Positions 1-64,000 of a stretch of DNA of 64,000 nt are shown here, piece after piece. Numbering within the stretch: the first letter of the stretch is position 1; every line of letters starts with the position of its first letter. Origin of the DNA: Planctomycetota bacterium (lineage in GTDB: Bacteria; Planctomycetota; UBA1135; GCA-002686595). The notes under the pieces are model-generated. The model was not told the origin of the DNA and did not search any database. It worked only from the letters and a program-made list of their open reading frames with translations. Made by a program: the position numbers and the translations under genes. The stretch is from NCBI GenBank assembly GCA_029259635.1, contig JAJDEU010000025.1:1-64000 (forward strand), in the 5' to 3' direction.

Positions 1-50
1 TTTTTAGTCGGGTTGGTGCCCGGAAACGAACCCGAATCCATAGATTCGGG

Positions 51-123
51 GAGGCTTTTGGGTGCCGACCTGGCCAAAAATCGGCCGCTTAGGGAGTGAA
101 TGACTTTTACCACGGGCTGCTAG
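51..123 (+). repeat. Copy A of a dispersed short repeat ending in GGGCTGCTAG
   Basis: This 73-nt stretch aligns without gaps to 11485-11557 at about 75% identity by eye, with the best match in the last 22 bases, which end in CCACGGGCTGCTAG. The left part of the second copy (a matching CTAGCAGCC end) is not evident here; instead an 8-bp perfect hairpin (CCCGAATC / GATTCGGG, 31-50) sits just upstream. It looks like a truncated copy of a small palindromic element. A family name would need an IS/MITE database search. Confidence 0.6.
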
Positions 124-820
124 GCTCATTTGTATGCCGGAGCACACTCTAACGCCCTCCCTGTTTCCAGTTGCGCTCGTCTTCACGAATAATCATCCTC
201 GATGACCATCTCGCGCCCCATGAGGGTCGGCGTTCTGCTGCGCTGGCGACGGCTCCGTAGAACAGGTTGAAGCTGGTCGCGGTCCCACTAGCAGGAGAGC
301 TTAGAGCCCATTGCGTCAGTGGTCGTTGAGTCAGCGGTCGTCTCGACGACGAACTCCGAGAGAGTTGTCGAGAAAGACCGACTTAGATCCAGAAGGCGAC
401 GCTCTCGAAATGGCGGTGCGCAATTTTTCGAGCACACCCCTCACCCTTTCGCTGGCTCACGCTGTCTCGCTTCGGGCGTTGTCCTCGACTCCCGCGAGTT
501 TCAACCTCGGCGTGACCGCTCGCATGTCGTTGTTATTGCGCCGCGCGCAGGACCAGCATTTGTGATAGCTGCTTCTCTGGCGCGTCTGGCAGAGAGGAGC
601 CGTGACCGTTTGAGCGATGAGCGCTTCGGCGCCATCCCTTCGAGTCGGGCACGAGAACATCTCTTCGGTCGAGATTTGCGAACTTTGGCTTTCTGAACTC
701 TGCATGCTTCACCCTTCGTGTCGGTGCACCGGGTGCTGAGTTCGTCACACGGGAACAGCCGGGAGTGTGAAGAATCAGCGCGAGTCGAAGCCGTGATTGA
801 GACACGCCGCGAGGGCCGGT
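124..820. other. Stretch without a convincing gene
   Basis: Several overlapping open frames exist on both strands, but none has a recognisable domain, a good ribosome binding site or a composition that stands out from its antisense frames. I see no tRNA, rRNA or clear terminator. It lies beyond the 3' end of the TIM-barrel gene at 821-1756, so it could hold that operon's transcription end or the remains of a lost gene. Confidence 0.5.
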
Positions 821-1756
821 TCAAGCATTCCCTGGCATGGAGAGCGCGCGACGTAGGTGCTGCATAGCCAGATTCGCAGCTTCGGGACCGCGATGGCTGT
901 CTCTTGAGAGCTCTACGGCCGCTAGTCCGTCGAAACCAACTTCCAAGAGCGCGGCCAGTACGGCGCGTAAATTGAGGTCGCCCTCACCGAACATGCGATG
1001 CAAATGAACGCCGTCTCGAATGTCGTCGAGGTGAACTTGGAGCAGCCGGTTGCCGTAACGGCGAATGATTTCGGCCTCGGGTAAGTCTCCTGTGCAATGC
1101 AGGTGACCCACGTCAAGACACAGGCCGAGCGCATCGCCGTCGCTGCCCAAACGCTCGATCAATTCTTCGTAGCCGGCGGGGCGCTCGAGGAACATGCCCG
1201 GCTCCGGTTCAAAAGCGAGCGGCACCCCGCGCACCTTGGCGTAGGTGAGAAGCTCGCGAACGCCAGCGGTCAGTCGTTCCCAGTTGAGCTCGACAACTTT
1301 GGCGTCGTGACTTGCTTCGCGTGAATCGCCGACGACGCCTTCCGGAGATTGCCCCGCCCAGAAGGAGACGACTTCTGCCGAGAGTTCACTGGCCAGATCG
1401 ATACAGCGCTTCAAAAAATCGATTCGCCGCGCGCGGTCTTCCGCCGAAACCTCCATCAAGGTCGGAAAGTGTTTGCGCTGGGCGTCGAGTAGAAAGCGCG
1501 CGCCGGTTTCGATCGAGACCGCGAGTCCGAGCTCGCTCGCCCAGTGACGCGCATCTTCGAGCTGCTCGGCGAGAGCGCTGTACGGGTCGAGCAACCCGAC
1601 GTCAGGCGTGATCGCAATACCTTCGTAACCCAGCTCGGCCAGAAGGCGCATCGCATCGATCAAACGATGGTGCGCCAATCCGTTGGTGTTGTAGGCCAGT
1701 CGAAAGATGAGGTTCCTCGCGCTCAGTCCTTCAACTCGGCCAGCTGGTCGATCCAT
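821..1756 (-). CDS. Sugar-phosphate isomerase/epimerase-like TIM-barrel protein (AP-endonuclease 2 family)
   Basis: The 311-residue protein has the layout of the xylose-isomerase-like TIM-barrel superfamily. LAYNTNG lies near the N-terminus, IETGARFLL follows, then FEPEPG, the metal-site strand LCLDVGHLHC, VHLDD, a GEGDLNL loop, and a final VELSRD strand. The acidic and histidine residues in these segments are those that bind a divalent metal in the family, so the fold and metal site look intact. Substrate cannot be read from sequence; relatives act on keto- and aldo-sugars, inosose or hydroxypyruvate. The ATG at 1756 overlaps the end of the upstream gene by 34 bases, suggesting translational coupling. 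No later ATG precedes the conserved core, which begins about residue 17. Confidence 0.75.
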   Translation of the reverse strand: MDRPAGRVEGLSARNLIFRLAYNTNGLAHHRLIDAMRLLAELGYEGIAITPDVGLLDPYSALAEQLEDARHWASELGLAVSIETGARFLLDAQRKHFPTLMEVSAEDRARRIDFLKRCIDLASELSAEVVSFWAGQSPEGVVGDSREASHDAKVVELNWERLTAGVRELLTYAKVRGVPLAFEPEPGMFLERPAGYEELIERLGSDGDALGLCLDVGHLHCTGDLPEAEIIRRYGNRLLQVHLDDIRDGVHLHRMFGEGDLNLRAVLAALLEVGFDGLAAVELSRDSHRGPEAANLAMQHLRRALSMPGNA

Positions 1757-2328
1757 TTGCGGCGTAACTTAACGACGGACCGTACCTGGATATCCAGCGG
1801 ATCGAAGCGGCTGACCTCTTCACGGGCCCACTGATCGGTGACCTGTAAAGCCTGGCTGAGAGCGGTCCTCGCCTCCCGCCGGTAGTTTTTTTCCTCGGCC
1901 GGTTTGCCCTTTTCGCGCGCTTCGGTCGCGAGCATCAGCCGCCCGCCCACCCGGCTCGCCGTCTTCATCGCGCCCTGCCACAGCTCGCTGCCGGTCAGTT
2001 CGCCGGGCTCGGGCTTCAGCGTGCTGGTCGATTCGGCGAGCCCACCGTCGAAGGGGTCATCCATGCCCGCGAAGGGATCGATCGACTCGGGCTCTTCAAC
2101 TACGGGGCTCGCCTCGAGTTTCTCCGCGCCTGCTTCGAAAGGGTCCTCCGCCGCTGCTTCGTCCTCGACCGAGGCCATAGTTTCTGCGACTCGAGGTTTG
2201 CCTCCGCCCGCGTCGTGCTTCAATTTACTGACCCAGAGCACGCCCCCAATCAGGCCTGCGACGAGCAGTAAGACGCCCCCGGCCATCATCGGAACCGCAG
2301 CCGCTCGTTTTTCTTTTCTAGACCTCAT
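1723..2328 (-). CDS. Single-pass membrane protein of unknown function
   Basis: I do not recognise a family. From the ATG at 2328 the protein starts with a basic patch (MRSRKEKR), then one hydrophobic segment (about residues 14-36), then an acidic, proline-rich stretch with repeated DPF motifs, and a basic, helical C-terminal part. This suggests an inner-membrane anchor with a soluble domain on one side, perhaps a scaffold. A longer frame reaches 2412, but its extra N-terminus would run almost to the divergent start at 2415-2427, so the internal ATG is preferred. It overlaps the downstream TIM-barrel gene and is probably cotranscribed with it. Confidence 0.6.
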   Translation of the reverse strand: MRSRKEKRAAAVPMMAGGVLLLVAGLIGGVLWVSKLKHDAGGGKPRVAETMASVEDEAAAEDPFEAGAEKLEASPVVEEPESIDPFAGMDDPFDGGLAESTSTLKPEPGELTGSELWQGAMKTASRVGGRLMLATEAREKGKPAEEKNYRREARTALSQALQVTDQWAREEVSRFDPLDIQVRSVVKLRRKWIDQLAELKD

Positions 2329-2426
2329 AGCCAGAGCGAATCCTAATCCGATCGACCCGTCTCCGCGAGAGTGGGCCTCGATTGGAATGAACCGGCCCGA
2401 AGGGTTGGGCAACCGTGCACGGATTG

Positions 2427-3671
2427 ATGAAGAGCGATGTAATTATAGTCGGCGGCGGAGTGATCGGGCTCGTCACCGCATTGGAACTCCTGGAGGCGGG
2501 CTATAGCGTCCGAATCCTCGAACGCGAAAAGCTCGGAACGGGAGCTTCACAGGGCAACTGCGGCTTGATTACGCCCAGCCACGCGCTGCCCCTCACACGT
2601 CCGGGGACGGTGCGCAAGGCCTTGGTGTCGATGCTGCGCTCGAACTCCCCGCTCTACATTCGCCCCCGGCTGGACCTGTCGCTCATGTCCTGGGGGCTCG
2701 ACTTTTCAAGGCACTGCAATCGACCATCGATGTTGCGCACGATGTTCGCGCGCAGTGACCTGCTCTCGCGCTCGCGCATGCTCTACGAAGAAATGATCGA
2801 GAAGCACGGGCTCGACTGTGAGTGGGAGAAGCGCGGCCTCTTAATCGCGTTCGCAACGAGTCGGCTCCTCGACAAAGAAGCCGCCGCTGATGAGGAGCTC
2901 AGCGCGCTCGGTGTCGACATCACACACCTCTCGGGCGAAGAGCTCAGTGAGCGCGAACCGGCGCTCCGCGAAAATCTCGCCGGCGCTTCGTGGTTTCCGC
3001 AAGACGCCCACCTGCGGCCCGATCGATTGATCGCGGAACTCGAACGCCTGGTTCGCGACAAAGGCGCGGAGATTGATGAAGGCCAAGAAGTAACCGGCTT
3101 TTGCATCGAGCTCGGCCGCGTCACGCACGTGCAGACCGATACCGGTTTGCGCGCGGCGAAACACTTTCTCATCGCGACCGGTGCTTGGTCGCCGGAGCTC
3201 GCTCGCACACTGCAACTGCGACTTCCGATTCAGCCTGGGAAAGGGTATTCGATCACAATGCCGCGACCGGAGATCTGTCCGACCACGCCTCTGATTCTCG
3301 CGGAGCCCTCAATGGCCGTCACGCCCTGGGCGAGCGGATTGAGATTGGGCGGAACGATGGAATTCGCGGGCTACGACAAGACTCTGCGCGAAAATCGGTT
3401 GGAAGCCCTGACGAAAGGCGCGGGTCGGTTCCTTAAGAGCAACCTAAACAGCGGGGTGAAGGAGCGCTGGTGTGGTTGGCGACCGATGACACCCAACGAG
3501 CTTCCGATCATCGACCGCGTTCCGGAGCTGGAAAACCTCTTCGTCGCCGCCGGTCACGGAATGATGGGTGTGAGCATGGCCCCCGCAACCGCGCAACTCG
3601 TCCGCCACCTGATCGACGGCGAAGACGTCGATCTCGACCCGGCACCCTTCCGCATTGGCGGAATTCGCTGA
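2427..3671 (+). CDS. FAD-dependent D-amino-acid dehydrogenase-like oxidoreductase (DadA family)
   Basis: The 414-residue protein begins with a Rossmann dinucleotide motif (VIIVGGGVIGLVTALELLEAG, GxGxxG at about residues 9-14). This is followed by GTGASQGNCGLITPSH, the FAD-contacting segment typical of D-amino-acid dehydrogenases and related amine oxidoreductases. Near the C-terminus WRPMTPNELPIIDRVP and AAGHGMMGVSMAPATA match the second FAD/substrate region. The family oxidises D-amino acids, D-hydroxyproline or glycine-type amines and feeds electrons to the respiratory chain at the inner membrane face. The ATG at 2427 is preferred; GTG at 2415 and TTG at 2424 are in frame just upstream. It is divergent from the membrane-protein gene, with a shared promoter gap of about 100 bp. 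Exact substrate is unknown. Confidence 0.8.
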   Translation: MKSDVIIVGGGVIGLVTALELLEAGYSVRILEREKLGTGASQGNCGLITPSHALPLTRPGTVRKALVSMLRSNSPLYIRPRLDLSLMSWGLDFSRHCNRPSMLRTMFARSDLLSRSRMLYEEMIEKHGLDCEWEKRGLLIAFATSRLLDKEAAADEELSALGVDITHLSGEELSEREPALRENLAGASWFPQDAHLRPDRLIAELERLVRDKGAEIDEGQEVTGFCIELGRVTHVQTDTGLRAAKHFLIATGAWSPELARTLQLRLPIQPGKGYSITMPRPEICPTTPLILAEPSMAVTPWASGLRLGGTMEFAGYDKTLRENRLEALTKGAGRFLKSNLNSGVKERWCGWRPMTPNELPIIDRVPELENLFVAAGHGMMGVSMAPATAQLVRHLIDGEDVDLDPAPFRIGGIR

Positions 3672-3685
3672 TCGCCAGCGGGCGG

Positions 3686-5566
3686 CTACTGCTTCAGGAG
3701 ATGTTGATACCGCGCGCGGAGTATCGGCGCCATCGATCGGTCTTTGCCGACGATCTCGGCGATCTTTTCAAAGTCTCCGCCGTGAATCTCGATCAGGTTT
3801 TTGAAGTACCTCTGCCTTGCGAACTTCGAAACCTCATTCAGGCTGACCTCGCTTGGCGCGATTTCGATTAAGGGTTCGAGCGCGCGAGCGATCGGTTCGG
3901 CGTGCTCGGAGTCGCGCCGCACGTAGGCAAAGACCTTCAAGTTCCACGCGTTCTTCCAATACTCGACCGATCCAAGCTGACCGAGCAACGTCCAGTTGTC
4001 GCGCAACTCGCGCATGCGCAAGTGAAGCAACTCGGGCGTCTGCGCAAAGACGCGCAGGTAGGTTGCGTCCCGCGTATTGTTCTGGAGACACATCCGCACG
4101 TACGCCGACATCATGCGTGAGTCTTCGCTCGGACCTGTCGCGTTCGCGCTCGCTTGCGGTTCGAAACCGATGTAGAGGTCGAGCTCTTGCGACCACATGT
4201 ATTCTTCGCGCTCGAGCCCCGTCAGAGGCTCTCGTCCGGACAGGTAGTTGTTGACCAGGCCACCGCGGTCGATGTGGCGAAAATCGCTGAAGTAAGGAAT
4301 GGCGCCCGCCGAATCGTTGAGGAGCGTAGCCCGATGACCGAGCTCGGTCTCGCCGAGCGCGAGGCCAACGTCCTTCAAAATCCCTTCCAGTCGTCGCATC
4401 TCTGCCCGCTCGGGCGGAAAGACGAGCAGCTCGTTGTTCTGGCTGCGGACAACGCCGATTCCCAGGGCGACGAGCGCGGAGAAGAGCAGAACGAACGCGC
4501 GAGTCGTCGCGTTCCCGCGCGTACAAGCCGGAAGCAACGCGAGGAAGCCGACGAAGAAGAAGATGTAGCTGGAATGGAAGAAGCGGAAGCTGGCCGTCGA
4601 AACGACCGTGTTGAACACGTAGTAGGAGCAGACGATGAGGGGCGGCAACAGAGTCGCGGCAAAGCGCGCTCGGCTGTGCGGCTCTTGAAAGAGCTGGCGC
4701 AATCCCTTGCGCGTGACAAAAGCCAATGCAGCGATCAGCGGTAGGCCGAGCGGCGTGAACACGTAAACGAAGTACGAGCCCGCCGCGTCCCACTGAATAT
4801 CAAACCTCGCGGATGACTTGAGATAGAACGGATTCGTCAGTAGGTAGCCGAAGGTCATCCACTTGTAAGCGGCGTAAGCCCCACCCAAGCCAGCCGTGCA
4901 TGCGCATGCGACGAACCAGGTTCGAATTCGCGTCGCGTTGCCCGCTCTCCAGTCGAGGATCGCGTCGACGAGCAACACCGAGTAGAGCACCGAGATGAAG
5001 AGCGCGTTCGAAGGTCGCGCGGTACAAGCCAAGAAGCTCGCGACGGCGAGAATCAGCGCGCTCCGCCGTGTCGGTGACTTCAACTGGGCGATCGCAGTCA
5101 TCCAAACCCACACCGTGGCCAAGCTGTCGACCAGGGTGCCGAGCCCGCTGACGGTGTTGGTCATCGTCATGCGCTCGTCCACCAAATACACCGCGAGAAC
5201 GGCAACTCCCGCGGGAAAGAGCGCCCCGAGTCGTTTCCGGTAGGCGCTCGCGACGAGGGCGAAGATTCCCATCGCGCAGAGCGAAGTGAGCAACAAGTTC
5301 GCGACGCGCAGCTCGAGCCCCATACGCTTGAGCGCGGCGATGAGCACGAGGTGCAGGAAGTTCGTGGCTCCGTCCGTCGGTTCTCCGCCGACGTTCCAAA
5401 CAACTCCGTCGCCGTTTGCGAAGTTCTCCGCGAACCGAAAACAAATGAAACCGTCGTCAACGATGCGGTCTTGAAGCTGCCAAATACCCAGGCCGAAAAA
5501 GACGAGAGCGAAGACCGTGATCGCCACAGTTATGGCGTTGCTCTTCGAACTCGGTGCCTCGTTCAT
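3686..5566 (-). CDS. Polytopic membrane protein, GT-C glycosyltransferase-like
   Basis: The 626-residue protein has a first membrane segment at residues 10-28, followed by DRIVDDGFICFRFAENFANG and a GVVWNVGGEPTDGATNF loop. An acidic pair after the first membrane segment plus a G-x-VWN...G-T-NF motif is typical of GT-C enzymes that use polyprenyl-phosphate sugars, such as mycobacterial AftB-type transferases. Ten or so further hydrophobic segments follow, then a soluble C-terminal domain of about 230 residues. The likely role is transfer of a sugar to an envelope glycan on the periplasmic side. It is convergent with the flavoenzyme gene (14-bp gap) and lies 51 bp downstream of rsmB. The assignment rests on one motif and topology. 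Confidence 0.6.
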   Translation of the reverse strand: MNEAPSSKSNAITVAITVFALVFFGLGIWQLQDRIVDDGFICFRFAENFANGDGVVWNVGGEPTDGATNFLHLVLIAALKRMGLELRVANLLLTSLCAMGIFALVASAYRKRLGALFPAGVAVLAVYLVDERMTMTNTVSGLGTLVDSLATVWVWMTAIAQLKSPTRRSALILAVASFLACTARPSNALFISVLYSVLLVDAILDWRAGNATRIRTWFVACACTAGLGGAYAAYKWMTFGYLLTNPFYLKSSARFDIQWDAAGSYFVYVFTPLGLPLIAALAFVTRKGLRQLFQEPHSRARFAATLLPPLIVCSYYVFNTVVSTASFRFFHSSYIFFFVGFLALLPACTRGNATTRAFVLLFSALVALGIGVVRSQNNELLVFPPERAEMRRLEGILKDVGLALGETELGHRATLLNDSAGAIPYFSDFRHIDRGGLVNNYLSGREPLTGLEREEYMWSQELDLYIGFEPQASANATGPSEDSRMMSAYVRMCLQNNTRDATYLRVFAQTPELLHLRMRELRDNWTLLGQLGSVEYWKNAWNLKVFAYVRRDSEHAEPIARALEPLIEIAPSEVSLNEVSKFARQRYFKNLIEIHGGDFEKIAEIVGKDRSMAPILRARYQHLLKQ

Positions 5567-5617
5567 CGGGTCGAGCTTATCAGTTCGTGGCGAAGCTGCG
5601 CGCGGACATGGGAGCGC

Positions 5618-6937
5618 TTAACTCTCACGCTCCAGACGCGCCGCAAAGCCGCCGTCCGTCGGCCCGCGCTCGAGATCGGGCAAGAACTCGTGTTGTTCGC
5701 CCTCCGACCAACCCGGATTCTCCTCGAGGAAGCGGCGAATCAACTGTCCGTTTTCTTCCGGCTCTAGGCTGCAGGTCGACCACACCAGTCGCCCGCCGGG
5801 ACGAACGTGTTTTGCGCCGCTCCGAATGAGCCCGGCTTGGATATCGCCAAGATCCTTGATCGACTTGGGGCCAAAGCGCCAGCGCGCGCCCGGGTGCGCG
5901 CCGAGCGTCCCCGTGTTCGTGCAGGGTGCGTCGATGAAGACCGCGTCGAAGGACGCGTCGTTCGCGAGTGCGCTCGTCGAGTCGCTCGCTACCAGCTTGA
6001 GATTCGGGAGATCGAGTCGAACGCGCGTAGCCTCGACGCGCGCGAGTCGACGCGCGTCTCGATCGAGCGCGGTGACGTCGGCGCCGCTGACCGCGAAGAC
6101 CGAGCTCTTCCCGCCCGGCGCCGCACACATATCGAGTACGCGCTCACCTTCGGTGGCCCCCAGAAGTTCGGCCGCGCGCAGTGCGGACTCGCCTTGAATG
6201 GTAATACGCCCTTCCGCGAAAGCAGCGCTCTCCAGAACGGCACCGGTCTGATCGGACGGGCAGATCAGGATGGCGTCGTGCGTGCCGGGGAACGACTCGC
6301 ATCCGAAGGCTTCCAGTTCCGCCATGATGGCTTCGCGATCGCCGCGCACGACGCGAACGGAGAGCGGCGGTTCGACGGAGAAGGTGCGCGCCAAGGCGAA
6401 GGCTTGCTCGCGTCCGTGTCGCTTGGCCCAGCGCTTTAAAATCGACGCGGGCATCGAGAGTGCGTCTTCGGCCCACAAGAGCGGCTGCTCTTCATAGTCG
6501 CGAAAAACCGGCGTATCGAAGTGCTGGTCGCGCCAGGTGAAGTCACAGCGCGGATCACCGCTGTGCCCGTCGACCCGCGCGCGAATGACCGCCCGCAAGA
6601 AGCCGTTGGTGTTGGTCGTCTTCGATCCGCCCATCGTCCGCCGCGTCGCGTCCACCGTCGTCGAGACCGCCGCGTGGTGCGGAATGCGGTCGAGGAACAG
6701 GAGCTGAACCAGCCCGATGTGATAGTGCGCCGCGAGGTCGGGCTTCGGAGGGCGCCGGGTAAACTTCTTCACGATCGCGCGCAGAGTTCCGCGCCGACGC
6801 AGCTCGGTGCCAACGATCTGGCGCAGGAGCCCGCGATCGCGCGCGTCGAGCCCGCATCGCGCAGCCTCGCGATCCACCAGCCGCATCGGCGTCGTGGAAC
6901 CCGAGCGCAAGATCTGCCATGCCGCAACTCGAACCAT
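5618..6937 (-). CDS. rsmB: 16S rRNA (cytosine-5) methyltransferase RsmB/Sun-like
   Basis: The 439-residue protein has an N-terminal NusB-like helical domain (about residues 1-140) and a C-terminal Rossmann methyltransferase domain. SAM-binding motif I is LDMCAAPGGKS. The two catalytic cysteines of RNA m5C methyltransferases are present in DAPCTNTGTLG (motif IV) and WSTCSLEPEEN (motif VI). This architecture is that of RsmB, which makes m5C967 of 16S rRNA in E. coli. The start codon at 6937 shares one base with the stop of fmt (TAATG), a coupling common for fmt-rsmB pairs; a longer frame to 7003 would run well into fmt and is not favoured. Confidence 0.9.
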   Translation of the reverse strand: MVRVAAWQILRSGSTTPMRLVDREAARCGLDARDRGLLRQIVGTELRRRGTLRAIVKKFTRRPPKPDLAAHYHIGLVQLLFLDRIPHHAAVSTTVDATRRTMGGSKTTNTNGFLRAVIRARVDGHSGDPRCDFTWRDQHFDTPVFRDYEEQPLLWAEDALSMPASILKRWAKRHGREQAFALARTFSVEPPLSVRVVRGDREAIMAELEAFGCESFPGTHDAILICPSDQTGAVLESAAFAEGRITIQGESALRAAELLGATEGERVLDMCAAPGGKSSVFAVSGADVTALDRDARRLARVEATRVRLDLPNLKLVASDSTSALANDASFDAVFIDAPCTNTGTLGAHPGARWRFGPKSIKDLGDIQAGLIRSGAKHVRPGGRLVWSTCSLEPEENGQLIRRFLEENPGWSEGEQHEFLPDLERGPTDGGFAARLERES

Positions 6938-7893
6938 TAGCGTTCCGCTCCTTCGGTCTCTTCGCCCAACCGCATTCCGGCCTCGAGGCGAGCGCCTCGA
7001 CAAAACTCCGATGCGGCGAGCGCACCCTTACCCTCGCGCTTCACCGTAAGCAATTCGAGCACGCCATCACCTGTTGCGACCCGAAGACCGTCTTGGATTT
7101 CGAGGATCTCGCCGGGTATCGGCTTTCCTCCGACTGTTTTTGACACCCGCGCATTCAGCACGAGCAAATTCTTTCCGTTCGGCAATCCGGTTCGCGCCAG
7201 CGGCCAAGGGTTCATCGCGCGGATCTGATTCCGAATCTCCTCCGCGCTTCTCGCCCAATCGATCAGCCCGTCGGCGACCGAGAGCTTCGTGCAGCTGGTG
7301 ACTTTCGACTCGTCCTGCGGTGTAAAGATCGCGGTGCCGTCCGCGATTCTTTCAAGAGCGGAAGCCGCCGCGTCCCCCGCGATCACCATCAGTCGCTCGG
7401 CCAATTCACCGGCCGTCTCGTTCTCGCCGAGCTCGGTTTCTTCGGCGAGCAGCACGTCCCCCGCGTCCAGCGTCTGCACGACACGCTGGAGACTGACTCC
7501 GGTCACTCGATCACCGGCGGCCACCGCGGCCTGAATCGGCGACGCGCCGCGAAAGCGCGGCAAGAGCGAGGGATGCACGTTCAAGATCTCCTCGGAAGCG
7601 ACTTCGAGGAACTCCGCTTTCAGGTATTCGCCGTAGGCCACGACCAGAATCACCTCGGGCGCGAATTCGCGGAGCTCGGTCATGAACTCCTCGTCGCGCA
7701 CGGTGGTCGGCTGGAGACAGCGAATGTCCTGCTGTTCCGCGAGGGCGGCGAGCGGGCTCTTTTCGATTTGCCGGCGCCGTCCGACCGGGCGATCGGGCGG
7801 TGTCACGACGAGCTGGGGAGCAAGTGAGCGCTCGATCAAACGCGCCAGGACCGGCGTTGCGAAGGGAGGCGATCCTAGAAAACAGAGACGCAT
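6937..7893 (-). CDS. fmt: Methionyl-tRNA formyltransferase
   Basis: The 318-residue protein formylates initiator Met-tRNA using 10-formyl-tetrahydrofolate. The N-terminal formyltransferase domain shows LGSPPFATPVL and the active-site block NVHPSLLPRFRGASPI. Asn105, His107 and Asp143 (in QTLDAGD) line up with the catalytic Asn106, His108 and Asp144 of the E. coli enzyme. The C-terminal tRNA-binding domain (about residues 205-318) is present, and length is normal. It sits between trxA and rsmB on the minus strand. The usual partner def (peptide deformylase) is not in this window. Confidence 0.93.
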   Translation of the reverse strand: MRLCFLGSPPFATPVLARLIERSLAPQLVVTPPDRPVGRRRQIEKSPLAALAEQQDIRCLQPTTVRDEEFMTELREFAPEVILVVAYGEYLKAEFLEVASEEILNVHPSLLPRFRGASPIQAAVAAGDRVTGVSLQRVVQTLDAGDVLLAEETELGENETAGELAERLMVIAGDAAASALERIADGTAIFTPQDESKVTSCTKLSVADGLIDWARSAEEIRNQIRAMNPWPLARTGLPNGKNLLVLNARVSKTVGGKPIPGEILEIQDGLRVATGDGVLELLTVKREGKGALAASEFCRGARLEAGMRLGEETEGAER

Positions 7894-7983
7894 GCGGGAG
7901 ACGTTCTGTTTCGGGCGTGAGCGACTTCGAAGGGAGCATTCGGCGCGGCGCCGGTTGAGGGCGCTCGCGCGGGAAGGCTTCGC

Positions 7984-8307
7984 CTACAGGAAGGGCTCGA
8001 CTTCCGTCTTGAGGTCGGCGTAAGAGCGCTGACCGACGATTTGCTTGGCGACTTCGCCGTCCTTGATGACGAGGAAGGTCGGGATGGCGGTGATGCCATA
8101 GCGAGCGGGCACTTCCGGGTTGTCCTGCGTGTTGATCTTGACGACCTTCAGCTTGCCCTCGAGGTCTTCGGCGAGCTTGTCCACGAACGGACCCATCGCG
8201 CGGCAAGGGGCACACCACTCCGCCCAGAAATCGACGAGGACGGGAACTTCACTCTTCAGGACGACCGATTCCCAGAGATTGTCGGTGACTTCAGCTGCTG
8301 TGCTCAT
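7984..8307 (-). CDS. trxA: Thioredoxin
   Basis: The 107-residue protein is a complete single-domain thioredoxin. The redox centre reads WCAPC (Trp31, Cys32, Cys35) rather than the commoner WCGPC, and the cis-proline follows in TAIPTFLV (Pro76). There is no signal peptide, so it acts in the cytoplasm. WCAPC is found in many bacterial thioredoxins and is not a sign of loss of function. It lies 90 bp before fmt in the same orientation, and its upstream side faces the structured gap at 8308-8694. Confidence 0.93.
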   Translation of the reverse strand: MSTAAEVTDNLWESVVLKSEVPVLVDFWAEWCAPCRAMGPFVDKLAEDLEGKLKVVKINTQDNPEVPARYGITAIPTFLVIKDGEVAKQIVGQRSYADLKTEVEPFL

Positions 8308-8694
8308 GGCGTGGTCATTGCCCTGTGAGGGCCGAAAGTGGTTGAGGGTGTGGCTTCGAAGAGGGAACCGAACGTTGGGCTCCCTCGCGGGGGGTCGGGC
8401 AATATGGGTCCGGAGTCGGTTCCCGTCTAGCAGCCCTTGGCAAAAGTCGCGAGGCAGAGGGACTGCTGGCGCGGAAGGGCCTCTCGGTTGGTCTCAGTTC
8501 CCCGATGCGGCCTCGGAGTCGACCCTCGCAGCGGTTTAGAACTGACTGGGTTCCGTGTGGAATCCGAATCTCGAAGTTGGCTAGAGCACTGAGCTTGGAT
8601 GACTTCTGAACTCAGCGAGGCCCTCCGGACCGGATTTCACTCCTATCACGGGTGCGAGCCGCCACTTACGCCGAGCGTTCCACACGGAACCCAG
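8308..8694. other. Gap between scpA and trxA, rich in repeats
   Basis: No gene is supported in these 387 bases. They hold a short copy of the CTAGCAGCCC-type repeat (8427-8448) and most of a 163-bp element with 24-bp inverted ends (8539-8701). The part next to the trxA start should hold its promoter, though I cannot point to clear -35 and -10 boxes. Confidence 0.6.
8427..8448 (-). repeat. Copy C (end only) of the dispersed GGGCTGCTAG repeat
   Basis: Read on the minus strand, this 22-nt block differs by about two bases from the ends of the copies at 51-123 and 11463-11557 (GACTTTTGCCAAGGGCTGCTAG here). The rest of the element is not recognisable, so it is either a bare end or a degraded copy. 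Confidence 0.55.
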
Positions 8695-8701
8695 TCAGTT
8701 C
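8539..8701. repeat. 163-bp element with 24-bp perfect terminal inverted repeats
   Basis: Bases 8539-8562 are the exact reverse complement of 8678-8701, a 24-bp match separated by 115 nt. The right arm overlaps the last codons and stop of scpA (stop at 8695-8697). A smaller inverted pair (CTGAG...CTCAG) lies inside. The size and terminal repeats fit a miniature inverted-repeat element; a large transcriptional hairpin at the end of the scpA transcript is the alternative. I see no obvious target-site duplication. Confidence 0.7.
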
Positions 8702-9573
8702 ACATCGGCTTCGGTTGCTGCGGCCCCGGGAGCAGCCCCGTTCTCGTGGGACTCCTCGTCGTCGGGCTGATCGTCTTCTTCTTCGTCCTCGAAGCCCGCG
8801 TTGGCCACGACCTGGTCGATGTCGAACTCGCGATCAGCTCGCATCGCGATTCCGAGCTCGCCCCCGGTCGGGTCCTGTTCGACGCACAAGACGCCCATCT
8901 TGACCAGCTCGAGCAGCGCGCAGAAGGAACCGACCACGTTCTCGCGATGGTCGCTCCCGTCCTCGCCCATGTCCTCGACGAGTTCCTTCAAGGTCGTCTT
9001 CGGGCGCCGCTTGACGGCATCGACCGTGCGCTCGACGAAGAAGCGCATCGGGCGCCCCTCTTTCACGATGCGGTGCGGGCGGTCGCTGGCGGTCTCGCGC
9101 TGCAAGCGCGAAAAAGTGCTCCACAGATCCCAAACCGTCAGCTCGCCGAGGTCGAAGGTCGGCTGCTCCATGCTCGTCTTGAGCTCGCCCTTGAAGCCGC
9201 GCTCGTGCATGACCTCGCGCTCGGCGCTGCGATCCTCGAGGTTCCCGGCGGCTTCCTTGAAGCGCCGATATTCCATCAGGCGCTGGATCAACTCGTCGCG
9301 CGGATCGAGATCCTCTTCGAGATCGAGCTCGTCCTGGGGCAAGAGCGAACGGCTCTTCAGCGCCATCAGAGTCGCCGACATGACGAGAAAGTCGCCAGCC
9401 AGCTCGATGTCGAGGTCCTCGAGCTGGTGCAGATAGGCGAGGTAACCCTCGATAATCAGCCCGATCTCGATCTCGTGAATCTCGACCTCCTGCTCGCGCA
9501 CAAGGTGCAACAAGAGATCCATCGGACCGTGAAAAACCTGATCGAGCAGAACGGTGTAATCGGTACTTACCAC
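8695..9573 (-). CDS. scpA: Segregation and condensation protein A
   Basis: ScpA is the kleisin that bridges SMC heads and, with ScpB, condenses and segregates the chromosome. The 292-residue protein starts VVSTDYTVLLDQVFHGPMDLLLHLV, the conserved ScpA N-terminus, followed by IHEIEIGLIIEGYL and FLVMSATLMALKSRSLLP. The C-terminal winged-helix region ends in a very acidic tail. The GTG at 9573 overlaps the stop of the upstream protease gene by 7 bases; a longer in-frame reading to 9975 is antisense to normal protease coding and is rejected. The scpB gene usually found alongside is not in the window. The 3' end lies inside the 163-bp inverted-repeat element. Confidence 0.88.
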   Translation of the reverse strand: MVSTDYTVLLDQVFHGPMDLLLHLVREQEVEIHEIEIGLIIEGYLAYLHQLEDLDIELAGDFLVMSATLMALKSRSLLPQDELDLEEDLDPRDELIQRLMEYRRFKEAAGNLEDRSAEREVMHERGFKGELKTSMEQPTFDLGELTVWDLWSTFSRLQRETASDRPHRIVKEGRPMRFFVERTVDAVKRRPKTTLKELVEDMGEDGSDHRENVVGSFCALLELVKMGVLCVEQDPTGGELGIAMRADREFDIDQVVANAGFEDEEEDDQPDDEESHENGAAPGAAATEADVN

Positions 9574-10241
9574 AGGCCACCTAGCGTAACGATGGAATGC
9601 ACCCAGCCGAGCATGGTGTTGACCATGGGGAATAAGATGGCGCGCAACCCATTGAAAGAGAGCAAGAGCACGATGACCAGAATGCCGTATCGCTCGATCT
9701 TCAAATAGGTATGCCGCACGGTCTCGGGCATGAGCCAGGCCAAGACCCGCGAGCCGTCGAGAGGCGGAATCGGAATCAGATTGAACGCGGCCAAGATCAG
9801 ATTGAACTTGACGGCTCCGACCATTACGGCGGGAAGGATCTGATAGCTCTGCCCCGACGAATTCGGATCCATCCCGAATACCGAGACGGAGATTTTGTAG
9901 ATCAGCATGAAGAAGATCGCGAGCAGGAAGTTCGAGAGCGGTCCTGCAAAAGCGACCAGGCTCATATCCCGCCATGGATTGCGCAGCCGGTGGAAAGCGA
10001 CCGGAACGGGCTTGGCGCCTCCGAACAAGAAACCCGTGTTCAGGTAGAACAGCATCAAGGGCAGCAGAATCGTCATGAACAGATCGATGTGAACGATCGG
10101 GTTCAGAGTCATGCGCCCCATGTCCTTAGCGGTCGAATCCCCGCACAGGTTGGCCACCCAGGCGTGCGCGGCCTCGTGGATACCGAGCGAGATCACCAAG
10201 AAGGCGATGAGGAGGGCGATCGAGAGCGGGTCGGAGGGCAT
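9567..10241 (-). CDS. Site-2 protease family (M50) membrane metalloprotease
   Basis: The 224-residue, multi-pass protein carries the zinc motif HEAAH (residues 22-26) in its first membrane segment and the third ligand in NLIPIPPLDGSRV (Asp162). It has no PDZ domain, so it belongs to the small site-2 protease group (YwhC/Rip3-like without CBS) often linked to scpA and tryptophanyl-tRNA synthetase genes in bacteria. It is predicted to cleave within the membrane; its substrate is unknown. Its 3' end overlaps the scpA start, so the two are translated together. The divergent kdsD gene starts about 220 bp upstream. Confidence 0.88.
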   Translation of the reverse strand: MPSDPLSIALLIAFLVISLGIHEAAHAWVANLCGDSTAKDMGRMTLNPIVHIDLFMTILLPLMLFYLNTGFLFGGAKPVPVAFHRLRNPWRDMSLVAFAGPLSNFLLAIFFMLIYKISVSVFGMDPNSSGQSYQILPAVMVGAVKFNLILAAFNLIPIPPLDGSRVLAWLMPETVRHTYLKIERYGILVIVLLLSFNGLRAILFPMVNTMLGWVHSIVTLGGLW

Positions 10242-10458
10242 GGGGTTCGGGGGCCTGAACGCGGCTCTGGCACCAAAATGGCCGATCCACGTAGTCGGGG
10301 GACCCGGGGTTTATAGCACAGCGGAGAGAGCATCCCGAGCCTCGGACCTGTACGGGTACAGTTGGGGAGCCCTTTTTGGAGCCGCCATCCGATCGCGCCT
10401 ACAATCCGCGGCCCACTTTTGCGTTCGAGCGAACGACTCCCCCTACCGAGCCTCCGAC

Positions 10459-11466
10459 TTGTCCACGATCCAGCCCCAGCAGCCGAGCTCAACCGGCTCG
10501 CCCAAGACCTCGCGCCTCGAACGCGCCGCGGAAGTGATCCGCCTCGAAGCGCGCACGATCGCCAACCTCGAAGCGCGACTCGGTCCACCCTTTGAACAAG
10601 CCGTGGACTGGATCCTCGAGTGCGAGGGCATGGTCGTCGTCTCGGGCATGGGCAAAGCCGGAATCATCGGCGCCAAGATCTCCGCGTCGCTGGCCTCGAC
10701 GGGTACCCCCTCGCACTTCCTGCATCCGTCAGAAGCGCTGCACGGCGACCTGGGTCGAATTCGCGCGCAGGACCTCTTGATCGTCATCTCGAACTCGGGC
10801 GAGTCCGCCGAGATCAAGGCATTGATCCCCGCCGCTCGAAAGATCGGCGCGCGCATCGTTGCGATGACCGGCAATACGGAGTCGACCCTCGCGCGACTTT
10901 CAGACTGTGTACTCGACATCGGGCGCATCGACGAGGCCTGCCCGATGGGCCTCGCGCCGACCGCCAGCACCTCCGCGATGCTCGCGCTGGGCGACGCGCT
11001 CGCGATGGTTGTCTTGGACGAGCGCGGCTTCTCGCGCGAGGACTACGCGCGCTATCACCCGGCCGGGGCGCTCGGCCGCAAGCTCATGCGCGTCGGCGAG
11101 ATCATGCGCAAGGGCGACGAGCTCCCGCTCGTGCGCGAAGAAGATTCGCTGAGCGATGTCTTGCTCACGACCAGCCGCACCCCCGGAAAACCCGGCGCAG
11201 CGCTTGTGATCGACGCGGACGGAAAGCTGTGCGGCATTTTCACCGATGGCGACCTGCGCAGGCTCTTGGAGTCGGGACGGTTGCCGGACGGCCCGGTCCG
11301 TGACTTCATGGGCACCGATCCCAAGTTCGTCTCGCCCGATCATCTGGTCGATGAAGCCGAGCGCGTCCTGCACAAGTTTCGCATCGACCAGATCCCCGTC
11401 CTCGACGACGACCGCCGCCCAGTTGGCCTGCTCGACGTTCAGGATGTGCTGGACGTTCGGATCTAG
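10459..11466 (+). CDS. kdsD: D-arabinose-5-phosphate isomerase (KdsD/KpsF type)
   Basis: This enzyme converts ribulose 5-phosphate to arabinose 5-phosphate, the first step to Kdo for lipid A core. The SIS domain (about residues 50-180) contains VVSGMGKAGIIGAKISASL, HPSEALHGDLG and ISNSGESAEI. Two CBS domains fill the C-terminus (IMRKGDELPLV... and FMGTDPKFVSPD...). No ATG suits the domain boundary; the TTG at 10459 gives 335 residues, close to the usual 328. The frame stays open to 10111, but that part is antisense to the protease gene. The stop codon lies inside the left end of a palindromic repeat. kdsC follows 7 kb downstream. Confidence 0.88.
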   Translation: MSTIQPQQPSSTGSPKTSRLERAAEVIRLEARTIANLEARLGPPFEQAVDWILECEGMVVVSGMGKAGIIGAKISASLASTGTPSHFLHPSEALHGDLGRIRAQDLLIVISNSGESAEIKALIPAARKIGARIVAMTGNTESTLARLSDCVLDIGRIDEACPMGLAPTASTSAMLALGDALAMVVLDERGFSREDYARYHPAGALGRKLMRVGEIMRKGDELPLVREEDSLSDVLLTTSRTPGKPGAALVIDADGKLCGIFTDGDLRRLLESGRLPDGPVRDFMGTDPKFVSPDHLVDEAERVLHKFRIDQIPVLDDDRRPVGLLDVQDVLDVRI

Positions 11467-11557
11467 CAGCCTCTTACGAGCGGCGAGGCTGTCGAGCGCC
11501 GACCTCGGCAGAAAGACGCCGCTCGTGGAGCAGATGACTTTCTCCACGGGCTGCTAG
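11463..11557. repeat. Copy B of the dispersed repeat: 95-bp palindromic element
   Basis: The element starts CTAGCAGCC and ends GGCTGCTAG, so its ends are a perfect 9-bp inverted repeat. Inside, ACGAGCGGCG (11476-11485) pairs perfectly with CGCCGCTCGT (11517-11526), with a further GAGG/CCTC pair at the core. The left end provides the TAG stop of kdsD. Copies are at 51-123 (73 nt aligned) and 8427-8448. It may act as a transcription terminator for kdsD, but its spread to other sites points to a mobile or REP-like origin. Confidence 0.7.
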
Positions 11558-11648
11558 CAGTGAATACCGGTTCTGAAGATGTGCGAGGCGAGGTAGAGTT
11601 AGATCCCTCGAAGTTCCCGTTTTCCCTCACGGAGTGGATGTAGAAGAG

Positions 11649-14441
11649 ATGAAGCTCAAGCTCGAGCCCGTTAAAGAGACGAGCATGCGAACCGGAATTG
11701 CTGTTCTGGTTGTCGGAATCCTGATCGGACTCCTGCTGCAAAACGTTCTCACCTCCGGCGTTTTCGACGCGATTGAAGGCGCGCGCCCCATCAGTGCGCC
11801 GCTGCACCTCGAGTCTTACCTGCGCTCCACCTCGGCGAAAGAGAAACAAAGCGCGATCGCGGCAGAGGACAACGGTCTCAAGACGCTCGTCATCGACTTC
11901 GATGTCTCGCAAGCGATAAAGCTCCAGAAGGTCCGGGATGAGTCGCTGAATCGCGGGATCATCATCCAAACCGAAGAGGACATGATCAAAGGAACGGTCG
12001 CTCTTGGAGACGAGGAAGGCAAAGCCGATCTGCGCATCAAAGGCGACTGGACGGATCACATCGACTCGAACAAGTGGTCACTTCGGATCAAGCTGAAGAA
12101 CACGAAGATCGACGGGATGGCTGTCTTCTCTATTCAGCACCCGAAGACGCGCGGCATGTTGTGGGAGTGGTTGGCTCTGCGGACTGCTCGCTTCGAAAAG
12201 CTCCTCGCCCCGCGCTCTACCTTCGTCAATGTCGTGCTCAACGGAAATCCGATGGGCATCTACTACCTGGAGGAGCACTTCAGCAAAGAGCTGCTTGAGT
12301 CGCAGGGTCGCAGAGAGGGCCCGATCGTCTTGTGGGATGAGAGCACGCGCTGGTCGACGCTCTTGCAGGCTCATTTTCTCACCACGAAGGGTGTTTCCCT
12401 TCCGGTGCCGCAGAGCGCGAAGAGAATTTGGGGACCCAACTCCGCCCCGATCCGCGCCTACGGCGAAAAGCGTCTCAGCTCCATCGAATCTCTCCGCCGA
12501 TCGCTCTACAGCGGCGTCGAACAAATGGCGCGGTTGCAGGACTTCATCATCGCCGATTCGCCAAAGGAGGAGACCCTCGCGCGGCTCTCGGCCATCGCCC
12601 GAATCGAGGGCGAAACCGTCGAGAACCTGGTCAACACGAAGCAACTCTCGCGCATGCACGCGCTCGCGTCCTTGTTCCAAATTGAGCACGCGACGATTTG
12701 GCACAACATGCGCTACTACCACGATCCGGTTCTCGACCGACTGGAACCGATTCTATTCGACTGCAACGCCGACCATCCGTCGGCGCGTGACATCGTCATC
12801 TTCCGCAAGACCGATGTGACCTCGCAGTTCAATAAGAGCAATGCGTATTACAACGGGGTCTTTAGTGCCCTCGGAGAAATGTGCGACGCGAACTACCTCT
12901 CCGGCCTGATGGCGGAGATCGGCGAGGAGCTCGATCTCTATGAGCGCGCTCTCGGTTCGGAGTTCGAACTCAAGAGCACGGAGACCGTCGCCGGGATGCT
13001 GCAACGTCTGCGGACCGAACAGACCTTCTTGCGAACCCAAATTGACCCGGTTGACCCCGTCAATTTTCGCGCGGCCTATTCCGTCGTAGAAGAGCCCGAA
13101 TCCGGCGCGATTTCGACAACCTTGACCGTCGATGCGTGGACCACCACTCGAACGCCGCTGGTCATTGAAGGCTTTGAGTACAGCAACGGAATCGTGACTC
13201 CCGCTCTCGGCGCCGTTGTCGATAGCCCCGACATCTACAGTCAGACGCCCGACGGCGGAGTCGTCTTGCCGAATGACGGCAGGATTCTGCGGTTCAGTTT
13301 CCCGATGAATGACCGCATCGCGAACCTCTCGAATGTCGGGCAAATCCTCGACGCCGAGCGCACAAAGAGCGAGCGCGGCGCGCTCGACTTAGATGTCTCC
13401 GTCGTCTTCCGTCCCATCGCCGTAAGCGACGTCACGCGGGAACCCTTGAGATTTCGCCCGGAGGATCCGCGCTGGAGAGTGGAAGCGGGAAGGCCCACGC
13501 CGCCCACACTGCAAGAGGCGCTCGACCGACATCCCTATCTGGAGTATCGCGTCGAGACCGACGAGCTGTGGGTGCGCTCGGGTTCCTGGGATGTCACGGG
13601 TGACCTCGTCATTCCGAGCGGGATACCTCTGCACGCTTCGGGAGCTCGGCTCCGCTTCGAGGAACAAGCCGTTCTGCTGAGCGACGCGCCGCTCTTCTTT
13701 CGCAACACAACGCTTCAACCGCAGAAAGCGTTCGATCGTTGGCGCGGAGTTATCGTCTTGCAGGCTGGAAGTCGTTCGGTCTGGGAGAACGTGACGGTGA
13801 AAGCCACCGACTCCATCTCGCGCGCGGGCTGGACGGTTACCGGTGGCATCACCTTCTATCGCTCGCCCGTGACCATGAGCGATTGCCACATCGATGGCAC
13901 ATGGGCCGAGGACGGGACCAACATCTTCGGCGCCGACTTCCTCATGGAGCGCACGCGGTTTACGAAGTGCGTTTCGGATTCCTTTGACGGCGACTTCGTA
14001 ACCGGCGGCTTGCGCAATTGTGTTTTTGAAGATGGTCTTGCGGACGGCGTCGACGTCAGTGGAAGCGACATCTTCGTCGAGGATTGCCAGTTCCTCAACA
14101 TGGGTGACAAGGGCATCTCCGCCGGTGAGAACAGCATTGTTCGCGTGAAGGGTGGGCTCTGCGACGGCATCTCACTCGGTATCGCTGCGAAGGATAAGTC
14201 GCAGGTGACGGCAACCGGCATGACGATTCGGAACGCGAAGAACTATGCGCTCACAGCCTTCATCAAGAAGGCCGAGTTCGGCGCCGCTCATATGGTTGCG
14301 AATGATATGGAGATCGAGGGTTCGGGCCTCGGGGATTACTTGGTTCAGACGAGCTGCACATTGGAGATCGACGGGGTTTCCATACCGACGGAAGACCTCG
14401 ACGTGAAGAAGCTCTACGAAGACAAAGTGCTGGGACAATGA
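11649..14441 (+). CDS. CotH-kinase-like protein with C-terminal right-handed beta-helix
   Basis: The protein has a single N-terminal membrane segment (about residues 15-32, GIAVLVVGILIGLLLQNVL), so the rest is outside the cytoplasm or membrane-tethered. The region around residues 120-400 resembles CotH: ADLRIKGDWTDHI, WSLRIKLK, RSTFVNVVLNGNPMGIYYLEEHFSKELL and later a DCNADHPS segment that could be the acidic active-site motif. CotH proteins are atypical extracellular protein kinases. Residues from about 640 onward form short repeats typical of a parallel beta-helix. In other bacteria CotH genes cluster with VTC and DUF4956 genes, as here. Kinase activity is inferred from family only. GTG at 11634 is an alternative start. 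Confidence 0.7.
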   Translation: MKLKLEPVKETSMRTGIAVLVVGILIGLLLQNVLTSGVFDAIEGARPISAPLHLESYLRSTSAKEKQSAIAAEDNGLKTLVIDFDVSQAIKLQKVRDESLNRGIIIQTEEDMIKGTVALGDEEGKADLRIKGDWTDHIDSNKWSLRIKLKNTKIDGMAVFSIQHPKTRGMLWEWLALRTARFEKLLAPRSTFVNVVLNGNPMGIYYLEEHFSKELLESQGRREGPIVLWDESTRWSTLLQAHFLTTKGVSLPVPQSAKRIWGPNSAPIRAYGEKRLSSIESLRRSLYSGVEQMARLQDFIIADSPKEETLARLSAIARIEGETVENLVNTKQLSRMHALASLFQIEHATIWHNMRYYHDPVLDRLEPILFDCNADHPSARDIVIFRKTDVTSQFNKSNAYYNGVFSALGEMCDANYLSGLMAEIGEELDLYERALGSEFELKSTETVAGMLQRLRTEQTFLRTQIDPVDPVNFRAAYSVVEEPESGAISTTLTVDAWTTTRTPLVIEGFEYSNGIVTPALGAVVDSPDIYSQTPDGGVVLPNDGRILRFSFPMNDRIANLSNVGQILDAERTKSERGALDLDVSVVFRPIAVSDVTREPLRFRPEDPRWRVEAGRPTPPTLQEALDRHPYLEYRVETDELWVRSGSWDVTGDLVIPSGIPLHASGARLRFEEQAVLLSDAPLFFRNTTLQPQKAFDRWRGVIVLQAGSRSVWENVTVKATDSISRAGWTVTGGITFYRSPVTMSDCHIDGTWAEDGTNIFGADFLMERTRFTKCVSDSFDGDFVTGGLRNCVFEDGLADGVDVSGSDIFVEDCQFLNMGDKGISAGENSIVRVKGGLCDGISLGIAAKDKSQVTATGMTIRNAKNYALTAFIKKAEFGAAHMVANDMEIEGSGLGDYLVQTSCTLEIDGVSIPTEDLDVKKLYEDKVLGQ

Positions 14442-14496
14442 GCGCCGTGTTCTTGCGATTAGCCCACCTCCACCGGTCGTCAAAGCGAGTTAGCGC

Positions 14497-15576
14497 GTGA
14501 ATAGGGTCATGACTTTCGGCTTGAGCTGCCTGGTTCTGCTCAGCTTGGTTGCCGCCGGCCAAAAGCTCACGAGAGCCAGCGATCAGATCTTCACGACCGA
14601 ACCGCTCTCGATTCTGGTCGGTAGTCACGGCCACATGCTGCCGATTGCCACCATGGAAGGCAGCGCCGATCGCTTTGACGATGCCATCGCGATCGGAGAC
14701 TTGCTCCTCACGCATCCCCGCGCCGGTGATGGATTGCGGGTCGCCATGCTCAAACCGGGCTTGGAACTCGACTCGTTCAACACCTACAAATCGGCAACGG
14801 ATCCGGATGCGAGCCTCAAACTCAAACTGAGGCTTTCACTCTTGCCGGTCGGTTCCGTCGTCATCGCGGCAGTGCACGGTTACGTACATCCACCGGACGA
14901 GAAGCTCGAAGGCCTGGACGATTTTCCGCTGACCCTTGGGGCGGAACTCACGCCCTTTCGCGCGACGGCGGCGAGTTGGGCGATTATCAGTTACAAGCTC
15001 GATTCGGGTTGGCGAACGATCGCCGAAGCCTATTCGGAGAGCCGGGGCGTCCATCTCGCCTTTACGTTGAGCCCCGATCCGAGCGTCTACGAACATCACC
15101 ACAGCGAGGTCTTCTTCAGCGAGAGCGAAGGTGTTCGAGTCGTTGAGTTTTTCGCCAGTTTTCGATCAGCCGCAAGCAAGACGAGGGACGTCGTGCAGAG
15201 CAAGTGGGCCGCCGTCGGCGGAGTCAAGGCTCCCTCGCTGCTCGTGCGGCCGAGCCCCGACGAGAGCTCGGTTATCCGGTGGGAACACGTGACGATCGGT
15301 CCGAACGCGGTCTTCCAGGCCAAGCTCAGCCAGAAGAGCGCGCCGAGACCCAACCAGGGGCTCCCCAAGTTTTCCGTCATCGTCGACGGAGAAGAGGTCG
15401 GAAGCTTTTCGCCAAGCGGTGCCATTCATCGATCTTGGTCGGATTGGTCCTTCCCGCTAGACAACCTCGAAAGTGGAACCGTCGATATTGAGTTTCGCAC
15501 GGACCTGGCGAACGAAGGGCTGGCAACGTCCTTCCTGTGGGGCAATCCGACCATCGAGTGGGGCGGCGATTCATGA
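14497..15576 (+). CDS. Secreted protein with an ILEI/FAM3-like domain
   Basis: A signal peptide (FGLSCLVLLSLVAAGQ, cleavage near residue 20-28) starts this 359-residue protein. Residues about 35-200 read like the ILEI/FAM3 fold: SILVGSHGHMLPIA, DGLRVAMLKPGLELDSFNTY, then a strand ending VVIAAVHGYVHP, LTLGAE, and RATAASWAIISYKLDSGW. That domain occurs in FAM3 cytokines and in the stem of POMGNT1, where it binds sugar. The C-terminal 130 residues look like a beta-sandwich. I infer a carbohydrate-binding exported protein. It lies 55 bp after the CotH gene and overlaps the next gene by 4 bp (ATGA), so the three are one operon. The domain call is from pattern memory. Confidence 0.5.
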   Translation: MNRVMTFGLSCLVLLSLVAAGQKLTRASDQIFTTEPLSILVGSHGHMLPIATMEGSADRFDDAIAIGDLLLTHPRAGDGLRVAMLKPGLELDSFNTYKSATDPDASLKLKLRLSLLPVGSVVIAAVHGYVHPPDEKLEGLDDFPLTLGAELTPFRATAASWAIISYKLDSGWRTIAEAYSESRGVHLAFTLSPDPSVYEHHHSEVFFSESEGVRVVEFFASFRSAASKTRDVVQSKWAAVGGVKAPSLLVRPSPDESSVIRWEHVTIGPNAVFQAKLSQKSAPRPNQGLPKFSVIVDGEEVGSFSPSGAIHRSWSDWSFPLDNLESGTVDIEFRTDLANEGLATSFLWGNPTIEWGGDS

Positions 15577-16556
15577 AAGCAACTCGCGCCGCTCTGGTCA
15601 TTGGGTTGTTCGTCGCTGGACTCTCGATGCGGCAAGAAGACCAGCTGAGCGGCATTGAAATCGGGAAGGTACCGCCCACGATTCTCAACGACCGCGAGTT
15701 CAACCCCTCCCCCGAAGCTTCGGCTTACTCCTTCATTGTCGGAGGCCATCTGTACGGATCACCGAAGAACAAAGAGTCGATCTATCCCTCCTCATCGATT
15801 CTGGCCAATCTGCCCAACCTCAATGACCGGAAGCCCGCCTTTTTCATCAGCCTTGGCGATGCGGTCATGCGCGCCATACCCAATCACTTTGAAGCATTGC
15901 GCTTCGGCTTCCTGAGCCAGCTTGAAGCGCCGTTCATGAACGCGGTCGGCAATCACGACGTCGCCAACCGAAAGGCCTATCACCGAGCATTTCCCGGTTC
16001 GACGGTGTTCCAGTTCACCCACGGTCGAGTGCTCCATATCGTGATCGATACCGAACTCGAGCTGGGACGAATCTCGGGCAGCCAACTCACTTGGCTTCTC
16101 AATGCCCTTGATTCAGCAATGTACTCGCCGTCGATTCGCTCGGTTGTCGTGTATGGACACAAACTTCTCTGGGTCACGGGTAGCGAGAAATACGACATCG
16201 TCCAGAAGCGGCTCAACAATCGCGACGGCTATCAAGACGACCGGGTCTTTCACGACCAAGTCGGTCCAACCCTGTTTGAGCTTGCCAAAAAGAAGCAAGT
16301 GGTCTGGTTCGGCGGCGATATCGGTTGCTCGCATAGCCTTCCGCTGTTTTCCCAAAAGGAAGAGGGAATGAACCTCACGTGGGTGGCGACCGGCATCGGC
16401 GACACGCCCGACGACGCCCTCATCGAAGTAGAGGTGAGTGCGAGCGGAGATCTAGAGCTCGATGTCCTTCGGTTGGACGGTCGCCCCAGCGCGCCGCTTG
16501 AGACCTTTGACTCGGGCTACTGGATCGACTACTTCAAAAAGAAGAAGAAGAACTAA
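15573..16556 (+). CDS. Exported calcineurin-like metallophosphoesterase
   Basis: The 327-residue protein starts with a hydrophobic segment (RAALVIGLFVAGLSM), which could be a signal peptide or anchor. It then shows the metallophosphoesterase blocks in order: VGGHLYG, FFISLGDAVM, FMNAVGNHDVANR, VVVYGHKLLW and VWFGGDIGCSH. GNHD and the GH and GGD-x-x-x-SH blocks bind the two metals. The usual first D-x-H motif is reduced to GGHLYG, so one metal ligand may differ. The tail is a run of lysines (KKKKKN). It overlaps the ILEI-like gene by 4 bp and ends 13 bp from the convergent polyphosphate polymerase gene. A role in removing phosphate added or polymerised by its neighbours is a guess from context. 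Confidence 0.72.
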   Translation: MKATRAALVIGLFVAGLSMRQEDQLSGIEIGKVPPTILNDREFNPSPEASAYSFIVGGHLYGSPKNKESIYPSSSILANLPNLNDRKPAFFISLGDAVMRAIPNHFEALRFGFLSQLEAPFMNAVGNHDVANRKAYHRAFPGSTVFQFTHGRVLHIVIDTELELGRISGSQLTWLLNALDSAMYSPSIRSVVVYGHKLLWVTGSEKYDIVQKRLNNRDGYQDDRVFHDQVGPTLFELAKKKQVVWFGGDIGCSHSLPLFSQKEEGMNLTWVATGIGDTPDDALIEVEVSASGDLELDVLRLDGRPSAPLETFDSGYWIDYFKKKKKN

Positions 16557-16569
16557 GCGCGACGCGCAG

Positions 16570-17277
16570 CTAGATCGACAATTGCGACGCCAGCGCGCCG
16601 TCATTCGGGCTTGAGGCGTAGACGAACTTCGAGCAGCGGTCGATTCGCATCGGAAAGTCATCCATCAAGTCTTTGAGCGCGTCGTAGTCGCCCTCCGCAC
16701 ACTTGGCTTCGACGATCATGACGTCGGGCGTCGGCGCCCGGAATTTGGAGGAGAGCTGAGGGCGATTGCGCTGATCCCAGGTCCGCAAATTCCGATCGAT
16801 CGTAATTCGGATCGGCCCCTTACCGGCCTCCGTCGCGAAATACTCCCGGTCATATCGAATCCACTGAACCGGTTGAAGGTTGCGATCGAGCACATCCTCC
16901 CAGCCCTCGCTCAAAAACGGCCGGAGCGAATCGGTAAAGGCTCGGCGCGGCTGCCCTTCGACCGCCAAAGTTGAGTCGATCCTAAGCAGGTCCTTCCAGC
17001 CCAGCATGTTCTCCCGAACTTTGCGCTCCAGCGTCCCTTTGACACCTGTCTTCGCCTCGCCGTACCACCGGAAGCGCACCTTCTCGCGATGGCTGATACC
17101 CGCGAGATTCTCTTCCAGCGCGATGTTTCGCCAGGTATCGAAATAGATGCTCTGAATTCGGCGCGGCGGATACAGCGTGCGTATCGCGCTCCGATCGAAT
17201 CGCATCAGCATCCGAATTCGCGCATAGGCCGCTGCTTGAGCGACCATCTTGATTTCATAGCGCAGTTCGCGGGACAT
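16570..17277 (-). CDS. VTC-domain polyphosphate polymerase
   Basis: The 235-residue protein matches the VTC/triphosphate-tunnel fold. RYEIKM at the start supplies the Glu and Lys of the tunnel; IQSIYFDT, REKVRFRWYG, TLERK, WIRYDREYFA, IRITIDRNL, VMIVEAK and DRCSKFVYAS follow in the family order. Yeast Vtc4 uses these residues to polymerise phosphate from ATP. The bacterial single-domain versions are soluble and usually encoded next to a DUF4956 membrane protein, as here, where the membrane gene ends 16 bp upstream. All the basic and acidic tunnel positions I can identify are kept, so an active enzyme is likely. The start ATG at 17277 is the only good one. Confidence 0.85.
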   Translation of the reverse strand: MSRELRYEIKMVAQAAAYARIRMLMRFDRSAIRTLYPPRRIQSIYFDTWRNIALEENLAGISHREKVRFRWYGEAKTGVKGTLERKVRENMLGWKDLLRIDSTLAVEGQPRRAFTDSLRPFLSEGWEDVLDRNLQPVQWIRYDREYFATEAGKGPIRITIDRNLRTWDQRNRPQLSSKFRAPTPDVMIVEAKCAEGDYDALKDLMDDFPMRIDRCSKFVYASSPNDGALASQLSI

Positions 17278-17293
17278 GAATCGTCGCTCCGAA

Positions 17294-18004
17294 TTAATCG
17301 AGGCTGTCGGCTTCGACGACGCTTGTCGTGGCGTCCGGGAAAGCTCCGCTCAATTCGTCGAGCATCTTTCCGAGACCCGCATCTTCCTTGAGATCGATAA
17401 TCAACGAAGCCTCGAATTCGTCTTTTTGCACGTCGATTCGACGCAAATCCGCTTCGACCGCGTGAGGTCCGACCGAGCTCATGAGAGCTGAGATCACGCT
17501 CTCGCGGCTGTGCGTTCCCAAGGATGCGCCGACGTGAAGCAGGGTTCGCGCACCCTGTGACTTGTCTTTGCCGCGACCAATCGTGGACATGAACAAGAGG
17601 ATGCCGATCATCATGATGGCCGTCGGCCACCTCTGGTCGGCGCCCATTCCCACTCCCAGCGCTACCGCGAGGAACAGATAGGCCAGTTCTTCGGGCTCCT
17701 TGATCGGCGTCCGAAAACGAATGATCGAGAGTGCTCCCACGAGTCCGAGTGACAACGCGAGCGACGTCTTGACGACGGAGATCACGAGCATGGTCGTCGC
17801 CGCGATGAACACCAGAATCGGAGCGAACTTCCGCTTGTTCGAAAGCACGCGAGCAAAGCGCCGGTAGTGGATCGCCAGGAACTGCCCCAGAAGCAAGGAC
17901 AGCGCGAGGTTGAGAAGAGTCGGCCCAATCTCGAGATTCTTGAGGGCGGATGAATCGAAGAAGGAGGTCCAATCCTCAAAAAGCTGGGAAAGCGGCATTT
18001 CCAT
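17294..18004 (-). CDS. DUF4956 membrane protein, partner of the VTC polymerase
   Basis: The 236-residue protein has four likely membrane segments between residues 27 and 145, joined by the family signature LVGALSIIRFRTPIKEPEEL. A soluble alpha/beta domain of about 80 residues follows (HAVEADLRRIDVQKDEFEASLIIDL), ferredoxin-like in pattern. DUF4956 has no proven biochemical role; its link to VTC proteins suggests a membrane channel or anchor for polyphosphate, similar to the membrane parts of the yeast VTC complex. It is first in a two-gene minus-strand operon with the polymerase, and its promoter should lie in the divergent gap at 18005-18306. Confidence 0.85.
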   Translation of the reverse strand: MEMPLSQLFEDWTSFFDSSALKNLEIGPTLLNLALSLLLGQFLAIHYRRFARVLSNKRKFAPILVFIAATTMLVISVVKTSLALSLGLVGALSIIRFRTPIKEPEELAYLFLAVALGVGMGADQRWPTAIMMIGILLFMSTIGRGKDKSQGARTLLHVGASLGTHSRESVISALMSSVGPHAVEADLRRIDVQKDEFEASLIIDLKEDAGLGKMLDELSGAFPDATTSVVEADSLD

Positions 18005-18306
18005 AGGAGCTGATCAATAGAGACGAGATGGGGAGGGAACGGGCCGGTGAGTATAGCCCAGAGACTACGCAGGGTCTTCCCGTCGCGGCGCTCGGCCTCA
18101 GGTGAGTGCTTCTTAAGAGCGGCTTGCTCGATAGGAATGGCCTCGCCAAAAAGGAGGATTGAGCCGCACTCCGGAAGGAATAACTCTCGGGCCGATCCGC
18201 TTGTGATCCCTTGTCAAAAAGGCACTAAGTTCTGGAAGTCGACAGAACCCGCGCAGAACGTGAGCCCGGACTGGGGCGCTGCCTCCTTTTTTGTCAAACT
18301 GCCGCC
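18005..18306. promoter_or_regulatory. Divergent intergenic region between DUF4956 and kdsC
   Basis: These 302 bases hold no supported gene and must contain promoters for both the kdsC-lpt operon and the DUF4956-VTC pair. TTGTCA around 18212 could be a -35 element for kdsC, but I find no matching -10 at proper spacing. No strong palindrome is seen. Confidence 0.4.
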
Positions 18307-18831
18307 ATGGCCCTCGAAGCACAATTTGAGCTGACAAAGCTCCTCGTTTTGGACGTCGATGGCGTTCTGACCGACGGACGAGTTGTGTACGGAGCGGGCG
18401 ATGAACTCCAGTTTTTCGACGTTCAGGACGGGCAGGGCCTCACCTGGCTAAGGAAATCTGGTATCGCCGTTGCATGGATCACTGGGCGCGGCTGTGAAGC
18501 CACGCGGCGCCGAGCGGAAGAGCTGGGTGTTTCCGAGCTTCATATGCGCAGCGGACCGAAAGATGTCGTCCTCGCCGACCTCCAACAGCGGCTAAAAATC
18601 GCCCCCGAGGAAACCGTCGCTATGGGAGACGACCTGCCCGACCTCGCCATGGCGCGGCATGCAGAAGTCTTTGTGGCACCGGCCAACGCTCGCGAACAGG
18701 TCAAGGAGCGCGCGCGGTGGGTCACGTCGGCTTCCGGTGGTCGCGGCGCCGTTCGCGAGGTTTGCGAACGCATCTTGACCGCTCAAAATCTTCTCGACGA
18801 CCTGATTGAGAATTCGAAGCCCTCCTCATGA
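18307..18831 (+). CDS. kdsC: 3-deoxy-D-manno-octulosonate 8-phosphate phosphatase
   Basis: KdsC removes phosphate from Kdo 8-phosphate. The 174-residue protein is a cap-less HAD phosphatase: LLVLDVDGVLTDG gives the nucleophile aspartate, ITGRGCEATRRRAEEL the second motif, GPKDVVL the lysine, and VAMGDDLPDLAM the metal-binding aspartates. The conserved C-terminal GGRGAVREVCE segment that reaches the active site of the neighbouring subunit is present. Its stop overlaps the start of the next gene by 4 bp (ATGA), so Kdo synthesis and LPS export are coupled here. Confidence 0.92.
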   Translation: MALEAQFELTKLLVLDVDGVLTDGRVVYGAGDELQFFDVQDGQGLTWLRKSGIAVAWITGRGCEATRRRAEELGVSELHMRSGPKDVVLADLQQRLKIAPEETVAMGDDLPDLAMARHAEVFVAPANAREQVKERARWVTSASGGRGAVREVCERILTAQNLLDDLIENSKPSS

Positions 18832-21629
18832 AGAAGTTCATGCTCTTCATGCTCCTGTTCATCGCGGGCATCTCCGTCCTGCGGTGGATTCAAAACCCGA
18901 TCCCGGTGGACACGGTTGAAGCGAGCCACGATTCGAGGATTCAGGAACCGGTCGCCCCAGTAGCCTTGAAGGTTCGGTCGGAGACCGAAGCGAGCGCGGT
19001 CGCCGTGGTTCCCGACGAGTCAGAGTCCGGCGACATCGCGGTCAAGGTCTTCGGCGCGGCGGAATACACGAAACGAGTCCTAGAAGGTCCTAACCGCGGC
19101 CGCAAAATCTTTCGCCTCCAAGCCAAGGACAGTCGATCGCTAAGTGACGGTCGACTGGAGCTCATCGATCTTTGGGCGATCGCTTACGACGTTGAGACCG
19201 ACGAAGAGCTCTTGCGCGTGGAGGCGGAGTCCGGATTGGCGGACATTGTCAATCCGCTCGAACACGAGATTGTTTTAAGAGATGTCGAGCTGGTGTTGCT
19301 CCGCAACGCGCCGGTGGTCCCGCTGACCATGCGCACGGAAAACTTGCTCTTCGACCCGAACGACAACCTGCTCCGTACCGAGGATCGTGTTGAGATCCAA
19401 GGCCAGGGACTCACCGCTGCAGGAACGGGATTCGAATTCGCGATCGTGGACGGCATTTTGCGTTTCGAGCGCGAGGGGTTCGCCGAAGTGGAAATCGACT
19501 CCGGTCCCACTTCGACGCTGACTTCGGTCGGCGGTCTCGAGATTCGTCGGACAGAAGGTTCGGAGGGACCGATCACCCTCGATGCGGAAGAAGAGGCGAC
19601 GCTCTCGATCGAGGGGGAGACGCCCATCCTTCTGAAGTCCGACCACTTGCGAATCACCGGGCGCGAGAAGAACAAAGAGAGTGATCTGCTCGGGTTTGAG
19701 AGTGTCGTGGCCGAGGGAGCCGTCACGCTCTCCCTCGGCGGAAATCAATTCTCGGCGGACCGTGCGCAGGTGGAGCTGGTTGAAGATCAGGATAAGTTTC
19801 GCGCGGAGCTGACCGGTTCACCACACGGGCAATTCAGTTTTGTGGGTGGGCTGACGGCGGACAAAGGAATCGAAGACGCGACGAAGCCCTTCAATGTCGA
19901 GTTCAGCGGTCGTGGGCCTCTCGTCGTCAACCGATCGGAAGAGACGCAGTTCGAGCTAGCCGGACCCGCTCAGCTCAAGTGGTCCGACGCCATCCTGCAA
20001 GCCGAACAAAGAGTCAGCGGGACCTTCGGGCCGACCGTTGACGAAGCCGAATTCACGGCGTTCGGCTCCGTCGAGATTCGGCAGGAGACTCGATTGTTGA
20101 GCACGCCGGAGTTTCGCCTTCGCCACGAGCGCGGCTCCGATCGCGCTAGCCTCCTCACCGCATCCGCCAGCGGTCCGGCCCGCATGTCGGGCGAGGTTGA
20201 TAACGAACACAGCTTCGTGCTGACGACCGACAACCAAATCGACTTCGCTCTCGAGGGAGTGGAGTGGCGCGTCCCGCGCGCGAACGGCATCGCTCTCACT
20301 GTCGAGGGGCCGCGCGGCTTTGTCGCCAAGGCTCGAGAGGTCATCGGGTTCGCACCCGACCCGCTCACCCTCCGGGCAATCGGCGACGTCTCCGTCGTGA
20401 GCTCCTGGGGCAACGTCGAGGGCCACAGCCTCTCCCTGACCGGCCTCGATGCGATGACGATCGACGGTCTTCCCGATCAGCTGGCTCACTTCAAATCCGA
20501 TCGCGGTGAGTGGTTTGCTCTTCACGTGAGACGCCTGGGCAGTTCGATGATTGCGGTCGGTGTCGACCGGGCGATCTTCTCGGACGCCTACGGAACCTAC
20601 GAACTGGGTTGCGGCCGAATGGTCGTCGAGGAGGTCGACGAGCCCGGCTCCGGTGGAGGCACTCTTCGAGATAAGGGTTTTCGGTTCAGCGCGAGCGACT
20701 CCGTCAAGGGTCGCGCGATCTACCCGGGTGATAGTTTCGAGATTGAGAGCGGACGGTTGCGCGGCGAGTGGATTGAGCACATGCGCGACACCCAGCTCCT
20801 CTACTCCGAATCCGTACTCGTCGCACAGGAAGACGTGCACAGCAAGTTCTCTCGCGCCTCCAAGCAGTTCGATCTTCGCTCGGACCTGTTAACTGCGACG
20901 CGCACCAACCGCGGGTCCGAAGTGCTCACTTCGGACGCTCTGGTCGCCGAGGGGAACGTGATCGTCGAAACCGTGAGCGACGCGCGGTTCCACGGAACTG
21001 GCGATCGCTTGGAGATCGACAAATTCGGGCGAGGCGAGCTAATCGCAACCCAAGGCAATCGCATCACGGCGAGTGGCGAGCTGGCGGGCGGCAAGTTCCC
21101 CTTCGCCATGACCTCAGATCGCCTGATCTTTTCCGACACCTTCCTCGACGCTTCCTATCCGGAGATCGAGTTCCTTACGACAGAGCAATCGCCTCAACAT
21201 CCCGAGGGCATCAACACTCGGGCTTCGGCGAAGCGGTTGATCGCGCGCGGAGAGGAAAATTCACCGTCCGGTGAGGTTTCCCTGACCGGCGACGTCCGGA
21301 TGGACGGAGTGGTCGAAAACGGAAACGCTTTTGTTTTGCTCGCCGATGAAGCCCAAATCGGCATACGCTTCGCTGGCGGTGGAGGCCTCCTCGCATCCGT
21401 CTCCGCGTCGGGTCAAGTGGAGTTCGACCTCGAAAACGTGATGCACGCAGAAGGCGACGAATTCCTCGGGAAGAGCGCGCAAAAACGCTTCCGCGTCGCC
21501 GGCAGCCCCGCGAGGGTCTTCTACGGTGAGACCAATATCGAGACGGCTTGGATGGAATACGACCACCTGATCCACGCCATCAGCACCGCTCGGGGCGCTC
21601 TGTTCCTGCCCACTACAAACGACCAATAG
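18828..21629 (+). CDS. Very long LptC/LptA-type lipopolysaccharide transport protein
   Basis: An N-terminal membrane anchor (MLFMLLFIAGISVLRWI) is followed by an extended periplasmic protein of about 900 residues made of beta-strand repeats. Residues 65-210 read like LptC (RKIFRLQAKDSRSLSDGRLELIDLWAIAYD..., then LLFDPNDNLLRTEDRVEI). Later parts contain repeated OstA/LptA-like units (for example the segment SDALVAEGNVIVETVSDARFHGTGDRLEI). LptC is normally about 190 residues and LptA about 180, so this single chain could form a jelly-roll bridge across the periplasm by itself. It lies between kdsC and the LptD-like gene with overlaps on both sides. The domain count needs a profile search. Confidence 0.75.
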   Translation: MKKFMLFMLLFIAGISVLRWIQNPIPVDTVEASHDSRIQEPVAPVALKVRSETEASAVAVVPDESESGDIAVKVFGAAEYTKRVLEGPNRGRKIFRLQAKDSRSLSDGRLELIDLWAIAYDVETDEELLRVEAESGLADIVNPLEHEIVLRDVELVLLRNAPVVPLTMRTENLLFDPNDNLLRTEDRVEIQGQGLTAAGTGFEFAIVDGILRFEREGFAEVEIDSGPTSTLTSVGGLEIRRTEGSEGPITLDAEEEATLSIEGETPILLKSDHLRITGREKNKESDLLGFESVVAEGAVTLSLGGNQFSADRAQVELVEDQDKFRAELTGSPHGQFSFVGGLTADKGIEDATKPFNVEFSGRGPLVVNRSEETQFELAGPAQLKWSDAILQAEQRVSGTFGPTVDEAEFTAFGSVEIRQETRLLSTPEFRLRHERGSDRASLLTASASGPARMSGEVDNEHSFVLTTDNQIDFALEGVEWRVPRANGIALTVEGPRGFVAKAREVIGFAPDPLTLRAIGDVSVVSSWGNVEGHSLSLTGLDAMTIDGLPDQLAHFKSDRGEWFALHVRRLGSSMIAVGVDRAIFSDAYGTYELGCGRMVVEEVDEPGSGGGTLRDKGFRFSASDSVKGRAIYPGDSFEIESGRLRGEWIEHMRDTQLLYSESVLVAQEDVHSKFSRASKQFDLRSDLLTATRTNRGSEVLTSDALVAEGNVIVETVSDARFHGTGDRLEIDKFGRGELIATQGNRITASGELAGGKFPFAMTSDRLIFSDTFLDASYPEIEFLTTEQSPQHPEGINTRASAKRLIARGEENSPSGEVSLTGDVRMDGVVENGNAFVLLADEAQIGIRFAGGGGLLASVSASGQVEFDLENVMHAEGDEFLGKSAQKRFRVAGSPARVFYGETNIETAWMEYDHLIHAISTARGALFLPTTNDQ

Positions 21630-23989
21630 TGATTAGCGGAATACTTCTCACCACCCTGCTGCTCGCGCCGCAAGGGGACGCGCAAGAGGCTTCGCGCTGG
21701 ATTATGTCCGGCAGGGTCGACAATGCCGTCGTCGACGGCGACACGCTGATTCAGTTCGTTGAAAACCCCGTCTTCACGAGTGGCAATCGAGAGCTGAGAG
21801 CCACCTGGATGGTGATCTTCTTGGACCGACAAGAGCTCGCGAATCGGGCTCTCTCCAACAACAAGGGTGGCGACGAAATTGATAGCGCGCTGCTCGAACG
21901 CGAGCTCGATTCGCTGGAAGCGGAAGACTTCGAGGGCGCACCGTCGCTGTTCAATCGGTTCCGAGCTTCGCGCTTCACCGACCTCGCCAAGGAGATCTAC
22001 CTCGAGGGCCCGATCGAGTACCTCGAGGACGGCGTCCACGTCGGGCAAGCTGGCGCCATCTACCTCGACATGGTCGAAGGTCGCGGCTGGATCGCCGAAG
22101 CGGCCATCAGCGTCGAGCGCACGATCCGCGGACGAGTGACGCGTCTGCGCGTGCTCGCGGATTGGCTGCGACACAGCGCTGACGGTTCCATTCGAGCGGA
22201 GGATGCCGTCGTCACCTCCTGCAGCTTTGACGATCCTCACTTTCATTTGCGAACGAACGATCTGCGGATTACGCCCTCCGACGATGACGAGTCGGACCTG
22301 TTCGACGTCACTCTTCGCCACAACGCGATTCAGCTCTCCGAGTCGGTCTCGATCCCGCTTCCCAAGCTCTCCTATCCCGCCGGTTCCGACTTTACGCCCA
22401 AGTACGAGGGCTTCCGACTCGGCAACAGCGCGCGCTTCGGCAACTTTGCGGAGGCGCAGGTCAATGGCGACATGGGCGCGCTGGGCAAGCGTTTGACGGG
22501 CGCGCTCGGCGAGAAGCCGCTCTGGCCGAAGGGCAAGACGCGCTTGAAGCTCAGGTGGTTGGGTGCGCGGGGTGTGTTGCTCGACACCTCCGTCAAGTTC
22601 AAGGAAGAGGGCAGCTACTCCTGGGAAATGGAGCTGGGCGGACTTCCCGATCGCGGTCGTGATCGCGGTGTGGTTCGAGTCGATGAATCCGAGCGCAAAA
22701 CGCTTCGCCTGTGGTATCGATCCCGCGGCCGCTTCTTGCGCAGCCCAACGGAATGGGTCGACCTGTCATTCAGCAGTCAATCCGACCCCGGCGTCCAATC
22801 CGAGTTCTGGGAGAAGGACTTTCTCAAGTACGAGCATCGCGACAATTACCTTCACTATCGGAAGGCCGCCGATGAGTACTACTTCGACGCCACGGTCTTG
22901 GGGCGCATCGACTCCTATCGAACCGAGGTCAACGAGGCGCCCAAGCTCGGCTTCAGCCGCATCAACTCCGAGATCGCGCGCATCGGTTCCCAATCAATCC
23001 AGTACTCCACACGCACGACGGCCGCCAACTTGCGCCGCGTACAAGGCCGAGAGAACTTCGTGGTTCCCGCCGTTCAGGACGGAATCGAGCCCGCATTTGC
23101 CGACGGCTTTGGAGAGCGTCAGGTCAAACGCCTCGACTCCATGCATCGGGTCGAGATGCCCTTCGCGTTGCCGTTCCTCGGCGCTCGAGCCGTTCCATTC
23201 GCCGAAGTCCGAGCCACCATGTGGGATCGCGGCGTCAACGGCGGCGAGTCCCCCACTCGAGTCGGCTCCTTCGGCGGCCTGCGCATCGCGAGCAGTTTTT
23301 GGAAGCGCCGTGAAGGCGGCGGAGTCCACGTACTGACTCCATCGGTGGAAGCAAAAGCCGCGGTCGACGTGCGCCAGACCGACGGAACTCCGGTTCGCTT
23401 CGACACCGTCGAAGACAACATTCAAGCGAACACTTACGAGTTCGGTCTGCGTTCGCGCTGGCTCGAGGGCGACGCCATCGATGAGTTCGATGTCGAACTG
23501 AAGAGTACGTATCAGAGCTCGGTGCCCGGCATCAACGATCGCTGGCTTCCGCTCGAGATCTACGCAGGCCTCTTCTCCGACCTCTGGGGAATTCCCTACG
23601 GCTTTCTTCACGACGCCCGCTACGACTTTCACAATGACCGCACGGTCTACTCGAGCACCGCGCTCGGCTTCGATTTTTCGGACAACTGGGGCATGGAGTT
23701 CGGGCACCAACGCGGCCGAAACGCCGCAAACGTCGCCGTCTTCGAGAGTGCCAGCGTCGCCAGCCGCTATCACTGGACTCCGAAGTGGGAGTTCGATGCG
23801 AAGGTCTCCTTCTCGATCCTCGACAACGGCGAGGACCGCACCGAATTCATCATTCGCCGTATCGGACACGACTTCGTCTTCGAGCTCGAGTTTGAGGACC
23901 GAACCGGTGAGGGCGGCTCTTCCGTCGGTATCGGCTTCCGCCCGCTGTTCAACTGGAACCCGTCCCATATCGGCGTTCTTCGCCGCTAA
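21629..23989 (+). CDS. LptD-like outer-membrane LPS assembly protein
   Basis: The GTG at 21629 shares a base with the stop of the preceding gene (TAGTG) and opens with a signal peptide (ISGILLTTLLLAPQGDAQ). An N-terminal jelly-roll region includes IRAEDAVVTSCSFDDPHFHLRTNDLRI, the LptD segment in which a cysteine precedes a P-x-W-like motif. It is followed by LRHNAIQLSESVSIPLPKLSYP, similar to the LptD link to the barrel. The remaining 500 residues alternate aromatic and polar residues as in a beta barrel. Length is 786 residues, as for LptD. The sequence is divergent, and the double disulfide pattern of E. coli LptD is not seen. Context with kdsC and LptC/A supports the call. Confidence 0.75.
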   Translation: MISGILLTTLLLAPQGDAQEASRWIMSGRVDNAVVDGDTLIQFVENPVFTSGNRELRATWMVIFLDRQELANRALSNNKGGDEIDSALLERELDSLEAEDFEGAPSLFNRFRASRFTDLAKEIYLEGPIEYLEDGVHVGQAGAIYLDMVEGRGWIAEAAISVERTIRGRVTRLRVLADWLRHSADGSIRAEDAVVTSCSFDDPHFHLRTNDLRITPSDDDESDLFDVTLRHNAIQLSESVSIPLPKLSYPAGSDFTPKYEGFRLGNSARFGNFAEAQVNGDMGALGKRLTGALGEKPLWPKGKTRLKLRWLGARGVLLDTSVKFKEEGSYSWEMELGGLPDRGRDRGVVRVDESERKTLRLWYRSRGRFLRSPTEWVDLSFSSQSDPGVQSEFWEKDFLKYEHRDNYLHYRKAADEYYFDATVLGRIDSYRTEVNEAPKLGFSRINSEIARIGSQSIQYSTRTTAANLRRVQGRENFVVPAVQDGIEPAFADGFGERQVKRLDSMHRVEMPFALPFLGARAVPFAEVRATMWDRGVNGGESPTRVGSFGGLRIASSFWKRREGGGVHVLTPSVEAKAAVDVRQTDGTPVRFDTVEDNIQANTYEFGLRSRWLEGDAIDEFDVELKSTYQSSVPGINDRWLPLEIYAGLFSDLWGIPYGFLHDARYDFHNDRTVYSSTALGFDFSDNWGMEFGHQRGRNAANVAVFESASVASRYHWTPKWEFDAKVSFSILDNGEDRTEFIIRRIGHDFVFELEFEDRTGEGGSSVGIGFRPLFNWNPSHIGVLRR

Positions 23990-24015
23990 TTGCGTGAGCG
24001 CGCTACACTAGTCCG

Positions 24016-24330
24016 ATGCTGGCTCTCATTGGAAATCTCGGTCCTCTCGAGACGGCCCTCATCGCGCTCATCGTGATTTTGGTATTTGGCGGCCGACTGC
24101 CCGAAGTGGCTCGCCAGGCCATGCGGATGATGGCGCGCGTTCGGGGCGCTCTGGATGAGATTAAGGGTGAGGTCGACTTGGACGGAGAGCTCCGTCAAAT
24201 CAACGCGGATATTCGGCGAGAGAGCGCTCGCAAAATGCCTCCGCCGGTCACGATTGACCAAGCCAAGGGTGCAGAACCGGACGTGAAGCGCTCGCCGGAA
24301 ACCGACGAACGCACCGAAGTCGATCAGTAG
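24016..24330 (+). CDS. Twin-arginine translocase TatA/TatB-type subunit
   Basis: This 104-residue protein has the TatA/B layout: a short N-terminal membrane helix (ETALIALIVILVFG), the hinge FGGRLPEVARQ, an amphipathic helix, and a charged, disordered C-terminus. TatA and TatB are hard to tell apart by sequence; the longer charged tail leans slightly to TatB. It forms part of the channel that exports folded proteins. It starts 26 bp after the LptD-like gene and may be in that operon. A likely Tat substrate (twin-arginine signal) is encoded at 59522-60634. No tatC is in the window. Confidence 0.85.
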   Translation: MLALIGNLGPLETALIALIVILVFGGRLPEVARQAMRMMARVRGALDEIKGEVDLDGELRQINADIRRESARKMPPPVTIDQAKGAEPDVKRSPETDERTEVDQ

Positions 24331-24481
24331 AGCGGTCGAGAAGCCGCGAGCCTCAGGGCCAGAGCGAAATTCGCTGTGAACGGAATGCGAGTCCGCACCC
24401 CGGCTTGCCCGATTCTCCCGCTCGATGGCCATTCTGCCGCTGGAGCTTTCGAGTCGCTTTGTGTCAGACTCCGGGGGAGAG

Positions 24482-25813
24482 ATGAGTCGAAAGCGCGCAA
24501 TTGTCCTGGTTGATTTACGCCCCTGTTCGCGCTTAGAGCTTGAGCGGCTTGAGCATCGAATCGGCGAACAGAGCGTGTTGTCGAGCGTCTTGGCGGAGAT
24601 TATGGCCTCGCCCGAAGTGGGAGAGGTCGCTCTTGTCTCCGACGGCGCTCCAGAGCACCGGTCGCTTCTGGAGCTCGCGAAACGAAGCGGCGTCGATGGT
24701 CACCCCACCTTCGGTCAGACGGGCGCTGAGCCTGTCGAGATCGCGCACCTTGTCCGTTTGGCCGCTGCCGACGTCGGGGTTTTGGTGGCGGCGAATTCGC
24801 CACAGTTCGATGCAGCCGAAGTCGCTCGCTTGATTCGCGACAAACGAAACTCCGAGAAGCCCTTCGCCCTTTTCATCGCCGACGCCGGCGGCGAGATTGG
24901 CTTTGGCCACCTGATGCGGTGCCGCGAGCTCGCCCTTCAATTGACCGAGCGCACCGGTCGCGAAGCCGTCTTCTTAGTCGACCACCTCGAAGCCGCCCTG
25001 CGAATCGAAGAGCGCGGACTCCGTGCTGAATGGGGAGCCTTCGAGCGACAGCCGCGGGAGGCACCGGACCATCGCCCAGCTGTCGATGCGGTCGAGCTCG
25101 CGCGATTCGCGGAGTACGTCGTCCTCGACCTTTTCGGCAAGCGCGAACTGTCCGCGGGCTGGCGACGGCGCCTCAACCGAAACACGCTCGTCTTGGATCG
25201 CGCGGAACCCTGGTGCGGCGAAGCCGATCTCATCGTGATTCCAGGGGTGACCTTCCCCGAAGAGTGGACCCTCCCCATGGCGTTCGGTGACGCGAAGACG
25301 CCACTCTTGGGCGGTTCCGAGTTCGTCATTCTACGTCGCGAGATCGCCGAACTGGTCGGTCATGAGTTTGAGCGAGAGTACGACATCCTGGCCTACCTCT
25401 ACGCCGATTCCGAGCGAGACGCACTTCGTAACTTCGCCCTGAAACACTCTCTAAACGTCCGAATTCTGGCAGAAGCGACAGATGACTTCGCCGAGCTGCT
25501 CGCGCGCAGCCGCCTTTTTATCAGCGGCTTTGGGATCACCTTCTACGAGGCCCTCGCCCTCGGAACACGACCTGTCGTTTGGCCGCTCTCCGATCAGCAC
25601 GAGCGAGATGCACTGCGCTTTTTCGACGCCGTCGGTCTCGCCCCGATCCTGATTCACGGCCCCGAAGATCTCGATCCATTGCTCGAAGCCCTGCATAACG
25701 CGGAACCCGCGCCGGACCCCATCACCGACGGAACTTTCCATATCGTCGAGCACATGGAGCGGGCCCTTTCACTCTCGCTTTCCGAACACTCCACCGAAGA
25801 GGTCGCTTCATGA
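24482..25813 (+). CDS. Fusion of a SpsF-like cytidylyltransferase domain and a PseG-like hydrolase
   Basis: From the ATG at 24482 (preceded by GGGGGAGAG) the protein has 443 residues. Residues 1-125 resemble the SpsF/CMP-sugar synthase fold (AIVLVDLRPCSRLELERL, SVLAEIMASPEVGEVALVSD), but the usual lysine-rich R-x-x-S-x-R-L-P-G-K loop is degraded, so nucleotidyl transfer is doubtful. From about 130 on, ADAGGEIGFGHLMRCRELALQL is the PseG/GT-B glycine-rich loop and FISGFGITFYEALALGTRPVVWPL the C-terminal nucleotide site. PseG cleaves UDP from a sugar in pseudaminic acid synthesis. It opens an eight-gene operon of overlapping genes; the other genes point to heptose-like sugars, so the true substrate may differ. 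Confidence 0.65.
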   Translation: MSRKRAIVLVDLRPCSRLELERLEHRIGEQSVLSSVLAEIMASPEVGEVALVSDGAPEHRSLLELAKRSGVDGHPTFGQTGAEPVEIAHLVRLAAADVGVLVAANSPQFDAAEVARLIRDKRNSEKPFALFIADAGGEIGFGHLMRCRELALQLTERTGREAVFLVDHLEAALRIEERGLRAEWGAFERQPREAPDHRPAVDAVELARFAEYVVLDLFGKRELSAGWRRRLNRNTLVLDRAEPWCGEADLIVIPGVTFPEEWTLPMAFGDAKTPLLGGSEFVILRREIAELVGHEFEREYDILAYLYADSERDALRNFALKHSLNVRILAEATDDFAELLARSRLFISGFGITFYEALALGTRPVVWPLSDQHERDALRFFDAVGLAPILIHGPEDLDPLLEALHNAEPAPDPITDGTFHIVEHMERALSLSLSEHSTEEVAS

Positions 25814-26919
25814 ACTCAAGCGAGAACAACGGGGAGCCCAACCTCGGAGGCGCGGCCCGGGTAAACCAGTTTCACTCCGGCTTTTCGGAGAATGTCGGAT
25901 CTTTCGTCGACGAGCTGCGAGGCAAGTTCGACGCCGACGATATTTCGACGCTCTTCGATCGCATGAAGGACCTGCGGGTACTCGTCATCGGAGACACGAT
26001 TCTGGATGACTATCACTTCTGTAGAACGCTCGGAACTTCGTCCAAAGATCCCGCGCTCGCCGTTCAGCATGAGTCCCGTGAGATGTTTGCTGGCGGGGTT
26101 TTGGCGGTGGCGAACCACGTCGCGAACTTCGCGGAAAACGTAAAGCTGGTCAGCGTCCTCGGAGAGACCGAGTCCTATCGGGACTTCATCGAGACGAAGC
26201 TCAATCTCGCAATCGCCTGTAACTTCATCGAGAAAACCGGAGCACCGACGACTCTCAAGCGTCGCTTTATCGACGGCTACTTCGTGAACAAACTCTTCGA
26301 GGTCTACTTCATGGACGACTCGCCGCTGTCGCCGGAGAAGGAGGAGGAGATCAGCGCAATCGTCGAGCGTGAAGCTCGCGAATGCGATCTGGTGATCGCG
26401 GCAGATTTCGGGCACGGCGCCATCACTCCCACGCTGCGCAACCAACTCTCGGAAGTCGCGCCCTTTCTGGCCGTCAATACCCAGGCAAACGCCGGAAACC
26501 GCGGATTCCACACGATCGCGAAGTACGCCAGGGCTGATTTCGCGAGCCTCTCCGAGGGCGAAATCCGGCTCGAGTTCCGAGATACGCGCGGGGAGCTTTC
26601 CCCGATGATGGAAACTGTTGCGGAGCGACTCGGCACGCGTGCATTTATCGTCACGCGTGGTCAAAATGGATGTCTCGTCCGAGCTGGGGACGGCGCTGTT
26701 CTTCGGGTTCCGTCCTTCACGCCCCGAATCATCGACCGTGTCGGCGCAGGCGATGCTCTTTTTGCGATTACTTCCATGGCCGCCCGACTCGGCGCTGAAC
26801 CGGAGCTGATCGGCTTCATCGGAAATGTAGTCGGCGGTTTGGCTGTCGAAGTGCTCGGCAATCGCGAATCCATTGATCGACGCAACATTGAAGAGTTCAT
26901 CGAGCCGCTGCTCGGTTGA
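25810..26919 (+). CDS. PfkB-family carbohydrate kinase (HldE/RfaE kinase-domain type)
   Basis: The 369-residue protein contains LRVLVIGDTILDDYHFCRTLGTS, very close to the start of the HldE kinase domain (IGDVMLDRY in E. coli), then FAGGVLAVANHVANF and the catalytic DRVGAGDALFA near residue 310. About 55 unrelated residues precede the kinase fold. HldE phosphorylates heptose 7-phosphate at C1. No nucleotidyltransferase domain is fused here; a separate one is encoded two genes on (27539-28300). The ATG at 25810 overlaps the stop of the upstream gene by 4 bp. Confidence 0.82.
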   Translation: MNSSENNGEPNLGGAARVNQFHSGFSENVGSFVDELRGKFDADDISTLFDRMKDLRVLVIGDTILDDYHFCRTLGTSSKDPALAVQHESREMFAGGVLAVANHVANFAENVKLVSVLGETESYRDFIETKLNLAIACNFIEKTGAPTTLKRRFIDGYFVNKLFEVYFMDDSPLSPEKEEEISAIVEREARECDLVIAADFGHGAITPTLRNQLSEVAPFLAVNTQANAGNRGFHTIAKYARADFASLSEGEIRLEFRDTRGELSPMMETVAERLGTRAFIVTRGQNGCLVRAGDGAVLRVPSFTPRIIDRVGAGDALFAITSMAARLGAEPELIGFIGNVVGGLAVEVLGNRESIDRRNIEEFIEPLLG

Positions 26920-26939
26920 TAGCCACCCCTGGAGATCAC

Positions 26940-27539
26940 GTGCACGAAGTCACCACCATTAAGAGATCCGGCACGCGCTGGGAGGATTACTCGCAATCCT
27001 TCGCTTCGCTCTTGGGCTCGCTCGTTGTTACGGACCGGCAAGGGAATGAGATGCGCCGGGACGCCGGTTTCCGAATTTGGAGCGACTGGACTTTGCGCGC
27101 AAAGCTCGAGCGCGGTTGCGTCTACTTCGTCGGCAATGGTGCGAGCGCCGCGATGGCCTGTCACACGGCGACCGATGTCGCCAAGGGTGCGCGAGTTCGG
27201 ACACAGGTCTTTACCGACGCCGCGTTGATGACCGCAGTCGCGAACGATGTCGCCTACGAGGAAGTGTTTGCCGAGCCGCTCTCGTGGTCGATGAATTCGG
27301 GAGACGTCCTGGTGGCGATCAGCAGTTCGGGAAACTCGGCGAACGTTACGCGCGCTGTAGACCGAGCGCGCGAACTGAACGGTCATAGCGTCACTCTGAG
27401 CGCCATGAACCCGACCAACTCTCTCCGGAACCTGGGCGACCTGAACTTCTACTTGCCGGCGATGACCTACGGACTCGCCGAGACAACCCACGCCGCAATC
27501 CTGCATCACTTCGTCGACCGACTGACGCCGCTCGATTGA
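26940..27539 (+). CDS. SIS-domain phosphosugar isomerase (GmhA-like)
   Basis: The protein (about 199 residues) has the single SIS domain of GmhA: RGCVYFVGNGASAAMACHTATDVAKG near residue 60, VFTDAALMTAVANDVAYEEVFAEPL, then GDVLVAISSSGNSANVTRAV. This is the order seen in sedoheptulose 7-phosphate isomerase, which makes heptose 7-phosphate. The GTG at 26940 has a GGAG 5 bases upstream; an in-frame TTG at 26916 is an alternative. With a transketolase pair in the same operon that could supply sedoheptulose 7-phosphate, a heptose pathway is likely. Confidence 0.82.
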   Translation: MHEVTTIKRSGTRWEDYSQSFASLLGSLVVTDRQGNEMRRDAGFRIWSDWTLRAKLERGCVYFVGNGASAAMACHTATDVAKGARVRTQVFTDAALMTAVANDVAYEEVFAEPLSWSMNSGDVLVAISSSGNSANVTRAVDRARELNGHSVTLSAMNPTNSLRNLGDLNFYLPAMTYGLAETTHAAILHHFVDRLTPLD

Positions 27540-28300
27540 TGAAGGCCATTCTGCTTGCAGCTGGCCTCGGGTCTCGATTACGCCCACTGACGGCGACTCT
27601 GCCCAAGTGCCTGGTTCCGCTCAACGGAGTTCCGCTCATCGACTATTGGTTGATGAACTTCGAGCGAAATGGAATCACCGAAGTGTTGGTGAACGGCTTT
27701 TATCTCGCCGATCAGGTAGAGCAGCATTTAGTGGATGCGAAGCCCCGATTCGATCTCGATATTCGGTTCGTGCGTGAATCCCGCCTTCGCGGAACCGGAG
27801 GAACCGTCCGCGACCAGTTCGATTTCATTCGCGGCGAAGATGCCTTTCTCCTGTGTCACGCCGATAACTTTTCGAGCATCGATCTCTCGGCCTTTCGGAG
27901 CTTTCACGAGGATCGAGAATCGGTCCTTAGCCTCGCGCTGTTTCGCTCGGAGACTCCGGAGACCTGCGGAATCGTGAGTAAGATCGACAGCGACGGATGC
28001 ATCACCGAGTTCATCGAGAAGCCGAAGTTTCCCGACTCGAACCTCGCCAGCGCAGCGATTTTTCTATTGGCACCATCCGTTGTCGAGAACTTGCCCGCGG
28101 ATCGAGCCGTGGATTTTAGTCGCGAAGTCCTGCCGCTCTACCAGGGGCTCATGTATGGCTTCGAGATGACCGGCTTCAATATCGACGTCGGAACGCCCGC
28201 CGATTACGAGCGCGCCCAACGCGTCGCGATCGATTTTGCACCCAGTGAAACGAACCGCACCGGTTCCGTACTCCTTGAGAAGACCGCGAGCGGAGAGTGA
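27539..28300 (+). CDS. Sugar-1-phosphate nucleotidyltransferase (HddC/ManC-like)
   Basis: The 253-residue protein is a classical nucleotidyltransferase: KAILLAAGLGSRLRPLTATLPKCLVPLNG at the start, GTGGTVRDQ, a metal-binding CHADNF in the position of the usual D-x-D, and ITEFIEKPKFP. Closest in style are HddC (GDP-D-glycero-D-manno-heptose) and mannose-1-phosphate guanylyltransferases. The nucleotide used cannot be told from sequence. Its ATG shares one base with the preceding stop (TGATG), and the next gene starts the same way. Confidence 0.82.
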   Translation: MKAILLAAGLGSRLRPLTATLPKCLVPLNGVPLIDYWLMNFERNGITEVLVNGFYLADQVEQHLVDAKPRFDLDIRFVRESRLRGTGGTVRDQFDFIRGEDAFLLCHADNFSSIDLSAFRSFHEDRESVLSLALFRSETPETCGIVSKIDSDGCITEFIEKPKFPDSNLASAAIFLLAPSVVENLPADRAVDFSREVLPLYQGLMYGFEMTGFNIDVGTPADYERAQRVAIDFAPSETNRTGSVLLEKTASGE

Positions 28301-29253
28301 TGAAACACATATTGGTTACGGGGGGCTCCGGCTACAAAGGCGCGGTGCTGGTTCCCAAGTTGCTCGACCGTGGAGATCGCGTCACCGTGGTCGACGCGAT
28401 GTGGTTTGGGAACGTGTTGCAGCCGCATCCCGACTTGACGGTTGTCGAGAAGGACGTCCGCGACCTGAGTGAGGGCGAGCTGGAAGGCGTCGATGCCATC
28501 GTTCATCTCGCGAATGTTGCCAACGACCCTTCGGCCGACCTGAACCCGCGGCTCTCGTGGGAGGTCAATGCGCTCGGGACCATGCAACTCGCCGAGAATG
28601 CGAAGCGCGCTGGCGTGAAACAGTTCGTCTTCGCGAGTTCTGGCAGCGTGTACGGGATTAAGGACGAAGAGCAGGTCACTGAAGACCTCAGCCTGACACC
28701 AATATCCGACTACAACCGCAGCAAGATGGTCGCCGAGCGCGTCGTGCTTAGTTACGACCGCGACATGGTGGTTCAGTGCCTGCGGCCGGCAACGGTCTGC
28801 GGAACTTCACCGCGCATGCGTCTCGACGTTGCCGTCAATATGTTGACGATGCAGGCGCTCACCCGCGGAAAGATTACGGTCTTCGGCGGTGCGCAGGTTC
28901 GTCCGAACATTCACATTGATGATGTCGCCGACGCGTACCTGCACCTCTTGAACCTCGGCGCTAAAGCGCCCGGCATTTTCAACGCGGGGTTCGAGAACTT
29001 GTCGGTTCTCGAAATTGCGCAGCGCGTCGCTGAACAGGTGCCTGCGGAGATCCAAGTGACCGAGTCGAATGACCCGCGTTCGTATCGGCTCAACTCCGAT
29101 AAGTTGCTCGCGACAGGCTTTACGCCGAAGAAGTCCGTGAATGACGCGATCGTTGAGATCGTGCGCGAGTTTAAGGATGGGAAGCTCGCGGACAGCGAGG
29201 ATTGCTACAACGTGAAGTGGATGAAGAAGGCGGTGGTCGGATGCGCGAGTTGA
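28300..29253 (+). CDS. NAD-dependent sugar epimerase/dehydratase (extended SDR)
   Basis: This 317-residue protein begins HILVTGGSGYKGAVLVPKLL (GxxGxxG NAD site), has ASSGSVYG with the catalytic serine region, and YNRSK for the catalytic Tyr-x-x-x-Lys. IHIDDVADAYLHLL follows. It is an extended short-chain dehydrogenase acting on a nucleotide-activated sugar. The first substitution GSGYKG for the common GSGFIG is shared by some heptose and lipooligosaccharide epimerases. It overlaps the next gene by 13 bp. Confidence 0.82.
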   Translation: MKHILVTGGSGYKGAVLVPKLLDRGDRVTVVDAMWFGNVLQPHPDLTVVEKDVRDLSEGELEGVDAIVHLANVANDPSADLNPRLSWEVNALGTMQLAENAKRAGVKQFVFASSGSVYGIKDEEQVTEDLSLTPISDYNRSKMVAERVVLSYDRDMVVQCLRPATVCGTSPRMRLDVAVNMLTMQALTRGKITVFGGAQVRPNIHIDDVADAYLHLLNLGAKAPGIFNAGFENLSVLEIAQRVAEQVPAEIQVTESNDPRSYRLNSDKLLATGFTPKKSVNDAIVEIVREFKDGKLADSEDCYNVKWMKKAVVGCAS

Positions 29254-30080
29254 AGGAGCTGCCGAAACGCGCGGAGAAACTGCGGCAAGACGTTCTGGCA
29301 ATGGCCGTTCATGCGGGCGGCGCTCACGTCTCGCCCGCCTATTCCATCATCGACCTGCTCGTGGTTTTGTACGGGCGCCATCTTCGCGTTTCGCCCGCAA
29401 CCGCCGATGATCCGAATCGCGATCGGCTCGTGTTGAGCAAAGGGCACGGCTGTGCCGCGCTCTACGCCGTTCTCGCTCAAGAGGGTTTCATCCCTCGCGA
29501 CGAGCTCAAGACTTTTTGTTCGATCGGATCGAAGCTCGGCGGGCATCCCGACGTCAACAAGGTCAACGGGGTCGAAGCCTCTACCGGTTCGCTCGGCCAC
29601 GGGTTTGCCATGGCGGTCGGAATGGCGCTCGCCGCGAAGCTGAAGAATCGCGACTCGCGCGTTGTTGCGATTCTCGGTGACGGCGAATGCCAAGAGGGGT
29701 CGATTTGGGAGAGCGCGATGGCCGCGACTCAGCTTGAGCTCGACAACTTGGTCGTGATCGTGGATGCGAATGGATTGCAGGGCATGGGCGATGTCGAGTC
29801 GATCAATCGGTTGGAGCCCTTCGGGGACAAGTGGCGGAGCTTTGGTTGGAGAACACGCGAGATTGACGGGCACGATCTTGGCGAAATCGATGCGGCGGTT
29901 AGCGAGGGATACTCGACGGGCGAAGGTCCGCTCGCGATCATCGCTCGCACGATCAAGGGGAAGGGCGTGTCGTTCATGGAAGGCCAAGCGATTTGGCACT
30001 ACCGGCTACCGAATGATGACGAGATGAAGCAGGCCTGCGATGAGTTGAACGTGGAGAGCATCGCGGCGGTGCTGCCGTGA
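29241..30080 (+). CDS. Transketolase, N-terminal (thiamine-binding) subunit
   Basis: The 279-residue chain carries the thiamine diphosphate motif GDGECQEGSIWESAMAA...N, LSKGHGCAALYAVL, and STGSLGHGFAMAVGMAL. It equals the first third of a full transketolase. Its partner subunit is encoded next. Split transketolases of this type are common in secondary sugar clusters as well as in archaea and anaerobes. Here it probably makes a seven-carbon ketose or transfers a two-carbon unit to build a branched sugar. The ATG at 29241 lies within the end of the epimerase gene. Confidence 0.9.
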   Translation: MRELKELPKRAEKLRQDVLAMAVHAGGAHVSPAYSIIDLLVVLYGRHLRVSPATADDPNRDRLVLSKGHGCAALYAVLAQEGFIPRDELKTFCSIGSKLGGHPDVNKVNGVEASTGSLGHGFAMAVGMALAAKLKNRDSRVVAILGDGECQEGSIWESAMAATQLELDNLVVIVDANGLQGMGDVESINRLEPFGDKWRSFGWRTREIDGHDLGEIDAAVSEGYSTGEGPLAIIARTIKGKGVSFMEGQAIWHYRLPNDDEMKQACDELNVESIAAVLP

Positions 30081-31033
30081 GGAACGCCTTTATCAGCGAG
30101 CTTGCGGAGCTGGCCGAAGACCCGCGATTGATGACGCTCCTCGCCGACAACGGAATCATTGTCTACGACGACTATCAGAAGCGTCGGCCGAAACAGCTGC
30201 TCAACCTTGGTATCGCCGAATCCAATTTGATCGGGGTAGCGGCGGGACTCGCAAGCTCCGGCTTCATCCCGGTCGTCTATTCGATCATTCCGTTCCTCGT
30301 CATGCGTCCGTTCGAATTCGTACGCGACGATATTTGTTATCAGAACCTCAACGTCAAGCTCGTCGGCATCGGCGCGGGCTTCGCGTACTCATCGCTCGGC
30401 CCAACGCACCACGGCACCGAAGACGTCGCCTTGCTCTCATGTTTGCCGAACATGACGATCTTGTCGCCGAGTGACCCGCTCGAGACACGCAAAGCGGCGC
30501 GCGCAGCCTATGAACACGATGGTCCCGTCTATTTACGCATCGGAACAGGACGCAATCCCGTCGTAAATCCGACGGACTATTCCTTCGAGCTGGGGAAAGG
30601 CATCGAGCTTCGCTCGGGGACGGATATCTCCCTGATCTCTACGGGCACCATTCTCAGTGAAGTGTTGAAAGCATCCGATGCGCTGGAGCGGCAGGGCATC
30701 TCGGCTCGGGTCATCAATATTCACACGCTCAAGCCTCTCGACCGAGAGATTGTTATTCGAGCTGCGAAAGAGACGGGTGCTGTTCTAACGATCGAGGAGC
30801 ACACCACCACCGGTGGGCTCGCCAGTTTGGTGGCGAGCGAACTGATGGAATCAGGAGTCGGCCAGGCGCGCTTTGCCTGTCTCGGTTTGAAGAATCGGTT
30901 TTGCGAAAACTACGGAGCCATCGAAGACCTTCGATCTGCGCTCGGCCTAACCGCGGAGGACATTTGTGAGCGAGCTGTGCAGCTGCTCTCGGCGAAAGCT
31001 GTCGACGCCGCGGATTCGATGTTGTCGGTGTGA
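30077..31033 (+). CDS. Transketolase, C-terminal (pyrimidine-binding) subunit
   Basis: The 318-residue chain supplies the second half of a split transketolase: LNLGIAESNLIGVAAGLASSGF contains the glutamate that activates thiamine diphosphate, then GPTHHGTEDVALLSCLPNM, and the C-terminal domain with IEEHTTTGGLASLVASELM. The GTG start overlaps the N-subunit stop by 4 bp (GTGA), so subunits are made in equal amounts. No frameshift or missing active-site segment is seen. Confidence 0.9.
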   Translation: MRNAFISELAELAEDPRLMTLLADNGIIVYDDYQKRRPKQLLNLGIAESNLIGVAAGLASSGFIPVVYSIIPFLVMRPFEFVRDDICYQNLNVKLVGIGAGFAYSSLGPTHHGTEDVALLSCLPNMTILSPSDPLETRKAARAAYEHDGPVYLRIGTGRNPVVNPTDYSFELGKGIELRSGTDISLISTGTILSEVLKASDALERQGISARVINIHTLKPLDREIVIRAAKETGAVLTIEEHTTTGGLASLVASELMESGVGQARFACLGLKNRFCENYGAIEDLRSALGLTAEDICERAVQLLSAKAVDAADSMLSV

Positions 31034-32757
31034 GTGTGGCTACAAACCAGGCGGCTGGGCCGTTCGTCGAGCGTTTCAAAGCGGCTCTCGCCGACGTTCT
31101 CAAGGGAACGTCTTTACAAGCCTCCGAAGTGTTCGAGCTCGCGGAAGAGCGCTGCCAACACAGCTACGTCGAACTCACCGAGGCGCTCGAACGGAAAAGT
31201 ACTGAGCTCGAACGAATTCTGACCTCTTGCGCGAATCGCCAGGTGACAAGCCTGTGTCTCCTGCCCGTTCCGAGCTACATCGGAAAGTGCGCGGAGCACT
31301 TTCGTGCCGCTTTCGGTGAGGTGATCTTGTGCGACAATAAGAAGGCGGGGCAGACCATTGCCGGGTTGACCGTCCTCTCCCAGTCCGAGCTCGATTCGCT
31401 CGAGCGAGACGCCGACGCGTATCTGAACACAACGCCCTCCCGTGAGGTTTCCGCGCTCTTCGCCGATTCGATCCCGAGCGGGCGCTCCATTTCCTTCGAC
31501 GACTTTGCATCGGAGCTCATGAAGTCCGGTGGACGGAGTTCGATGGAGAACGAGCTTCCTCGGCTCGTGGAGAGAATCGGAGCAGCAAAACATCCGCTCG
31601 TCGTCTTCTGCGGCATCTACCTCAACACCTACACGCCAACTCTGGCCGCCCTCGCCGAGCGGGGATATTCAATCTTCGTGATCGCGAGGAGTGCAACCGC
31701 GTGGATCCACGCCGGTCACTTGGCCAAGATCGGTGAGACGCTTGAGTTCGCGGAAGTTCAAACGGTCGATGCCGAGGGAATGCTGTGGCTCGCTCACCAC
31801 ATTGATCGGGGAGCGATCTTCTTGCCCGGCGCCGAGGAGAGCTTCATCGGCTGCTCGTTCGACTGTCGGCGCGCCGCGGCGGCGAATGCCTATGTGGCTG
31901 CGCTCGAACGGCTCGCTCATGTTCCCGTTCTGCTCGGCCTCTACGACATCATCAAACCTGTCGTCAAACAGCTCGACTACCAACGCGATTCGATCCAGAC
32001 CTATACCGCGATGCTGACCGAGGCCAGCGCCGTCACGATCGGTGCGAATACCCCGGCAGCCGGCGAACAGGTCGTGAACGCGCTCGCGCTTCAGACTCCC
32101 GTCTCTTCCTTCTACCGGTATGGAGTCTTCACGAAGGACATCAGAGAAAAGCATGCGGATGGGATTCACCTCGCCATCGTTGGTGGTGCGTTGGTGAGCG
32201 AATCGGAGAATCCCTTTCTGCCGGACCACTCTCATTTCCGAGTGCTGCTCGACCAGGGGATCCACCTGCACGTCTATTCGAGCGCAGCGGAGCCGTTGAA
32301 GTTCCAAGACGGCTTGTCCGTTCATCAAGCCTCTCACTTTCACATTCACGCTTCGATCACCGATCCTCATGCGCTGACCAGCGAGCTGAGCCAATACCAC
32401 GCGGGAATGATTCTCAATGACACGGCGACGCTGGTGGATATGACCGCGACGTTCACCGAGCGCTTTCTACGCGAGCTCGCCTATCACTTCATGACAACGA
32501 TGACTCCTTCCGCGTCGATGCTCTATGGCTGCGCTGGGATTCCCATCGTGATCAATCGGACAAGTTCGTCACTCCAAACAGAGTTCCCGTCCGAGTACTT
32601 CATTCCAACGGAGCTCTCCGAATTCGGCACTCTAGGCTCACGCCTGAGGAGCATGGACTGGGAGCGCATTCATCGAGTGACCGAAGCCGAGCGCGCGCAG
32701 TTCTCTATTCAGGCCAACGTTGAGAAGCTCGTCGCCACGCTGCAAACGCTTCGATAG
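31030..32757 (+). CDS. Unrecognised protein of the sugar operon, GT-B-like C-terminal half
   Basis: I do not recognise the 575-residue protein as a whole. Residues about 70-140 look like a Rossmann domain that may bind a nucleotide (VTSLCLLPVPSYIGKCAEHF, VILCDNKKAGQTIAGL). The part from about 185 has the rhythm of a GT-B glycosyltransferase (VVFCGIYLNTYTPTLAALAERGY, then GCAGIPIVINRTSSSLQTEF near the end). It has no membrane segment. GTG at 31030 overlaps the transketolase stop. As last gene of the operon it could transfer the sugar the others make. Confidence 0.5.
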   Translation: MSVATNQAAGPFVERFKAALADVLKGTSLQASEVFELAEERCQHSYVELTEALERKSTELERILTSCANRQVTSLCLLPVPSYIGKCAEHFRAAFGEVILCDNKKAGQTIAGLTVLSQSELDSLERDADAYLNTTPSREVSALFADSIPSGRSISFDDFASELMKSGGRSSMENELPRLVERIGAAKHPLVVFCGIYLNTYTPTLAALAERGYSIFVIARSATAWIHAGHLAKIGETLEFAEVQTVDAEGMLWLAHHIDRGAIFLPGAEESFIGCSFDCRRAAAANAYVAALERLAHVPVLLGLYDIIKPVVKQLDYQRDSIQTYTAMLTEASAVTIGANTPAAGEQVVNALALQTPVSSFYRYGVFTKDIREKHADGIHLAIVGGALVSESENPFLPDHSHFRVLLDQGIHLHVYSSAAEPLKFQDGLSVHQASHFHIHASITDPHALTSELSQYHAGMILNDTATLVDMTATFTERFLRELAYHFMTTMTPSASMLYGCAGIPIVINRTSSSLQTEFPSEYFIPTELSEFGTLGSRLRSMDWERIHRVTEAERAQFSIQANVEKLVATLQTLR

Positions 32758-32815
32758 AAGCGCATAGCCAGTCCGTCGCGAGCCGTTGAAACCGAGCCGC
32801 TTTTCCCAAAGGCTC

Positions 32816-33469
32816 TTAGGAAATCAGGTCGTCCAGATCGATCGACCCGTCCGCCACGCCGGACTCATCAAGGTCCAAATCGACGATATTCTCGTCCTCT
32901 TCGTCGCCTTCGCCCTCTCCATTGAGCTCCATCAAGACGGCTGCATCCCCCTCGTCGAAGACGCTGCCCCAGTCCTCATCTCCGTTCGCCGGCAAGGCGC
33001 CATTCGGATCGACAGCGGCAACCGCCAGAGGTAGGTTCTCCATCAACCAACGTCGGTTCGACGCGGCCGTTCCAACGGCAGGCTGAATCACCTTGCCGAG
33101 TTGTTCACTCAGGGCCACTAGAGTTTCCGACGGCGTGAGAGCCGGCATCGCAACCGTAACTAGATCATCGAAGCAATCCAGCGGAACGATGTTGTGCTTG
33201 TGCAGGGCCTCGCGATCGAACATCTCAACGGCTTCCATCGACGGCTCGTAGAAGTCGACTGACAGGAAGACGATGTGAAAGGCTTCGCAGGCGATCCGCG
33301 AGAGCTCCCAGTCCGCGATCAACCCTTCGCGAACGAGCACCTCGGGAAAGATCTCTCCCGTATTGAAGCTCTGTTGCAGGATGTGCTGCAACGTTTCGTG
33401 CTCGACAGCACCGAGATCAAATAGGATCTCGGCCAGTCGGTTGTAGTCCAGCCTTTGAGAGATTTTCAC
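32816..33469 (-). CDS. Stand-alone MshEN/GspE N-terminal-domain protein
   Basis: From the GTG at 33469 the protein has 217 residues. The first 150 resemble the GspE N-terminal (MshEN) domain of type II secretion and pilus ATPases: RLAEILFDLGAVEHETLQHILQQS, VREGLIADWELSRIACEAF, then ALHKHNIVPLDCFDDLVTVAM. No ATPase domain follows; instead the tail is acidic and ends in DGSIDLDDLIS. MshEN domains can bind cyclic di-GMP, so a sensing role is possible; the key residues need a structural alignment. A longer frame to 33544 exists, but the domain starts at the GTG. Confidence 0.65.
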   Translation of the reverse strand: MKISQRLDYNRLAEILFDLGAVEHETLQHILQQSFNTGEIFPEVLVREGLIADWELSRIACEAFHIVFLSVDFYEPSMEAVEMFDREALHKHNIVPLDCFDDLVTVAMPALTPSETLVALSEQLGKVIQPAVGTAASNRRWLMENLPLAVAAVDPNGALPANGDEDWGSVFDEGDAAVLMELNGEGEGDEEDENIVDLDLDESGVADGSIDLDDLIS

Positions 33470-33787
33470 GAGCCGTTTGGTGGGGGTAGCGTCACAGGCT
33501 GCAGCCCGATGAACGAAGCCTCTATCGACCAAGAGCCGCCCCACCTGGAGCCGGGAAGTCCCCTACCCTCAGAAAATTCTTCCAAGCCGAGCCCTAGCTG
33601 CGCATTTTTGGCTCTAAGTGGAGATATTGGTCAACGTCGCGACGAGGAAGTTGGTTTTGCGACGGGTCCAGCGACCGAATAGGGCTCTCTTTAATCAGCG
33701 CGCGGTCAGAGTGCTGCGCGTCGTGCACAGCGCGCTTCGCAGCGGCGGAAAGCCGCGAAGCTCGCCTTCAAGACCCGTTTCCCACGA
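33470..33787. other. Gap between gyrB and the MshEN gene, with a weak hairpin
   Basis: No gene is supported in these 318 bases. A hairpin at 33736-33760 (CTTCGC...GGC / GCCGCGAAG with a short bulge) lies about 28 bp beyond the gyrB stop and may help end its transcript, though no T-run follows on the minus strand. The rest should hold the promoter of the MshEN gene. Confidence 0.45.
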
Positions 33788-36546
<2,759 letters not shown>

Positions 36547-36584
36547 TTTGTTTCTGACAGTCGTCGTTGCGGACAGGGTGAGTT

Positions 36585-36623
36585 CTAGCAGGCGGAGTTA
36601 GTAAGCAGCGAAGCCTCTGCTAG
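36585..36623. repeat. 39-bp hairpin element CTAGCAG...CTGCTAG between dciA and dnaN
   Basis: CTAGCAG at 36585-36591 pairs with CTGCTAG at 36617-36623, with an inner GCAG/CTGC pair near the right arm. The ends match the first seven bases of the dispersed repeat at 11463-11557, but the body differs. It lies downstream of dnaN on the minus strand and could end or attenuate its transcript. Confidence 0.45.
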
Positions 36624-36725
36624 TGAGTGCTTCGCCCGGTGAACGGTCGGTTCGGTGTGTGCTTTCCTTGCGAGCCCACAGCCGATGAGTATTCCTCTTC
36701 GAAGGATTCTCGAGCCGAAGCCCGA

Positions 36726-37826
36726 TCAGGCATCGATGGTGATCGGCATGACGATGTAGATGTAGTTCTCGCCGAGCGAAATCTTCCCGGGACTCGTGCG
36801 AGTGCTGTACTCGAGACGAACAATGTCCGACTCACAATTCTTCACTCCGTCGAGCAGATAGTCCGGGTTGTAAGCGACATCGGCGGGATCACCTTTGATG
36901 TCGACCTCCATCTGCGCCGAGGCTTCTCCGGTACCGGCCGACTTCCCGAAGATCTTCATCTGATTCCCCTCGAAGGAGAGCCGAACGGCGCGCGTGTCCT
37001 GCGAAGTTAGGTTGGCGACCAGCCGGAGCTTCTTCGAGAAGATGGAGGCATCAGCTTCGATGATCGCTCCGCCCCCTTCTGGGATCACGGCGGAATAGCG
37101 CGGGAACTCGCCGTCGATCAGGCGCGCAAAGACCTCCGCGTTCTCCGTCTTCAGGCCGATTCTGTTCTCTGAGAAGACCAGCTTCACTTGCTCGAGAGGA
37201 TCGCTGATAACGCGGTTGAACAGCTGAAGGCCCTTCGTGGGAACGATCGCGCGCTTCTTGACCGAAGCCTCCACATCGATGGGGGTTCCCGTGAAAGCCA
37301 GACGGCGACCATCCGTCGCCACCATCTCCAGCTGCTGGTCCTCGACCTGAGTGAGGATGCCGTGCATGGCATACCGGCCCTGCTCTTTCGCAGCGGCGAA
37401 GGAGGTTCGGTTGATGAGTTTGGTGAAGTTGCCCGCCTGCAGGGTCACGGAATCGTCATCCGTGAAACGATCGATCGCCGGGTATTCGTCCGGGTCGATG
37501 GTGACGAGCTCACAACTGTCCAGTCCTCCGGTGATGAAACAGTTCTCGCCCTTCGTTTCCAGTGTCACCGTTTCAGCGGTCAGGTCGCGGACAAAGTCCG
37601 AAGCCACTCGAGCTGGAATCAGAGCGGTTCCCGCTTCGTCAACTTTCACGTCCCGGATCTTGTAGCGCAGCGCTACTTCGAGATCAGTGCCCACCACTTC
37701 GAGTGCATCGTCGGTAGCGACAAGGCAAACGTTTTCGATAGCTGGGCGAGTGCTCTTGACGGGGATCACGCTGCTGGCAAGAGCCAGTGCTTCACGGAGT
37801 CGTTCTCGGTCGCATAGGACTTTCAT
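36726..37826 (-). CDS. dnaN: DNA polymerase III beta subunit (sliding clamp)
   Basis: The 366-residue protein has the three-domain clamp form: KVLCDRERLREALALASSVIPVKSTRPAIENV starts domain 1, and MVATDGRRLAFT closes domain 2. The C-terminus reads NYIYIVMPITID, matching the conserved Y-x-x-M-P-I/M-R end, though with T-I-D instead of R. Length is normal. It lies 781 bp downstream of dnaA on the same strand. The long spacer is the oriC candidate. Confidence 0.95.
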   Translation of the reverse strand: MKVLCDRERLREALALASSVIPVKSTRPAIENVCLVATDDALEVVGTDLEVALRYKIRDVKVDEAGTALIPARVASDFVRDLTAETVTLETKGENCFITGGLDSCELVTIDPDEYPAIDRFTDDDSVTLQAGNFTKLINRTSFAAAKEQGRYAMHGILTQVEDQQLEMVATDGRRLAFTGTPIDVEASVKKRAIVPTKGLQLFNRVISDPLEQVKLVFSENRIGLKTENAEVFARLIDGEFPRYSAVIPEGGGAIIEADASIFSKKLRLVANLTSQDTRAVRLSFEGNQMKIFGKSAGTGEASAQMEVDIKGDPADVAYNPDYLLDGVKNCESDIVRLEYSTRTSPGKISLGENYIYIVMPITIDA

Positions 37827-38607
37827 GGGGATGAAACGGTCCTCTCTTTAAAGGAAGAGTTAAAAACTAATCGTCTTAATAAGGGCACTGTGATTTTGTG
37901 GACAACCCGGTGGAGGGTGGCGCTAACTTCAGTCACAGAAGGAATTAGGAAGGGCGAGCTAGTCGTTGGCTTGTTGGAAATCTGTGTTGAAAACTCGGGG
38001 AGAAGGGTGGAGTTCCTCACCGTTATCCCAAGCGAGCTTGAGAGGGGGCTGAGTGTAGGTGGAGGGCCGTTGATGAATCCCCGGATCTCCCCTAGATTTC
38101 CCCGGGTTCTACCGGGGTTTTCCACCACTTGTGAACAGGTCATCTGGGGCTCGGAAACCACAGTTTCTAGGCCTCGCTCTACCCCTAGAAGGTAGCCGAT
38201 GGGGGGCTGGAAGTACACGTTGAAGGGGGCTCCAGAACTCGCTGATTGGGGCGCTCTCAGGAGCGGATTCGAAGGCCTCTCCGATCCTTCTCCGAGCGGT
38301 TTCCGGACGCCAGCAGCGAGCCGTCCGCGGCCGGGCAGGAGGGGTGCCTGAAACGGCGCTTTGGGGAGCCGAGCTCGGGGCTTCCTCATGCTCGATGTCG
38401 GAGCGGATTCACCGGTCGAACGCGCGGGATTTTGTCGCTGGACCCGGGCGAAGAAGCCCTCTTTCCGAGGGAGTGTTCGCCGACCTTTGCGGGTGGTAGC
38501 TAGGGGCAAGACCCTCCGGTGAGTCGGTGCGGTCATTGGAGACCACCGATATGCCTCAAGAGAACTGCTCACTCTATAGACCGCTCGCCCGCTCATGAGA
38601 GGTCGAG
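37827..38607. other. Candidate replication origin (oriC) between dnaA and dnaN
   Basis: This 781-bp gap between dnaN and dnaA has no supported gene. The dnaN side carries the most AT-rich stretch I see here (about 37849-37882, runs of TTAAA and TTAATAA), a candidate unwinding element. Near it are DnaA-box-like 9-mers with one or more differences from TTATCCACA: 37897-37905 (TGTGGACAA), 37983-37991 (TGTGTTGAA), 38023-38031 (TTATCCCAA), 38118-38126 (TTTTCCACC) and 38130-38138 (TGTGAACAG). No perfect box is present. The dnaA-proximal half is GC-rich and plain. A GC-skew switch here would settle the call. Confidence 0.6.
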
Positions 38608-40362
38608 TCAAGCTCCGCGGTAGCCAATTTGGCTGAGCAGCGAGGCCAAAAGCTCACAGGTCACAGCGTCGTCTCGCTGAGCTTTTTCAAGCTTCTGAAT
38701 CGCGTAGAGAACCGTCGAGTGGTCTCGTCCTCCGAAGTAGCCCCCGATTTCCTCAAGCGAGTGCCGGGTCACCCTGCGCGCGAGGAACATCCCCACCTGC
38801 CTCGGATAGGCGATGGCATTGGTGCGCTTGCGCGAGAGCAGGTCGGAGAGCTTGACGCCGAAGTGTTCCGTCACGAGACGCAGGATGTCTTCCATCGACG
38901 GCTGACCGCGGTGCTGCACAAAGACATCGCGCAGACACTCGCGGGCCAACTCGATGGTGAGCGGCCGGGCCGAGAGCTGAGCGAATCCGAGCAGCTTGAT
39001 AACCGCTCCTTCGAGCTCGCGAATGTTCGTGTCGATGTGCTCGGCCAGCATGGTCGCGATATCGTCAGGCAATTCGTGACCGCGGTTGCGGCTCTTGCGC
39101 TTGAGGATGGCCACGCGAGTTTCGAAACACGGCGGCTCGATCTCGGTCACGAGTCCCCACTTGAATCGGGAGACTAGGCGACCCTGCAAAGTCGGAATGT
39201 CCTTGGGCGGGCTGTCCGACGAGAGCACGATTTGCTTGTTCGCGTTGTAGAGCGTGTTGAAGGTGTGGAAGAACTCCTCCTGAGTGCGCTCCTTGTTCGC
39301 CAGAATGTGGATGTCGTCGACGACAAGGACGTCAACGTTCCGGTATTTGGTCCTGAACTTCTGTAGGTCCCCATTCTCGAGGGCGCTGATGAAGTGATTG
39401 ACGAAGGTCTCGCAGGACAGGTACAGGATTCGCGAAGAGGGGTCCCGTTCGAGGATCGTGTGGCAGAGGGACTGCAAGAGGTGTGTCTTGCCGAGGCCGA
39501 CGCTGCCGTGCAGGAAGTAGGGGTTGTAAGCCTGACCGGGAGTCTCGGAGACGCCAACCGATGCGGCGTGTGCAAACCTATTGCAGGGACCGACAACGAA
39601 GTTCTCGAACTGATAGCCGGTATTCAGTTGCGTGTCGCTCGCCTCGAGCAACGCGTGCTTCGGCGGGATTCCCGCCGGGCTGCCGTTACCTCCGCGAATG
39701 TTTGCGGGTGCGGGAGGTGGGGTCAGCGAAGCTGCGGGCTGCTCCGCGCGGCGTGCAACCATCAACTCTGGGTCGACGGTAAAGTCCACACGGCGCGATA
39801 GACCGAAGACCCGGGCAACGGCCTGCTCGAGGACGTCTCGGTAGTAGGTGTTGAGCCAGTCGCGCGTAAAGCCGTTCTGAACGGCAATGCGGACCGAAGT
39901 TTCATCGATGTGCGTGAGCGAAGTGCGGCGGAACCAGGTCTCGAATTGTTCGGCCTGAACCCGCTCCCGAATCGCGGCCTGGAGTCGTACCCAAGATTCT
40001 TCAAGGCTTTCGGAAGACGAGTAGGAGGAGCCGGGAGCCTGTGCGGGGGTGGACCCCGCTACCTGGGCTTCGAGATCCTCGAGCGGCTCGCGCTCAACTT
40101 GAGCCGCGCTTGTTGCCTCGTCGATCGATCGGTCACGCACGGGCCAGTCAGCACTGCTTTCCGTCGGCGGAAGAGTCTCTCGTGGATCCCCGTTCCGGTC
40201 GGGGTCGAGGCTCGGCTGCGCGGGGCGCAACTCGGTGGGGGGCTCGACGGCGGAGCGAGGCTCGATAGGCGCGTCGGAAGGCCGGCTGCCCGCCATTCTT
40301 TCGGACGGGATCGGTGGCGTGACCGGGAAGCTAGGGCTCCGGGGAGGTTCGGGCGAACTCAT
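38608..40362 (-). CDS. dnaA: Chromosomal replication initiator DnaA with a long N-terminal extension
   Basis: The 584-residue protein has domain I starting only at about residue 123 (SWVRLQAAIRERVQAEQFETWF). Then comes the AAA+ domain with Walker A GSVGLGKTH, Walker B VLVVDDIH and the sensor region SSDSPPKDIPTLQGRLVSRF, and domain IV with GGRDHSTVLYAIQKL. The first 120 residues are rich in proline, serine and acidic residues and look disordered. Most DnaA proteins begin directly with domain I, so either the extension is real or a later non-ATG start is used. The Walker A loop has Ser for the usual Gly (GSVGLGKT). Upstream lie tandem 15-bp repeats. Confidence 0.95.
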   Translation of the reverse strand: MSSPEPPRSPSFPVTPPIPSERMAGSRPSDAPIEPRSAVEPPTELRPAQPSLDPDRNGDPRETLPPTESSADWPVRDRSIDEATSAAQVEREPLEDLEAQVAGSTPAQAPGSSYSSSESLEESWVRLQAAIRERVQAEQFETWFRRTSLTHIDETSVRIAVQNGFTRDWLNTYYRDVLEQAVARVFGLSRRVDFTVDPELMVARRAEQPAASLTPPPAPANIRGGNGSPAGIPPKHALLEASDTQLNTGYQFENFVVGPCNRFAHAASVGVSETPGQAYNPYFLHGSVGLGKTHLLQSLCHTILERDPSSRILYLSCETFVNHFISALENGDLQKFRTKYRNVDVLVVDDIHILANKERTQEEFFHTFNTLYNANKQIVLSSDSPPKDIPTLQGRLVSRFKWGLVTEIEPPCFETRVAILKRKSRNRGHELPDDIATMLAEHIDTNIRELEGAVIKLLGFAQLSARPLTIELARECLRDVFVQHRGQPSMEDILRLVTEHFGVKLSDLLSRKRTNAIAYPRQVGMFLARRVTRHSLEEIGGYFGGRDHSTVLYAIQKLEKAQRDDAVTCELLASLLSQIGYRGA

Positions 40363-40905
40363 GGCTTAGCTCAGCTGAAATTCTTCCAGGAACGGACCAC
40401 GAACGCGGACATCAACGAGCTCTAAGCCCTGCAGGGGCAGATTCTGCAAAGGCAGACCCTGCAGGCCTCGCCTACAAGGTGCAGCGAGCGCAGAGCGCCC
40501 CCTCTCCGGTACCGTTTTCGCGATCATGTTCCCCTGCTCGACCAAATTGGCCGCCCCCGTAGCTGAATCCCGAGCGTTCGTATCGATGCCGTTGTCGCAG
40601 CGCCTACCGACGTCGAACCCGATTCCTGTCAGCTTGACTGGCGAAGGGCCCGTGGCCGCTTCCCTGCTGTCTCCCCCCTCAGTTGCTCGTTGATCAGCGC
40701 CGCTTGGACGGTTGCGCTGTCCTCGAAAGTACTCGTGAGCATGTCGCTTGCGAGCGCGCGGATGTTGTCGACGAGTTGCGTGAGGTGAGTTGGATCGGTG
40801 TCGTGTCTGTCGTTGTTGCGGAACGAATTAGAACGCGAAATCGACGATCGTCAACGAGAGTAAAGCAACCTTGTATCGAGTTGTTCACAACGCGCCGAGC
40901 CAGGC
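40363..40905. other. Gap upstream of dnaA
   Basis: These 543 bases hold no supported gene. They should contain the dnaA promoter. The dnaA-proximal end has three 15-bp tandem repeats (40427-40471). TTGTTCACA at 40881-40889 is a weak DnaA-box-like sequence near the end of the cysteine desulfurase gene. Short open frames on both strands lack recognisable features. Confidence 0.5.
40427..40471. repeat. Three tandem 15-bp repeats upstream of dnaA
   Basis: The units are CCCTGCAGGGGCAGA, TTCTGCAAAGGCAGA and CCCTGCAGGCCTCGC. The first two share 11 of 15 positions, and the third matches the first over its first nine bases. Each holds a CTGCA core. They sit 65-109 bp before the dnaA start, a place for operator sites, so a regulator binding side by side on one face of DNA is possible. 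Confidence 0.55.
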
Positions 40906-42072
40906 TCATGTTGCGCGCGACGACGCATTGATTTTTCTCAAAACATCCACCGCGTGTTGACAGTCTTCGCGCGTCGTGTTCCACCCGAGTGAGAGTCGCA
41001 AGCCGGCGCGCGCGTCATCGGAATCGAAACCCATTGCGAGCAAGACATGCGACGGTTCGAGCGAGCCACTTGCACAAGCCGAACCCGCGCTCGCTTCGCA
41101 GCCCGCAAGATCTAGTGCTGTTACTAGTACCTTGCCGTCTGTATCGGGCAACAAAATGGCGACGGTGTTCGGAAGACGCATGTCCGACTCCGAGTCGGGG
41201 CCGAGCAACTGCACGCCGGGCAGACTGTCGCGCAGCTGTTGCCAGAGCTCGAGCGCGAGGGACCGCAGCCGCGTCTGCGCGCTCGGTTGTTCCCGCGAAG
41301 CGATCTCGATCGCGAGGGCCGCCGCACCGAGAAGGGCAGCATTCTCGGTTCCGGGACGAAGGCCTAACTCTTGGCCGCCGCCGTAGCTTCTCGGCTCCAG
41401 CGGAGCGCCTTTTCGGCGGAAAAGCACTCCTGCGCCGATCGGACCGCCGACTTTGTGCGCGGAAAACGACGCATAGTCGACGTTCCACCCGCGAAGGTCG
41501 AGGGGGATCCGGCCGAGGGCCTGCACCGCGTCGACGTGGAGACGAGTCTCGATCTCTGCGCGGGTAAGTTCTCCTGCGAGGTCGCGGACAGGTTGGATGG
41601 TTCCGACCTCATTGTTGGCGAGGTGCACGCTGACGAGGGCTGGCGAGTCGGTCGCGGCGAGGGCGGCGCGCAGGCTCTCCCACCGAAGAGCGCCGCTGCC
41701 GTCCACTTCGATCCATCGCACCTGGATACCGCGCCTCTCCGCTTGCTCGGCAACTTCGAGAACAGAGGAGTGCTCCGCGCGCGTTGTGATCAGCGCGGTG
41801 CCCGCACCCATGGCATCGAGCGCTCCCCACAGGGCCAGGTTGTTCGACTCGGTACCGCCGGAGGTAAAGACGACTTCTTCCTCATCGACCTTTAATGCAG
41901 CGGCTGTTTGTTCGCGCGCAACGTCGATGACGTGGCGCGCCGCTCGTCCGGAGCGATGCAAGCTCGACGGGTTGCCGAGGTTTTTCTCCGTGAGCTCGCT
42001 CCACAGCTCTCGGACTTCGGGCCGAAGCGGAGAGGTGGAGTTGTGATCGAGGTATGCCCTTTCCAGACCCAT
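40906..42072 (-). CDS. Cysteine desulfurase (NifS/IscS family)
   Basis: This pyridoxal-phosphate enzyme takes sulfur from cysteine for Fe-S clusters or tRNA thiolation. The 388-residue protein shows AYLDHNSTSPLRPEV, the cofactor region FTSGGTESNNLAL, SAHKVGGPIGAGVLF with the Schiff-base lysine, and the catalytic cysteine in GSACASGSLEPSHVLLAMG. The loop length fits class I (IscS/NifS). No iscU or mnmA is adjacent. It ends 52 bp after parA starts reading through from the right. Confidence 0.92.
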   Translation of the reverse strand: MGLERAYLDHNSTSPLRPEVRELWSELTEKNLGNPSSLHRSGRAARHVIDVAREQTAAALKVDEEEVVFTSGGTESNNLALWGALDAMGAGTALITTRAEHSSVLEVAEQAERRGIQVRWIEVDGSGALRWESLRAALAATDSPALVSVHLANNEVGTIQPVRDLAGELTRAEIETRLHVDAVQALGRIPLDLRGWNVDYASFSAHKVGGPIGAGVLFRRKGAPLEPRSYGGGQELGLRPGTENAALLGAAALAIEIASREQPSAQTRLRSLALELWQQLRDSLPGVQLLGPDSESDMRLPNTVAILLPDTDGKVLVTALDLAGCEASAGSACASGSLEPSHVLLAMGFDSDDARAGLRLSLGWNTTREDCQHAVDVLRKINASSRAT

Positions 42073-42124
42073 GCTTACTCGGTGGCGAAGGGAGGACGCG
42101 GCCTCGGACCAGTGGGCTCCGGGT

Positions 42125-43093
42125 TCAGTAAGACTCGCCGTCTACGGCGGGCTGTTCGAAGGGCTGATCGGTGGAGTCTGTCGAGAGCGCGGACTCATCG
42201 TCCGAGTGCTGCGTGCTCGCCGCCGAATTCTCTGCGCGGTGAGGGGTCAGGACATCCTTCGACGACTCCTCCGCGGCGGTCTCGCTCGGCTGAGCGGAGT
42301 AGCCCACGGTTTTTTGGCCCAAGACCTCGTTGGCGAGCTGTCGGTAGTCCCGAGCGCCCGCCGAATCGCGAGCGTACTCGAAGATGGTCTGCCCGTAGCT
42401 CGGCGCCTCGGCCAGCTTGACGTTCGTGGCGATCGTGCGCTGGAAGACCTGACCCGGGAAGTACTTCCTAATCTCGGCCAAGACCTCTCGAGCAAGCCGC
42501 AGGCGACTGTCATACAGGCAGGCCACGATGCCCGTGATCGAAAGCTCGGGATTGATCCGTCGCCGCATGAGATCGACCACCTCGACGAGCTTCCCCATGC
42601 CCTGCAGGGCGAAGAACTCCGTCTGTAGCGCGATGAAGACTTCCTCGGCAGCGGCGAGCCCGTTGATGGCGAGCAGGCCGAGGCTCGGAGGGCAGTCATA
42701 GATCACGAAGTCGGCGGCGGATTTGCCCTCGCGCTCGCGATACTCGTTTTCCCAGGTTTCGATGGCGTCGCGCAGGAGGCTCTCGCGCCCCATCGCGTTG
42801 GCGAGTTCGAGCTCCGCGCCGGAGAGGTCGATGTTGCTGGGCAAGACTTGCAAGCCCAGCGTGCTGGTGGGAAGCAGAGCTTCCTCGACCGAGCTATTTC
42901 CGCACAGGACGGAGTAGGCCGAAGGTTCATCGCCGTCGACCGCGATGCCGAGGTGCATGCTGGCGTTGGCTTGGGGATCGAGGTCGATGAGCGCAACGCG
43001 CCAGCCCTGCAGCGCGAGTGCGGCGCTTAGGTTGACGGCGGTCGTCGTCTTCCCGACTCCGCCCTTTTGATTGATGAGTGCTATTCGCCGCAT
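42125..43093 (-). CDS. parA: Chromosome partitioning ATPase ParA/Soj
   Basis: From the ATG at 43093 the protein has 322 residues and starts RRIALINQKGGVGKTTTAVNLS, the deviant Walker A of ParA. VALIDLDPQANAS and VIYDCPPSLGLLAINGL complete the ATPase, and TNVKLAEAPSYGQTIFEYA is a Soj hallmark. An acidic, serine-rich tail of about 55 residues is extra. ParB lies 8.7 kb away at 51753 on the other strand, whereas the two genes usually adjoin. A longer frame up to 43231 has no family similarity and is rejected. Confidence 0.93.
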   Translation of the reverse strand: MRRIALINQKGGVGKTTTAVNLSAALALQGWRVALIDLDPQANASMHLGIAVDGDEPSAYSVLCGNSSVEEALLPTSTLGLQVLPSNIDLSGAELELANAMGRESLLRDAIETWENEYREREGKSAADFVIYDCPPSLGLLAINGLAAAEEVFIALQTEFFALQGMGKLVEVVDLMRRRINPELSITGIVACLYDSRLRLAREVLAEIRKYFPGQVFQRTIATNVKLAEAPSYGQTIFEYARDSAGARDYRQLANEVLGQKTVGYSAQPSETAAEESSKDVLTPHRAENSAASTQHSDDESALSTDSTDQPFEQPAVDGESY

Positions 43094-43418
43094 GGCAGAA
43101 CCGAAGTCGGTCCTCGTGCGAATCAATTTACGCTCATCTCTCTCGATCGGCGAGCGTCCTGGCGCGGAAGGCCAAAGATCTCGCGGAGCGGGAATCGAGG
43201 ATGAATTTGGCGGGCGAACCCTCACCGGCAAAGACCCTAAAGGTATAGAAAGCGGAAAACGTGAGGCTCGAAATCGAACGACCTTGCCTGATTGGCTCTA
43301 ATGGGCGCTTGAAGGGCAAAAGGAGGTTATAAGATGGTGCGACAATGGCCATGTGGGGCCCTATGCGGGTTCCGCGCAAGGCGAGAATGGGACCAAAGCC
43401 CCAACGGTAATTGGGCTA
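43094..43418. promoter_or_regulatory. Gap upstream of parA
   Basis: No gene is supported in these 325 bases, which separate the 3' end of bshC from the start of parA. On the minus strand TCTATACC around 43244-43252 could be a -10 element for parA. On the plus strand an AGGAGG (43321-43326) precedes ATG 43334, but that frame runs antisense into bshC. No strong parS match is seen here. Confidence 0.35.
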
Positions 43419-45008
43419 TCAAGTGGGGTTTTCGCTCTCTTCTAAGCGAAGGACTAGATGTTCGGTCGGCAGATCATCGAGTTGGCCCATCAACCCTTCG
43501 AGCCAGTCGGTACCGTGACGCGCGAAGAAGGGCAGGGAGCTCAAAACGTCTTCCTGCGGCTGATCGTGCGGCAATAGGCTATTTCGAAGCCGCCGAATTC
43601 GACGCCCCCGTTTCCCTCCCCGGTTTCGAACGGATCGATCGACACGAGCCGCTAAATTCTCCACCAAACCCTGGAGGGAACCGGCCGTTCGTTTGAGTTG
43701 GATCGAAAGCCCGCGGTCTAGTTCGGCGAGTTCCGCTCGCAGGGAGCGCAGCTCGCCGGCCGCGCGAGCGCTCAACTCTCGCATTCGATCGGCAATCGGT
43801 GCCGAATCCGTGTCGGGCTGGTCGTCGGAGGTCGGGACCGTGAGGATTTCGACCAACTCCTCTGCGCCCGACTTCAAGAAACTCTCGCAGTCGGGATCGA
43901 TCAAGGTTCCCCGCAAGCAGGGAACGAACACCGCGGGTGCGAGCTCCGTGCGAACTCGATGCTCCGCCATCGGGACGATGCTCTTCCACTGAGTCCACGT
44001 TCCGATGTGAGCGGCGATCGGCAAAACCGCCTCCTGTGCGAGAGGGAGCAAGAGCTCGCCCGGAGACCAGCTCTCTGGGTCTTGGACGATCACGGCCGCC
44101 AACTCGGCGATCGTTCGCGAGCCGGTTTCGTCGTGATACTGAAAGCCTTCGCCACCGGGTCGAAGCGCTGTTCGCCGAGTGTCGGTCACGCGAAAGAGGA
44201 GCTCCGGGGGATCGGTTTCATCAGGCGCAAGGTCGCGCGCGGGGTCTTGGAGAACAAGGCCGGCGAGCGCTCGAGAGAGCTCATTTCGCACCCAGTCGGG
44301 CTCGAGCACGACGAGGCCCATCGGGCCGAAAACAGCAAGAAGCCAACGCGAAAAGGCGGTTTCGAGGCTTTCTCCTTCGCGGGGAAACGCTGCTTCTAAT
44401 GCTACGTCCCGGAAGCTCAGTTCGGTGAACTCCTGCCGAAGGAACTCTCGAAGGGGCCCCAACCGATGGAGCTCCTCCTCAAGGATAATGCGCGAAACGG
44501 GCGCGCAGTTAGAGCCCAAGCTGGCGGGCGAGACTCGGCGCAGATTGAAGTTGTCGTTGAGAAGCTCGAGGTTGCGGATCGAGTCGAGGTCGTGACCGTC
44601 CGACTGATTCCAGAAGACCGGAACGACCGGTTTCCCCCACTCGGCGCTCAGAGATCGCGCGAGACGAATGGCGTGGAGCGCGCGATAAACGACATTGAGT
44701 GGGCCGCCGCAAAAGTGGGGCGGCGCTTGAACGAGGACAATGGATGCCGCTGGCTCTGCGAGCTTGCGAACCGACTCAAGGACGGCGACGTGGGGTTGAT
44801 ACGTCGCCAGATTCGCTTCCCAGTTCGCCGCGAGCTCACCGCGTTCATCGGAGTCCAGGGGGTCGGGAGGAATCGGAATCGATTCGAGGCGACGGGGGAC
44901 GATTAAGCCCGGGCGGCCGGAGAGGTGGGGATCGGCGGCGAGGCTTTGGCGTTCGAGCTCGCTAAGAGGGAACACATCGCCCGGCAGGTATTCGAGGGCG
45001 GCCCTCAT
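43419..45008 (-). CDS. bshC: Bacillithiol biosynthesis cysteine-adding enzyme BshC-like
   Basis: BshC adds cysteine to glucosaminyl-malate, the last step in making bacillithiol. The 529-residue protein has the family core FCGGPLNVVYRALHAIRLA followed by WGKPVVPVFWNQSDGHDLDSI, and the C-terminal coiled coil and QPQEDVLSSLPFFARHG block. The common TGQQPG entry motif reads VQAPPHF here, a clear change near the nucleotide site. bshA and bshB are not in the window. It lies 12 bp after pyrF in a minus-strand run. Bacillithiol or N-methyl-bacillithiol synthesis is plausible, but a divergent function cannot be ruled out. Confidence 0.8.
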   Translation of the reverse strand: MRAALEYLPGDVFPLSELERQSLAADPHLSGRPGLIVPRRLESIPIPPDPLDSDERGELAANWEANLATYQPHVAVLESVRKLAEPAASIVLVQAPPHFCGGPLNVVYRALHAIRLARSLSAEWGKPVVPVFWNQSDGHDLDSIRNLELLNDNFNLRRVSPASLGSNCAPVSRIILEEELHRLGPLREFLRQEFTELSFRDVALEAAFPREGESLETAFSRWLLAVFGPMGLVVLEPDWVRNELSRALAGLVLQDPARDLAPDETDPPELLFRVTDTRRTALRPGGEGFQYHDETGSRTIAELAAVIVQDPESWSPGELLLPLAQEAVLPIAAHIGTWTQWKSIVPMAEHRVRTELAPAVFVPCLRGTLIDPDCESFLKSGAEELVEILTVPTSDDQPDTDSAPIADRMRELSARAAGELRSLRAELAELDRGLSIQLKRTAGSLQGLVENLAARVDRSVRNRGGKRGRRIRRLRNSLLPHDQPQEDVLSSLPFFARHGTDWLEGLMGQLDDLPTEHLVLRLEESENPT

Positions 45009-45020
45009 CGGCTCTTGCGC

Positions 45021-45938
45021 CTAGCGACTCGAAGCCGGCTGATCGACTTGGATTTCGGCGTTGAGCTCGGCGATCATTTCGTCCAGCGCTCGCTTCGCCG
45101 CGTCTTTCCAGTGGAGCTCGGGATTCTGGCGATAGGCGAAGGCGATGCCGCGGGAGGAGTTGATGATCGCTCCTCGCCCGCCGGGCAGGAAGGCGGCGGA
45201 GAGGTCTTTCGCGGTCGCTCCCTGCGCTCCATAGCCGGGCAAGAGGAGGGGGCACTTGGGCAGTTTTTCGCGAAAGAGCCCGAGGTCGGAGGCATGGGTT
45301 GCGCCGACAACGGCTCCGATTGAGGAGAGCCCGCACTCGCCGATCAAACCTTCGCCCCACTGATTCACGCGCTCGGCGACGCGCTCCCAGAGCGGCGGAG
45401 TTCCGTGCAGTTGAAAGTCGCTACCGCCCGGATTGGAGGTTCTCACCAGGACGTAGAGTCCGCGACCGGTCGCGGCGCAGGCCTCGACCATCGGCTCGAC
45501 CGAATCGGCGCCGAGGTAGGGATTGACGGTGATGGCGTCGCAGAGGTGGGCTTCGTCTTCGGGGTTGGCGCTGCTGAGAAATGCGTTGGCATAGGCGCGA
45601 GCGGTGGAGGCGATGTCGCCGCGCTTAACGTCGCCGATGACGAGCAGACCGGCTTCGCGGGCCGTGCGAACGACGCGCTCCCAGGCCTGGACCCCGTCGC
45701 CACCCAACTCCTCGAAGAAGGCCGATTGGGGTTTTACCGCAGCGATTTTTCCCGTCGCAAGCTCGATAAGCTCGCAACAAAAATCGCCGAGTAGCTCAGC
45801 TCGGTCTCCGCGAGAAAGCTCGGTCGAGCGGACTCCTTCGTACTCGGCGGGCAGGAGATCGATGTGCGGATCGATGCCGAGCAGACAAGCGTTCCCGACC
45901 TTCTTGGTGGCTTGGTCGAGACGGTCGGCGAAGTTCAC
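45021..45938 (-). CDS. pyrF: Orotidine 5'-phosphate decarboxylase (long type)
   Basis: PyrF makes UMP. The 305-residue protein belongs to the longer class: CLLGIDPHIDLLP starts the barrel, AAVKPQSAFFEELG follows, and LVIGDVKRGDIASTARAYANAFL holds the Lys and Asp of the active site. LLLPGYGAQGATAKDL and INSSRGIAFAY bind phosphate. It lies between the DUF502 gene (10-bp gap) and bshC (12-bp gap), so they form one transcript. Confidence 0.93.
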   Translation of the reverse strand: MNFADRLDQATKKVGNACLLGIDPHIDLLPAEYEGVRSTELSRGDRAELLGDFCCELIELATGKIAAVKPQSAFFEELGGDGVQAWERVVRTAREAGLLVIGDVKRGDIASTARAYANAFLSSANPEDEAHLCDAITVNPYLGADSVEPMVEACAATGRGLYVLVRTSNPGGSDFQLHGTPPLWERVAERVNQWGEGLIGECGLSSIGAVVGATHASDLGLFREKLPKCPLLLPGYGAQGATAKDLSAAFLPGGRGAIINSSRGIAFAYRQNPELHWKDAAKRALDEMIAELNAEIQVDQPASSR

Positions 45939-45948
45939 GGGGTTCGGT

Positions 45949-46878
45949 TTAGGCTGCCCGCTTCTTGGCTTTCTCGAGGACTTCGCGCCTGCGAGCTTCG
46001 TCGATCTGCTGTCCTGGCGGAATCAAAACGCCACCGGAGACCGTGACTCGCAGAGCTTCGTCAACCGAGATCGGCACGGGGACGAGATCCTTCGCGGGGA
46101 CAATAATCGTATACCCGGTCATGGGCATTGGCGAGGAGGGAATGAAGACGCAGACAAGTTCCTGGCCGGTCTTTTCCCAGAGAGCGCGCGGCGCGGTATT
46201 GGTGACGAAGCCAATCGCCCAGAGGCCCTCGCTCGGATACGGCACGGCGACCACGGTCTCGAAGTCATTCTGCGCGTCGTTCTTCTCAGCCAGGAAGAAC
46301 TCGACGAGCTGTTTGGAGTAGGGGTAGACCGAGCGCACGAAGGGGATCGCGTTGAGCGCTTTTTCGATCGAGGCCATAAAGCTGCGGCCGATGAATCCGC
46401 TCAGCGTCCAGCCGGCCATGAGCACGACGATCAGGGAGACGATGACGCCGATCAGCGGGTGGACGTGGGCTTCGACAGCTTTGCGAAGTTTGTCCCGATC
46501 GATGCAGAGCTCCTCCGGGGACCGGAAGAAGCCCTCGTGATCCGCGCGCAGGAGTTCGAGCTGGTTGGCGAAGTTCGATGAGCGCATGTAGCCGACCTGG
46601 GCACCAAGGGTTTGCAGGTCGAGGGGCAGCGCTTCCGGATCGAGGAAGGCCTCGTCGTAGGGGTCGATTTCCAGGTCTTCCAGGGCGCTCCAGCCGAGAG
46701 TGTTGCCCTCCAGACACCAGTAAATGGTGCTGTTGACCGGGCGAGTGACATAGGCGCCGGCGAACTGGAAGACGGTGACGAAGATGAAGACCGTGAGAAC
46801 GACGGGGAGAACGGTCACGAGTCCGCGCAGGAAGAGCAGCGCGAGGCGCGAGCGTTTGGATCGTTTCGAGTGGGCCAT
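45949..46878 (-). CDS. DUF502 membrane protein
   Basis: The 309-residue protein has two hydrophobic segments: LFLRGLVTVLPVVLTVFIFVT near the N-terminus and GVIVSLIVVLMAGWTLSGFI about residue 145. These are followed by a soluble part with IPFVRSVYPYSKQLVEFF, FVTNTA, VFIPSSPMPMTGYTIIVPAKDLVPV and SVDEALRVTVSGG, which are the DUF502 blocks. The loop between the two membrane segments is about 100 residues longer than usual. Function is unknown; plant homologues (LIKE COV) affect vascular patterning. It is upstream of pyrF in the same operon. Confidence 0.85.
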   Translation of the reverse strand: MAHSKRSKRSRLALLFLRGLVTVLPVVLTVFIFVTVFQFAGAYVTRPVNSTIYWCLEGNTLGWSALEDLEIDPYDEAFLDPEALPLDLQTLGAQVGYMRSSNFANQLELLRADHEGFFRSPEELCIDRDKLRKAVEAHVHPLIGVIVSLIVVLMAGWTLSGFIGRSFMASIEKALNAIPFVRSVYPYSKQLVEFFLAEKNDAQNDFETVVAVPYPSEGLWAIGFVTNTAPRALWEKTGQELVCVFIPSSPMPMTGYTIIVPAKDLVPVPISVDEALRVTVSGGVLIPPGQQIDEARRREVLEKAKKRAA

Positions 46879-46938
46879 TCGGGAGGATGCGGGTCGGGCG
46901 TGGTGCGGGGTCAGGATGAAGGGCGGCGATCGGGCGGT

Positions 46939-48171
46939 TCAATTCTCCGCGGTGGAACAGGAGCTCGAACCCTCCGTTCTATCGGCATCTGAATCCTCGC
47001 GACCGGAACCCGGAGTGAGAAACTGACGAGCAACGGCATCGGCGAGCGGTAGCCCGGTGTCTGAGAGTCTCCAGCAACCATCCCGATGGACGAGCAGCCC
47101 GTGTTCGAGGAGGCCTTTTGCGATTCGCTCGCACGGGTCCTCGAATACGTCGACTGCGGCGACCGCCCGGGCTCGGGCGGGGTCGATACCGGTCTTCGTT
47201 CGCAGGCCGAGCCACCAGGTCTCGCCCAACCTGTCCAGGGGGGCGAGCGTCTCTTCCCACTCATGGATGGGCGATTCGCCGGCTCGTATTCGTTCGGCCC
47301 ATTTCCCATAGGAGCGAGGATTGCCCATTCGTCGATGACCGACTTTCCCCACCGCCGAAGGTCCCAGGCCGCTGTAGGATCCGTTCTCCCAGTAGTTGAG
47401 ATTGTGTTCGCAGTGTTGACCATTTAGCGAGAAGTTGGAGATCTCATAAGGTGAATAACCAGCCTCCTCCAAGATCTCACGCGTGCGCCAAAAGAACTGC
47501 AACTCGAGGTCTTCAACCTGCGGGATCAACGCTCCGGTGCGGCGCCACTGCTCGAAGGCGGTGCCCTCCTCGAACGTGAGGTTGTAGGCGCTCAGGTGAT
47601 TGGGCTCGAGTTCGAGGACTTGGCTAAGATCGCTCTCCCAGGTTTCGAGTTTCTCGCCGGGGGATGCGTAGATCATGTCGACGGAGATTTCCTCAGCTCC
47701 TGCCGAGCGAGCGGCCTGGAAGGCGTCGAAGGATTGTTCGACCTGATGGACGCGTCCAAAGAGTTCGAGGAGCTCCGGGCGCAGGCTCTGAAAGCCGATC
47801 GAGAATCGGTTGACGCCGAGTTCAAGTAGGAGCTCGGCTTTGGCTTCGTCGAGGCTTTCGGGGTTGCACTCGACGGACACCTCCTCGGCCGAAGACCGGA
47901 AACCTGTGAGCTCTTCGAGACCGTCAAACAGGGCGCGAAGTTCCGCAGCTGGAAGCCAGGTCGGCGTTCCCCCGCCGACAAAGACGGTCCGTGGATGGTC
48001 CGCAGCTCGGGTCGAAGCTTCGCGAAGGAGGAGGTCGACGAAACCGCTTGAATCCCCTGTTTCGGCTGCGAATGAGTAGAAATCGCAGTAGTGACACTTG
48101 GCCACGCAAAAGGGTACGTGGACGTAGAGCGGGGTGCCGGGCAGTAGGGCGGGATCGCGATCGGGGCGCAT
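46939..48171 (-). CDS. hemW: HemW-like radical SAM protein
   Basis: The 410-residue protein starts YVHVPFCVAKCHYCDFYSF, the C-x3-C-x2-C cluster motif with the added cysteine typical of HemW/coproporphyrinogen-oxidase-like proteins. GGGTPTWLP, VECNPESLD, NRFSIGFQS and VDMIYASPGE follow. HemW is a heme chaperone rather than an anaerobic CPO when the CPO-specific N-terminal residues are absent, as they appear to be here. The winged C-terminal domain is present. Length is normal. Confidence 0.88.
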   Translation of the reverse strand: MRPDRDPALLPGTPLYVHVPFCVAKCHYCDFYSFAAETGDSSGFVDLLLREASTRAADHPRTVFVGGGTPTWLPAAELRALFDGLEELTGFRSSAEEVSVECNPESLDEAKAELLLELGVNRFSIGFQSLRPELLELFGRVHQVEQSFDAFQAARSAGAEEISVDMIYASPGEKLETWESDLSQVLELEPNHLSAYNLTFEEGTAFEQWRRTGALIPQVEDLELQFFWRTREILEEAGYSPYEISNFSLNGQHCEHNLNYWENGSYSGLGPSAVGKVGHRRMGNPRSYGKWAERIRAGESPIHEWEETLAPLDRLGETWWLGLRTKTGIDPARARAVAAVDVFEDPCERIAKGLLEHGLLVHRDGCWRLSDTGLPLADAVARQFLTPGSGREDSDADRTEGSSSCSTAEN

Positions 48172-48195
48172 AGTCGAGGCGCCCGAGGTTCGCGC

Positions 48196-49026
48196 TCAGT
48201 TGCCTTCCATGATTTGGTAGAGCTTTTGAAGGGTGGCTCGCTCAATCTGGCGAACCCGCTCTCGAGTGAGCCCGACGACTTTTCCGATCTCCTTCAGCGT
48301 CATGGGGTCGGGGTGATGGTCCCCGATGCCATAGCGCAGTCTCAGAATGGTCGCTTCACGGTCGTCGAGCAACTGGAGCAGCTCCTCCATCCTAGCGATC
48401 AAGTCGCTATTGAGGATCTGCTCGTCCGGGGCGAGTGAGCGCTCGTCTTCGACGGCATCCTGATAAGAAGACGCGACATCGAGCGAGACCTGGGGCGCGA
48501 TTCCTGAAGTGAGAATGGTTTGCTTGAGAAGTGGCCACGTTTCGCGGGGCACGCCGATCTCGTGAATCACTTCATCGATGCTGGGGATTCGGCCGAGACG
48601 GAAGGTTAACTCACGGCTAACGTTCCTCCATTTGGCGATTAACTCACTCATATAGCCCGGAACGCGCACTGATTTGACGGTGTTGGACAGTGCCCGGCGG
48701 ATCGATTGTTTGATCCACCAAGTTCCGTAGGTCGAGAAGCGGCAGCCGGCATCCGGATCAAATTTTTCTGCGGCCTTCATCAGCCCGATGTTGCCCTCCG
48801 CGATGAGATCCTGCAGGACGAGGCCTCGGTCCGAATAGAGCTTCGCAATGGAAACCACGAGGCGTAGATTCGCTCGAATCATGTGCTCGCGGGCGGTCAA
48901 ATCGCCGGCCTGGATTTGGCGAGCTAGGGATTTTTCCTCGTCGGCATTGAGGAGCGAGACTTCGTTGATCTCTTGGAGATAGGTCTCTAAACAGCGCTCG
49001 GCAGAAATAGCAGGCTCCGACCCCAT
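48196..49026 (-). CDS. RpoD/RpoS-like sigma-70 factor, compact form
   Basis: The 276-residue protein has region 1.2 (TYLQEINEVSLLNADEEKSLARQI), region 2 (NLRLVVSIAKLYSDRGLVLQDLIAEGNIGLMKAAEKFDP and FSTYGTWWIKQSIRRAL), region 3 and region 4.2 (TLKEIGKVVGLTRERVRQIERATLQKL). It lacks region 1.1 and the non-conserved insert, so it is either a compact primary sigma or a group 2 factor. Core promoter-binding residues look conserved, so -10 boxes of TATAAT type are expected. It starts 453 bp from the divergent HPr-domain gene. Confidence 0.9.
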   Translation of the reverse strand: MGSEPAISAERCLETYLQEINEVSLLNADEEKSLARQIQAGDLTAREHMIRANLRLVVSIAKLYSDRGLVLQDLIAEGNIGLMKAAEKFDPDAGCRFSTYGTWWIKQSIRRALSNTVKSVRVPGYMSELIAKWRNVSRELTFRLGRIPSIDEVIHEIGVPRETWPLLKQTILTSGIAPQVSLDVASSYQDAVEDERSLAPDEQILNSDLIARMEELLQLLDDREATILRLRYGIGDHHPDPMTLKEIGKVVGLTRERVRQIERATLQKLYQIMEGN

Positions 49027-49479
49027 GGGGGAACTGAGAGGGAGGTTGCTCGCTTTCGGGGGAAAACCCCGGAATGGGCGAGCTACAGGTGTTCGGGTTG
49101 GCCGCGAAAGCGGCGTTAGCCCCTGAATCGTCCGCTGGGAGTGCTGGTCTTGAGTCGAGTCGACCTAGATTGAGCGCGATACTGGGGGCCCTCGCCGCGG
49201 GTGGTGCCAAGGGACGATCCGAGGGAAAGGACTCACTGGCCGGCTGTGTGGAGGGAAAAGGCGACAGGCGATCACCTCAAGAGGTGTCGAATCGCAGTGC
49301 TAAGGCCGATAACGACGGCTAATCGAAGAATCGAACGCGCCGCGGAGCCCGGAATCCGGCACCTCTACAGGGGTTGCGGGTTCTCAACCCCCCACTCGAC
49401 CTGCTAGATTGGCTCACGGATGAGAGGGCTTACCAAGAGCTCCTCCATGCTTCGTTGAGCTGGCGTCCCTCCCCCCCTT
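49027..49479. promoter_or_regulatory. Divergent gap between the sigma factor and the HPr-domain gene
   Basis: No gene is supported here. A stable hairpin with GNRA loop sits at 49101-49114 (GCCGC GAAA GCGGC), extended by flanking pairs between TTCGGG (49092-49097) and CCCCTGAA (49120-49127). It lies about 75 bp upstream of the sigma-factor start and would be in its leader if transcription starts farther out. Another small stem (GGGGTTTTCCCC on the minus strand) lies near 49060. Clear promoter boxes are not seen. Confidence 0.4.
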
Positions 49480-50790
49480 ATGCCTGAAATCCCCCTCGAA
49501 CAGGTCATTCCGGCCACTCGGTTCACCGGCATACTGGAGCAGCGATCAAAACCCCTTCAGCGATTGGCGAACTCGCTCCTCGCTCCCTCTAGGAACTCTT
49601 GGAATCATCGGCACTACTTCCAACTCGTGCATCAGGCCAACGAGTTGGAGTCGTTTCTCGACGATTACGGGGCCCAGTACAACCTCGACTTTCAGTTCTT
49701 TCGCGAGCTCGTGGCCTCTCTCCGCGGCTTCTCGCAGACAGGCCACAGCCTCAGCCATTTGTGTGGAAGAATCGAGTCCTACGGAATTCGCGAGGCCGGT
49801 GAAGGAGCCACAGTCGAGTTGATCCTCGCGGCGGCGACGGGCGCGTTGCGCTTCACTCGCGAATCCTCGGAGAGACTTCTGCAGGCCTTTGCGCATGAAG
49901 CCGGGAAACTCGGGCTTCCCATGACCTCCGAAGGCATTCCCGAGTCAGAGTTGGCATCGGTCGTCGTGCTCGAGAAGTTGCCCCGAGACATTGGGGTTGA
50001 ACAAATCCAAGAGGAAGAGCAGCGGATCGCCGAGGTTGCTTCCAAGTTCCTGTTGGCTTGGCAGATGCTTGACGAACTGAACCTCCGCAAAATCGACGAT
50101 CCGAAGGCGAGGTCGGAGTCGCTGAGCCGCACGTGTACCGAGGAGCAGGCTCGCGTGTACGAGGCGACGGTCCATAACCTCCAATCCGCCTACGACACCT
50201 ACATCAAGAACACCGTTCTAGAGTCCGAGGACGCCAACCTTCCGGCACTTCGAGGGTTGATCTCGGCAGCCCTTCACCTTCTGGAAGGTACGACCTACTT
50301 GACGCACTTCTATGAGCGTCATGAAAGCGAGGTGCGAATTGAGAGCACTCGCGAACGGCTCGCCGAAATCATCGGTCGCGAATCTGTGCAGGAACTGATC
50401 CTCAACAATCTTCTGGTTCCGGCCTTTGCGGCGCTAGATGCGGGAAAGACCCTTGCGGAGGGGCTTCTCTCGAAGTTCACAAACGCCCAAGTCTTGGAGG
50501 TTGACCTGGGAGAGGACCTCCTCATTCACGCCCGCCCTGCGGCTTTGATCGTGGGAATCGTCAATCACTATGGCACCCCCGTTTCCTTGGAGGTTGCCGG
50601 GCAGGCCTGCAACGCCGCATCGATCTTGGAGCTATTGCTCGCTGTCGGATCGAACCCTGATGAACGGCGATTTATGTTCCGGGGGGATGCGAACCCACTT
50701 CGAGATATCGGCCTGCTTTTCCGGCACGGGCTTGGCGAAGAGGGTCTAGATGCTCTGCCGGCTGCGCTGGCTTATTTACGCTCGAACTAG
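49480..50790 (+). CDS. Large protein with a C-terminal HPr-like phosphocarrier domain
   Basis: The 436-residue protein is helical and soluble in its first 335 residues, with no family I know. The last 100 resemble HPr: LLIHARPAALIVGIVNHY places His350 in the position of the phosphorylated His15, and CNAASILELLLAVGSNP mirrors the NAKSI-x-x-L-L region with Ser381 where HPr has Ser46. GDANPLRDIGLLF matches the end of the fold. I infer a regulatory protein that takes a phosphate signal from a PTS-like kinase. No enzyme I or HprK is nearby. It lies upstream of the parB region and is divergent from the sigma factor. Confidence 0.7.
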   Translation: MPEIPLEQVIPATRFTGILEQRSKPLQRLANSLLAPSRNSWNHRHYFQLVHQANELESFLDDYGAQYNLDFQFFRELVASLRGFSQTGHSLSHLCGRIESYGIREAGEGATVELILAAATGALRFTRESSERLLQAFAHEAGKLGLPMTSEGIPESELASVVVLEKLPRDIGVEQIQEEEQRIAEVASKFLLAWQMLDELNLRKIDDPKARSESLSRTCTEEQARVYEATVHNLQSAYDTYIKNTVLESEDANLPALRGLISAALHLLEGTTYLTHFYERHESEVRIESTRERLAEIIGRESVQELILNNLLVPAFAALDAGKTLAEGLLSKFTNAQVLEVDLGEDLLIHARPAALIVGIVNHYGTPVSLEVAGQACNAASILELLLAVGSNPDERRFMFRGDANPLRDIGLLFRHGLGEEGLDALPAALAYLRSN

Positions 50791-50802
50791 AGCTTCGAGT
50801 CG

Positions 50803-50818
50803 TGTTCCACGGGGAACA
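50803..50818. promoter_or_regulatory. parS-like site with one mismatch
   Basis: TGTTCCACGGGGAACA differs from a perfect TGTTCCACGTGGAACA palindrome by one central base. It lies just after the HPr-domain gene and 0.9 kb from the perfect site at 51693. ParB tolerates some changes, but the central CACGTG is usually kept, so binding may be weak. Confidence 0.55.
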
Positions 50819-50837
50819 CATTTCTAGCGAGCTGACC

Positions 50838-51428
50838 TCAGGACCCGACCGACTCGGGTGCGGCGAGCGGGGGCAGCAAGAGGTAACTAGCCAGGAGCAA
50901 TCCCACGGCTGAGGACCACGAGAGCTGCAGGAACTGGCCGCCCGTGGATAGCTCCGCGAGGCCGCCGAGTAATGTGGGGAAGGCCCAGCCCACTCCGAGG
51001 AGCAGGAGCATGGATGCAGCACCTGGCGCCTTTAGCCGCAATGCCAGCAGGGCGAGACACGCGCTTTGAAGCCAGCCCCGGAGGATCGTGCTCCCTGCTC
51101 CATCGGAGACCAAAGGTACCGCAAGCGAGGCTAGGCCCAGGGCAGCTACAGCCACCAGGACGGAGAGCGCCTCAAACCGAAACCGAGAAAGGGGCCTCAT
51201 TCGGGAGCAGAACCAATCCGCCCTTTGTAGTTGTGAGACGGCGCAGAGGCTTCCCAGTAACCCAGCAAGGTGGCTGGCTTGGGGCCCTTCGGCGATTTGG
51301 CCAAGAGCCGCCGAAACCGCCAATAGAACCCAAAACAAGGGGCTCTTCACTCCCGACACGATGGTCCAGATGATTGCGGATCGACAACTCACGGGGTAAG
51401 CGTAGGCATCGCTCAATCGATGCGCCAT
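50838..51428 (-). CDS. Polytopic membrane protein of unknown function
   Basis: The 196-residue protein is mostly hydrophobic, with about six membrane segments (for example SPLFWVLLAVSAALGQI and ALSVLVAVAALGLASLAVPLV). I see no conserved charged motif or family sign. It lies between the two parS sites, opposite to its neighbours. A role in the membrane around the origin region cannot be inferred. Confidence 0.5.
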   Translation of the reverse strand: MAHRLSDAYAYPVSCRSAIIWTIVSGVKSPLFWVLLAVSAALGQIAEGPQASHLAGLLGSLCAVSQLQRADWFCSRMRPLSRFRFEALSVLVAVAALGLASLAVPLVSDGAGSTILRGWLQSACLALLALRLKAPGAASMLLLLGVGWAFPTLLGGLAELSTGGQFLQLSWSSAVGLLLASYLLLPPLAAPESVGS

Positions 51429-51752
51429 GTGGAGGCTCGTACTTCGCCGCTAGATCGATGCGAGAGCGGGCCTTTTTGAGCGAACACGTCCAAGAACCTG
51501 CGCTCCATGAATCGGGCGTAGGTCCTCGAACCCGATCGACTTCGTCTCGGGGCGATCCATCGAATCGAAATTTAGCCAGCCTTAAGCTGTTACCAGCTGC
51601 GCTCCCGACCGTCATCTTCCTACATCATGTTGCCGGTATAGACCCGGCCCCCTCGACATCTTGGGGGGTAGCTCGTAATCTGCCCACCTGGCTGTTCCAC
51701 GTGGAACAACTCTCTCGCCAACGACCAGACGGACCTGAACGGAAGACTCGCA
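51429..51752. promoter_or_regulatory. Gap upstream of parB
   Basis: These 324 bases hold a perfect parS site (51693-51708) and should carry the parB promoter. I see no supported gene. A plus-strand frame passing through here overlaps parB out of phase and is a shadow. Confidence 0.5.
51693..51708. promoter_or_regulatory. Perfect palindromic parS site
   Basis: TGTTCCACGTGGAACA is a perfect 16-bp palindrome and fits the bacterial chromosomal parS consensus TGTTNCACGTGNAACA. It lies 45 bp upstream of the parB start, so ParB bound here could both nucleate the partition complex and affect its own transcription. Confidence 0.9.
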
Positions 51753-52640
51753 ATGGAACGAAGATTAGGACGCGGACTGGGTGCTCTCTTGCCGGAATCA
51801 GCCCGCTCTCGAGACCCCTTGGAACTGGAACTCGACTCCATTCGCCCGAACCCGCACCAACCGCGGCAGGTCTTCCGCCCCGATGGTCTGGAGGAACTCC
51901 GTCAGAGCATTGTGAATCACGGGGTTCTCCAGCCCGTTGTCGTGCGAAAAGTCGGATCGAGCTATGAGCTGGTTTCCGGGGAACGCCGTTGGCGAGCCTC
52001 CAGATTGGCTGGCGCCCGCACGATTCCGGTTGTTGTCCGATCCAACGTCAGCGATGAGGACATGCTGGAGTTGGCGCTCGTAGAGAACGTTCAACGTCGC
52101 GATCTCAACCCGATGGAGCGTGCCCGGGGCTTCAAGAGGATGATGGATCAGTTGGGTCTAACCCAGGAAAAGGTGGCGAACCGTGTGGGTCTCAACCGCT
52201 CCTCGGTGGCCAACCACGTTCGCTTGCTCGAGCTCCCCGATACCGTTCAGGAGGCCGTTTCGAATGGCGCCCTCTCTATGGGGCACGCTAAGGCCCTGCT
52301 GGCTCTGCAGGATCAAAGTCGACTCATGGACTTAGCTTCGGAGGCCATGGAGGGGAAGCTCTCGGTGCGCGAAGTGGAGCGAATCGTGCGGGAAGCTAGC
52401 CACACGCCCGAGCCTTCCGTTCAGGGAGATTCCGAACCAGGAGAACAGCCGGACGCGACTCTGATTCCGCAAGCGCCTTGGGTGCAGGACCTCGAATCTA
52501 GGATGCGGGAGTTCCTAGGGGCAAAAGTTCGCTTGAAGAATGGTGAGGATTATCAGGGGCAGATCGTGATCGACTACTGTGGTCGCGAAGACCTTGAGCG
52601 CTTGATCACCAAGCTCACGGATAACTCCACAATTAGTTAG
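51753..52640 (+). CDS. parB: Chromosome partitioning protein ParB/Spo0J
   Basis: The 295-residue protein starts RRLGRGLGALLPES, the basic N-terminus that stimulates ParA. The CTPase motifs are clear: IRPNPHQPRQVF, the GERRWRASRLAGA box, and ENVQRRDLNPMERARG. The helix-turn-helix (TQEKVANRVGLNRSSVANHVRLLELP) binds parS, and a C-terminal dimer domain ends the chain. All parts needed for clamp sliding are present. It is 45 bp from a perfect parS and is encoded apart from parA. A strong hairpin follows 20 bp after its stop. Confidence 0.95.
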   Translation: MERRLGRGLGALLPESARSRDPLELELDSIRPNPHQPRQVFRPDGLEELRQSIVNHGVLQPVVVRKVGSSYELVSGERRWRASRLAGARTIPVVVRSNVSDEDMLELALVENVQRRDLNPMERARGFKRMMDQLGLTQEKVANRVGLNRSSVANHVRLLELPDTVQEAVSNGALSMGHAKALLALQDQSRLMDLASEAMEGKLSVREVERIVREASHTPEPSVQGDSEPGEQPDATLIPQAPWVQDLESRMREFLGAKVRLKNGEDYQGQIVIDYCGREDLERLITKLTDNSTIS

Positions 52641-52660
52641 AGCCCAGGCTCTCAAACTTA

Positions 52661-52705
52661 AGAACGGGGGCTCGCGAGGATCGAATCCTCGCGAGCCCCC
52701 GTTCT
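52661..52705. terminator. Bidirectional intrinsic terminator, 21-bp perfect stem
   Basis: Bases 52661-52681 are the exact reverse complement of 52685-52705, with a 3-nt loop (CGA). The stem is GC-rich. A short run of T follows on the plus strand (GTTCTTT) and TTAAGTTT follows on the minus strand. It lies between parB and the convergent cyclophilin gene and would stop both transcripts. Confidence 0.88.
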
Positions 52706-52718
52706 TTGAACCAAGGTC

Positions 52719-53744
52719 TTAAAGGACTTCCGCGGAGTGAAGGGTGGCGGGGTTCTCCGGGCGCTCGGAGCCTTCTTCGGTTTGAGATGCCAGGACCTTC
52801 ACGACGTCCATTCCTTCGAGCACACGGCCAAACACGGTGTACTCCTTGTCGAACTGATGCTGCTTGCTGGACGTGATGTAGAACTGGCTTCCACTGCTCT
52901 CGGTTTCCGTCGGACCACGGGCTGCAGCGAGCATGCCTTCAAAATGCCAAGCCGGGTTGACCTCCGGCGGAATCGTATATCCCGGACCGCCGACTCCCCA
53001 GGTGCTCGGGTCGCCCTCTTTCGAGTTCGGATCGCCGGTCTGAATGAGGGCTCCAGCGACCACCCGGTGGAACCTGACTCCGTCGTAAAATCCTTCTTTG
53101 CAAAGCTTTAGGAAGTTAGCTACGTGCTTCGGCGCATGCTCAGGATAGAGCCCAATGGTGATGGGCCCGTGGTCGGTTTCTAAGGTCACGCGCGGTGAAT
53201 CGTCCGCGACTTCGGGCGGGGCGAACAGGTGATCGTGCTGAGCGGACCAAGCCTCTTGCGATGCGGCGATTTCGCCAATGTGCGCTGGAATCGTTGCCGC
53301 AGTAGACGTGTCCTCATCGCCGAACTCGAATTCTTGCTCGACGATTGGGTGGCCGGGAAAACTCCCACTGAGTTTGTCGATGGCGCTGCTTGCCTGCTGA
53401 TATTCATTGGCTTTGATCGAGCTCTGAATTTCCAGTGCGCGTGCCCACGGTCCAGCCGGAGTCGTTTCCAATTCGTCGGCGATTGCTCTGAGTTCCGAAG
53501 CTGCGGGCAATTCCGTGTTCGCGGAGATCGTGTCGAGGTCGACCTGAGATCGAAGCGCATCCCAATGCTCGGCGACAATGGCCTTCTCTTGCTCTTCGGA
53601 GAGTTGGGTCCAAACAATGCCGGCGCCGATGGCGAGCGCGATTGCCGTCAAGGGCATCCAATAGCGCGAGACCGCCTGTTCAAAGCCAGACTTCTCGGCG
53701 AGCGGGGCGATGGAGACTTGAGTGGGAGCTTTGTGTTGGGCCAT
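52719..53744 (-). CDS. Membrane-anchored cyclophilin-type peptidyl-prolyl isomerase
   Basis: From ATG 53744 the protein has 341 residues: one membrane segment (about residues 30-47, MPLTAIALAIGAGIVW), a helical TPR-like stretch rich in A and E, then a cyclophilin domain from about residue 180. The latter shows VTLETDHGPITIGLYPEHAPKHVANFLKLC, FYDGVRFHRVVAGALIQTGD, and SSGSQFYIT with the active-site Arg-Phe region and Gln. It acts on exported proteins from the inner membrane. The extra 24 residues of a longer frame (to 53816) lack any role and are dropped. Confidence 0.85.
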   Translation of the reverse strand: MAQHKAPTQVSIAPLAEKSGFEQAVSRYWMPLTAIALAIGAGIVWTQLSEEQEKAIVAEHWDALRSQVDLDTISANTELPAASELRAIADELETTPAGPWARALEIQSSIKANEYQQASSAIDKLSGSFPGHPIVEQEFEFGDEDTSTAATIPAHIGEIAASQEAWSAQHDHLFAPPEVADDSPRVTLETDHGPITIGLYPEHAPKHVANFLKLCKEGFYDGVRFHRVVAGALIQTGDPNSKEGDPSTWGVGGPGYTIPPEVNPAWHFEGMLAAARGPTETESSGSQFYITSSKQHQFDKEYTVFGRVLEGMDVVKVLASQTEEGSERPENPATLHSAEVL

Positions 53745-54119
53745 CTGAAATGGAAACACGTCGCGAGGCGACGTCGATTTTTTGAGGAATCGTGAGGGGC
53801 GGGGCTCCCTGATCATGATTGGTCAGGGAGGTCGAAAACGGATCCTATCGTGGAGAGCGCACCTGCCGGGCGTCTTTGTCGATCCGAATCTAGGGCGGCA
53901 TTCTATTTACCCGGGCCTCATTGGAACACCCTGTCTCCGGTTGGGGTTGACGCTTTATCCGTGCAAGGCCAGCCTGGGATTGCCGAGGCAGGAATCGGCG
54001 ATCTACCCCGCTATGATTCGTTGCCCTAAAAAGGCGTTTCAACGTCGAATTCTGCACTCTCCCGCAGAATCAGACTCTGGGCGCCTTCCGGTGTTTTCCA
54101 CCCCGCACCGCCATTTGCC
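53745..54119. other. Divergent gap between the cyclophilin and DUF374 genes
   Basis: These 375 bases hold no supported gene. A hairpin CTCCCTGA/TCAGGGAG (53805-53812 and 53823-53830, 10-nt loop) lies 60-90 bp upstream of the cyclophilin start and could be an operator or leader structure. TAGAAT on the minus strand near 53900 is a possible -10 box. The other half should hold the promoter of the acyltransferase operon. Confidence 0.4.
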
Positions 54120-54878
54120 GTGACTCGCCCCAGCTCCCCTACCGCGCCAGGACTCGAAAAGAAGAGCAGACGCTCTTCCGATCGCCGGTTCTTGAAGCGT
54201 TTTCTGCGGCCTGTGGGACGACGACTGTCGCCCATACTGGCGATTCCGGCTCTGCGGATCTTGTCTTCAAGCTGGAAAACCGAGGTCTTGGGGGAGGAGA
54301 ACCGGGCCGAGGTGATGAATTCCGAAGGCAGCCTCTTCGCGCTCTGGCATGGCCGGATGCTGGTCGGACTTCCGAGCCAGACTCAACTTCGAATGAGCGT
54401 GCTCGTCTCTCCCAGCCGCGATGGATCCATCATGGATCCGATCCTCAATAGTTTCTCCTATGCGACGGTTCGCGGCTCGACCAGCCGTGGGGGCGCCCGA
54501 GCTCTCCGCGAACTCTTGAACAGGTTGCGAGCGGGAGGACGAATCGTGATCACTCCCGACGGTCCCCGCGGCCCCATGCACTCCATGAACGAGGGCCTGG
54601 CTTGGATGGCGCGCGCCACGGGATTCCCCGTTTTGCCCGTCGGTTTGGCCTGTGATCGCCATTGGAGCATGTCGAGCTGGGATCGATTCACGATCCCCAA
54701 ATGGCGCGCAAAAATCGTGGTGAGCTACGGCCCACCGCTCTGGCTCCCCAAGTCGTCCACACTCGAAGAGCGCTCCGCGTTTACGGGAAAAGTGCGCGAT
54801 GCGATCCTCGCCGAGGAGTATCGCGCCTTCGCGAAGCTCGGTCTGAAGCCCGACTTTGACGATGAGTCCAAGTCCTGA
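54120..54878 (+). CDS. DUF374 lysophospholipid acyltransferase-like protein
   Basis: The 252-residue protein, started at GTG 54120, contains LFALWHGRMLVGL (the H-x-x-x-x-(D) type motif reduced to HGRM), VSPSRDGSIMDPIL and the family signature ITPDGPRGP. The DUF374 family is related to LpxL and plsC acyltransferases and is thought to add an acyl chain to lipid A or a related lipid. A hydrophobic stretch lies near residues 35-50. It overlaps the DUF72 gene by 17 bp. Given the Kdo and Lpt genes in the window, a lipid A role is plausible. Confidence 0.8.
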   Translation: MTRPSSPTAPGLEKKSRRSSDRRFLKRFLRPVGRRLSPILAIPALRILSSSWKTEVLGEENRAEVMNSEGSLFALWHGRMLVGLPSQTQLRMSVLVSPSRDGSIMDPILNSFSYATVRGSTSRGGARALRELLNRLRAGGRIVITPDGPRGPMHSMNEGLAWMARATGFPVLPVGLACDRHWSMSSWDRFTIPKWRAKIVVSYGPPLWLPKSSTLEERSAFTGKVRDAILAEEYRAFAKLGLKPDFDDESKS

Positions 54879-55764
54879 GCTGAGCGATAACGTCAGGGTG
54901 GGGCCCGCGGGGTGGGCCTATTCCGACTGGGAAGGCATCGTCTACCCGCGCCCGAAACCCCGGAATTTTCACGCCATTCCGTATTTAGGGCAATTCTTCG
55001 GCACTATCGAAATCAACAGTTCCTTCTACGCTCATCCACAAGTTGTCCACGCACAACGTTGGCGAGAGTTATCTGAAGAGCTCAAGGGGTTCCTCTTCAC
55101 GGCGAAGCTGAACCGGGTTTTCACCCACGAAGACGCGTTGAACGATGAGTCCTTCGAACGCCAACGAGCCAGCTTTTCTTCGGGCCTAGCTCCCCTTGTC
55201 GGTCGACTCGGAGCTCTGCTGGTTCAGTTCCCTGTTTCCTTCAGAGACGGCAAGAAGTCTCGAGAGCGACTCGATCGAATTCACGAGGCATTCGGCCAAT
55301 ACCCCCTGGTTTTGGAGCTTCGCCATGCCAGTTGGTTTGGGCGGGAGCCGCTCCGGTTTATCGAAAAGGCGGGCTATTCCCTGGCTTCCATCGACCTGCC
55401 GTTCGCCAAGAATCATCCGCCCATCGACGCTCCAACGATCGGGCCGGTCGGGTACTTGCGCTTGCACGGTCGAAACGCCTCGACCTGGTTCGACGCGCGT
55501 TCCGACCGCGATCAACGCTACGACTACCTCTATCCCCAGGACGAGCTGGAAGGAATCGTCCGGCGAGCCAAGAAAATTGCCAAAGGGTCGGAGACCACTT
55601 TTGTGGTTACCAACAACCACTACACCGGCAAAGCCGTCGCGAATGCCCTCGAAATCAGCTATCGGTTACTGGGCACGAAGGTCCCGGCGCCGGCGGGCCT
55701 GGTGGATCACTATCCGGAGTTGCGCTCCATAACTGTCGGGAAAGGGCAGCAATCTCTGTTTTGA
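54862..55764 (+). CDS. DUF72 family protein
   Basis: The 300-residue protein has the TIM-barrel DUF72 blocks: VGPAGWAYSDWEGIVYP at the start, TIEINSSFYAHP, FTAKLNRVFTHE, LLVQFPVSF, LVLELRHASWF, and YLRLHGRNA followed by FVVTNNHYTGKAVANALEI. No reaction is proven for this family. It overlaps the acyltransferase gene upstream and the hydrolase gene downstream (4 bp), so the three are one operon. ATG 54862 is the clear start. Confidence 0.88.
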   Translation: MSPSPELSDNVRVGPAGWAYSDWEGIVYPRPKPRNFHAIPYLGQFFGTIEINSSFYAHPQVVHAQRWRELSEELKGFLFTAKLNRVFTHEDALNDESFERQRASFSSGLAPLVGRLGALLVQFPVSFRDGKKSRERLDRIHEAFGQYPLVLELRHASWFGREPLRFIEKAGYSLASIDLPFAKNHPPIDAPTIGPVGYLRLHGRNASTWFDARSDRDQRYDYLYPQDELEGIVRRAKKIAKGSETTFVVTNNHYTGKAVANALEISYRLLGTKVPAPAGLVDHYPELRSITVGKGQQSLF

Positions 55765-56624
55765 GCGGCTTTTCCACAATCCCTTTAGAACTTGAGGATA
55801 AGACAAATCCGAGCCGTGTCCTTCGAGGACGGGTCACTCTCCCGGACTTATCCACTCCCGCGCCTTATGTGATTCTGGTGCACGGGCACCGCAGTTTCAT
55901 GGACTGGGCATTCTTGCCTGAACTGGCGAATCGCCTGGCGAATCGGGGAATAGCGGCGGTTGCTTTCAACATGTCGGGATCCGGCATTGGCGCGGACCTC
56001 GAGAGCTTTACGGAGACCGAGGCCTTTGCGAAGAACACCTACACGCAGGAGCTGGAGGATCTAGAGCGCGTTCGCGAGGTCGTCGATTCCGGCGCTATTC
56101 CGGGAATAGACCCTAAAAAAGGCGCTCTATTCGGCCACAGTCGTGGAGGAGGCATGGCGCTCTTGCACGCCGGATCACGACGGGATTATCGAGCCCTGTG
56201 CCTGTGGGCGCCGATGCATCGGGTGGCTTTGTTCGGCGAGGAGTCCATGCGCGCGTTCGACGAGCGGGGCTCGATCGACTCGCCTCTCGCTTCGGGCGTC
56301 ACTCTGCGCCTCGATCGGGACATCATCGACGATGCCCTCGAGCATCGCGATCAACTCGATATCGCGGCGGCCTGCGCGAGAATCTCCGCGCCCTGCCTGC
56401 TGGTCTACGGCGCCCGCGACCCACTTCACACCATGGGCGGGCGAGCGGATTTGGAGCGCTCACTTGTCCACAACCCGCCAGAGGTCGAGGTCCTGGAACG
56501 GACGGGTCATGCTTTCGGTGCACGGCACCCCCTCGAAGAAATCCCGCCTGTTCTGGAGCAGGCGCTCTCTAAGAGCGTCGATTGGATTCGCCAGCAGCTG
56601 GGCGGGCTAGCTCTCTACGGGTGA
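55761..56624 (+). CDS. Alpha/beta hydrolase
   Basis: From the TTG at 55761, which overlaps the DUF72 stop (TTGA), the protein has 287 residues. It shows the oxyanion strand YVILVHGHRSFMDW, the nucleophile elbow GHSRGGGMAL (Ser in GxSxG), the acid in VYGARDPLHTM, and the histidine in RTGHAFGARHP. It has no signal peptide and is cytoplasmic. The family includes esterases and acyl-peptidases; the substrate is unknown. The frame is open back to 55332, but that part is within DUF72. Confidence 0.82.
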   Translation: MSGFSTIPLELEDKTNPSRVLRGRVTLPDLSTPAPYVILVHGHRSFMDWAFLPELANRLANRGIAAVAFNMSGSGIGADLESFTETEAFAKNTYTQELEDLERVREVVDSGAIPGIDPKKGALFGHSRGGGMALLHAGSRRDYRALCLWAPMHRVALFGEESMRAFDERGSIDSPLASGVTLRLDRDIIDDALEHRDQLDIAAACARISAPCLLVYGARDPLHTMGGRADLERSLVHNPPEVEVLERTGHAFGARHPLEEIPPVLEQALSKSVDWIRQQLGGLALYG

Positions 56625-56833
56625 AGATCGGTAGGGGGAGCTTGCGCAGCCCCGTCCATCAGCGCCTCGCGTTCCGGGGACTCTCTGTGCCCGTCGGCGC
56701 CGCCCGCCGAGAATTCCCAGGTCCTAGACCACCTTCTGCGACCGAGTATCTTCTTCGGCCCTATATTTAGGCCCCTCCCCACGAGTGCTCTTCTCCCCTC
56801 ACCTTTTACCGCCCCGCCCTTCGGAATCCCGCT

Positions 56834-57940
56834 TTGTCCAAGGTCTCCAAGATCCTCCTCACGATCGCCAAGAAGCTTCTGATCTTCTTGATTTCCACTG
56901 TCGTCCTCATCGTGACCGGAGAGCTCGTCGCTCGGGCTGCCGAGCCCGGGGCATTCTCGGTCTTTGACGAGAACCCTTATGTGAAACGTCACAAGGGCTT
57001 GCCCCAGTTTCACCACCCGAACTTCGAAGGGCGCTGGGACGGCAGTTGGTACTCGACCAACTCTCTGGGACTCCGGGGACCCGAGCTCCCGGCCGAGAAG
57101 GGCGAGAACGAGTTCCGCGTCGTGGCTCTGGGCGATTCCTGCACTTTCGGGAAGAGCGTAACGGAGCCCGAATCCTGGCCGCGTCAGCTGGAGACCCTGC
57201 TCAACGAGGAGTTCACCGATGAGCGCGAAGCTGTGGTCGCCAACTGCGGTGTGAATGGCTTTTCGGGGAACAACTACATCAAGATGTTTCAGGTCATCGG
57301 CAAGCAGCTGAAACCGGATCTCGTGGTCGTGGGCTACAACCTGAACGACTTCCCAAATGTGCAGAAGAAGATCGACGAGAAGATGCACTCGACGACCAAG
57401 ACCCGTTCAGCGGTGACGAAGGTCGTCGGAGGGCAGAAGAACCTCGACCGATTCAACGAATACGCGCTCTACCGCCTGGCTCGGGCCTTCTATCGGGACA
57501 TTACGCGCGCTCGAGCTTGGGAGGATGCCGAACGATTCGCGAAAGAGTCGGCGAAGGACAAGAGCCTCCGCAAAGCGAAAGCGCAGGCCAATAGTCCCGA
57601 GCATCTAGAGGCTTTGGAGAACCAATTCCTAACGCTTAAGAAGCTCGCGAACGACGCTGGCGCCGAGATCGCGTTTTTCCTCTTTCCCTACGAAAGTCTG
57701 GTCTATTTGGAGGAATTCGATCGTACGCCGATCGACCGCCTGCGCGGGATTTGCGAGAAGATCGACGCCCCTTTTGTCGACCTGGCCGAGAAGTTTCGCG
57801 AGACTGCGCGAGAAACCGATCCGCCGAGAGAGATGTTCGTGTACGGCGATCGCTATCATCCTCGCCCGCTCGGTTATCGAATCGTGGCGGAGAACGTTGT
57901 CCGTGTGCTACGGGATCGCGGTTGGCTGGATCGAGAGTGA
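56834..57940 (+). CDS. SGNH/GDSL hydrolase with N-terminal membrane anchor
   Basis: The 368-residue protein begins with a membrane segment (LLIFLISTVVLIVTGELVA, about residues 15-33). The catalytic serine lies in VVALGDSCTFGKS (Ser102), block III contains VVGYNLNDF, and the Asp-His end is GDRYHPRPLGYRIV. The region YSTNSLGLRG before the serine is typical of SGNH proteins in polysaccharide clusters, which add or remove acetyl groups. It lies 33 bp before a processive glycosyltransferase gene, so it may modify that polymer. TTG is the likely start; no ATG fits. Confidence 0.8.
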   Translation: MSKVSKILLTIAKKLLIFLISTVVLIVTGELVARAAEPGAFSVFDENPYVKRHKGLPQFHHPNFEGRWDGSWYSTNSLGLRGPELPAEKGENEFRVVALGDSCTFGKSVTEPESWPRQLETLLNEEFTDEREAVVANCGVNGFSGNNYIKMFQVIGKQLKPDLVVVGYNLNDFPNVQKKIDEKMHSTTKTRSAVTKVVGGQKNLDRFNEYALYRLARAFYRDITRARAWEDAERFAKESAKDKSLRKAKAQANSPEHLEALENQFLTLKKLANDAGAEIAFFLFPYESLVYLEEFDRTPIDRLRGICEKIDAPFVDLAEKFRETARETDPPREMFVYGDRYHPRPLGYRIVAENVVRVLRDRGWLDRE

Positions 57941-57973
57941 TCCGGCAGCTGCTTCACAGAAGAGGAAGATCTG

Positions 57974-59404
57974 TTGGAGTTCGGAACGCTTATCGCGAAC
58001 AGCTATCTGGGGGTACTCGGGCTGCTCGCACTGTACGGGGCCCATCGGCTTAGCCACCTAGCTCGGTTTCGCTGGGGCGATCGCAGCGAAAAGGGAGCGG
58101 GCTTTAACGAGTCCGACCTGCCCATCGTCACGATTCAGCTCCCGGTCTATAACGAGCGCACGGTCATCGCGCGGTTGATTCGCGCGACGGGTGAGCTCGA
58201 CTGGCCCCTCGATCGCTTTGAGATTCAGGTGCTCGACGACTCCACCGACGAGACGTGTGCGATCGCCGACCGCGAGGTCGCGCGACTTCGCGAGCTCGGG
58301 ATCGACGCCAAGGTCCTGCGCCGCTCCGACCGCCAAGGCTTCAAAGCCGGAGCTCTCGATTTCGGGCTCGAACAGGCCCGCGGCGACCTTCTGTGCGTCT
58401 TCGACGCCGATTTCGTGCCCCCGCGGGACTTTCTGCGCCAGCTGGTCGGCCGGTTCGCCAACCCAAAGATCGGCATGGTCCAGGCCCGCTGGGAGCATCT
58501 CAATCGAGACGAGAGCTTCCTCACCCGCGCTCAATCCACCCTGCTCGACGGGCACTTCGTGATCGAGCACAAGGTGCGCAGCGACGCAGGCCTGTTCTTC
58601 AACTTCAACGGCACCGCTGGCATCTGGCGTCGCGCGGCAATTGCGGACGCCGGTGGTTGGCAGCACGACACCCTGACGGAGGACCTCGACCTCTCCTACC
58701 GCTCGCAGCTCGCCGGTTGGAAGTTCGAGTACGCGCCACTGGTTGTCGCCCCCGCCGAGGTGCCGCCGAGCATCGCCGCTTTCAAATCCCAACAACACCG
58801 CTGGGCCAAGGGCAGCGTCCAAGTCACGCGTAAACTGACCTGGCGCATCCTCCGCGCCGACGTCCCGTTCCGCGTCAAGCTCGAAGCCATCGCACACCTG
58901 ACCGGCAACGCCGGCTATCCGATCGTGCTGCTGCTCTCGGTGCTCCTCCCGCTCTCCGTCTCCGAACAGGACCGCTTCGGTGGCTTGGCGCACCTCGTCA
59001 TGTTCTGCCTCTGCACTCTGTCCGTGATTATCTTCTACGACAGCGGCCAGCGCGCGATCGGCCGGAAACTTCGCGAGCGTCTGCGCGACGTCCCCGCCGC
59101 AATGTCGCTCGGCATCGGCATGTGCCTCAGCCAAACCAAGGCCGTCTTCGAGGGACTCCTGTCCGATCCGGGCGCCTTCATTCGGACGCCCAAGCGCGGT
59201 GATGCCCCGGATCAAGCGGGCTATCGAATCAACCTCCGAGGCCTTCCCGGGCTCGAATTGGTCTTCGCCGCGTGGTTCACCTGGGCCCTCGTGCGAGCCG
59301 TGAACCTGGAGCACTGGGGCGTCCTTCCCTTCCTCGCGCTCTTCTTCTCCGGCTTCGCCTGGGTCGGCTTCCTCTCGCTCCGGGGCGCACTTCGCCCCAG
59401 TTGA
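57974..59404 (+). CDS. Processive family 2 glycosyltransferase (CslA/BcsA-like)
   Basis: The 476-residue membrane protein has IQLPVYNERTVIARLI, VLDDSTDET, CVFDADFVPP (the D-x-D metal site), TEDLDLSYRSQLAGW and the QQHRWAKGS (Q-x-x-R-W) motif that marks processive synthases. One N-terminal and about four C-terminal membrane segments surround the catalytic domain. The order and the extra C-terminal segments resemble glucomannan/beta-mannan and similar synthases, so it may make a beta-linked polysaccharide. It starts at TTG 57974 preceded by GAGGAAGA. An inverted repeat follows. Confidence 0.87.
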   Translation: MEFGTLIANSYLGVLGLLALYGAHRLSHLARFRWGDRSEKGAGFNESDLPIVTIQLPVYNERTVIARLIRATGELDWPLDRFEIQVLDDSTDETCAIADREVARLRELGIDAKVLRRSDRQGFKAGALDFGLEQARGDLLCVFDADFVPPRDFLRQLVGRFANPKIGMVQARWEHLNRDESFLTRAQSTLLDGHFVIEHKVRSDAGLFFNFNGTAGIWRRAAIADAGGWQHDTLTEDLDLSYRSQLAGWKFEYAPLVVAPAEVPPSIAAFKSQQHRWAKGSVQVTRKLTWRILRADVPFRVKLEAIAHLTGNAGYPIVLLLSVLLPLSVSEQDRFGGLAHLVMFCLCTLSVIIFYDSGQRAIGRKLRERLRDVPAAMSLGIGMCLSQTKAVFEGLLSDPGAFIRTPKRGDAPDQAGYRINLRGLPGLELVFAAWFTWALVRAVNLEHWGVLPFLALFFSGFAWVGFLSLRGALRPS

Positions 59405-59423
59405 AGGAACTTGCGCTGACGAG

Positions 59424-59516
59424 GACCATACGGAGTCGCACCCATTGCCGACGAATTCGGTGGCACCTGCGACCCGGGACTGAAGTCGGCGGCAACGGGT
59501 GCGACTCCGTATAGTC
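59424..59516. repeat. 93-bp inverted repeat between the glycosyltransferase and the TRAP gene
   Basis: Bases 59428-59450 pair with 59490-59512 (22 of 23 positions), and outer bases 59424-59426 pair with 59514-59516. The loop is about 39 nt, part of which can pair further. It ends 5 bp before the TRAP gene start, so it could be a terminator for the glycosyltransferase or a small mobile element. Its sequence is unrelated to the element at 8539-8701. Confidence 0.65.
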
Positions 59517-59521
59517 GGTGC

Positions 59522-60634
59522 ATGACGAGCGAAAAGCAGATCGGTCGCCGCGGATTCCTGACAGCCGGAGCACTCGCCGCCGCTGGAACCGCCGCGGGTT
59601 GCTGTCCCGAAGACCGAGCGGTAGGTCCAAACGTCCACACGGCCGAGCGGGTTCGATGGCGCTTGGCTTCCAGCTTCCCGAGCTCCCTCGACACGATCTA
59701 CGGCGCCGCCGAAGTCCTGTCCGAGCGCGTCGCCGCCATGTCCGGCGGTGCTTTTGAGATTCGCGTCTTCGAGTCGGGCGAGATCGTCAAAGGCCTCGAC
59801 GTGATGGACCCAGTCCAGACGGGCGCCGTCGAGGTCGGGCAGACGGCCAGCTACTACTACAAGGGCAAGAACCCGGCGCTCTCCTTCGACACTTGCGTTC
59901 CCTTCGGAATGAACGCTCGCCAGCAAGCGGCCTGGCTGATGGAGGACGGCGGCCTCGAGTTGGTCCACGAACTCTTCGCCGACTTCAACATCATCACCTT
60001 CCCCTGCGGCAACACCGGCGCGCAAATGGGCGGGTGGTTCCGCGACCCGATCGGCTCCCTCGCCGACCTCAATGGTCTCAAGATGCGTATTCCCGGGATG
60101 GGCGGCGACGTGATGAACGCCCTGGGCGTCACCGTCCAGAACATCGCCGGCGGCGAGATCTACCAAGCGCTGGAGCGCGGAGTCATCGACGCCACCGAGT
60201 GGGTCGGCCCCTATGACGACGAGAAGCTCGGCTTCCATCAGGTTGCGCGCAACTATTACTACCCCGGTTGGTGGGAGCCGGGCCCGTCGCTCTCCTTCTT
60301 CGTGAACCGCGATGCGTGGGACGCCTTGCCCGTCACCTACCAGCACATCTTCCGCGCCGCATCGCAGGAAGCCGCCGCCGCCATGACCGGTCGTTATGAC
60401 GCTAAAAATCCGCCGGCGCTAAAGCGATTACTCGATGACGGCGTGACGCTGCGCAAGTTTCCCGATGACGTTATGGCGGCCGCGCAAGAAGCTTCGCGCT
60501 CACTAATGTCCGACGAAGCCGCGATCAACCCTTCCTACCGCAAGGTCTACGACATCTGGGAGCAGAAGCGCAAAGCGGCCTTTCAGTGGTTTGGCACCGC
60601 AGAGCTGGCCTACGCGCAATTCGCGTTTCAATAG
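59522..60634 (+). CDS. TRAP transporter substrate-binding protein (DctP, TakP-like), Tat lipoprotein
   Basis: The 370-residue protein has a twin-arginine signal (GRRGFLTAG, Arg9-Arg10), then a lipobox-like TAAGCC, so it may be exported folded and lipid-anchored at Cys27. The mature part matches the TakP branch of DctP: ASSFPSSLDTIYGAAEVL, GLKMRIPGMGGDVMNALGV with the conserved arginine, and IDATEWVGPYDDEKLGF. TakP-type proteins bind 2-oxo acids such as pyruvate. The membrane subunits DctQ and DctM are not next to it. A decayed copy of its 3' end lies at 62579-62639. Confidence 0.87.
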   Translation: MTSEKQIGRRGFLTAGALAAAGTAAGCCPEDRAVGPNVHTAERVRWRLASSFPSSLDTIYGAAEVLSERVAAMSGGAFEIRVFESGEIVKGLDVMDPVQTGAVEVGQTASYYYKGKNPALSFDTCVPFGMNARQQAAWLMEDGGLELVHELFADFNIITFPCGNTGAQMGGWFRDPIGSLADLNGLKMRIPGMGGDVMNALGVTVQNIAGGEIYQALERGVIDATEWVGPYDDEKLGFHQVARNYYYPGWWEPGPSLSFFVNRDAWDALPVTYQHIFRAASQEAAAAMTGRYDAKNPPALKRLLDDGVTLRKFPDDVMAAAQEASRSLMSDEAAINPSYRKVYDIWEQKRKAAFQWFGTAELAYAQFAFQ

Positions 60635-60732
60635 CCCTCGCGAAAGTGAGATACCGTGCCGTGTGGTGCCGAGGGTTGGCCCCGGGGCTCGACCGGCGTG
60701 CTTGTCCTAAGGGCTCCCGCTAGAATACGCCG

Positions 60733-62442
60733 ATGCGCCTAGTGACATTGCTGTTGATCTCATTCGCTCTCGCGGCTTGCAGAAGCGGACCGACCGTCTC
60801 CGATGAAGCCACGAAGAGGCTCGTCGCGCAGGCGACCACGGCGGCGAATCGATACGAGCTCATGATTCGTCAGCACGAGGCAAGTGGGGACCAGAAGGCG
60901 GCAGATCGGCGGCGCACCTCCGCGTCCCACGGGATGCAGGACAGGTGCGCTCGCTTGATCGCGGAGGGCGATCTGAATGGCGCAGAGGCTTACCTCGAGG
61001 TCTTCGACGATGCGGGACTCGCTCTATCCCAAGATGTCGACCGCGTGCACGAGCTCATCGCAGCGAAGGAGGAGTCGCTCGAACGAGAGGGCGAGCGCCT
61101 TGCCACGTTCGGAACGTTCGAGTACGACGCGACCAACTCGCTCGCGTATCTCGGGTTCACGGCGTCGAAGCGGTTATTCGTCGAACGGGACGTCACGCTC
61201 TACGCTGGAGTCGGCTCCGGTCGCGCTGGGGCGGATCAACAGGGCCAGACCTACTTCGTCGCCATCCACAGCGTCGATGACGACGCCGAGGTGCTCGAGA
61301 TCGAGCACGCCGCATACAGCGAGGACGGCAGCCTCGAGACCTTCACCTACAGCGAAGACGAACTCCGGTTCTACGCAGGCCTTTGCGACCGGCTGAAGAG
61401 CGCGGCGCCGGTGACGCTCGTCGAAGCCAATGGCCATGAGCAGCTGTCCATCGATCACTACACCGAGGGAGCACTCTCGAACACGATCGAGGGCGCCGCA
61501 TCACCGATGGGCGATCGCGCACTGCCGTTGATGCGGATGAGCTTCTTCAGGCCCATCGAGGGGGCCGCCGGAGGCTGGCAACCGAACTTCGAGCGGATGA
61601 AGGACGGTGTGTTCATCGTGTCGGCGACCCTAGATGGGGCCAACTCCTTGGCGAAGGCGACGGCTCAGCGCTCGACGAAGGATCGGGACCTCCTTGAGCG
61701 ACGCCGGTGGTTGGCGTTGAGTCCACGCGAGCAGCGCGACGAGAGGCTTGCGAAGAAGCTCGCGGCCGCTGCGGTGGAGAGGGAGAAGGTGGAGGCCGAA
61801 GAACGCGCGCGCGCGGCAGTCGTCCGGGCGGAAGAGAAAGCCAAGTACGAGGCCGAGGACCCCGCTCTGCGAGCCGCGGCGAAGGAACACGGCCTGGTGT
61901 ATCGGGATTGGAGCTACTGGGCAGACTTCCAGTTCGGTGCCGAACTGCGAAGCATCCTGAACGGATCGACGGTCCAGGTCGGCCTAGGCGGCCTCTTCCC
62001 GTGGCTGCATCAGAATTTCATCTCGCAGTACTTCCTGGACTGCCGGAGCCTGATTCCCGAGGGTTCGCCCGGCTTCGACATCCGCGAAGATTTAAAAATC
62101 ACGGAAGGGATGTTCGTCACAATCATCCCCGGCAAGACGACCGAGTTTCGCGTCAAGCGACGGCTCTTCGACATGTACACCTACTACAGCGACAACCTCA
62201 CGCTGAACGAGTCGACGGGATTGCTCGAACAACTCATCGAGATGCGAGACATCGAGAAGACCCAGAAGAAGACCAAGTTCTTGCTCAACGTGAGGCGCGA
62301 CATCGTGACGCTGTACCTGCGTGAGGCCTGCGACTCGGGCTTCATGAGACAGTTCGAAGAGAATCTGTATCGCATTGCGCACGGACTCCCCAGCCTGCAG
62401 ACCGAGGCCGTCGTGCACCCCTATCTCGCGTTGGATCGCTAG
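60733..62442 (+). CDS. Lipoprotein of unknown function
   Basis: This 569-residue protein starts with a lipoprotein signal (LVTLLLISFALAACRS, Cys16). The rest has no family I recognise: a helical N-terminal part, a beta-rich middle (about residues 130-310), a charged coiled coil of about 60 residues (for example ERARAAVVRAEEKAKYEAED) and a mixed C-terminal domain. A TAGAAT just 7 bp before the ATG might be a -10 box, which would give a leaderless transcript. Its neighbours give no functional hint. Confidence 0.7.
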   Translation: MRLVTLLLISFALAACRSGPTVSDEATKRLVAQATTAANRYELMIRQHEASGDQKAADRRRTSASHGMQDRCARLIAEGDLNGAEAYLEVFDDAGLALSQDVDRVHELIAAKEESLEREGERLATFGTFEYDATNSLAYLGFTASKRLFVERDVTLYAGVGSGRAGADQQGQTYFVAIHSVDDDAEVLEIEHAAYSEDGSLETFTYSEDELRFYAGLCDRLKSAAPVTLVEANGHEQLSIDHYTEGALSNTIEGAASPMGDRALPLMRMSFFRPIEGAAGGWQPNFERMKDGVFIVSATLDGANSLAKATAQRSTKDRDLLERRRWLALSPREQRDERLAKKLAAAAVEREKVEAEERARAAVVRAEEKAKYEAEDPALRAAAKEHGLVYRDWSYWADFQFGAELRSILNGSTVQVGLGGLFPWLHQNFISQYFLDCRSLIPEGSPGFDIREDLKITEGMFVTIIPGKTTEFRVKRRLFDMYTYYSDNLTLNESTGLLEQLIEMRDIEKTQKKTKFLLNVRRDIVTLYLREACDSGFMRQFEENLYRIAHGLPSLQTEAVVHPYLALDR

Positions 62443-62578
62443 TGAAGCGACGCCGGGCCGCTGGCGACACCGAGGGCTCTCTCCGGACTCGCACGACTCC
62501 AACCCGATTCCAGGCCTTCGGACGGAGCGGAGGAGAAAGCGGGTAGAAGTAGTGCGGCACCGGGTAGTCGCAAGCGAC

Positions 62579-62639
62579 CTTGCGCTCCCTCGTGTCCGAC
62601 GAGGCCGAGCTCGCCTGCGCGCAGTTCGCGTTCCAGTTG
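62579..62639 (+). pseudogene. Remnant of a second TRAP substrate-binding gene
   Basis: Bases 62579-62606 match the coding sequence at 60493-60520 (about 23 of 30 positions including flanks), and 62607-62639 matches 60602-60634 (about 28 of 33), the end of the TRAP gene. Translated, SDEAELACAQFAFQ joins the SDEA and ELAYAQFAFQ pieces of that protein, with about 80 bp deleted between them and the stop lost. It is a decayed, rearranged paralogue fragment. Confidence 0.65.
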
Positions 62640-62722
62640 ATGGTGGCCATGAGGTGTCACACACTCCGTTGCCCGTTTCCAGAAGAGCCTCGGTGGGCCA
62701 ATAGCCCACAGCCAGTCACCTA

Positions 62723-63301
62723 ATGCCGACACCGCTCAATAAAGACCCTGATTCCGCATGTCCCGCGACGACGGTATTTGCGCGGGTCGTCCGGCAGGGC
62801 TCGGAAGCGCAATACGAGGAGTGGTTGGAGGGCATCTCGGAAACAGCGGCCGCGTTTCCCGGGAATCAGGGGATGACGATCTTGCGGCCGAGCGGCGGGC
62901 GCGAGGAATACATCGCGATCACGCACTTCGATTCCAAGGAGAACGCGGACCTTTGGATGTACAGCAAAGAGCGCTGCGGTTGGATCGACAGGCTCGGGGA
63001 GATCTCTATCGAGCGCGAGGAGGTTACGTCGCTCACCGGAATGGAGCGCTGGTTCACCATGCCCGGACGCCCGATTACGAAACCTCCGCCGCAGTACAAG
63101 ACCGCGATCATGATCGTGGTCGGCCTCTACCCTCTCGCCCTGGGTCTCGACGTCGTGTTGAGCCCGATGCTCGTGGATCTGCCCGGCGCTCTGAAGCTCT
63201 TGATCTCGCTGGCCATCTCCAGCTCGATCATGGTTTGGTTCCTAATGCCCGCCCTCACGCGGCTGTTCTACCGCTGGCTCTATCCGCGCGACGCTAACTG
63301 A
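62723..63301 (+). CDS. Antibiotic-biosynthesis-monooxygenase-fold membrane protein
   Basis: The 192-residue protein has an N-terminal ABM domain (ATTVFARVVRQGSEAQYEEWLEGISETAAAF, then GREEYIAITHFDSKENADLWM) and a C-terminal part with two membrane segments (AIMIVVGLYPLALGLDVVL and LKLLISLAISSSIMVWFLMPAL). This ABM-plus-two-helix form is a widespread uncharacterised type. The N-terminal domain may act on small molecules or only dimerise. It stands alone, 280 bp after the lipoprotein gene. Confidence 0.78.
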   Translation: MPTPLNKDPDSACPATTVFARVVRQGSEAQYEEWLEGISETAAAFPGNQGMTILRPSGGREEYIAITHFDSKENADLWMYSKERCGWIDRLGEISIEREEVTSLTGMERWFTMPGRPITKPPPQYKTAIMIVVGLYPLALGLDVVLSPMLVDLPGALKLLISLAISSSIMVWFLMPALTRLFYRWLYPRDAN

Positions 63302-63329
63302 ACGCTCGAGCGCTACGCGGGTTCGAAAA

Positions 63330-64000
63330 CTAGTTGGTCTGAAAGAGAGCGCCGGCAACCCAATCGTAAGTTCCATTGGCCGAGCGAGACGAGCCACCGC
63401 TCACGGAAGATGAGGTGCCGAGCGCCAGGCCTCCGTATCCGCCACTCACGGATGAGTAAGCGCCCGAGGCCTCATTGGCCCTGCCGCCACTGACCGTCGC
63501 ACAGGTGTTCTTTGCGGAGTTGAACCTTCCGCCGGTGACGGTCGCGTACAGGCCGGTGGTCACGTTGTACTTTCCGCCGGTGATCGACGAAAATGTGGCG
63601 TCGCAGGAGTTGGCATATCCGCCGCTAATGGAGGTAAACGTGCCCGTCGTGATGTTGGTGTGACCGCCGGTAATGGAAGAGCGGGAGCCGTAGGCGATGT
63701 TTTGGAATCCGCCGGCCACCGAGGCCGAGTCGCCGTCCGCCGTGCCGAGCCTTCCGCCCGAGACCGATGAATGGATTCCGCTCGCGAGGTTTTCGTGGCC
63801 GCCGCTGGCCGAGGAATAGTCTCCGCTTGCCAGGTTGGAGAAGCCGCCTGTAATCGACGATCTGGATCCACTAGCGGTGTTGTTTCGCCCTCCGCTGACG
63901 CTCGACATGCTGCCCGTGGTGAGGTTGAGGATGCCGCCGCCAACCGCAGAGGCATAGCCGCTGGCCATGTTCGAATAGCCGCCGCTGACGGAGGAGCTCA
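63330..64000 (-). CDS. Surface protein of 15-residue repeats (partial, 5' end outside window)
   Basis: The reading frame continues past the window edge, so only the C-terminal 223 residues are seen. They form at least 13 repeats of 15 residues with the pattern S-S-(V/I)-(S/T)-G-G-x-x-N-x-A-S-G-x-x (45 bp at DNA level). This is like the stacked turns of YadA/Hep_Hag head domains. The chain ends DWVAGALFQTN without a YadA anchor, so it is not a standard trimeric autotransporter. It is probably a secreted or surface fibre. The DNA repeats are prone to copy-number change. Confidence 0.75.
   Translation of the reverse strand, partial: SSSVSGGYSNMASGYASAVGGGILNLTTGSMSSVSGGRNNTASGSRSSITGGFSNLASGDYSSASGGHENLASGIHSSVSGGRLGTADGDSASVAGGFQNIAYGSRSSITGGHTNITTGTFTSISGGYANSCDATFSSITGGKYNVTTGLYATVTGGRFNSAKNTCATVSGGRANEASGAYSSVSGGYGGLALGTSSSVSGGSSRSANGTYDWVAGALFQTN

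Follow-up and report, generated by a model that had tools for sequence, protein, structure and literature searches.

Five adjacent genes in a Planctomycetota contig, coding for a CotH/beta-helix protein, an ILEI-like protein, a phosphoesterase, a VTC-domain protein and a DUF4956 membrane protein, belong to what comparison across genomes supports as a conserved genetic unit, and we consider it probable that their products work together at the cell envelope. The genes lie at 11649-18004 of the 64,000-nucleotide stretch analysed here (the window). An ORF check placed all five where a preliminary description of this DNA had put them and bore out two further details of that account: the ILEI-like stop and the phosphoesterase start share 4 bp, and the two gene groups are convergent. 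The stop codons of the phosphoesterase and VTC genes are 13 bp apart (Table 1). NCBIfam models matched none of the five window proteins, an Rfam search around the locus returned no RNA elements, and promoter and terminator scans of the locus gave no clear excess relative to shuffled sequence.

Table 1. Coordinates of the cassette, its internal features and its flanking genes in the window
Feature	Position	Strand	Remarks
kdsD/KpsF-like sugar-phosphate isomerase (left neighbour)	10372..11466	+	SIS and CBS domains; outside the system, marks the insertion site
CotH/beta-helix gene	11649-14441	+	ORF; Pfam CotH, Beta_helix; TM anchor residues 13-44, CotH-like ~74-470, right-handed beta-helix ~630-910
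Predicted N-terminal membrane anchor (residues 13-44)	11685..11780	+	Long hydrophobic helix in model; inferred topology
H347 codon	12687..12689	+	Site of catalytic Asp in canonical CotH (B. subtilis D228)
D371 codon	12759..12761	+	Equivalent of metal-binding Asp of PWDxD motif
Charged/polar beta-helix segment	13908..14270	+	Invariant residues in family alignment
ILEI-like gene	14497-15576	+	ORF; exported, 359 aa; profile match to POMGnT1 stem domain
ILEI domain (~residues 50-169)	14644..15003	+	Profile match
Phosphoesterase gene	15573-16556	+	ORF; exported, 327 aa; calcineurin-like/purple-acid-phosphatase-like; H59 (motif I), D96, N127, H128, H196, D249 (motif V)
VTC gene	16570-17277	-	ORF; Pfam VTC
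DUF4956 gene	17294-18004	-	ORF; Pfam DUF4956
kdsC-like HAD phosphatase (right neighbour)	18307..18831	+	Outside the system
LptC-like gene after kdsC-like	18828-21629		Outside the system

Conservation and genomic setting of the cassette

Searching GTDB genomes with the CotH/beta-helix protein as query yielded 78 loci, spanning Planctomycetota, Acidobacteriota, Chloroflexota, Bacteroidota and others. When neighbour counts were restricted to the 42 loci flanked on each side by 3.5 kb or more, a DUF4956 gene was found at 41 and a VTC gene at 40. The remaining partner differs between loci, being an ILEI-like gene, a purple-acid-phosphatase-like phosphoesterase or (in Bacteroidota) a lipoprotein inorganic pyrophosphatase; 19 of the 42 loci carry none of these three, which are therefore accessory. 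Protein distances correlate closely among the core components (CotH-VTC, r=0.89; CotH-DUF4956, 0.89; VTC-DUF4956, 0.92), in part through the shared phylogeny of the organisms. Exceptions to the arrangement are some CotH-ILEI pairs with no VTC-DUF4956 nearby (L107 and L179) and a VTC-DUF4956 pair lacking CotH (L087).

The preliminary description had joined the ILEI-like and phosphoesterase genes to the CotH-VTC-DUF4956 core, and the search of other genomes for conserved co-occurrence did not refute this grouping. That both are there by chance might be argued from their absence at many loci, as accessory genes, and from the general abundance of calcineurin-like phosphoesterases, but the neighbourhood counts contradict such a reading: all 15 strong matches to the ILEI-like family of the window (E<1e-50) adjoin a CotH gene, all four strong operon-type phosphoesterases (E<1e-80) stand at a CotH locus, and a wider set from 19 genomes places 20 of 23 strong operon-type phosphoesterases, from three phyla, at CotH/VTC loci. 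The two genes also share a position between kdsD and kdsC. We find a chance neighbourhood scarcely credible and rejected it.

In 26 of 29 relatives kdsC directly follows kdsD; here the cassette separates the two, as if it had moved into this site as one unit. A simple comparison of the flanks revealed no transposon-type repeats at the insertion. A conserved tie to LPS/KDO genes was considered and rejected, relatives having adjoining kdsD-kdsC without the cassette. Among the recurrent neighbours of the 78 loci there was no conserved substrate gene, Pi transporter, Pho regulator or metal transporter, and pelDEADAFG genes were found neither among these neighbours nor beside the cassette in the window. 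As a compact operon that is shared by several phyla and has cultured strains among its carriers, the cassette is open to experimental test.

A putative polyphosphate polymerase and its membrane partner

The 235-residue VTC protein matches Pfam VTC (PF09359) at E=2.4e-25 (89.9 bits, cut-off 23), and its family profile retrieves the Vtc4 structure 3g3q at E=3.5e-10. Residues R68, R70 and E190, invariant in 29 sequences, are the equivalents of yeast Vtc4 R264, R266 and E426 (PMC9911596). The VTC domain makes up the protein on its own, the SPX domain and Vtc-type transmembrane region being absent. Triphosphate-tunnel folds are used by several enzymes, and a protein of this kind might instead hydrolyse or bind triphosphates, leaving the cluster unrelated to polyphosphate; in the literature searched we found no bacterial VTC protein that had been assayed. 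Against this, the structures matched by the profile are Vtc4, Vtc2 and Vtc3, the three catalytic equivalents are invariant, and VTC is paired with a membrane protein, as in the yeast complex (PMC9911596), so that we hold a triphosphate role to be improbable. A PPK1 search of the organism's own draft genome gave no match; PPK1 is present in 51 of 81 relatives.

The 236-residue partner matches Pfam DUF4956 (PF16316; E=3.5e-17, 63.1 bits, cut-off 30.6), as do 30 of 30 relatives, and contains a conserved stretch, SLALSLGLVGALSIxRFRxxxKxPEE, at about residues 81-106. A plasmid search for DUF4956 gave no match, and the literature searched assigns no function to DUF4956 and no role to bacterial VTC proteins. 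Similarity to MgtC, the closest Pfam relative, was detected in 15 of the 30 members (best 1.7e-4) and ACT-like similarity in two; to our knowledge, MgtC is not known as a polyphosphate channel. These similarities, together with the acidic ladder in the beta-helix described below, would suit a role in cation homeostasis, with VTC polyphosphate and an MgtC-like DUF4956 buffering Mg2+/Ca2+ or metals at the envelope while the other genes tune the process. Such a role would not account for the strict association with a CotH/beta-helix enzyme or with an ILEI-like protein, and no metal transporter recurs nearby; we think it a poor candidate.

The CotH/beta-helix protein and its exported partners

The largest component (930 residues) matches Pfam CotH at E=4.5e-6 (26.8 bits, cut-off 23.8) and Beta_helix at E=4.4e-11, and is predicted from its AlphaFold model (pLDDT 91) to be membrane-anchored. 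Foldseek aligns the model with the B. cereus CotH structures 5jda/5jd9 (E=2e-11, TM ~0.7 on target), and a profile alignment to B. cereus CotH covers nearly the full length of the domain (E=1.2e-11). Profile alignments to both B. cereus and Alicyclobacillus CotH place H347 at the site of the catalytic Asp, and 99% of 77 sequences have His here. The same alignments pair D371, invariant in the 77 sequences, with the metal-binding Asp of the PWDxD motif, taken to be D251 in keeping with the spacing in the alignment; the second Asp of the motif is not kept. Many further polar positions within the CotH domain likewise do not vary across the 77 sequences.

The preliminary description had given this protein the part of a kinase acting on a surface protein, and the phosphoesterase that of eraser. 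The B. subtilis homologue indeed phosphorylates the spore protein CotB, and its D228Q variant is inactive (PMC7821199). As an extracytoplasmic Ser/Thr protein kinase, whose phosphate the phosphoesterase would remove, the window protein could call on that precedent and on its CotH fold. Despite the retained fold and D371, however, protein-kinase activity is not supported, because a near-invariant His stands at the site of the catalytic Asp; in addition, no conserved substrate gene recurs beside the loci, and the phosphoesterase is missing at many of them and replaced at others by an inorganic pyrophosphatase. The protein-kinase reading is in our view very doubtful. Of the tunnel and kinase residues to which the preliminary account had tied its idea, those of the polymerase tunnel and the metal Asp are kept and the catalytic Asp is not, a partial loss of the kinase residues; its scheme of surface-protein kinase and eraser is not supported in that form, given H347, the altered phosphoesterase motifs and similarities of a glycan-related type.

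Those similarities begin in the beta-helix, which carries an invariant ladder of charged and polar residues (D755, N758, D777, D780, D782, D799, D802, S804, D820, K821, S824, E827, K848, D849, K873 and K874, with E754 nearly invariant) and may have an enzymatic role. Foldseek matches include GH87 (E=8e-6), a capsule lyase and the periplasmic epimerase AlgG; matches other than GH87 are weak, and such folds are common. The ILEI-like family profile matches the POMGnT1 stem domain (E=4.3e-5, profile positions 50-169). Pfam ILEI (PF15711) stays under its cut-off on the window protein (15.4 bits against 27, E=0.027) and is matched weakly by 6 of 10 relatives (best E=0.0022), making the assignment a remote similarity that holds with the family profile. 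The protein may bind an envelope glycan.

The phosphoesterase is similarly remote: no Pfam model matches the window protein, Metallophos is matched by 12 of 21 relatives, and the assignment holds with the family profile (purple acid phosphatases, E=1.3e-15) and with the predicted fold (AlphaFold pLDDT 85; Foldseek E=6e-11, best PDB matches purple acid phosphatases and Rv0805). Operon-type members have His in place of Asp in motif I and GD in place of GHxH in motif V, and so are without these standard metal ligands; in neighbouring phosphoesterases not of the operon type (L052, L064, L107 and L176) the Asp of motif I is retained. Nine Bacteroidota loci instead have a PF00719 inorganic pyrophosphatase bearing an invariant lipobox-like Cys, directly after the operon in seven, and an exported pyrophosphatase in the place of the fourth gene suggests extracytoplasmic phosphoanhydrides or PPi.

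That shared operon position of an exported phosphoesterase and a pyrophosphatase would also fit a periplasmic phosphate store, in which VTC-DUF4956 lays down polyphosphate outside the inner membrane, the hydrolases free Pi, and the CotH/beta-helix and ILEI-like proteins only bind or anchor. The lost catalytic Asp, a charged ladder able to hold a polyanion and cations, and the lack of a PPK1 match in the organism's own genome are all compatible with a store, but the invariance of D371 and so many other polar residues exceeds the needs of a scaffold, many relatives, as noted above, have PPK1 as well, and neither a Pi transporter nor a Pho regulator recurs at the loci. We judge a store unlikely, if worth keeping in view.

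A tentative envelope pathway and its relation to known systems

We favour, tentatively and as only one possible course of events, a five-step chain at the envelope. A cytosolic VTC-domain enzyme would build polyphosphate from ATP (a step well supported by sequence), and DUF4956 might help the chain across the inner membrane, by analogy with the coupling of synthesis and translocation in yeast VTC. The CotH/beta-helix protein, for which an inner-membrane anchor and externally exposed domains are predicted, would meet the polyphosphate on the outer side; its altered kinase-like domain and charged beta-helix groove may use or bind it, and phosphate or polyphosphate may be transferred to an envelope glycan, possibly one bound by the ILEI-like protein. 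The phosphoesterase, or the Bacteroidota lipoprotein pyrophosphatase, could finally hydrolyse any PPi, polyphosphate or product left over. The glycan-type similarities of the beta-helix and ILEI-like parts suggest that the acceptor is a glycan and not a protein.

The specific proposal that VTC-DUF4956 exports polyphosphate during its synthesis and that the His-bearing CotH/beta-helix protein uses it, in place of ATP, to (poly)phosphorylate envelope glycans is a speculative and rather unlikely one. If true, a polyphosphate donor would make up for the absence of ATP beyond the inner membrane, and the cassette touches the wider question of where extracytoplasmic kinases obtain phosphate when ATP is scarce. 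Handles on this question are the exchange of Asp for His in CotH, the phosphoesterase's altered metal ligands and the pyrophosphatase that shares its place in the operon. The pairing, in a cassette shared by distantly related bacteria, of a predicted polyphosphate polymerase and its membrane partner with a membrane-anchored kinase-like protein and exported proteins that handle phosphate or sugar suggests an unstudied use of phosphate chains outside the cytoplasm.

Clustering of CotH, VTC and DUF4956, which the preliminary description had called known, is indeed on record: CotH, a polyphosphate polymerase and DUF4956 (with DUF4832) accompany Gram-positive pel exopolysaccharide genes, where their role is unknown (PMC7112168). 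The same three core families adjoin in the cassette; it differs in having a beta-helix fused to CotH, in showing neither DUF4832 nor pel genes, in adding an ILEI-like protein and a phosphoesterase or pyrophosphatase, and in its occurrence in Planctomycetota, Bacteroidota, Chloroflexota and Acidobacteriota. VTC genes also stand beside CotH in C. perfringens NELoc-2, a Gram-positive locus not analysed as a system there (PMC2879425); a membrane protein of 222-226 aa, which goes by the name 'tubulin/FtsZ', appears to lie at the DUF4956 position. With the eukaryotic VTC complex (Vtc1/Vtc3/Vtc4) the cassette shares a tunnel polymerase with equivalent catalytic residues, a membrane partner (PMC9911596) and, by the analogy proposed here, coupled synthesis and translocation; unlike that complex, it has no SPX domain, it pairs the polymerase with DUF4956, whose sequence resembles MgtC, rather than with a Vtc transmembrane region, and it also encodes dedicated extracytoplasmic proteins.

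The spore-coat CotH kinases of B. subtilis and B. cereus (5jd9/5jda) share the fold, the metal Asp and a near full-length alignment with the window protein, which differs by His for the catalytic Asp, a one-residue insertion, the fused beta-helix and the membrane anchor; unlike the hosts of spore-coat CotH, the bacteria that carry the cassette are not known to form spores. Purple acid phosphatases, Rv0805 and calcineurin-like phosphoesterases have the fold and motifs II and III in common with the operon members, which in three phyla show D->H in motif I and GHxH->GDxG in motif V. To FAM3/ILEI and the POMGnT1 stem domain the ILEI-like protein is remotely similar in sequence through its N-terminal domain; in contrast to them it is bacterial and exported, has an extra C-terminal region and, throughout the family examined, adjoins CotH.

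Genomic setting of the cassette

All five open reading frames lie at the coordinates and on the strands that the preliminary description had assigned them; the ILEI-like gene overlaps the phosphoesterase gene by 4 bp, and the VTC-DUF4956 pair runs convergently toward them. The window proteins score above the Pfam cut-off for CotH, Beta_helix, VTC and DUF4956; a Pfam search alone reaches neither the ILEI-like nor the phosphoesterase assignment, and NCBIfam models match none of the window's cassette proteins. The ILEI-like family profile matches the POMGnT1 stem domain (E=4.3e-5) and that of the phosphoesterase matches purple acid phosphatases (E=1.3e-15), an AlphaFold model of the latter (mean pLDDT 85) having purple acid phosphatase and Rv0805 as structural matches.

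Positions of cassette genes, flanking genes and other loci discussed (L, loci compared; G000, the window's own draft genome)
Feature	Sequence	Positions	Strand
kdsD	window	10372-11466	
CotH/beta-helix	window	11649-14441	+
ILEI-like	window	14497-15576	+
Phosphoesterase	window	15573-16556	+
VTC	window	16570-17277	-
DUF4956	window	17294-18004	-
kdsC	window	18307-18831	
Second DUF4956-VTC pair	L087 (G000:C26:92200-112100), L002		
Second CotH-ILEI pair	L179 (G000:C48:183500-199500)	5979-10286	
Third CotH-like gene	L220 (G000:C20:30000-42500)	4393-6936	
VTC-DUF4956-TPR-like-SGNH-like-CotH order	L037	9542-17660	
837-aa protein	L105	7359-9872	
Weaker phosphoesterase family member	L142	10055-10948	

Downstream, kdsD is immediately followed by kdsC in 26 of 29 relatives (the short stretch covered in the other three holds no kdsC match), and the two genes are adjacent in the closest relative (L191, KdsD 73% identical). 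The 6.8-kb gap between them in the window is filled by the five cassette genes in two convergent units, for which arrival as one piece is the simplest account; no transposon-marking repeats were found at the insertion. Of 392 Planctomycetota sampled, only 13 have the CotH subtype, as suits a distribution that is patchy and mobile.

The host is a planctomycete, and its draft genome comprises 62 contigs totaling 5.5 Mb. PPK1 (PF02503) was found in 51 of 81 genomes searched, versus no match in this draft (about 90% complete). The same genome holds a second DUF4956-VTC pair, followed by a membrane-fusion-protein-like gene and with no CotH nearby; a second CotH-ILEI pair with no VTC, DUF4956 or phosphoesterase nearby; and a solitary, more divergent CotH-like gene beside a TerC-like membrane gene.

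A recurrent core with variable partners

A CotH-alignment scan of the GTDB genome collection returned 78 loci, with DUF4956-CotH-VTC as a core order shared by Planctomycetota, Acidobacteriota, Chloroflexota, Bacteroidota and several further lineages. Among the 42 loci with at least 3.5 kb on both sides (phylum labels our own, taken from record titles), 41 carry DUF4956 and 40 carry VTC; at 23 there is a variable partner, be it ILEI-like, a phosphoesterase or a pyrophosphatase. Inorganic pyrophosphatase is the partner at nine Bacteroidota loci (PF00719 in 9/9), directly after the operon in seven and about 2.5 kb downstream in two; its invariant Cys at a lipobox-like position is unusual, since Family I pyrophosphatases generally reside in the cytosol. 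Partner protein distances correlate strongly, a correlation to which organism phylogeny contributes. Three Chloroflexota loci (L126, L129, L131) carry two CotH genes per VTC-DUF4956 locus, of differing lengths in L126 and L129.

Within the window's GTDB family, VTC is present in 57 of 81 species genomes. Searching the surroundings of these matches with iterated profiles placed DUF4956 next to VTC nearly everywhere and showed the ILEI-like gene accompanying a single CotH subtype, for example in the orders DUF4956-CotH-VTC-ILEI and DUF4956-VTC-CotH-ILEI. The preliminary description had proposed the ILEI-like and phosphoesterase genes as additional partners, and their conserved co-occurrence with CotH loci bears this out: genome-wide, all 15 strong matches to the ILEI alignment adjoin CotH, and all four phosphoesterase matches with E<1e-80 lie at CotH loci (next best 3e-32). 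A different planctomycete order is seen in L037 and its relatives (L033-L042, L045, L051), most of which have a phosphoesterase after CotH. At L105 the protein encoded upstream of the CotH-ILEI pair is itself weakly similar to the ILEI profile (E=1e-5).

Nineteen genomes, picked for carrying the operon phosphoesterase and thus measuring specificity, not prevalence, hold 23 family members below 1e-40. Three of these are orphans in Saprospiraceae; the other 20 belong to CotH/VTC loci, 19 as operon members and one on G083:C150. In the motif alignment the operon-type enzymes have H at motif I (GH or SH) and GD at motif V, most simply read as a putative reciprocal change of metal ligands. Other neighborhood metallophosphoesterases (L052, L064, L107, L176) keep the motif I D, and the last three retain GH at motif V; L142, from a KSB1 genome, is an exception among the family: this weaker member, encoded between DUF4956 and VTC, has a standard motif I (ADLH).

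Active sites of VTC and CotH

The preliminary description had staked its reading on both tunnel and kinase residues, of which the former are intact and the latter only in part. With the VTC alignment, yeast Vtc4 is matched at E=3.5e-10. Its R264, R266 and E426, mutated to abolish the activity of the yeast enzyme (PMC9911596), correspond to R68, R70 and E190, which are invariant in 29 sequences. DUF4956 has a conserved segment (SLALSLGLVGALSIxRFRxxxKxPEE) and remote similarity to ACT domains and to MgtC, the latter seen in 15 of 30 members with a best value of 1.7e-4; we infer that it could be a polyphosphate channel.

The AlphaFold model of the CotH/beta-helix protein (mean pLDDT 91) shows a long hydrophobic helix at the N terminus, together with a CotH-like domain and a right-handed beta-helix. 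Foldseek matches the CotH-like domain to B. cereus CotH (E=2e-11, TM about 0.7 on target), nearly the full length of which is covered by a CotH-domain-only profile (E=1.2e-11). In profile alignments with this protein and a canonical Alicyclobacillus CotH, the kinase catalytic Asp (D228 in B. subtilis CotH, where D228Q is inactive; PMC7821199) is replaced by His347, six rather than five residues before a conserved Asn. This His is kept in 99% of 77 sequences and recurs in the other VTC-linked CotH subtypes inspected. The metal Asp, D371, is invariant and is read as the leading Asp of the PWDxD motif. The beta-helix, comparable to the kinase-like domain in its number of invariant residues, matches GH87 glucanase (8e-6) and, more weakly, proteins including a capsule lyase and AlgG. 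Its ladder of D755, D777, D799 and D820, spaced by roughly one coil, with N758, D780, D802 and S824 alongside and then K848, D849, K873 and K874, is read as a binding or catalytic groove.

Function and comparison with known loci

The preliminary proposal had been that CotH phosphorylates a surface protein and that the phosphoesterase acts as its eraser; this appears less likely, because the catalytic Asp is lost and a pyrophosphatase occupies the same place at other loci. We favor an envelope system that would make polyphosphate and use or store it outside the inner membrane. This reading draws on co-inheritance of the core genes, an intact polymerase site, exported phosphate enzymes and similarities of glycan type. 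Yeast VTC couples polyphosphate synthesis to transit of the polymer through a basic channel in the membrane (PMC9911596).

DUF4956 is seldom named in the literature searched. NELoc-2 of C. perfringens (PMC2879425) carries both VTC and CotH; the 'tubulin/FtsZ GTPase' genes beside its VTC are probably misnamed DUF4956, being membrane-predicted and 222-226 aa long. The clustering of CotH, VTC and DUF4956 was, as the preliminary description held, already known: CotH, a polyphosphate polymerase and DUF4956 are adjacent beside Gram-positive pel genes, where regulation by phosphorylation has been suggested (PMC7112168).
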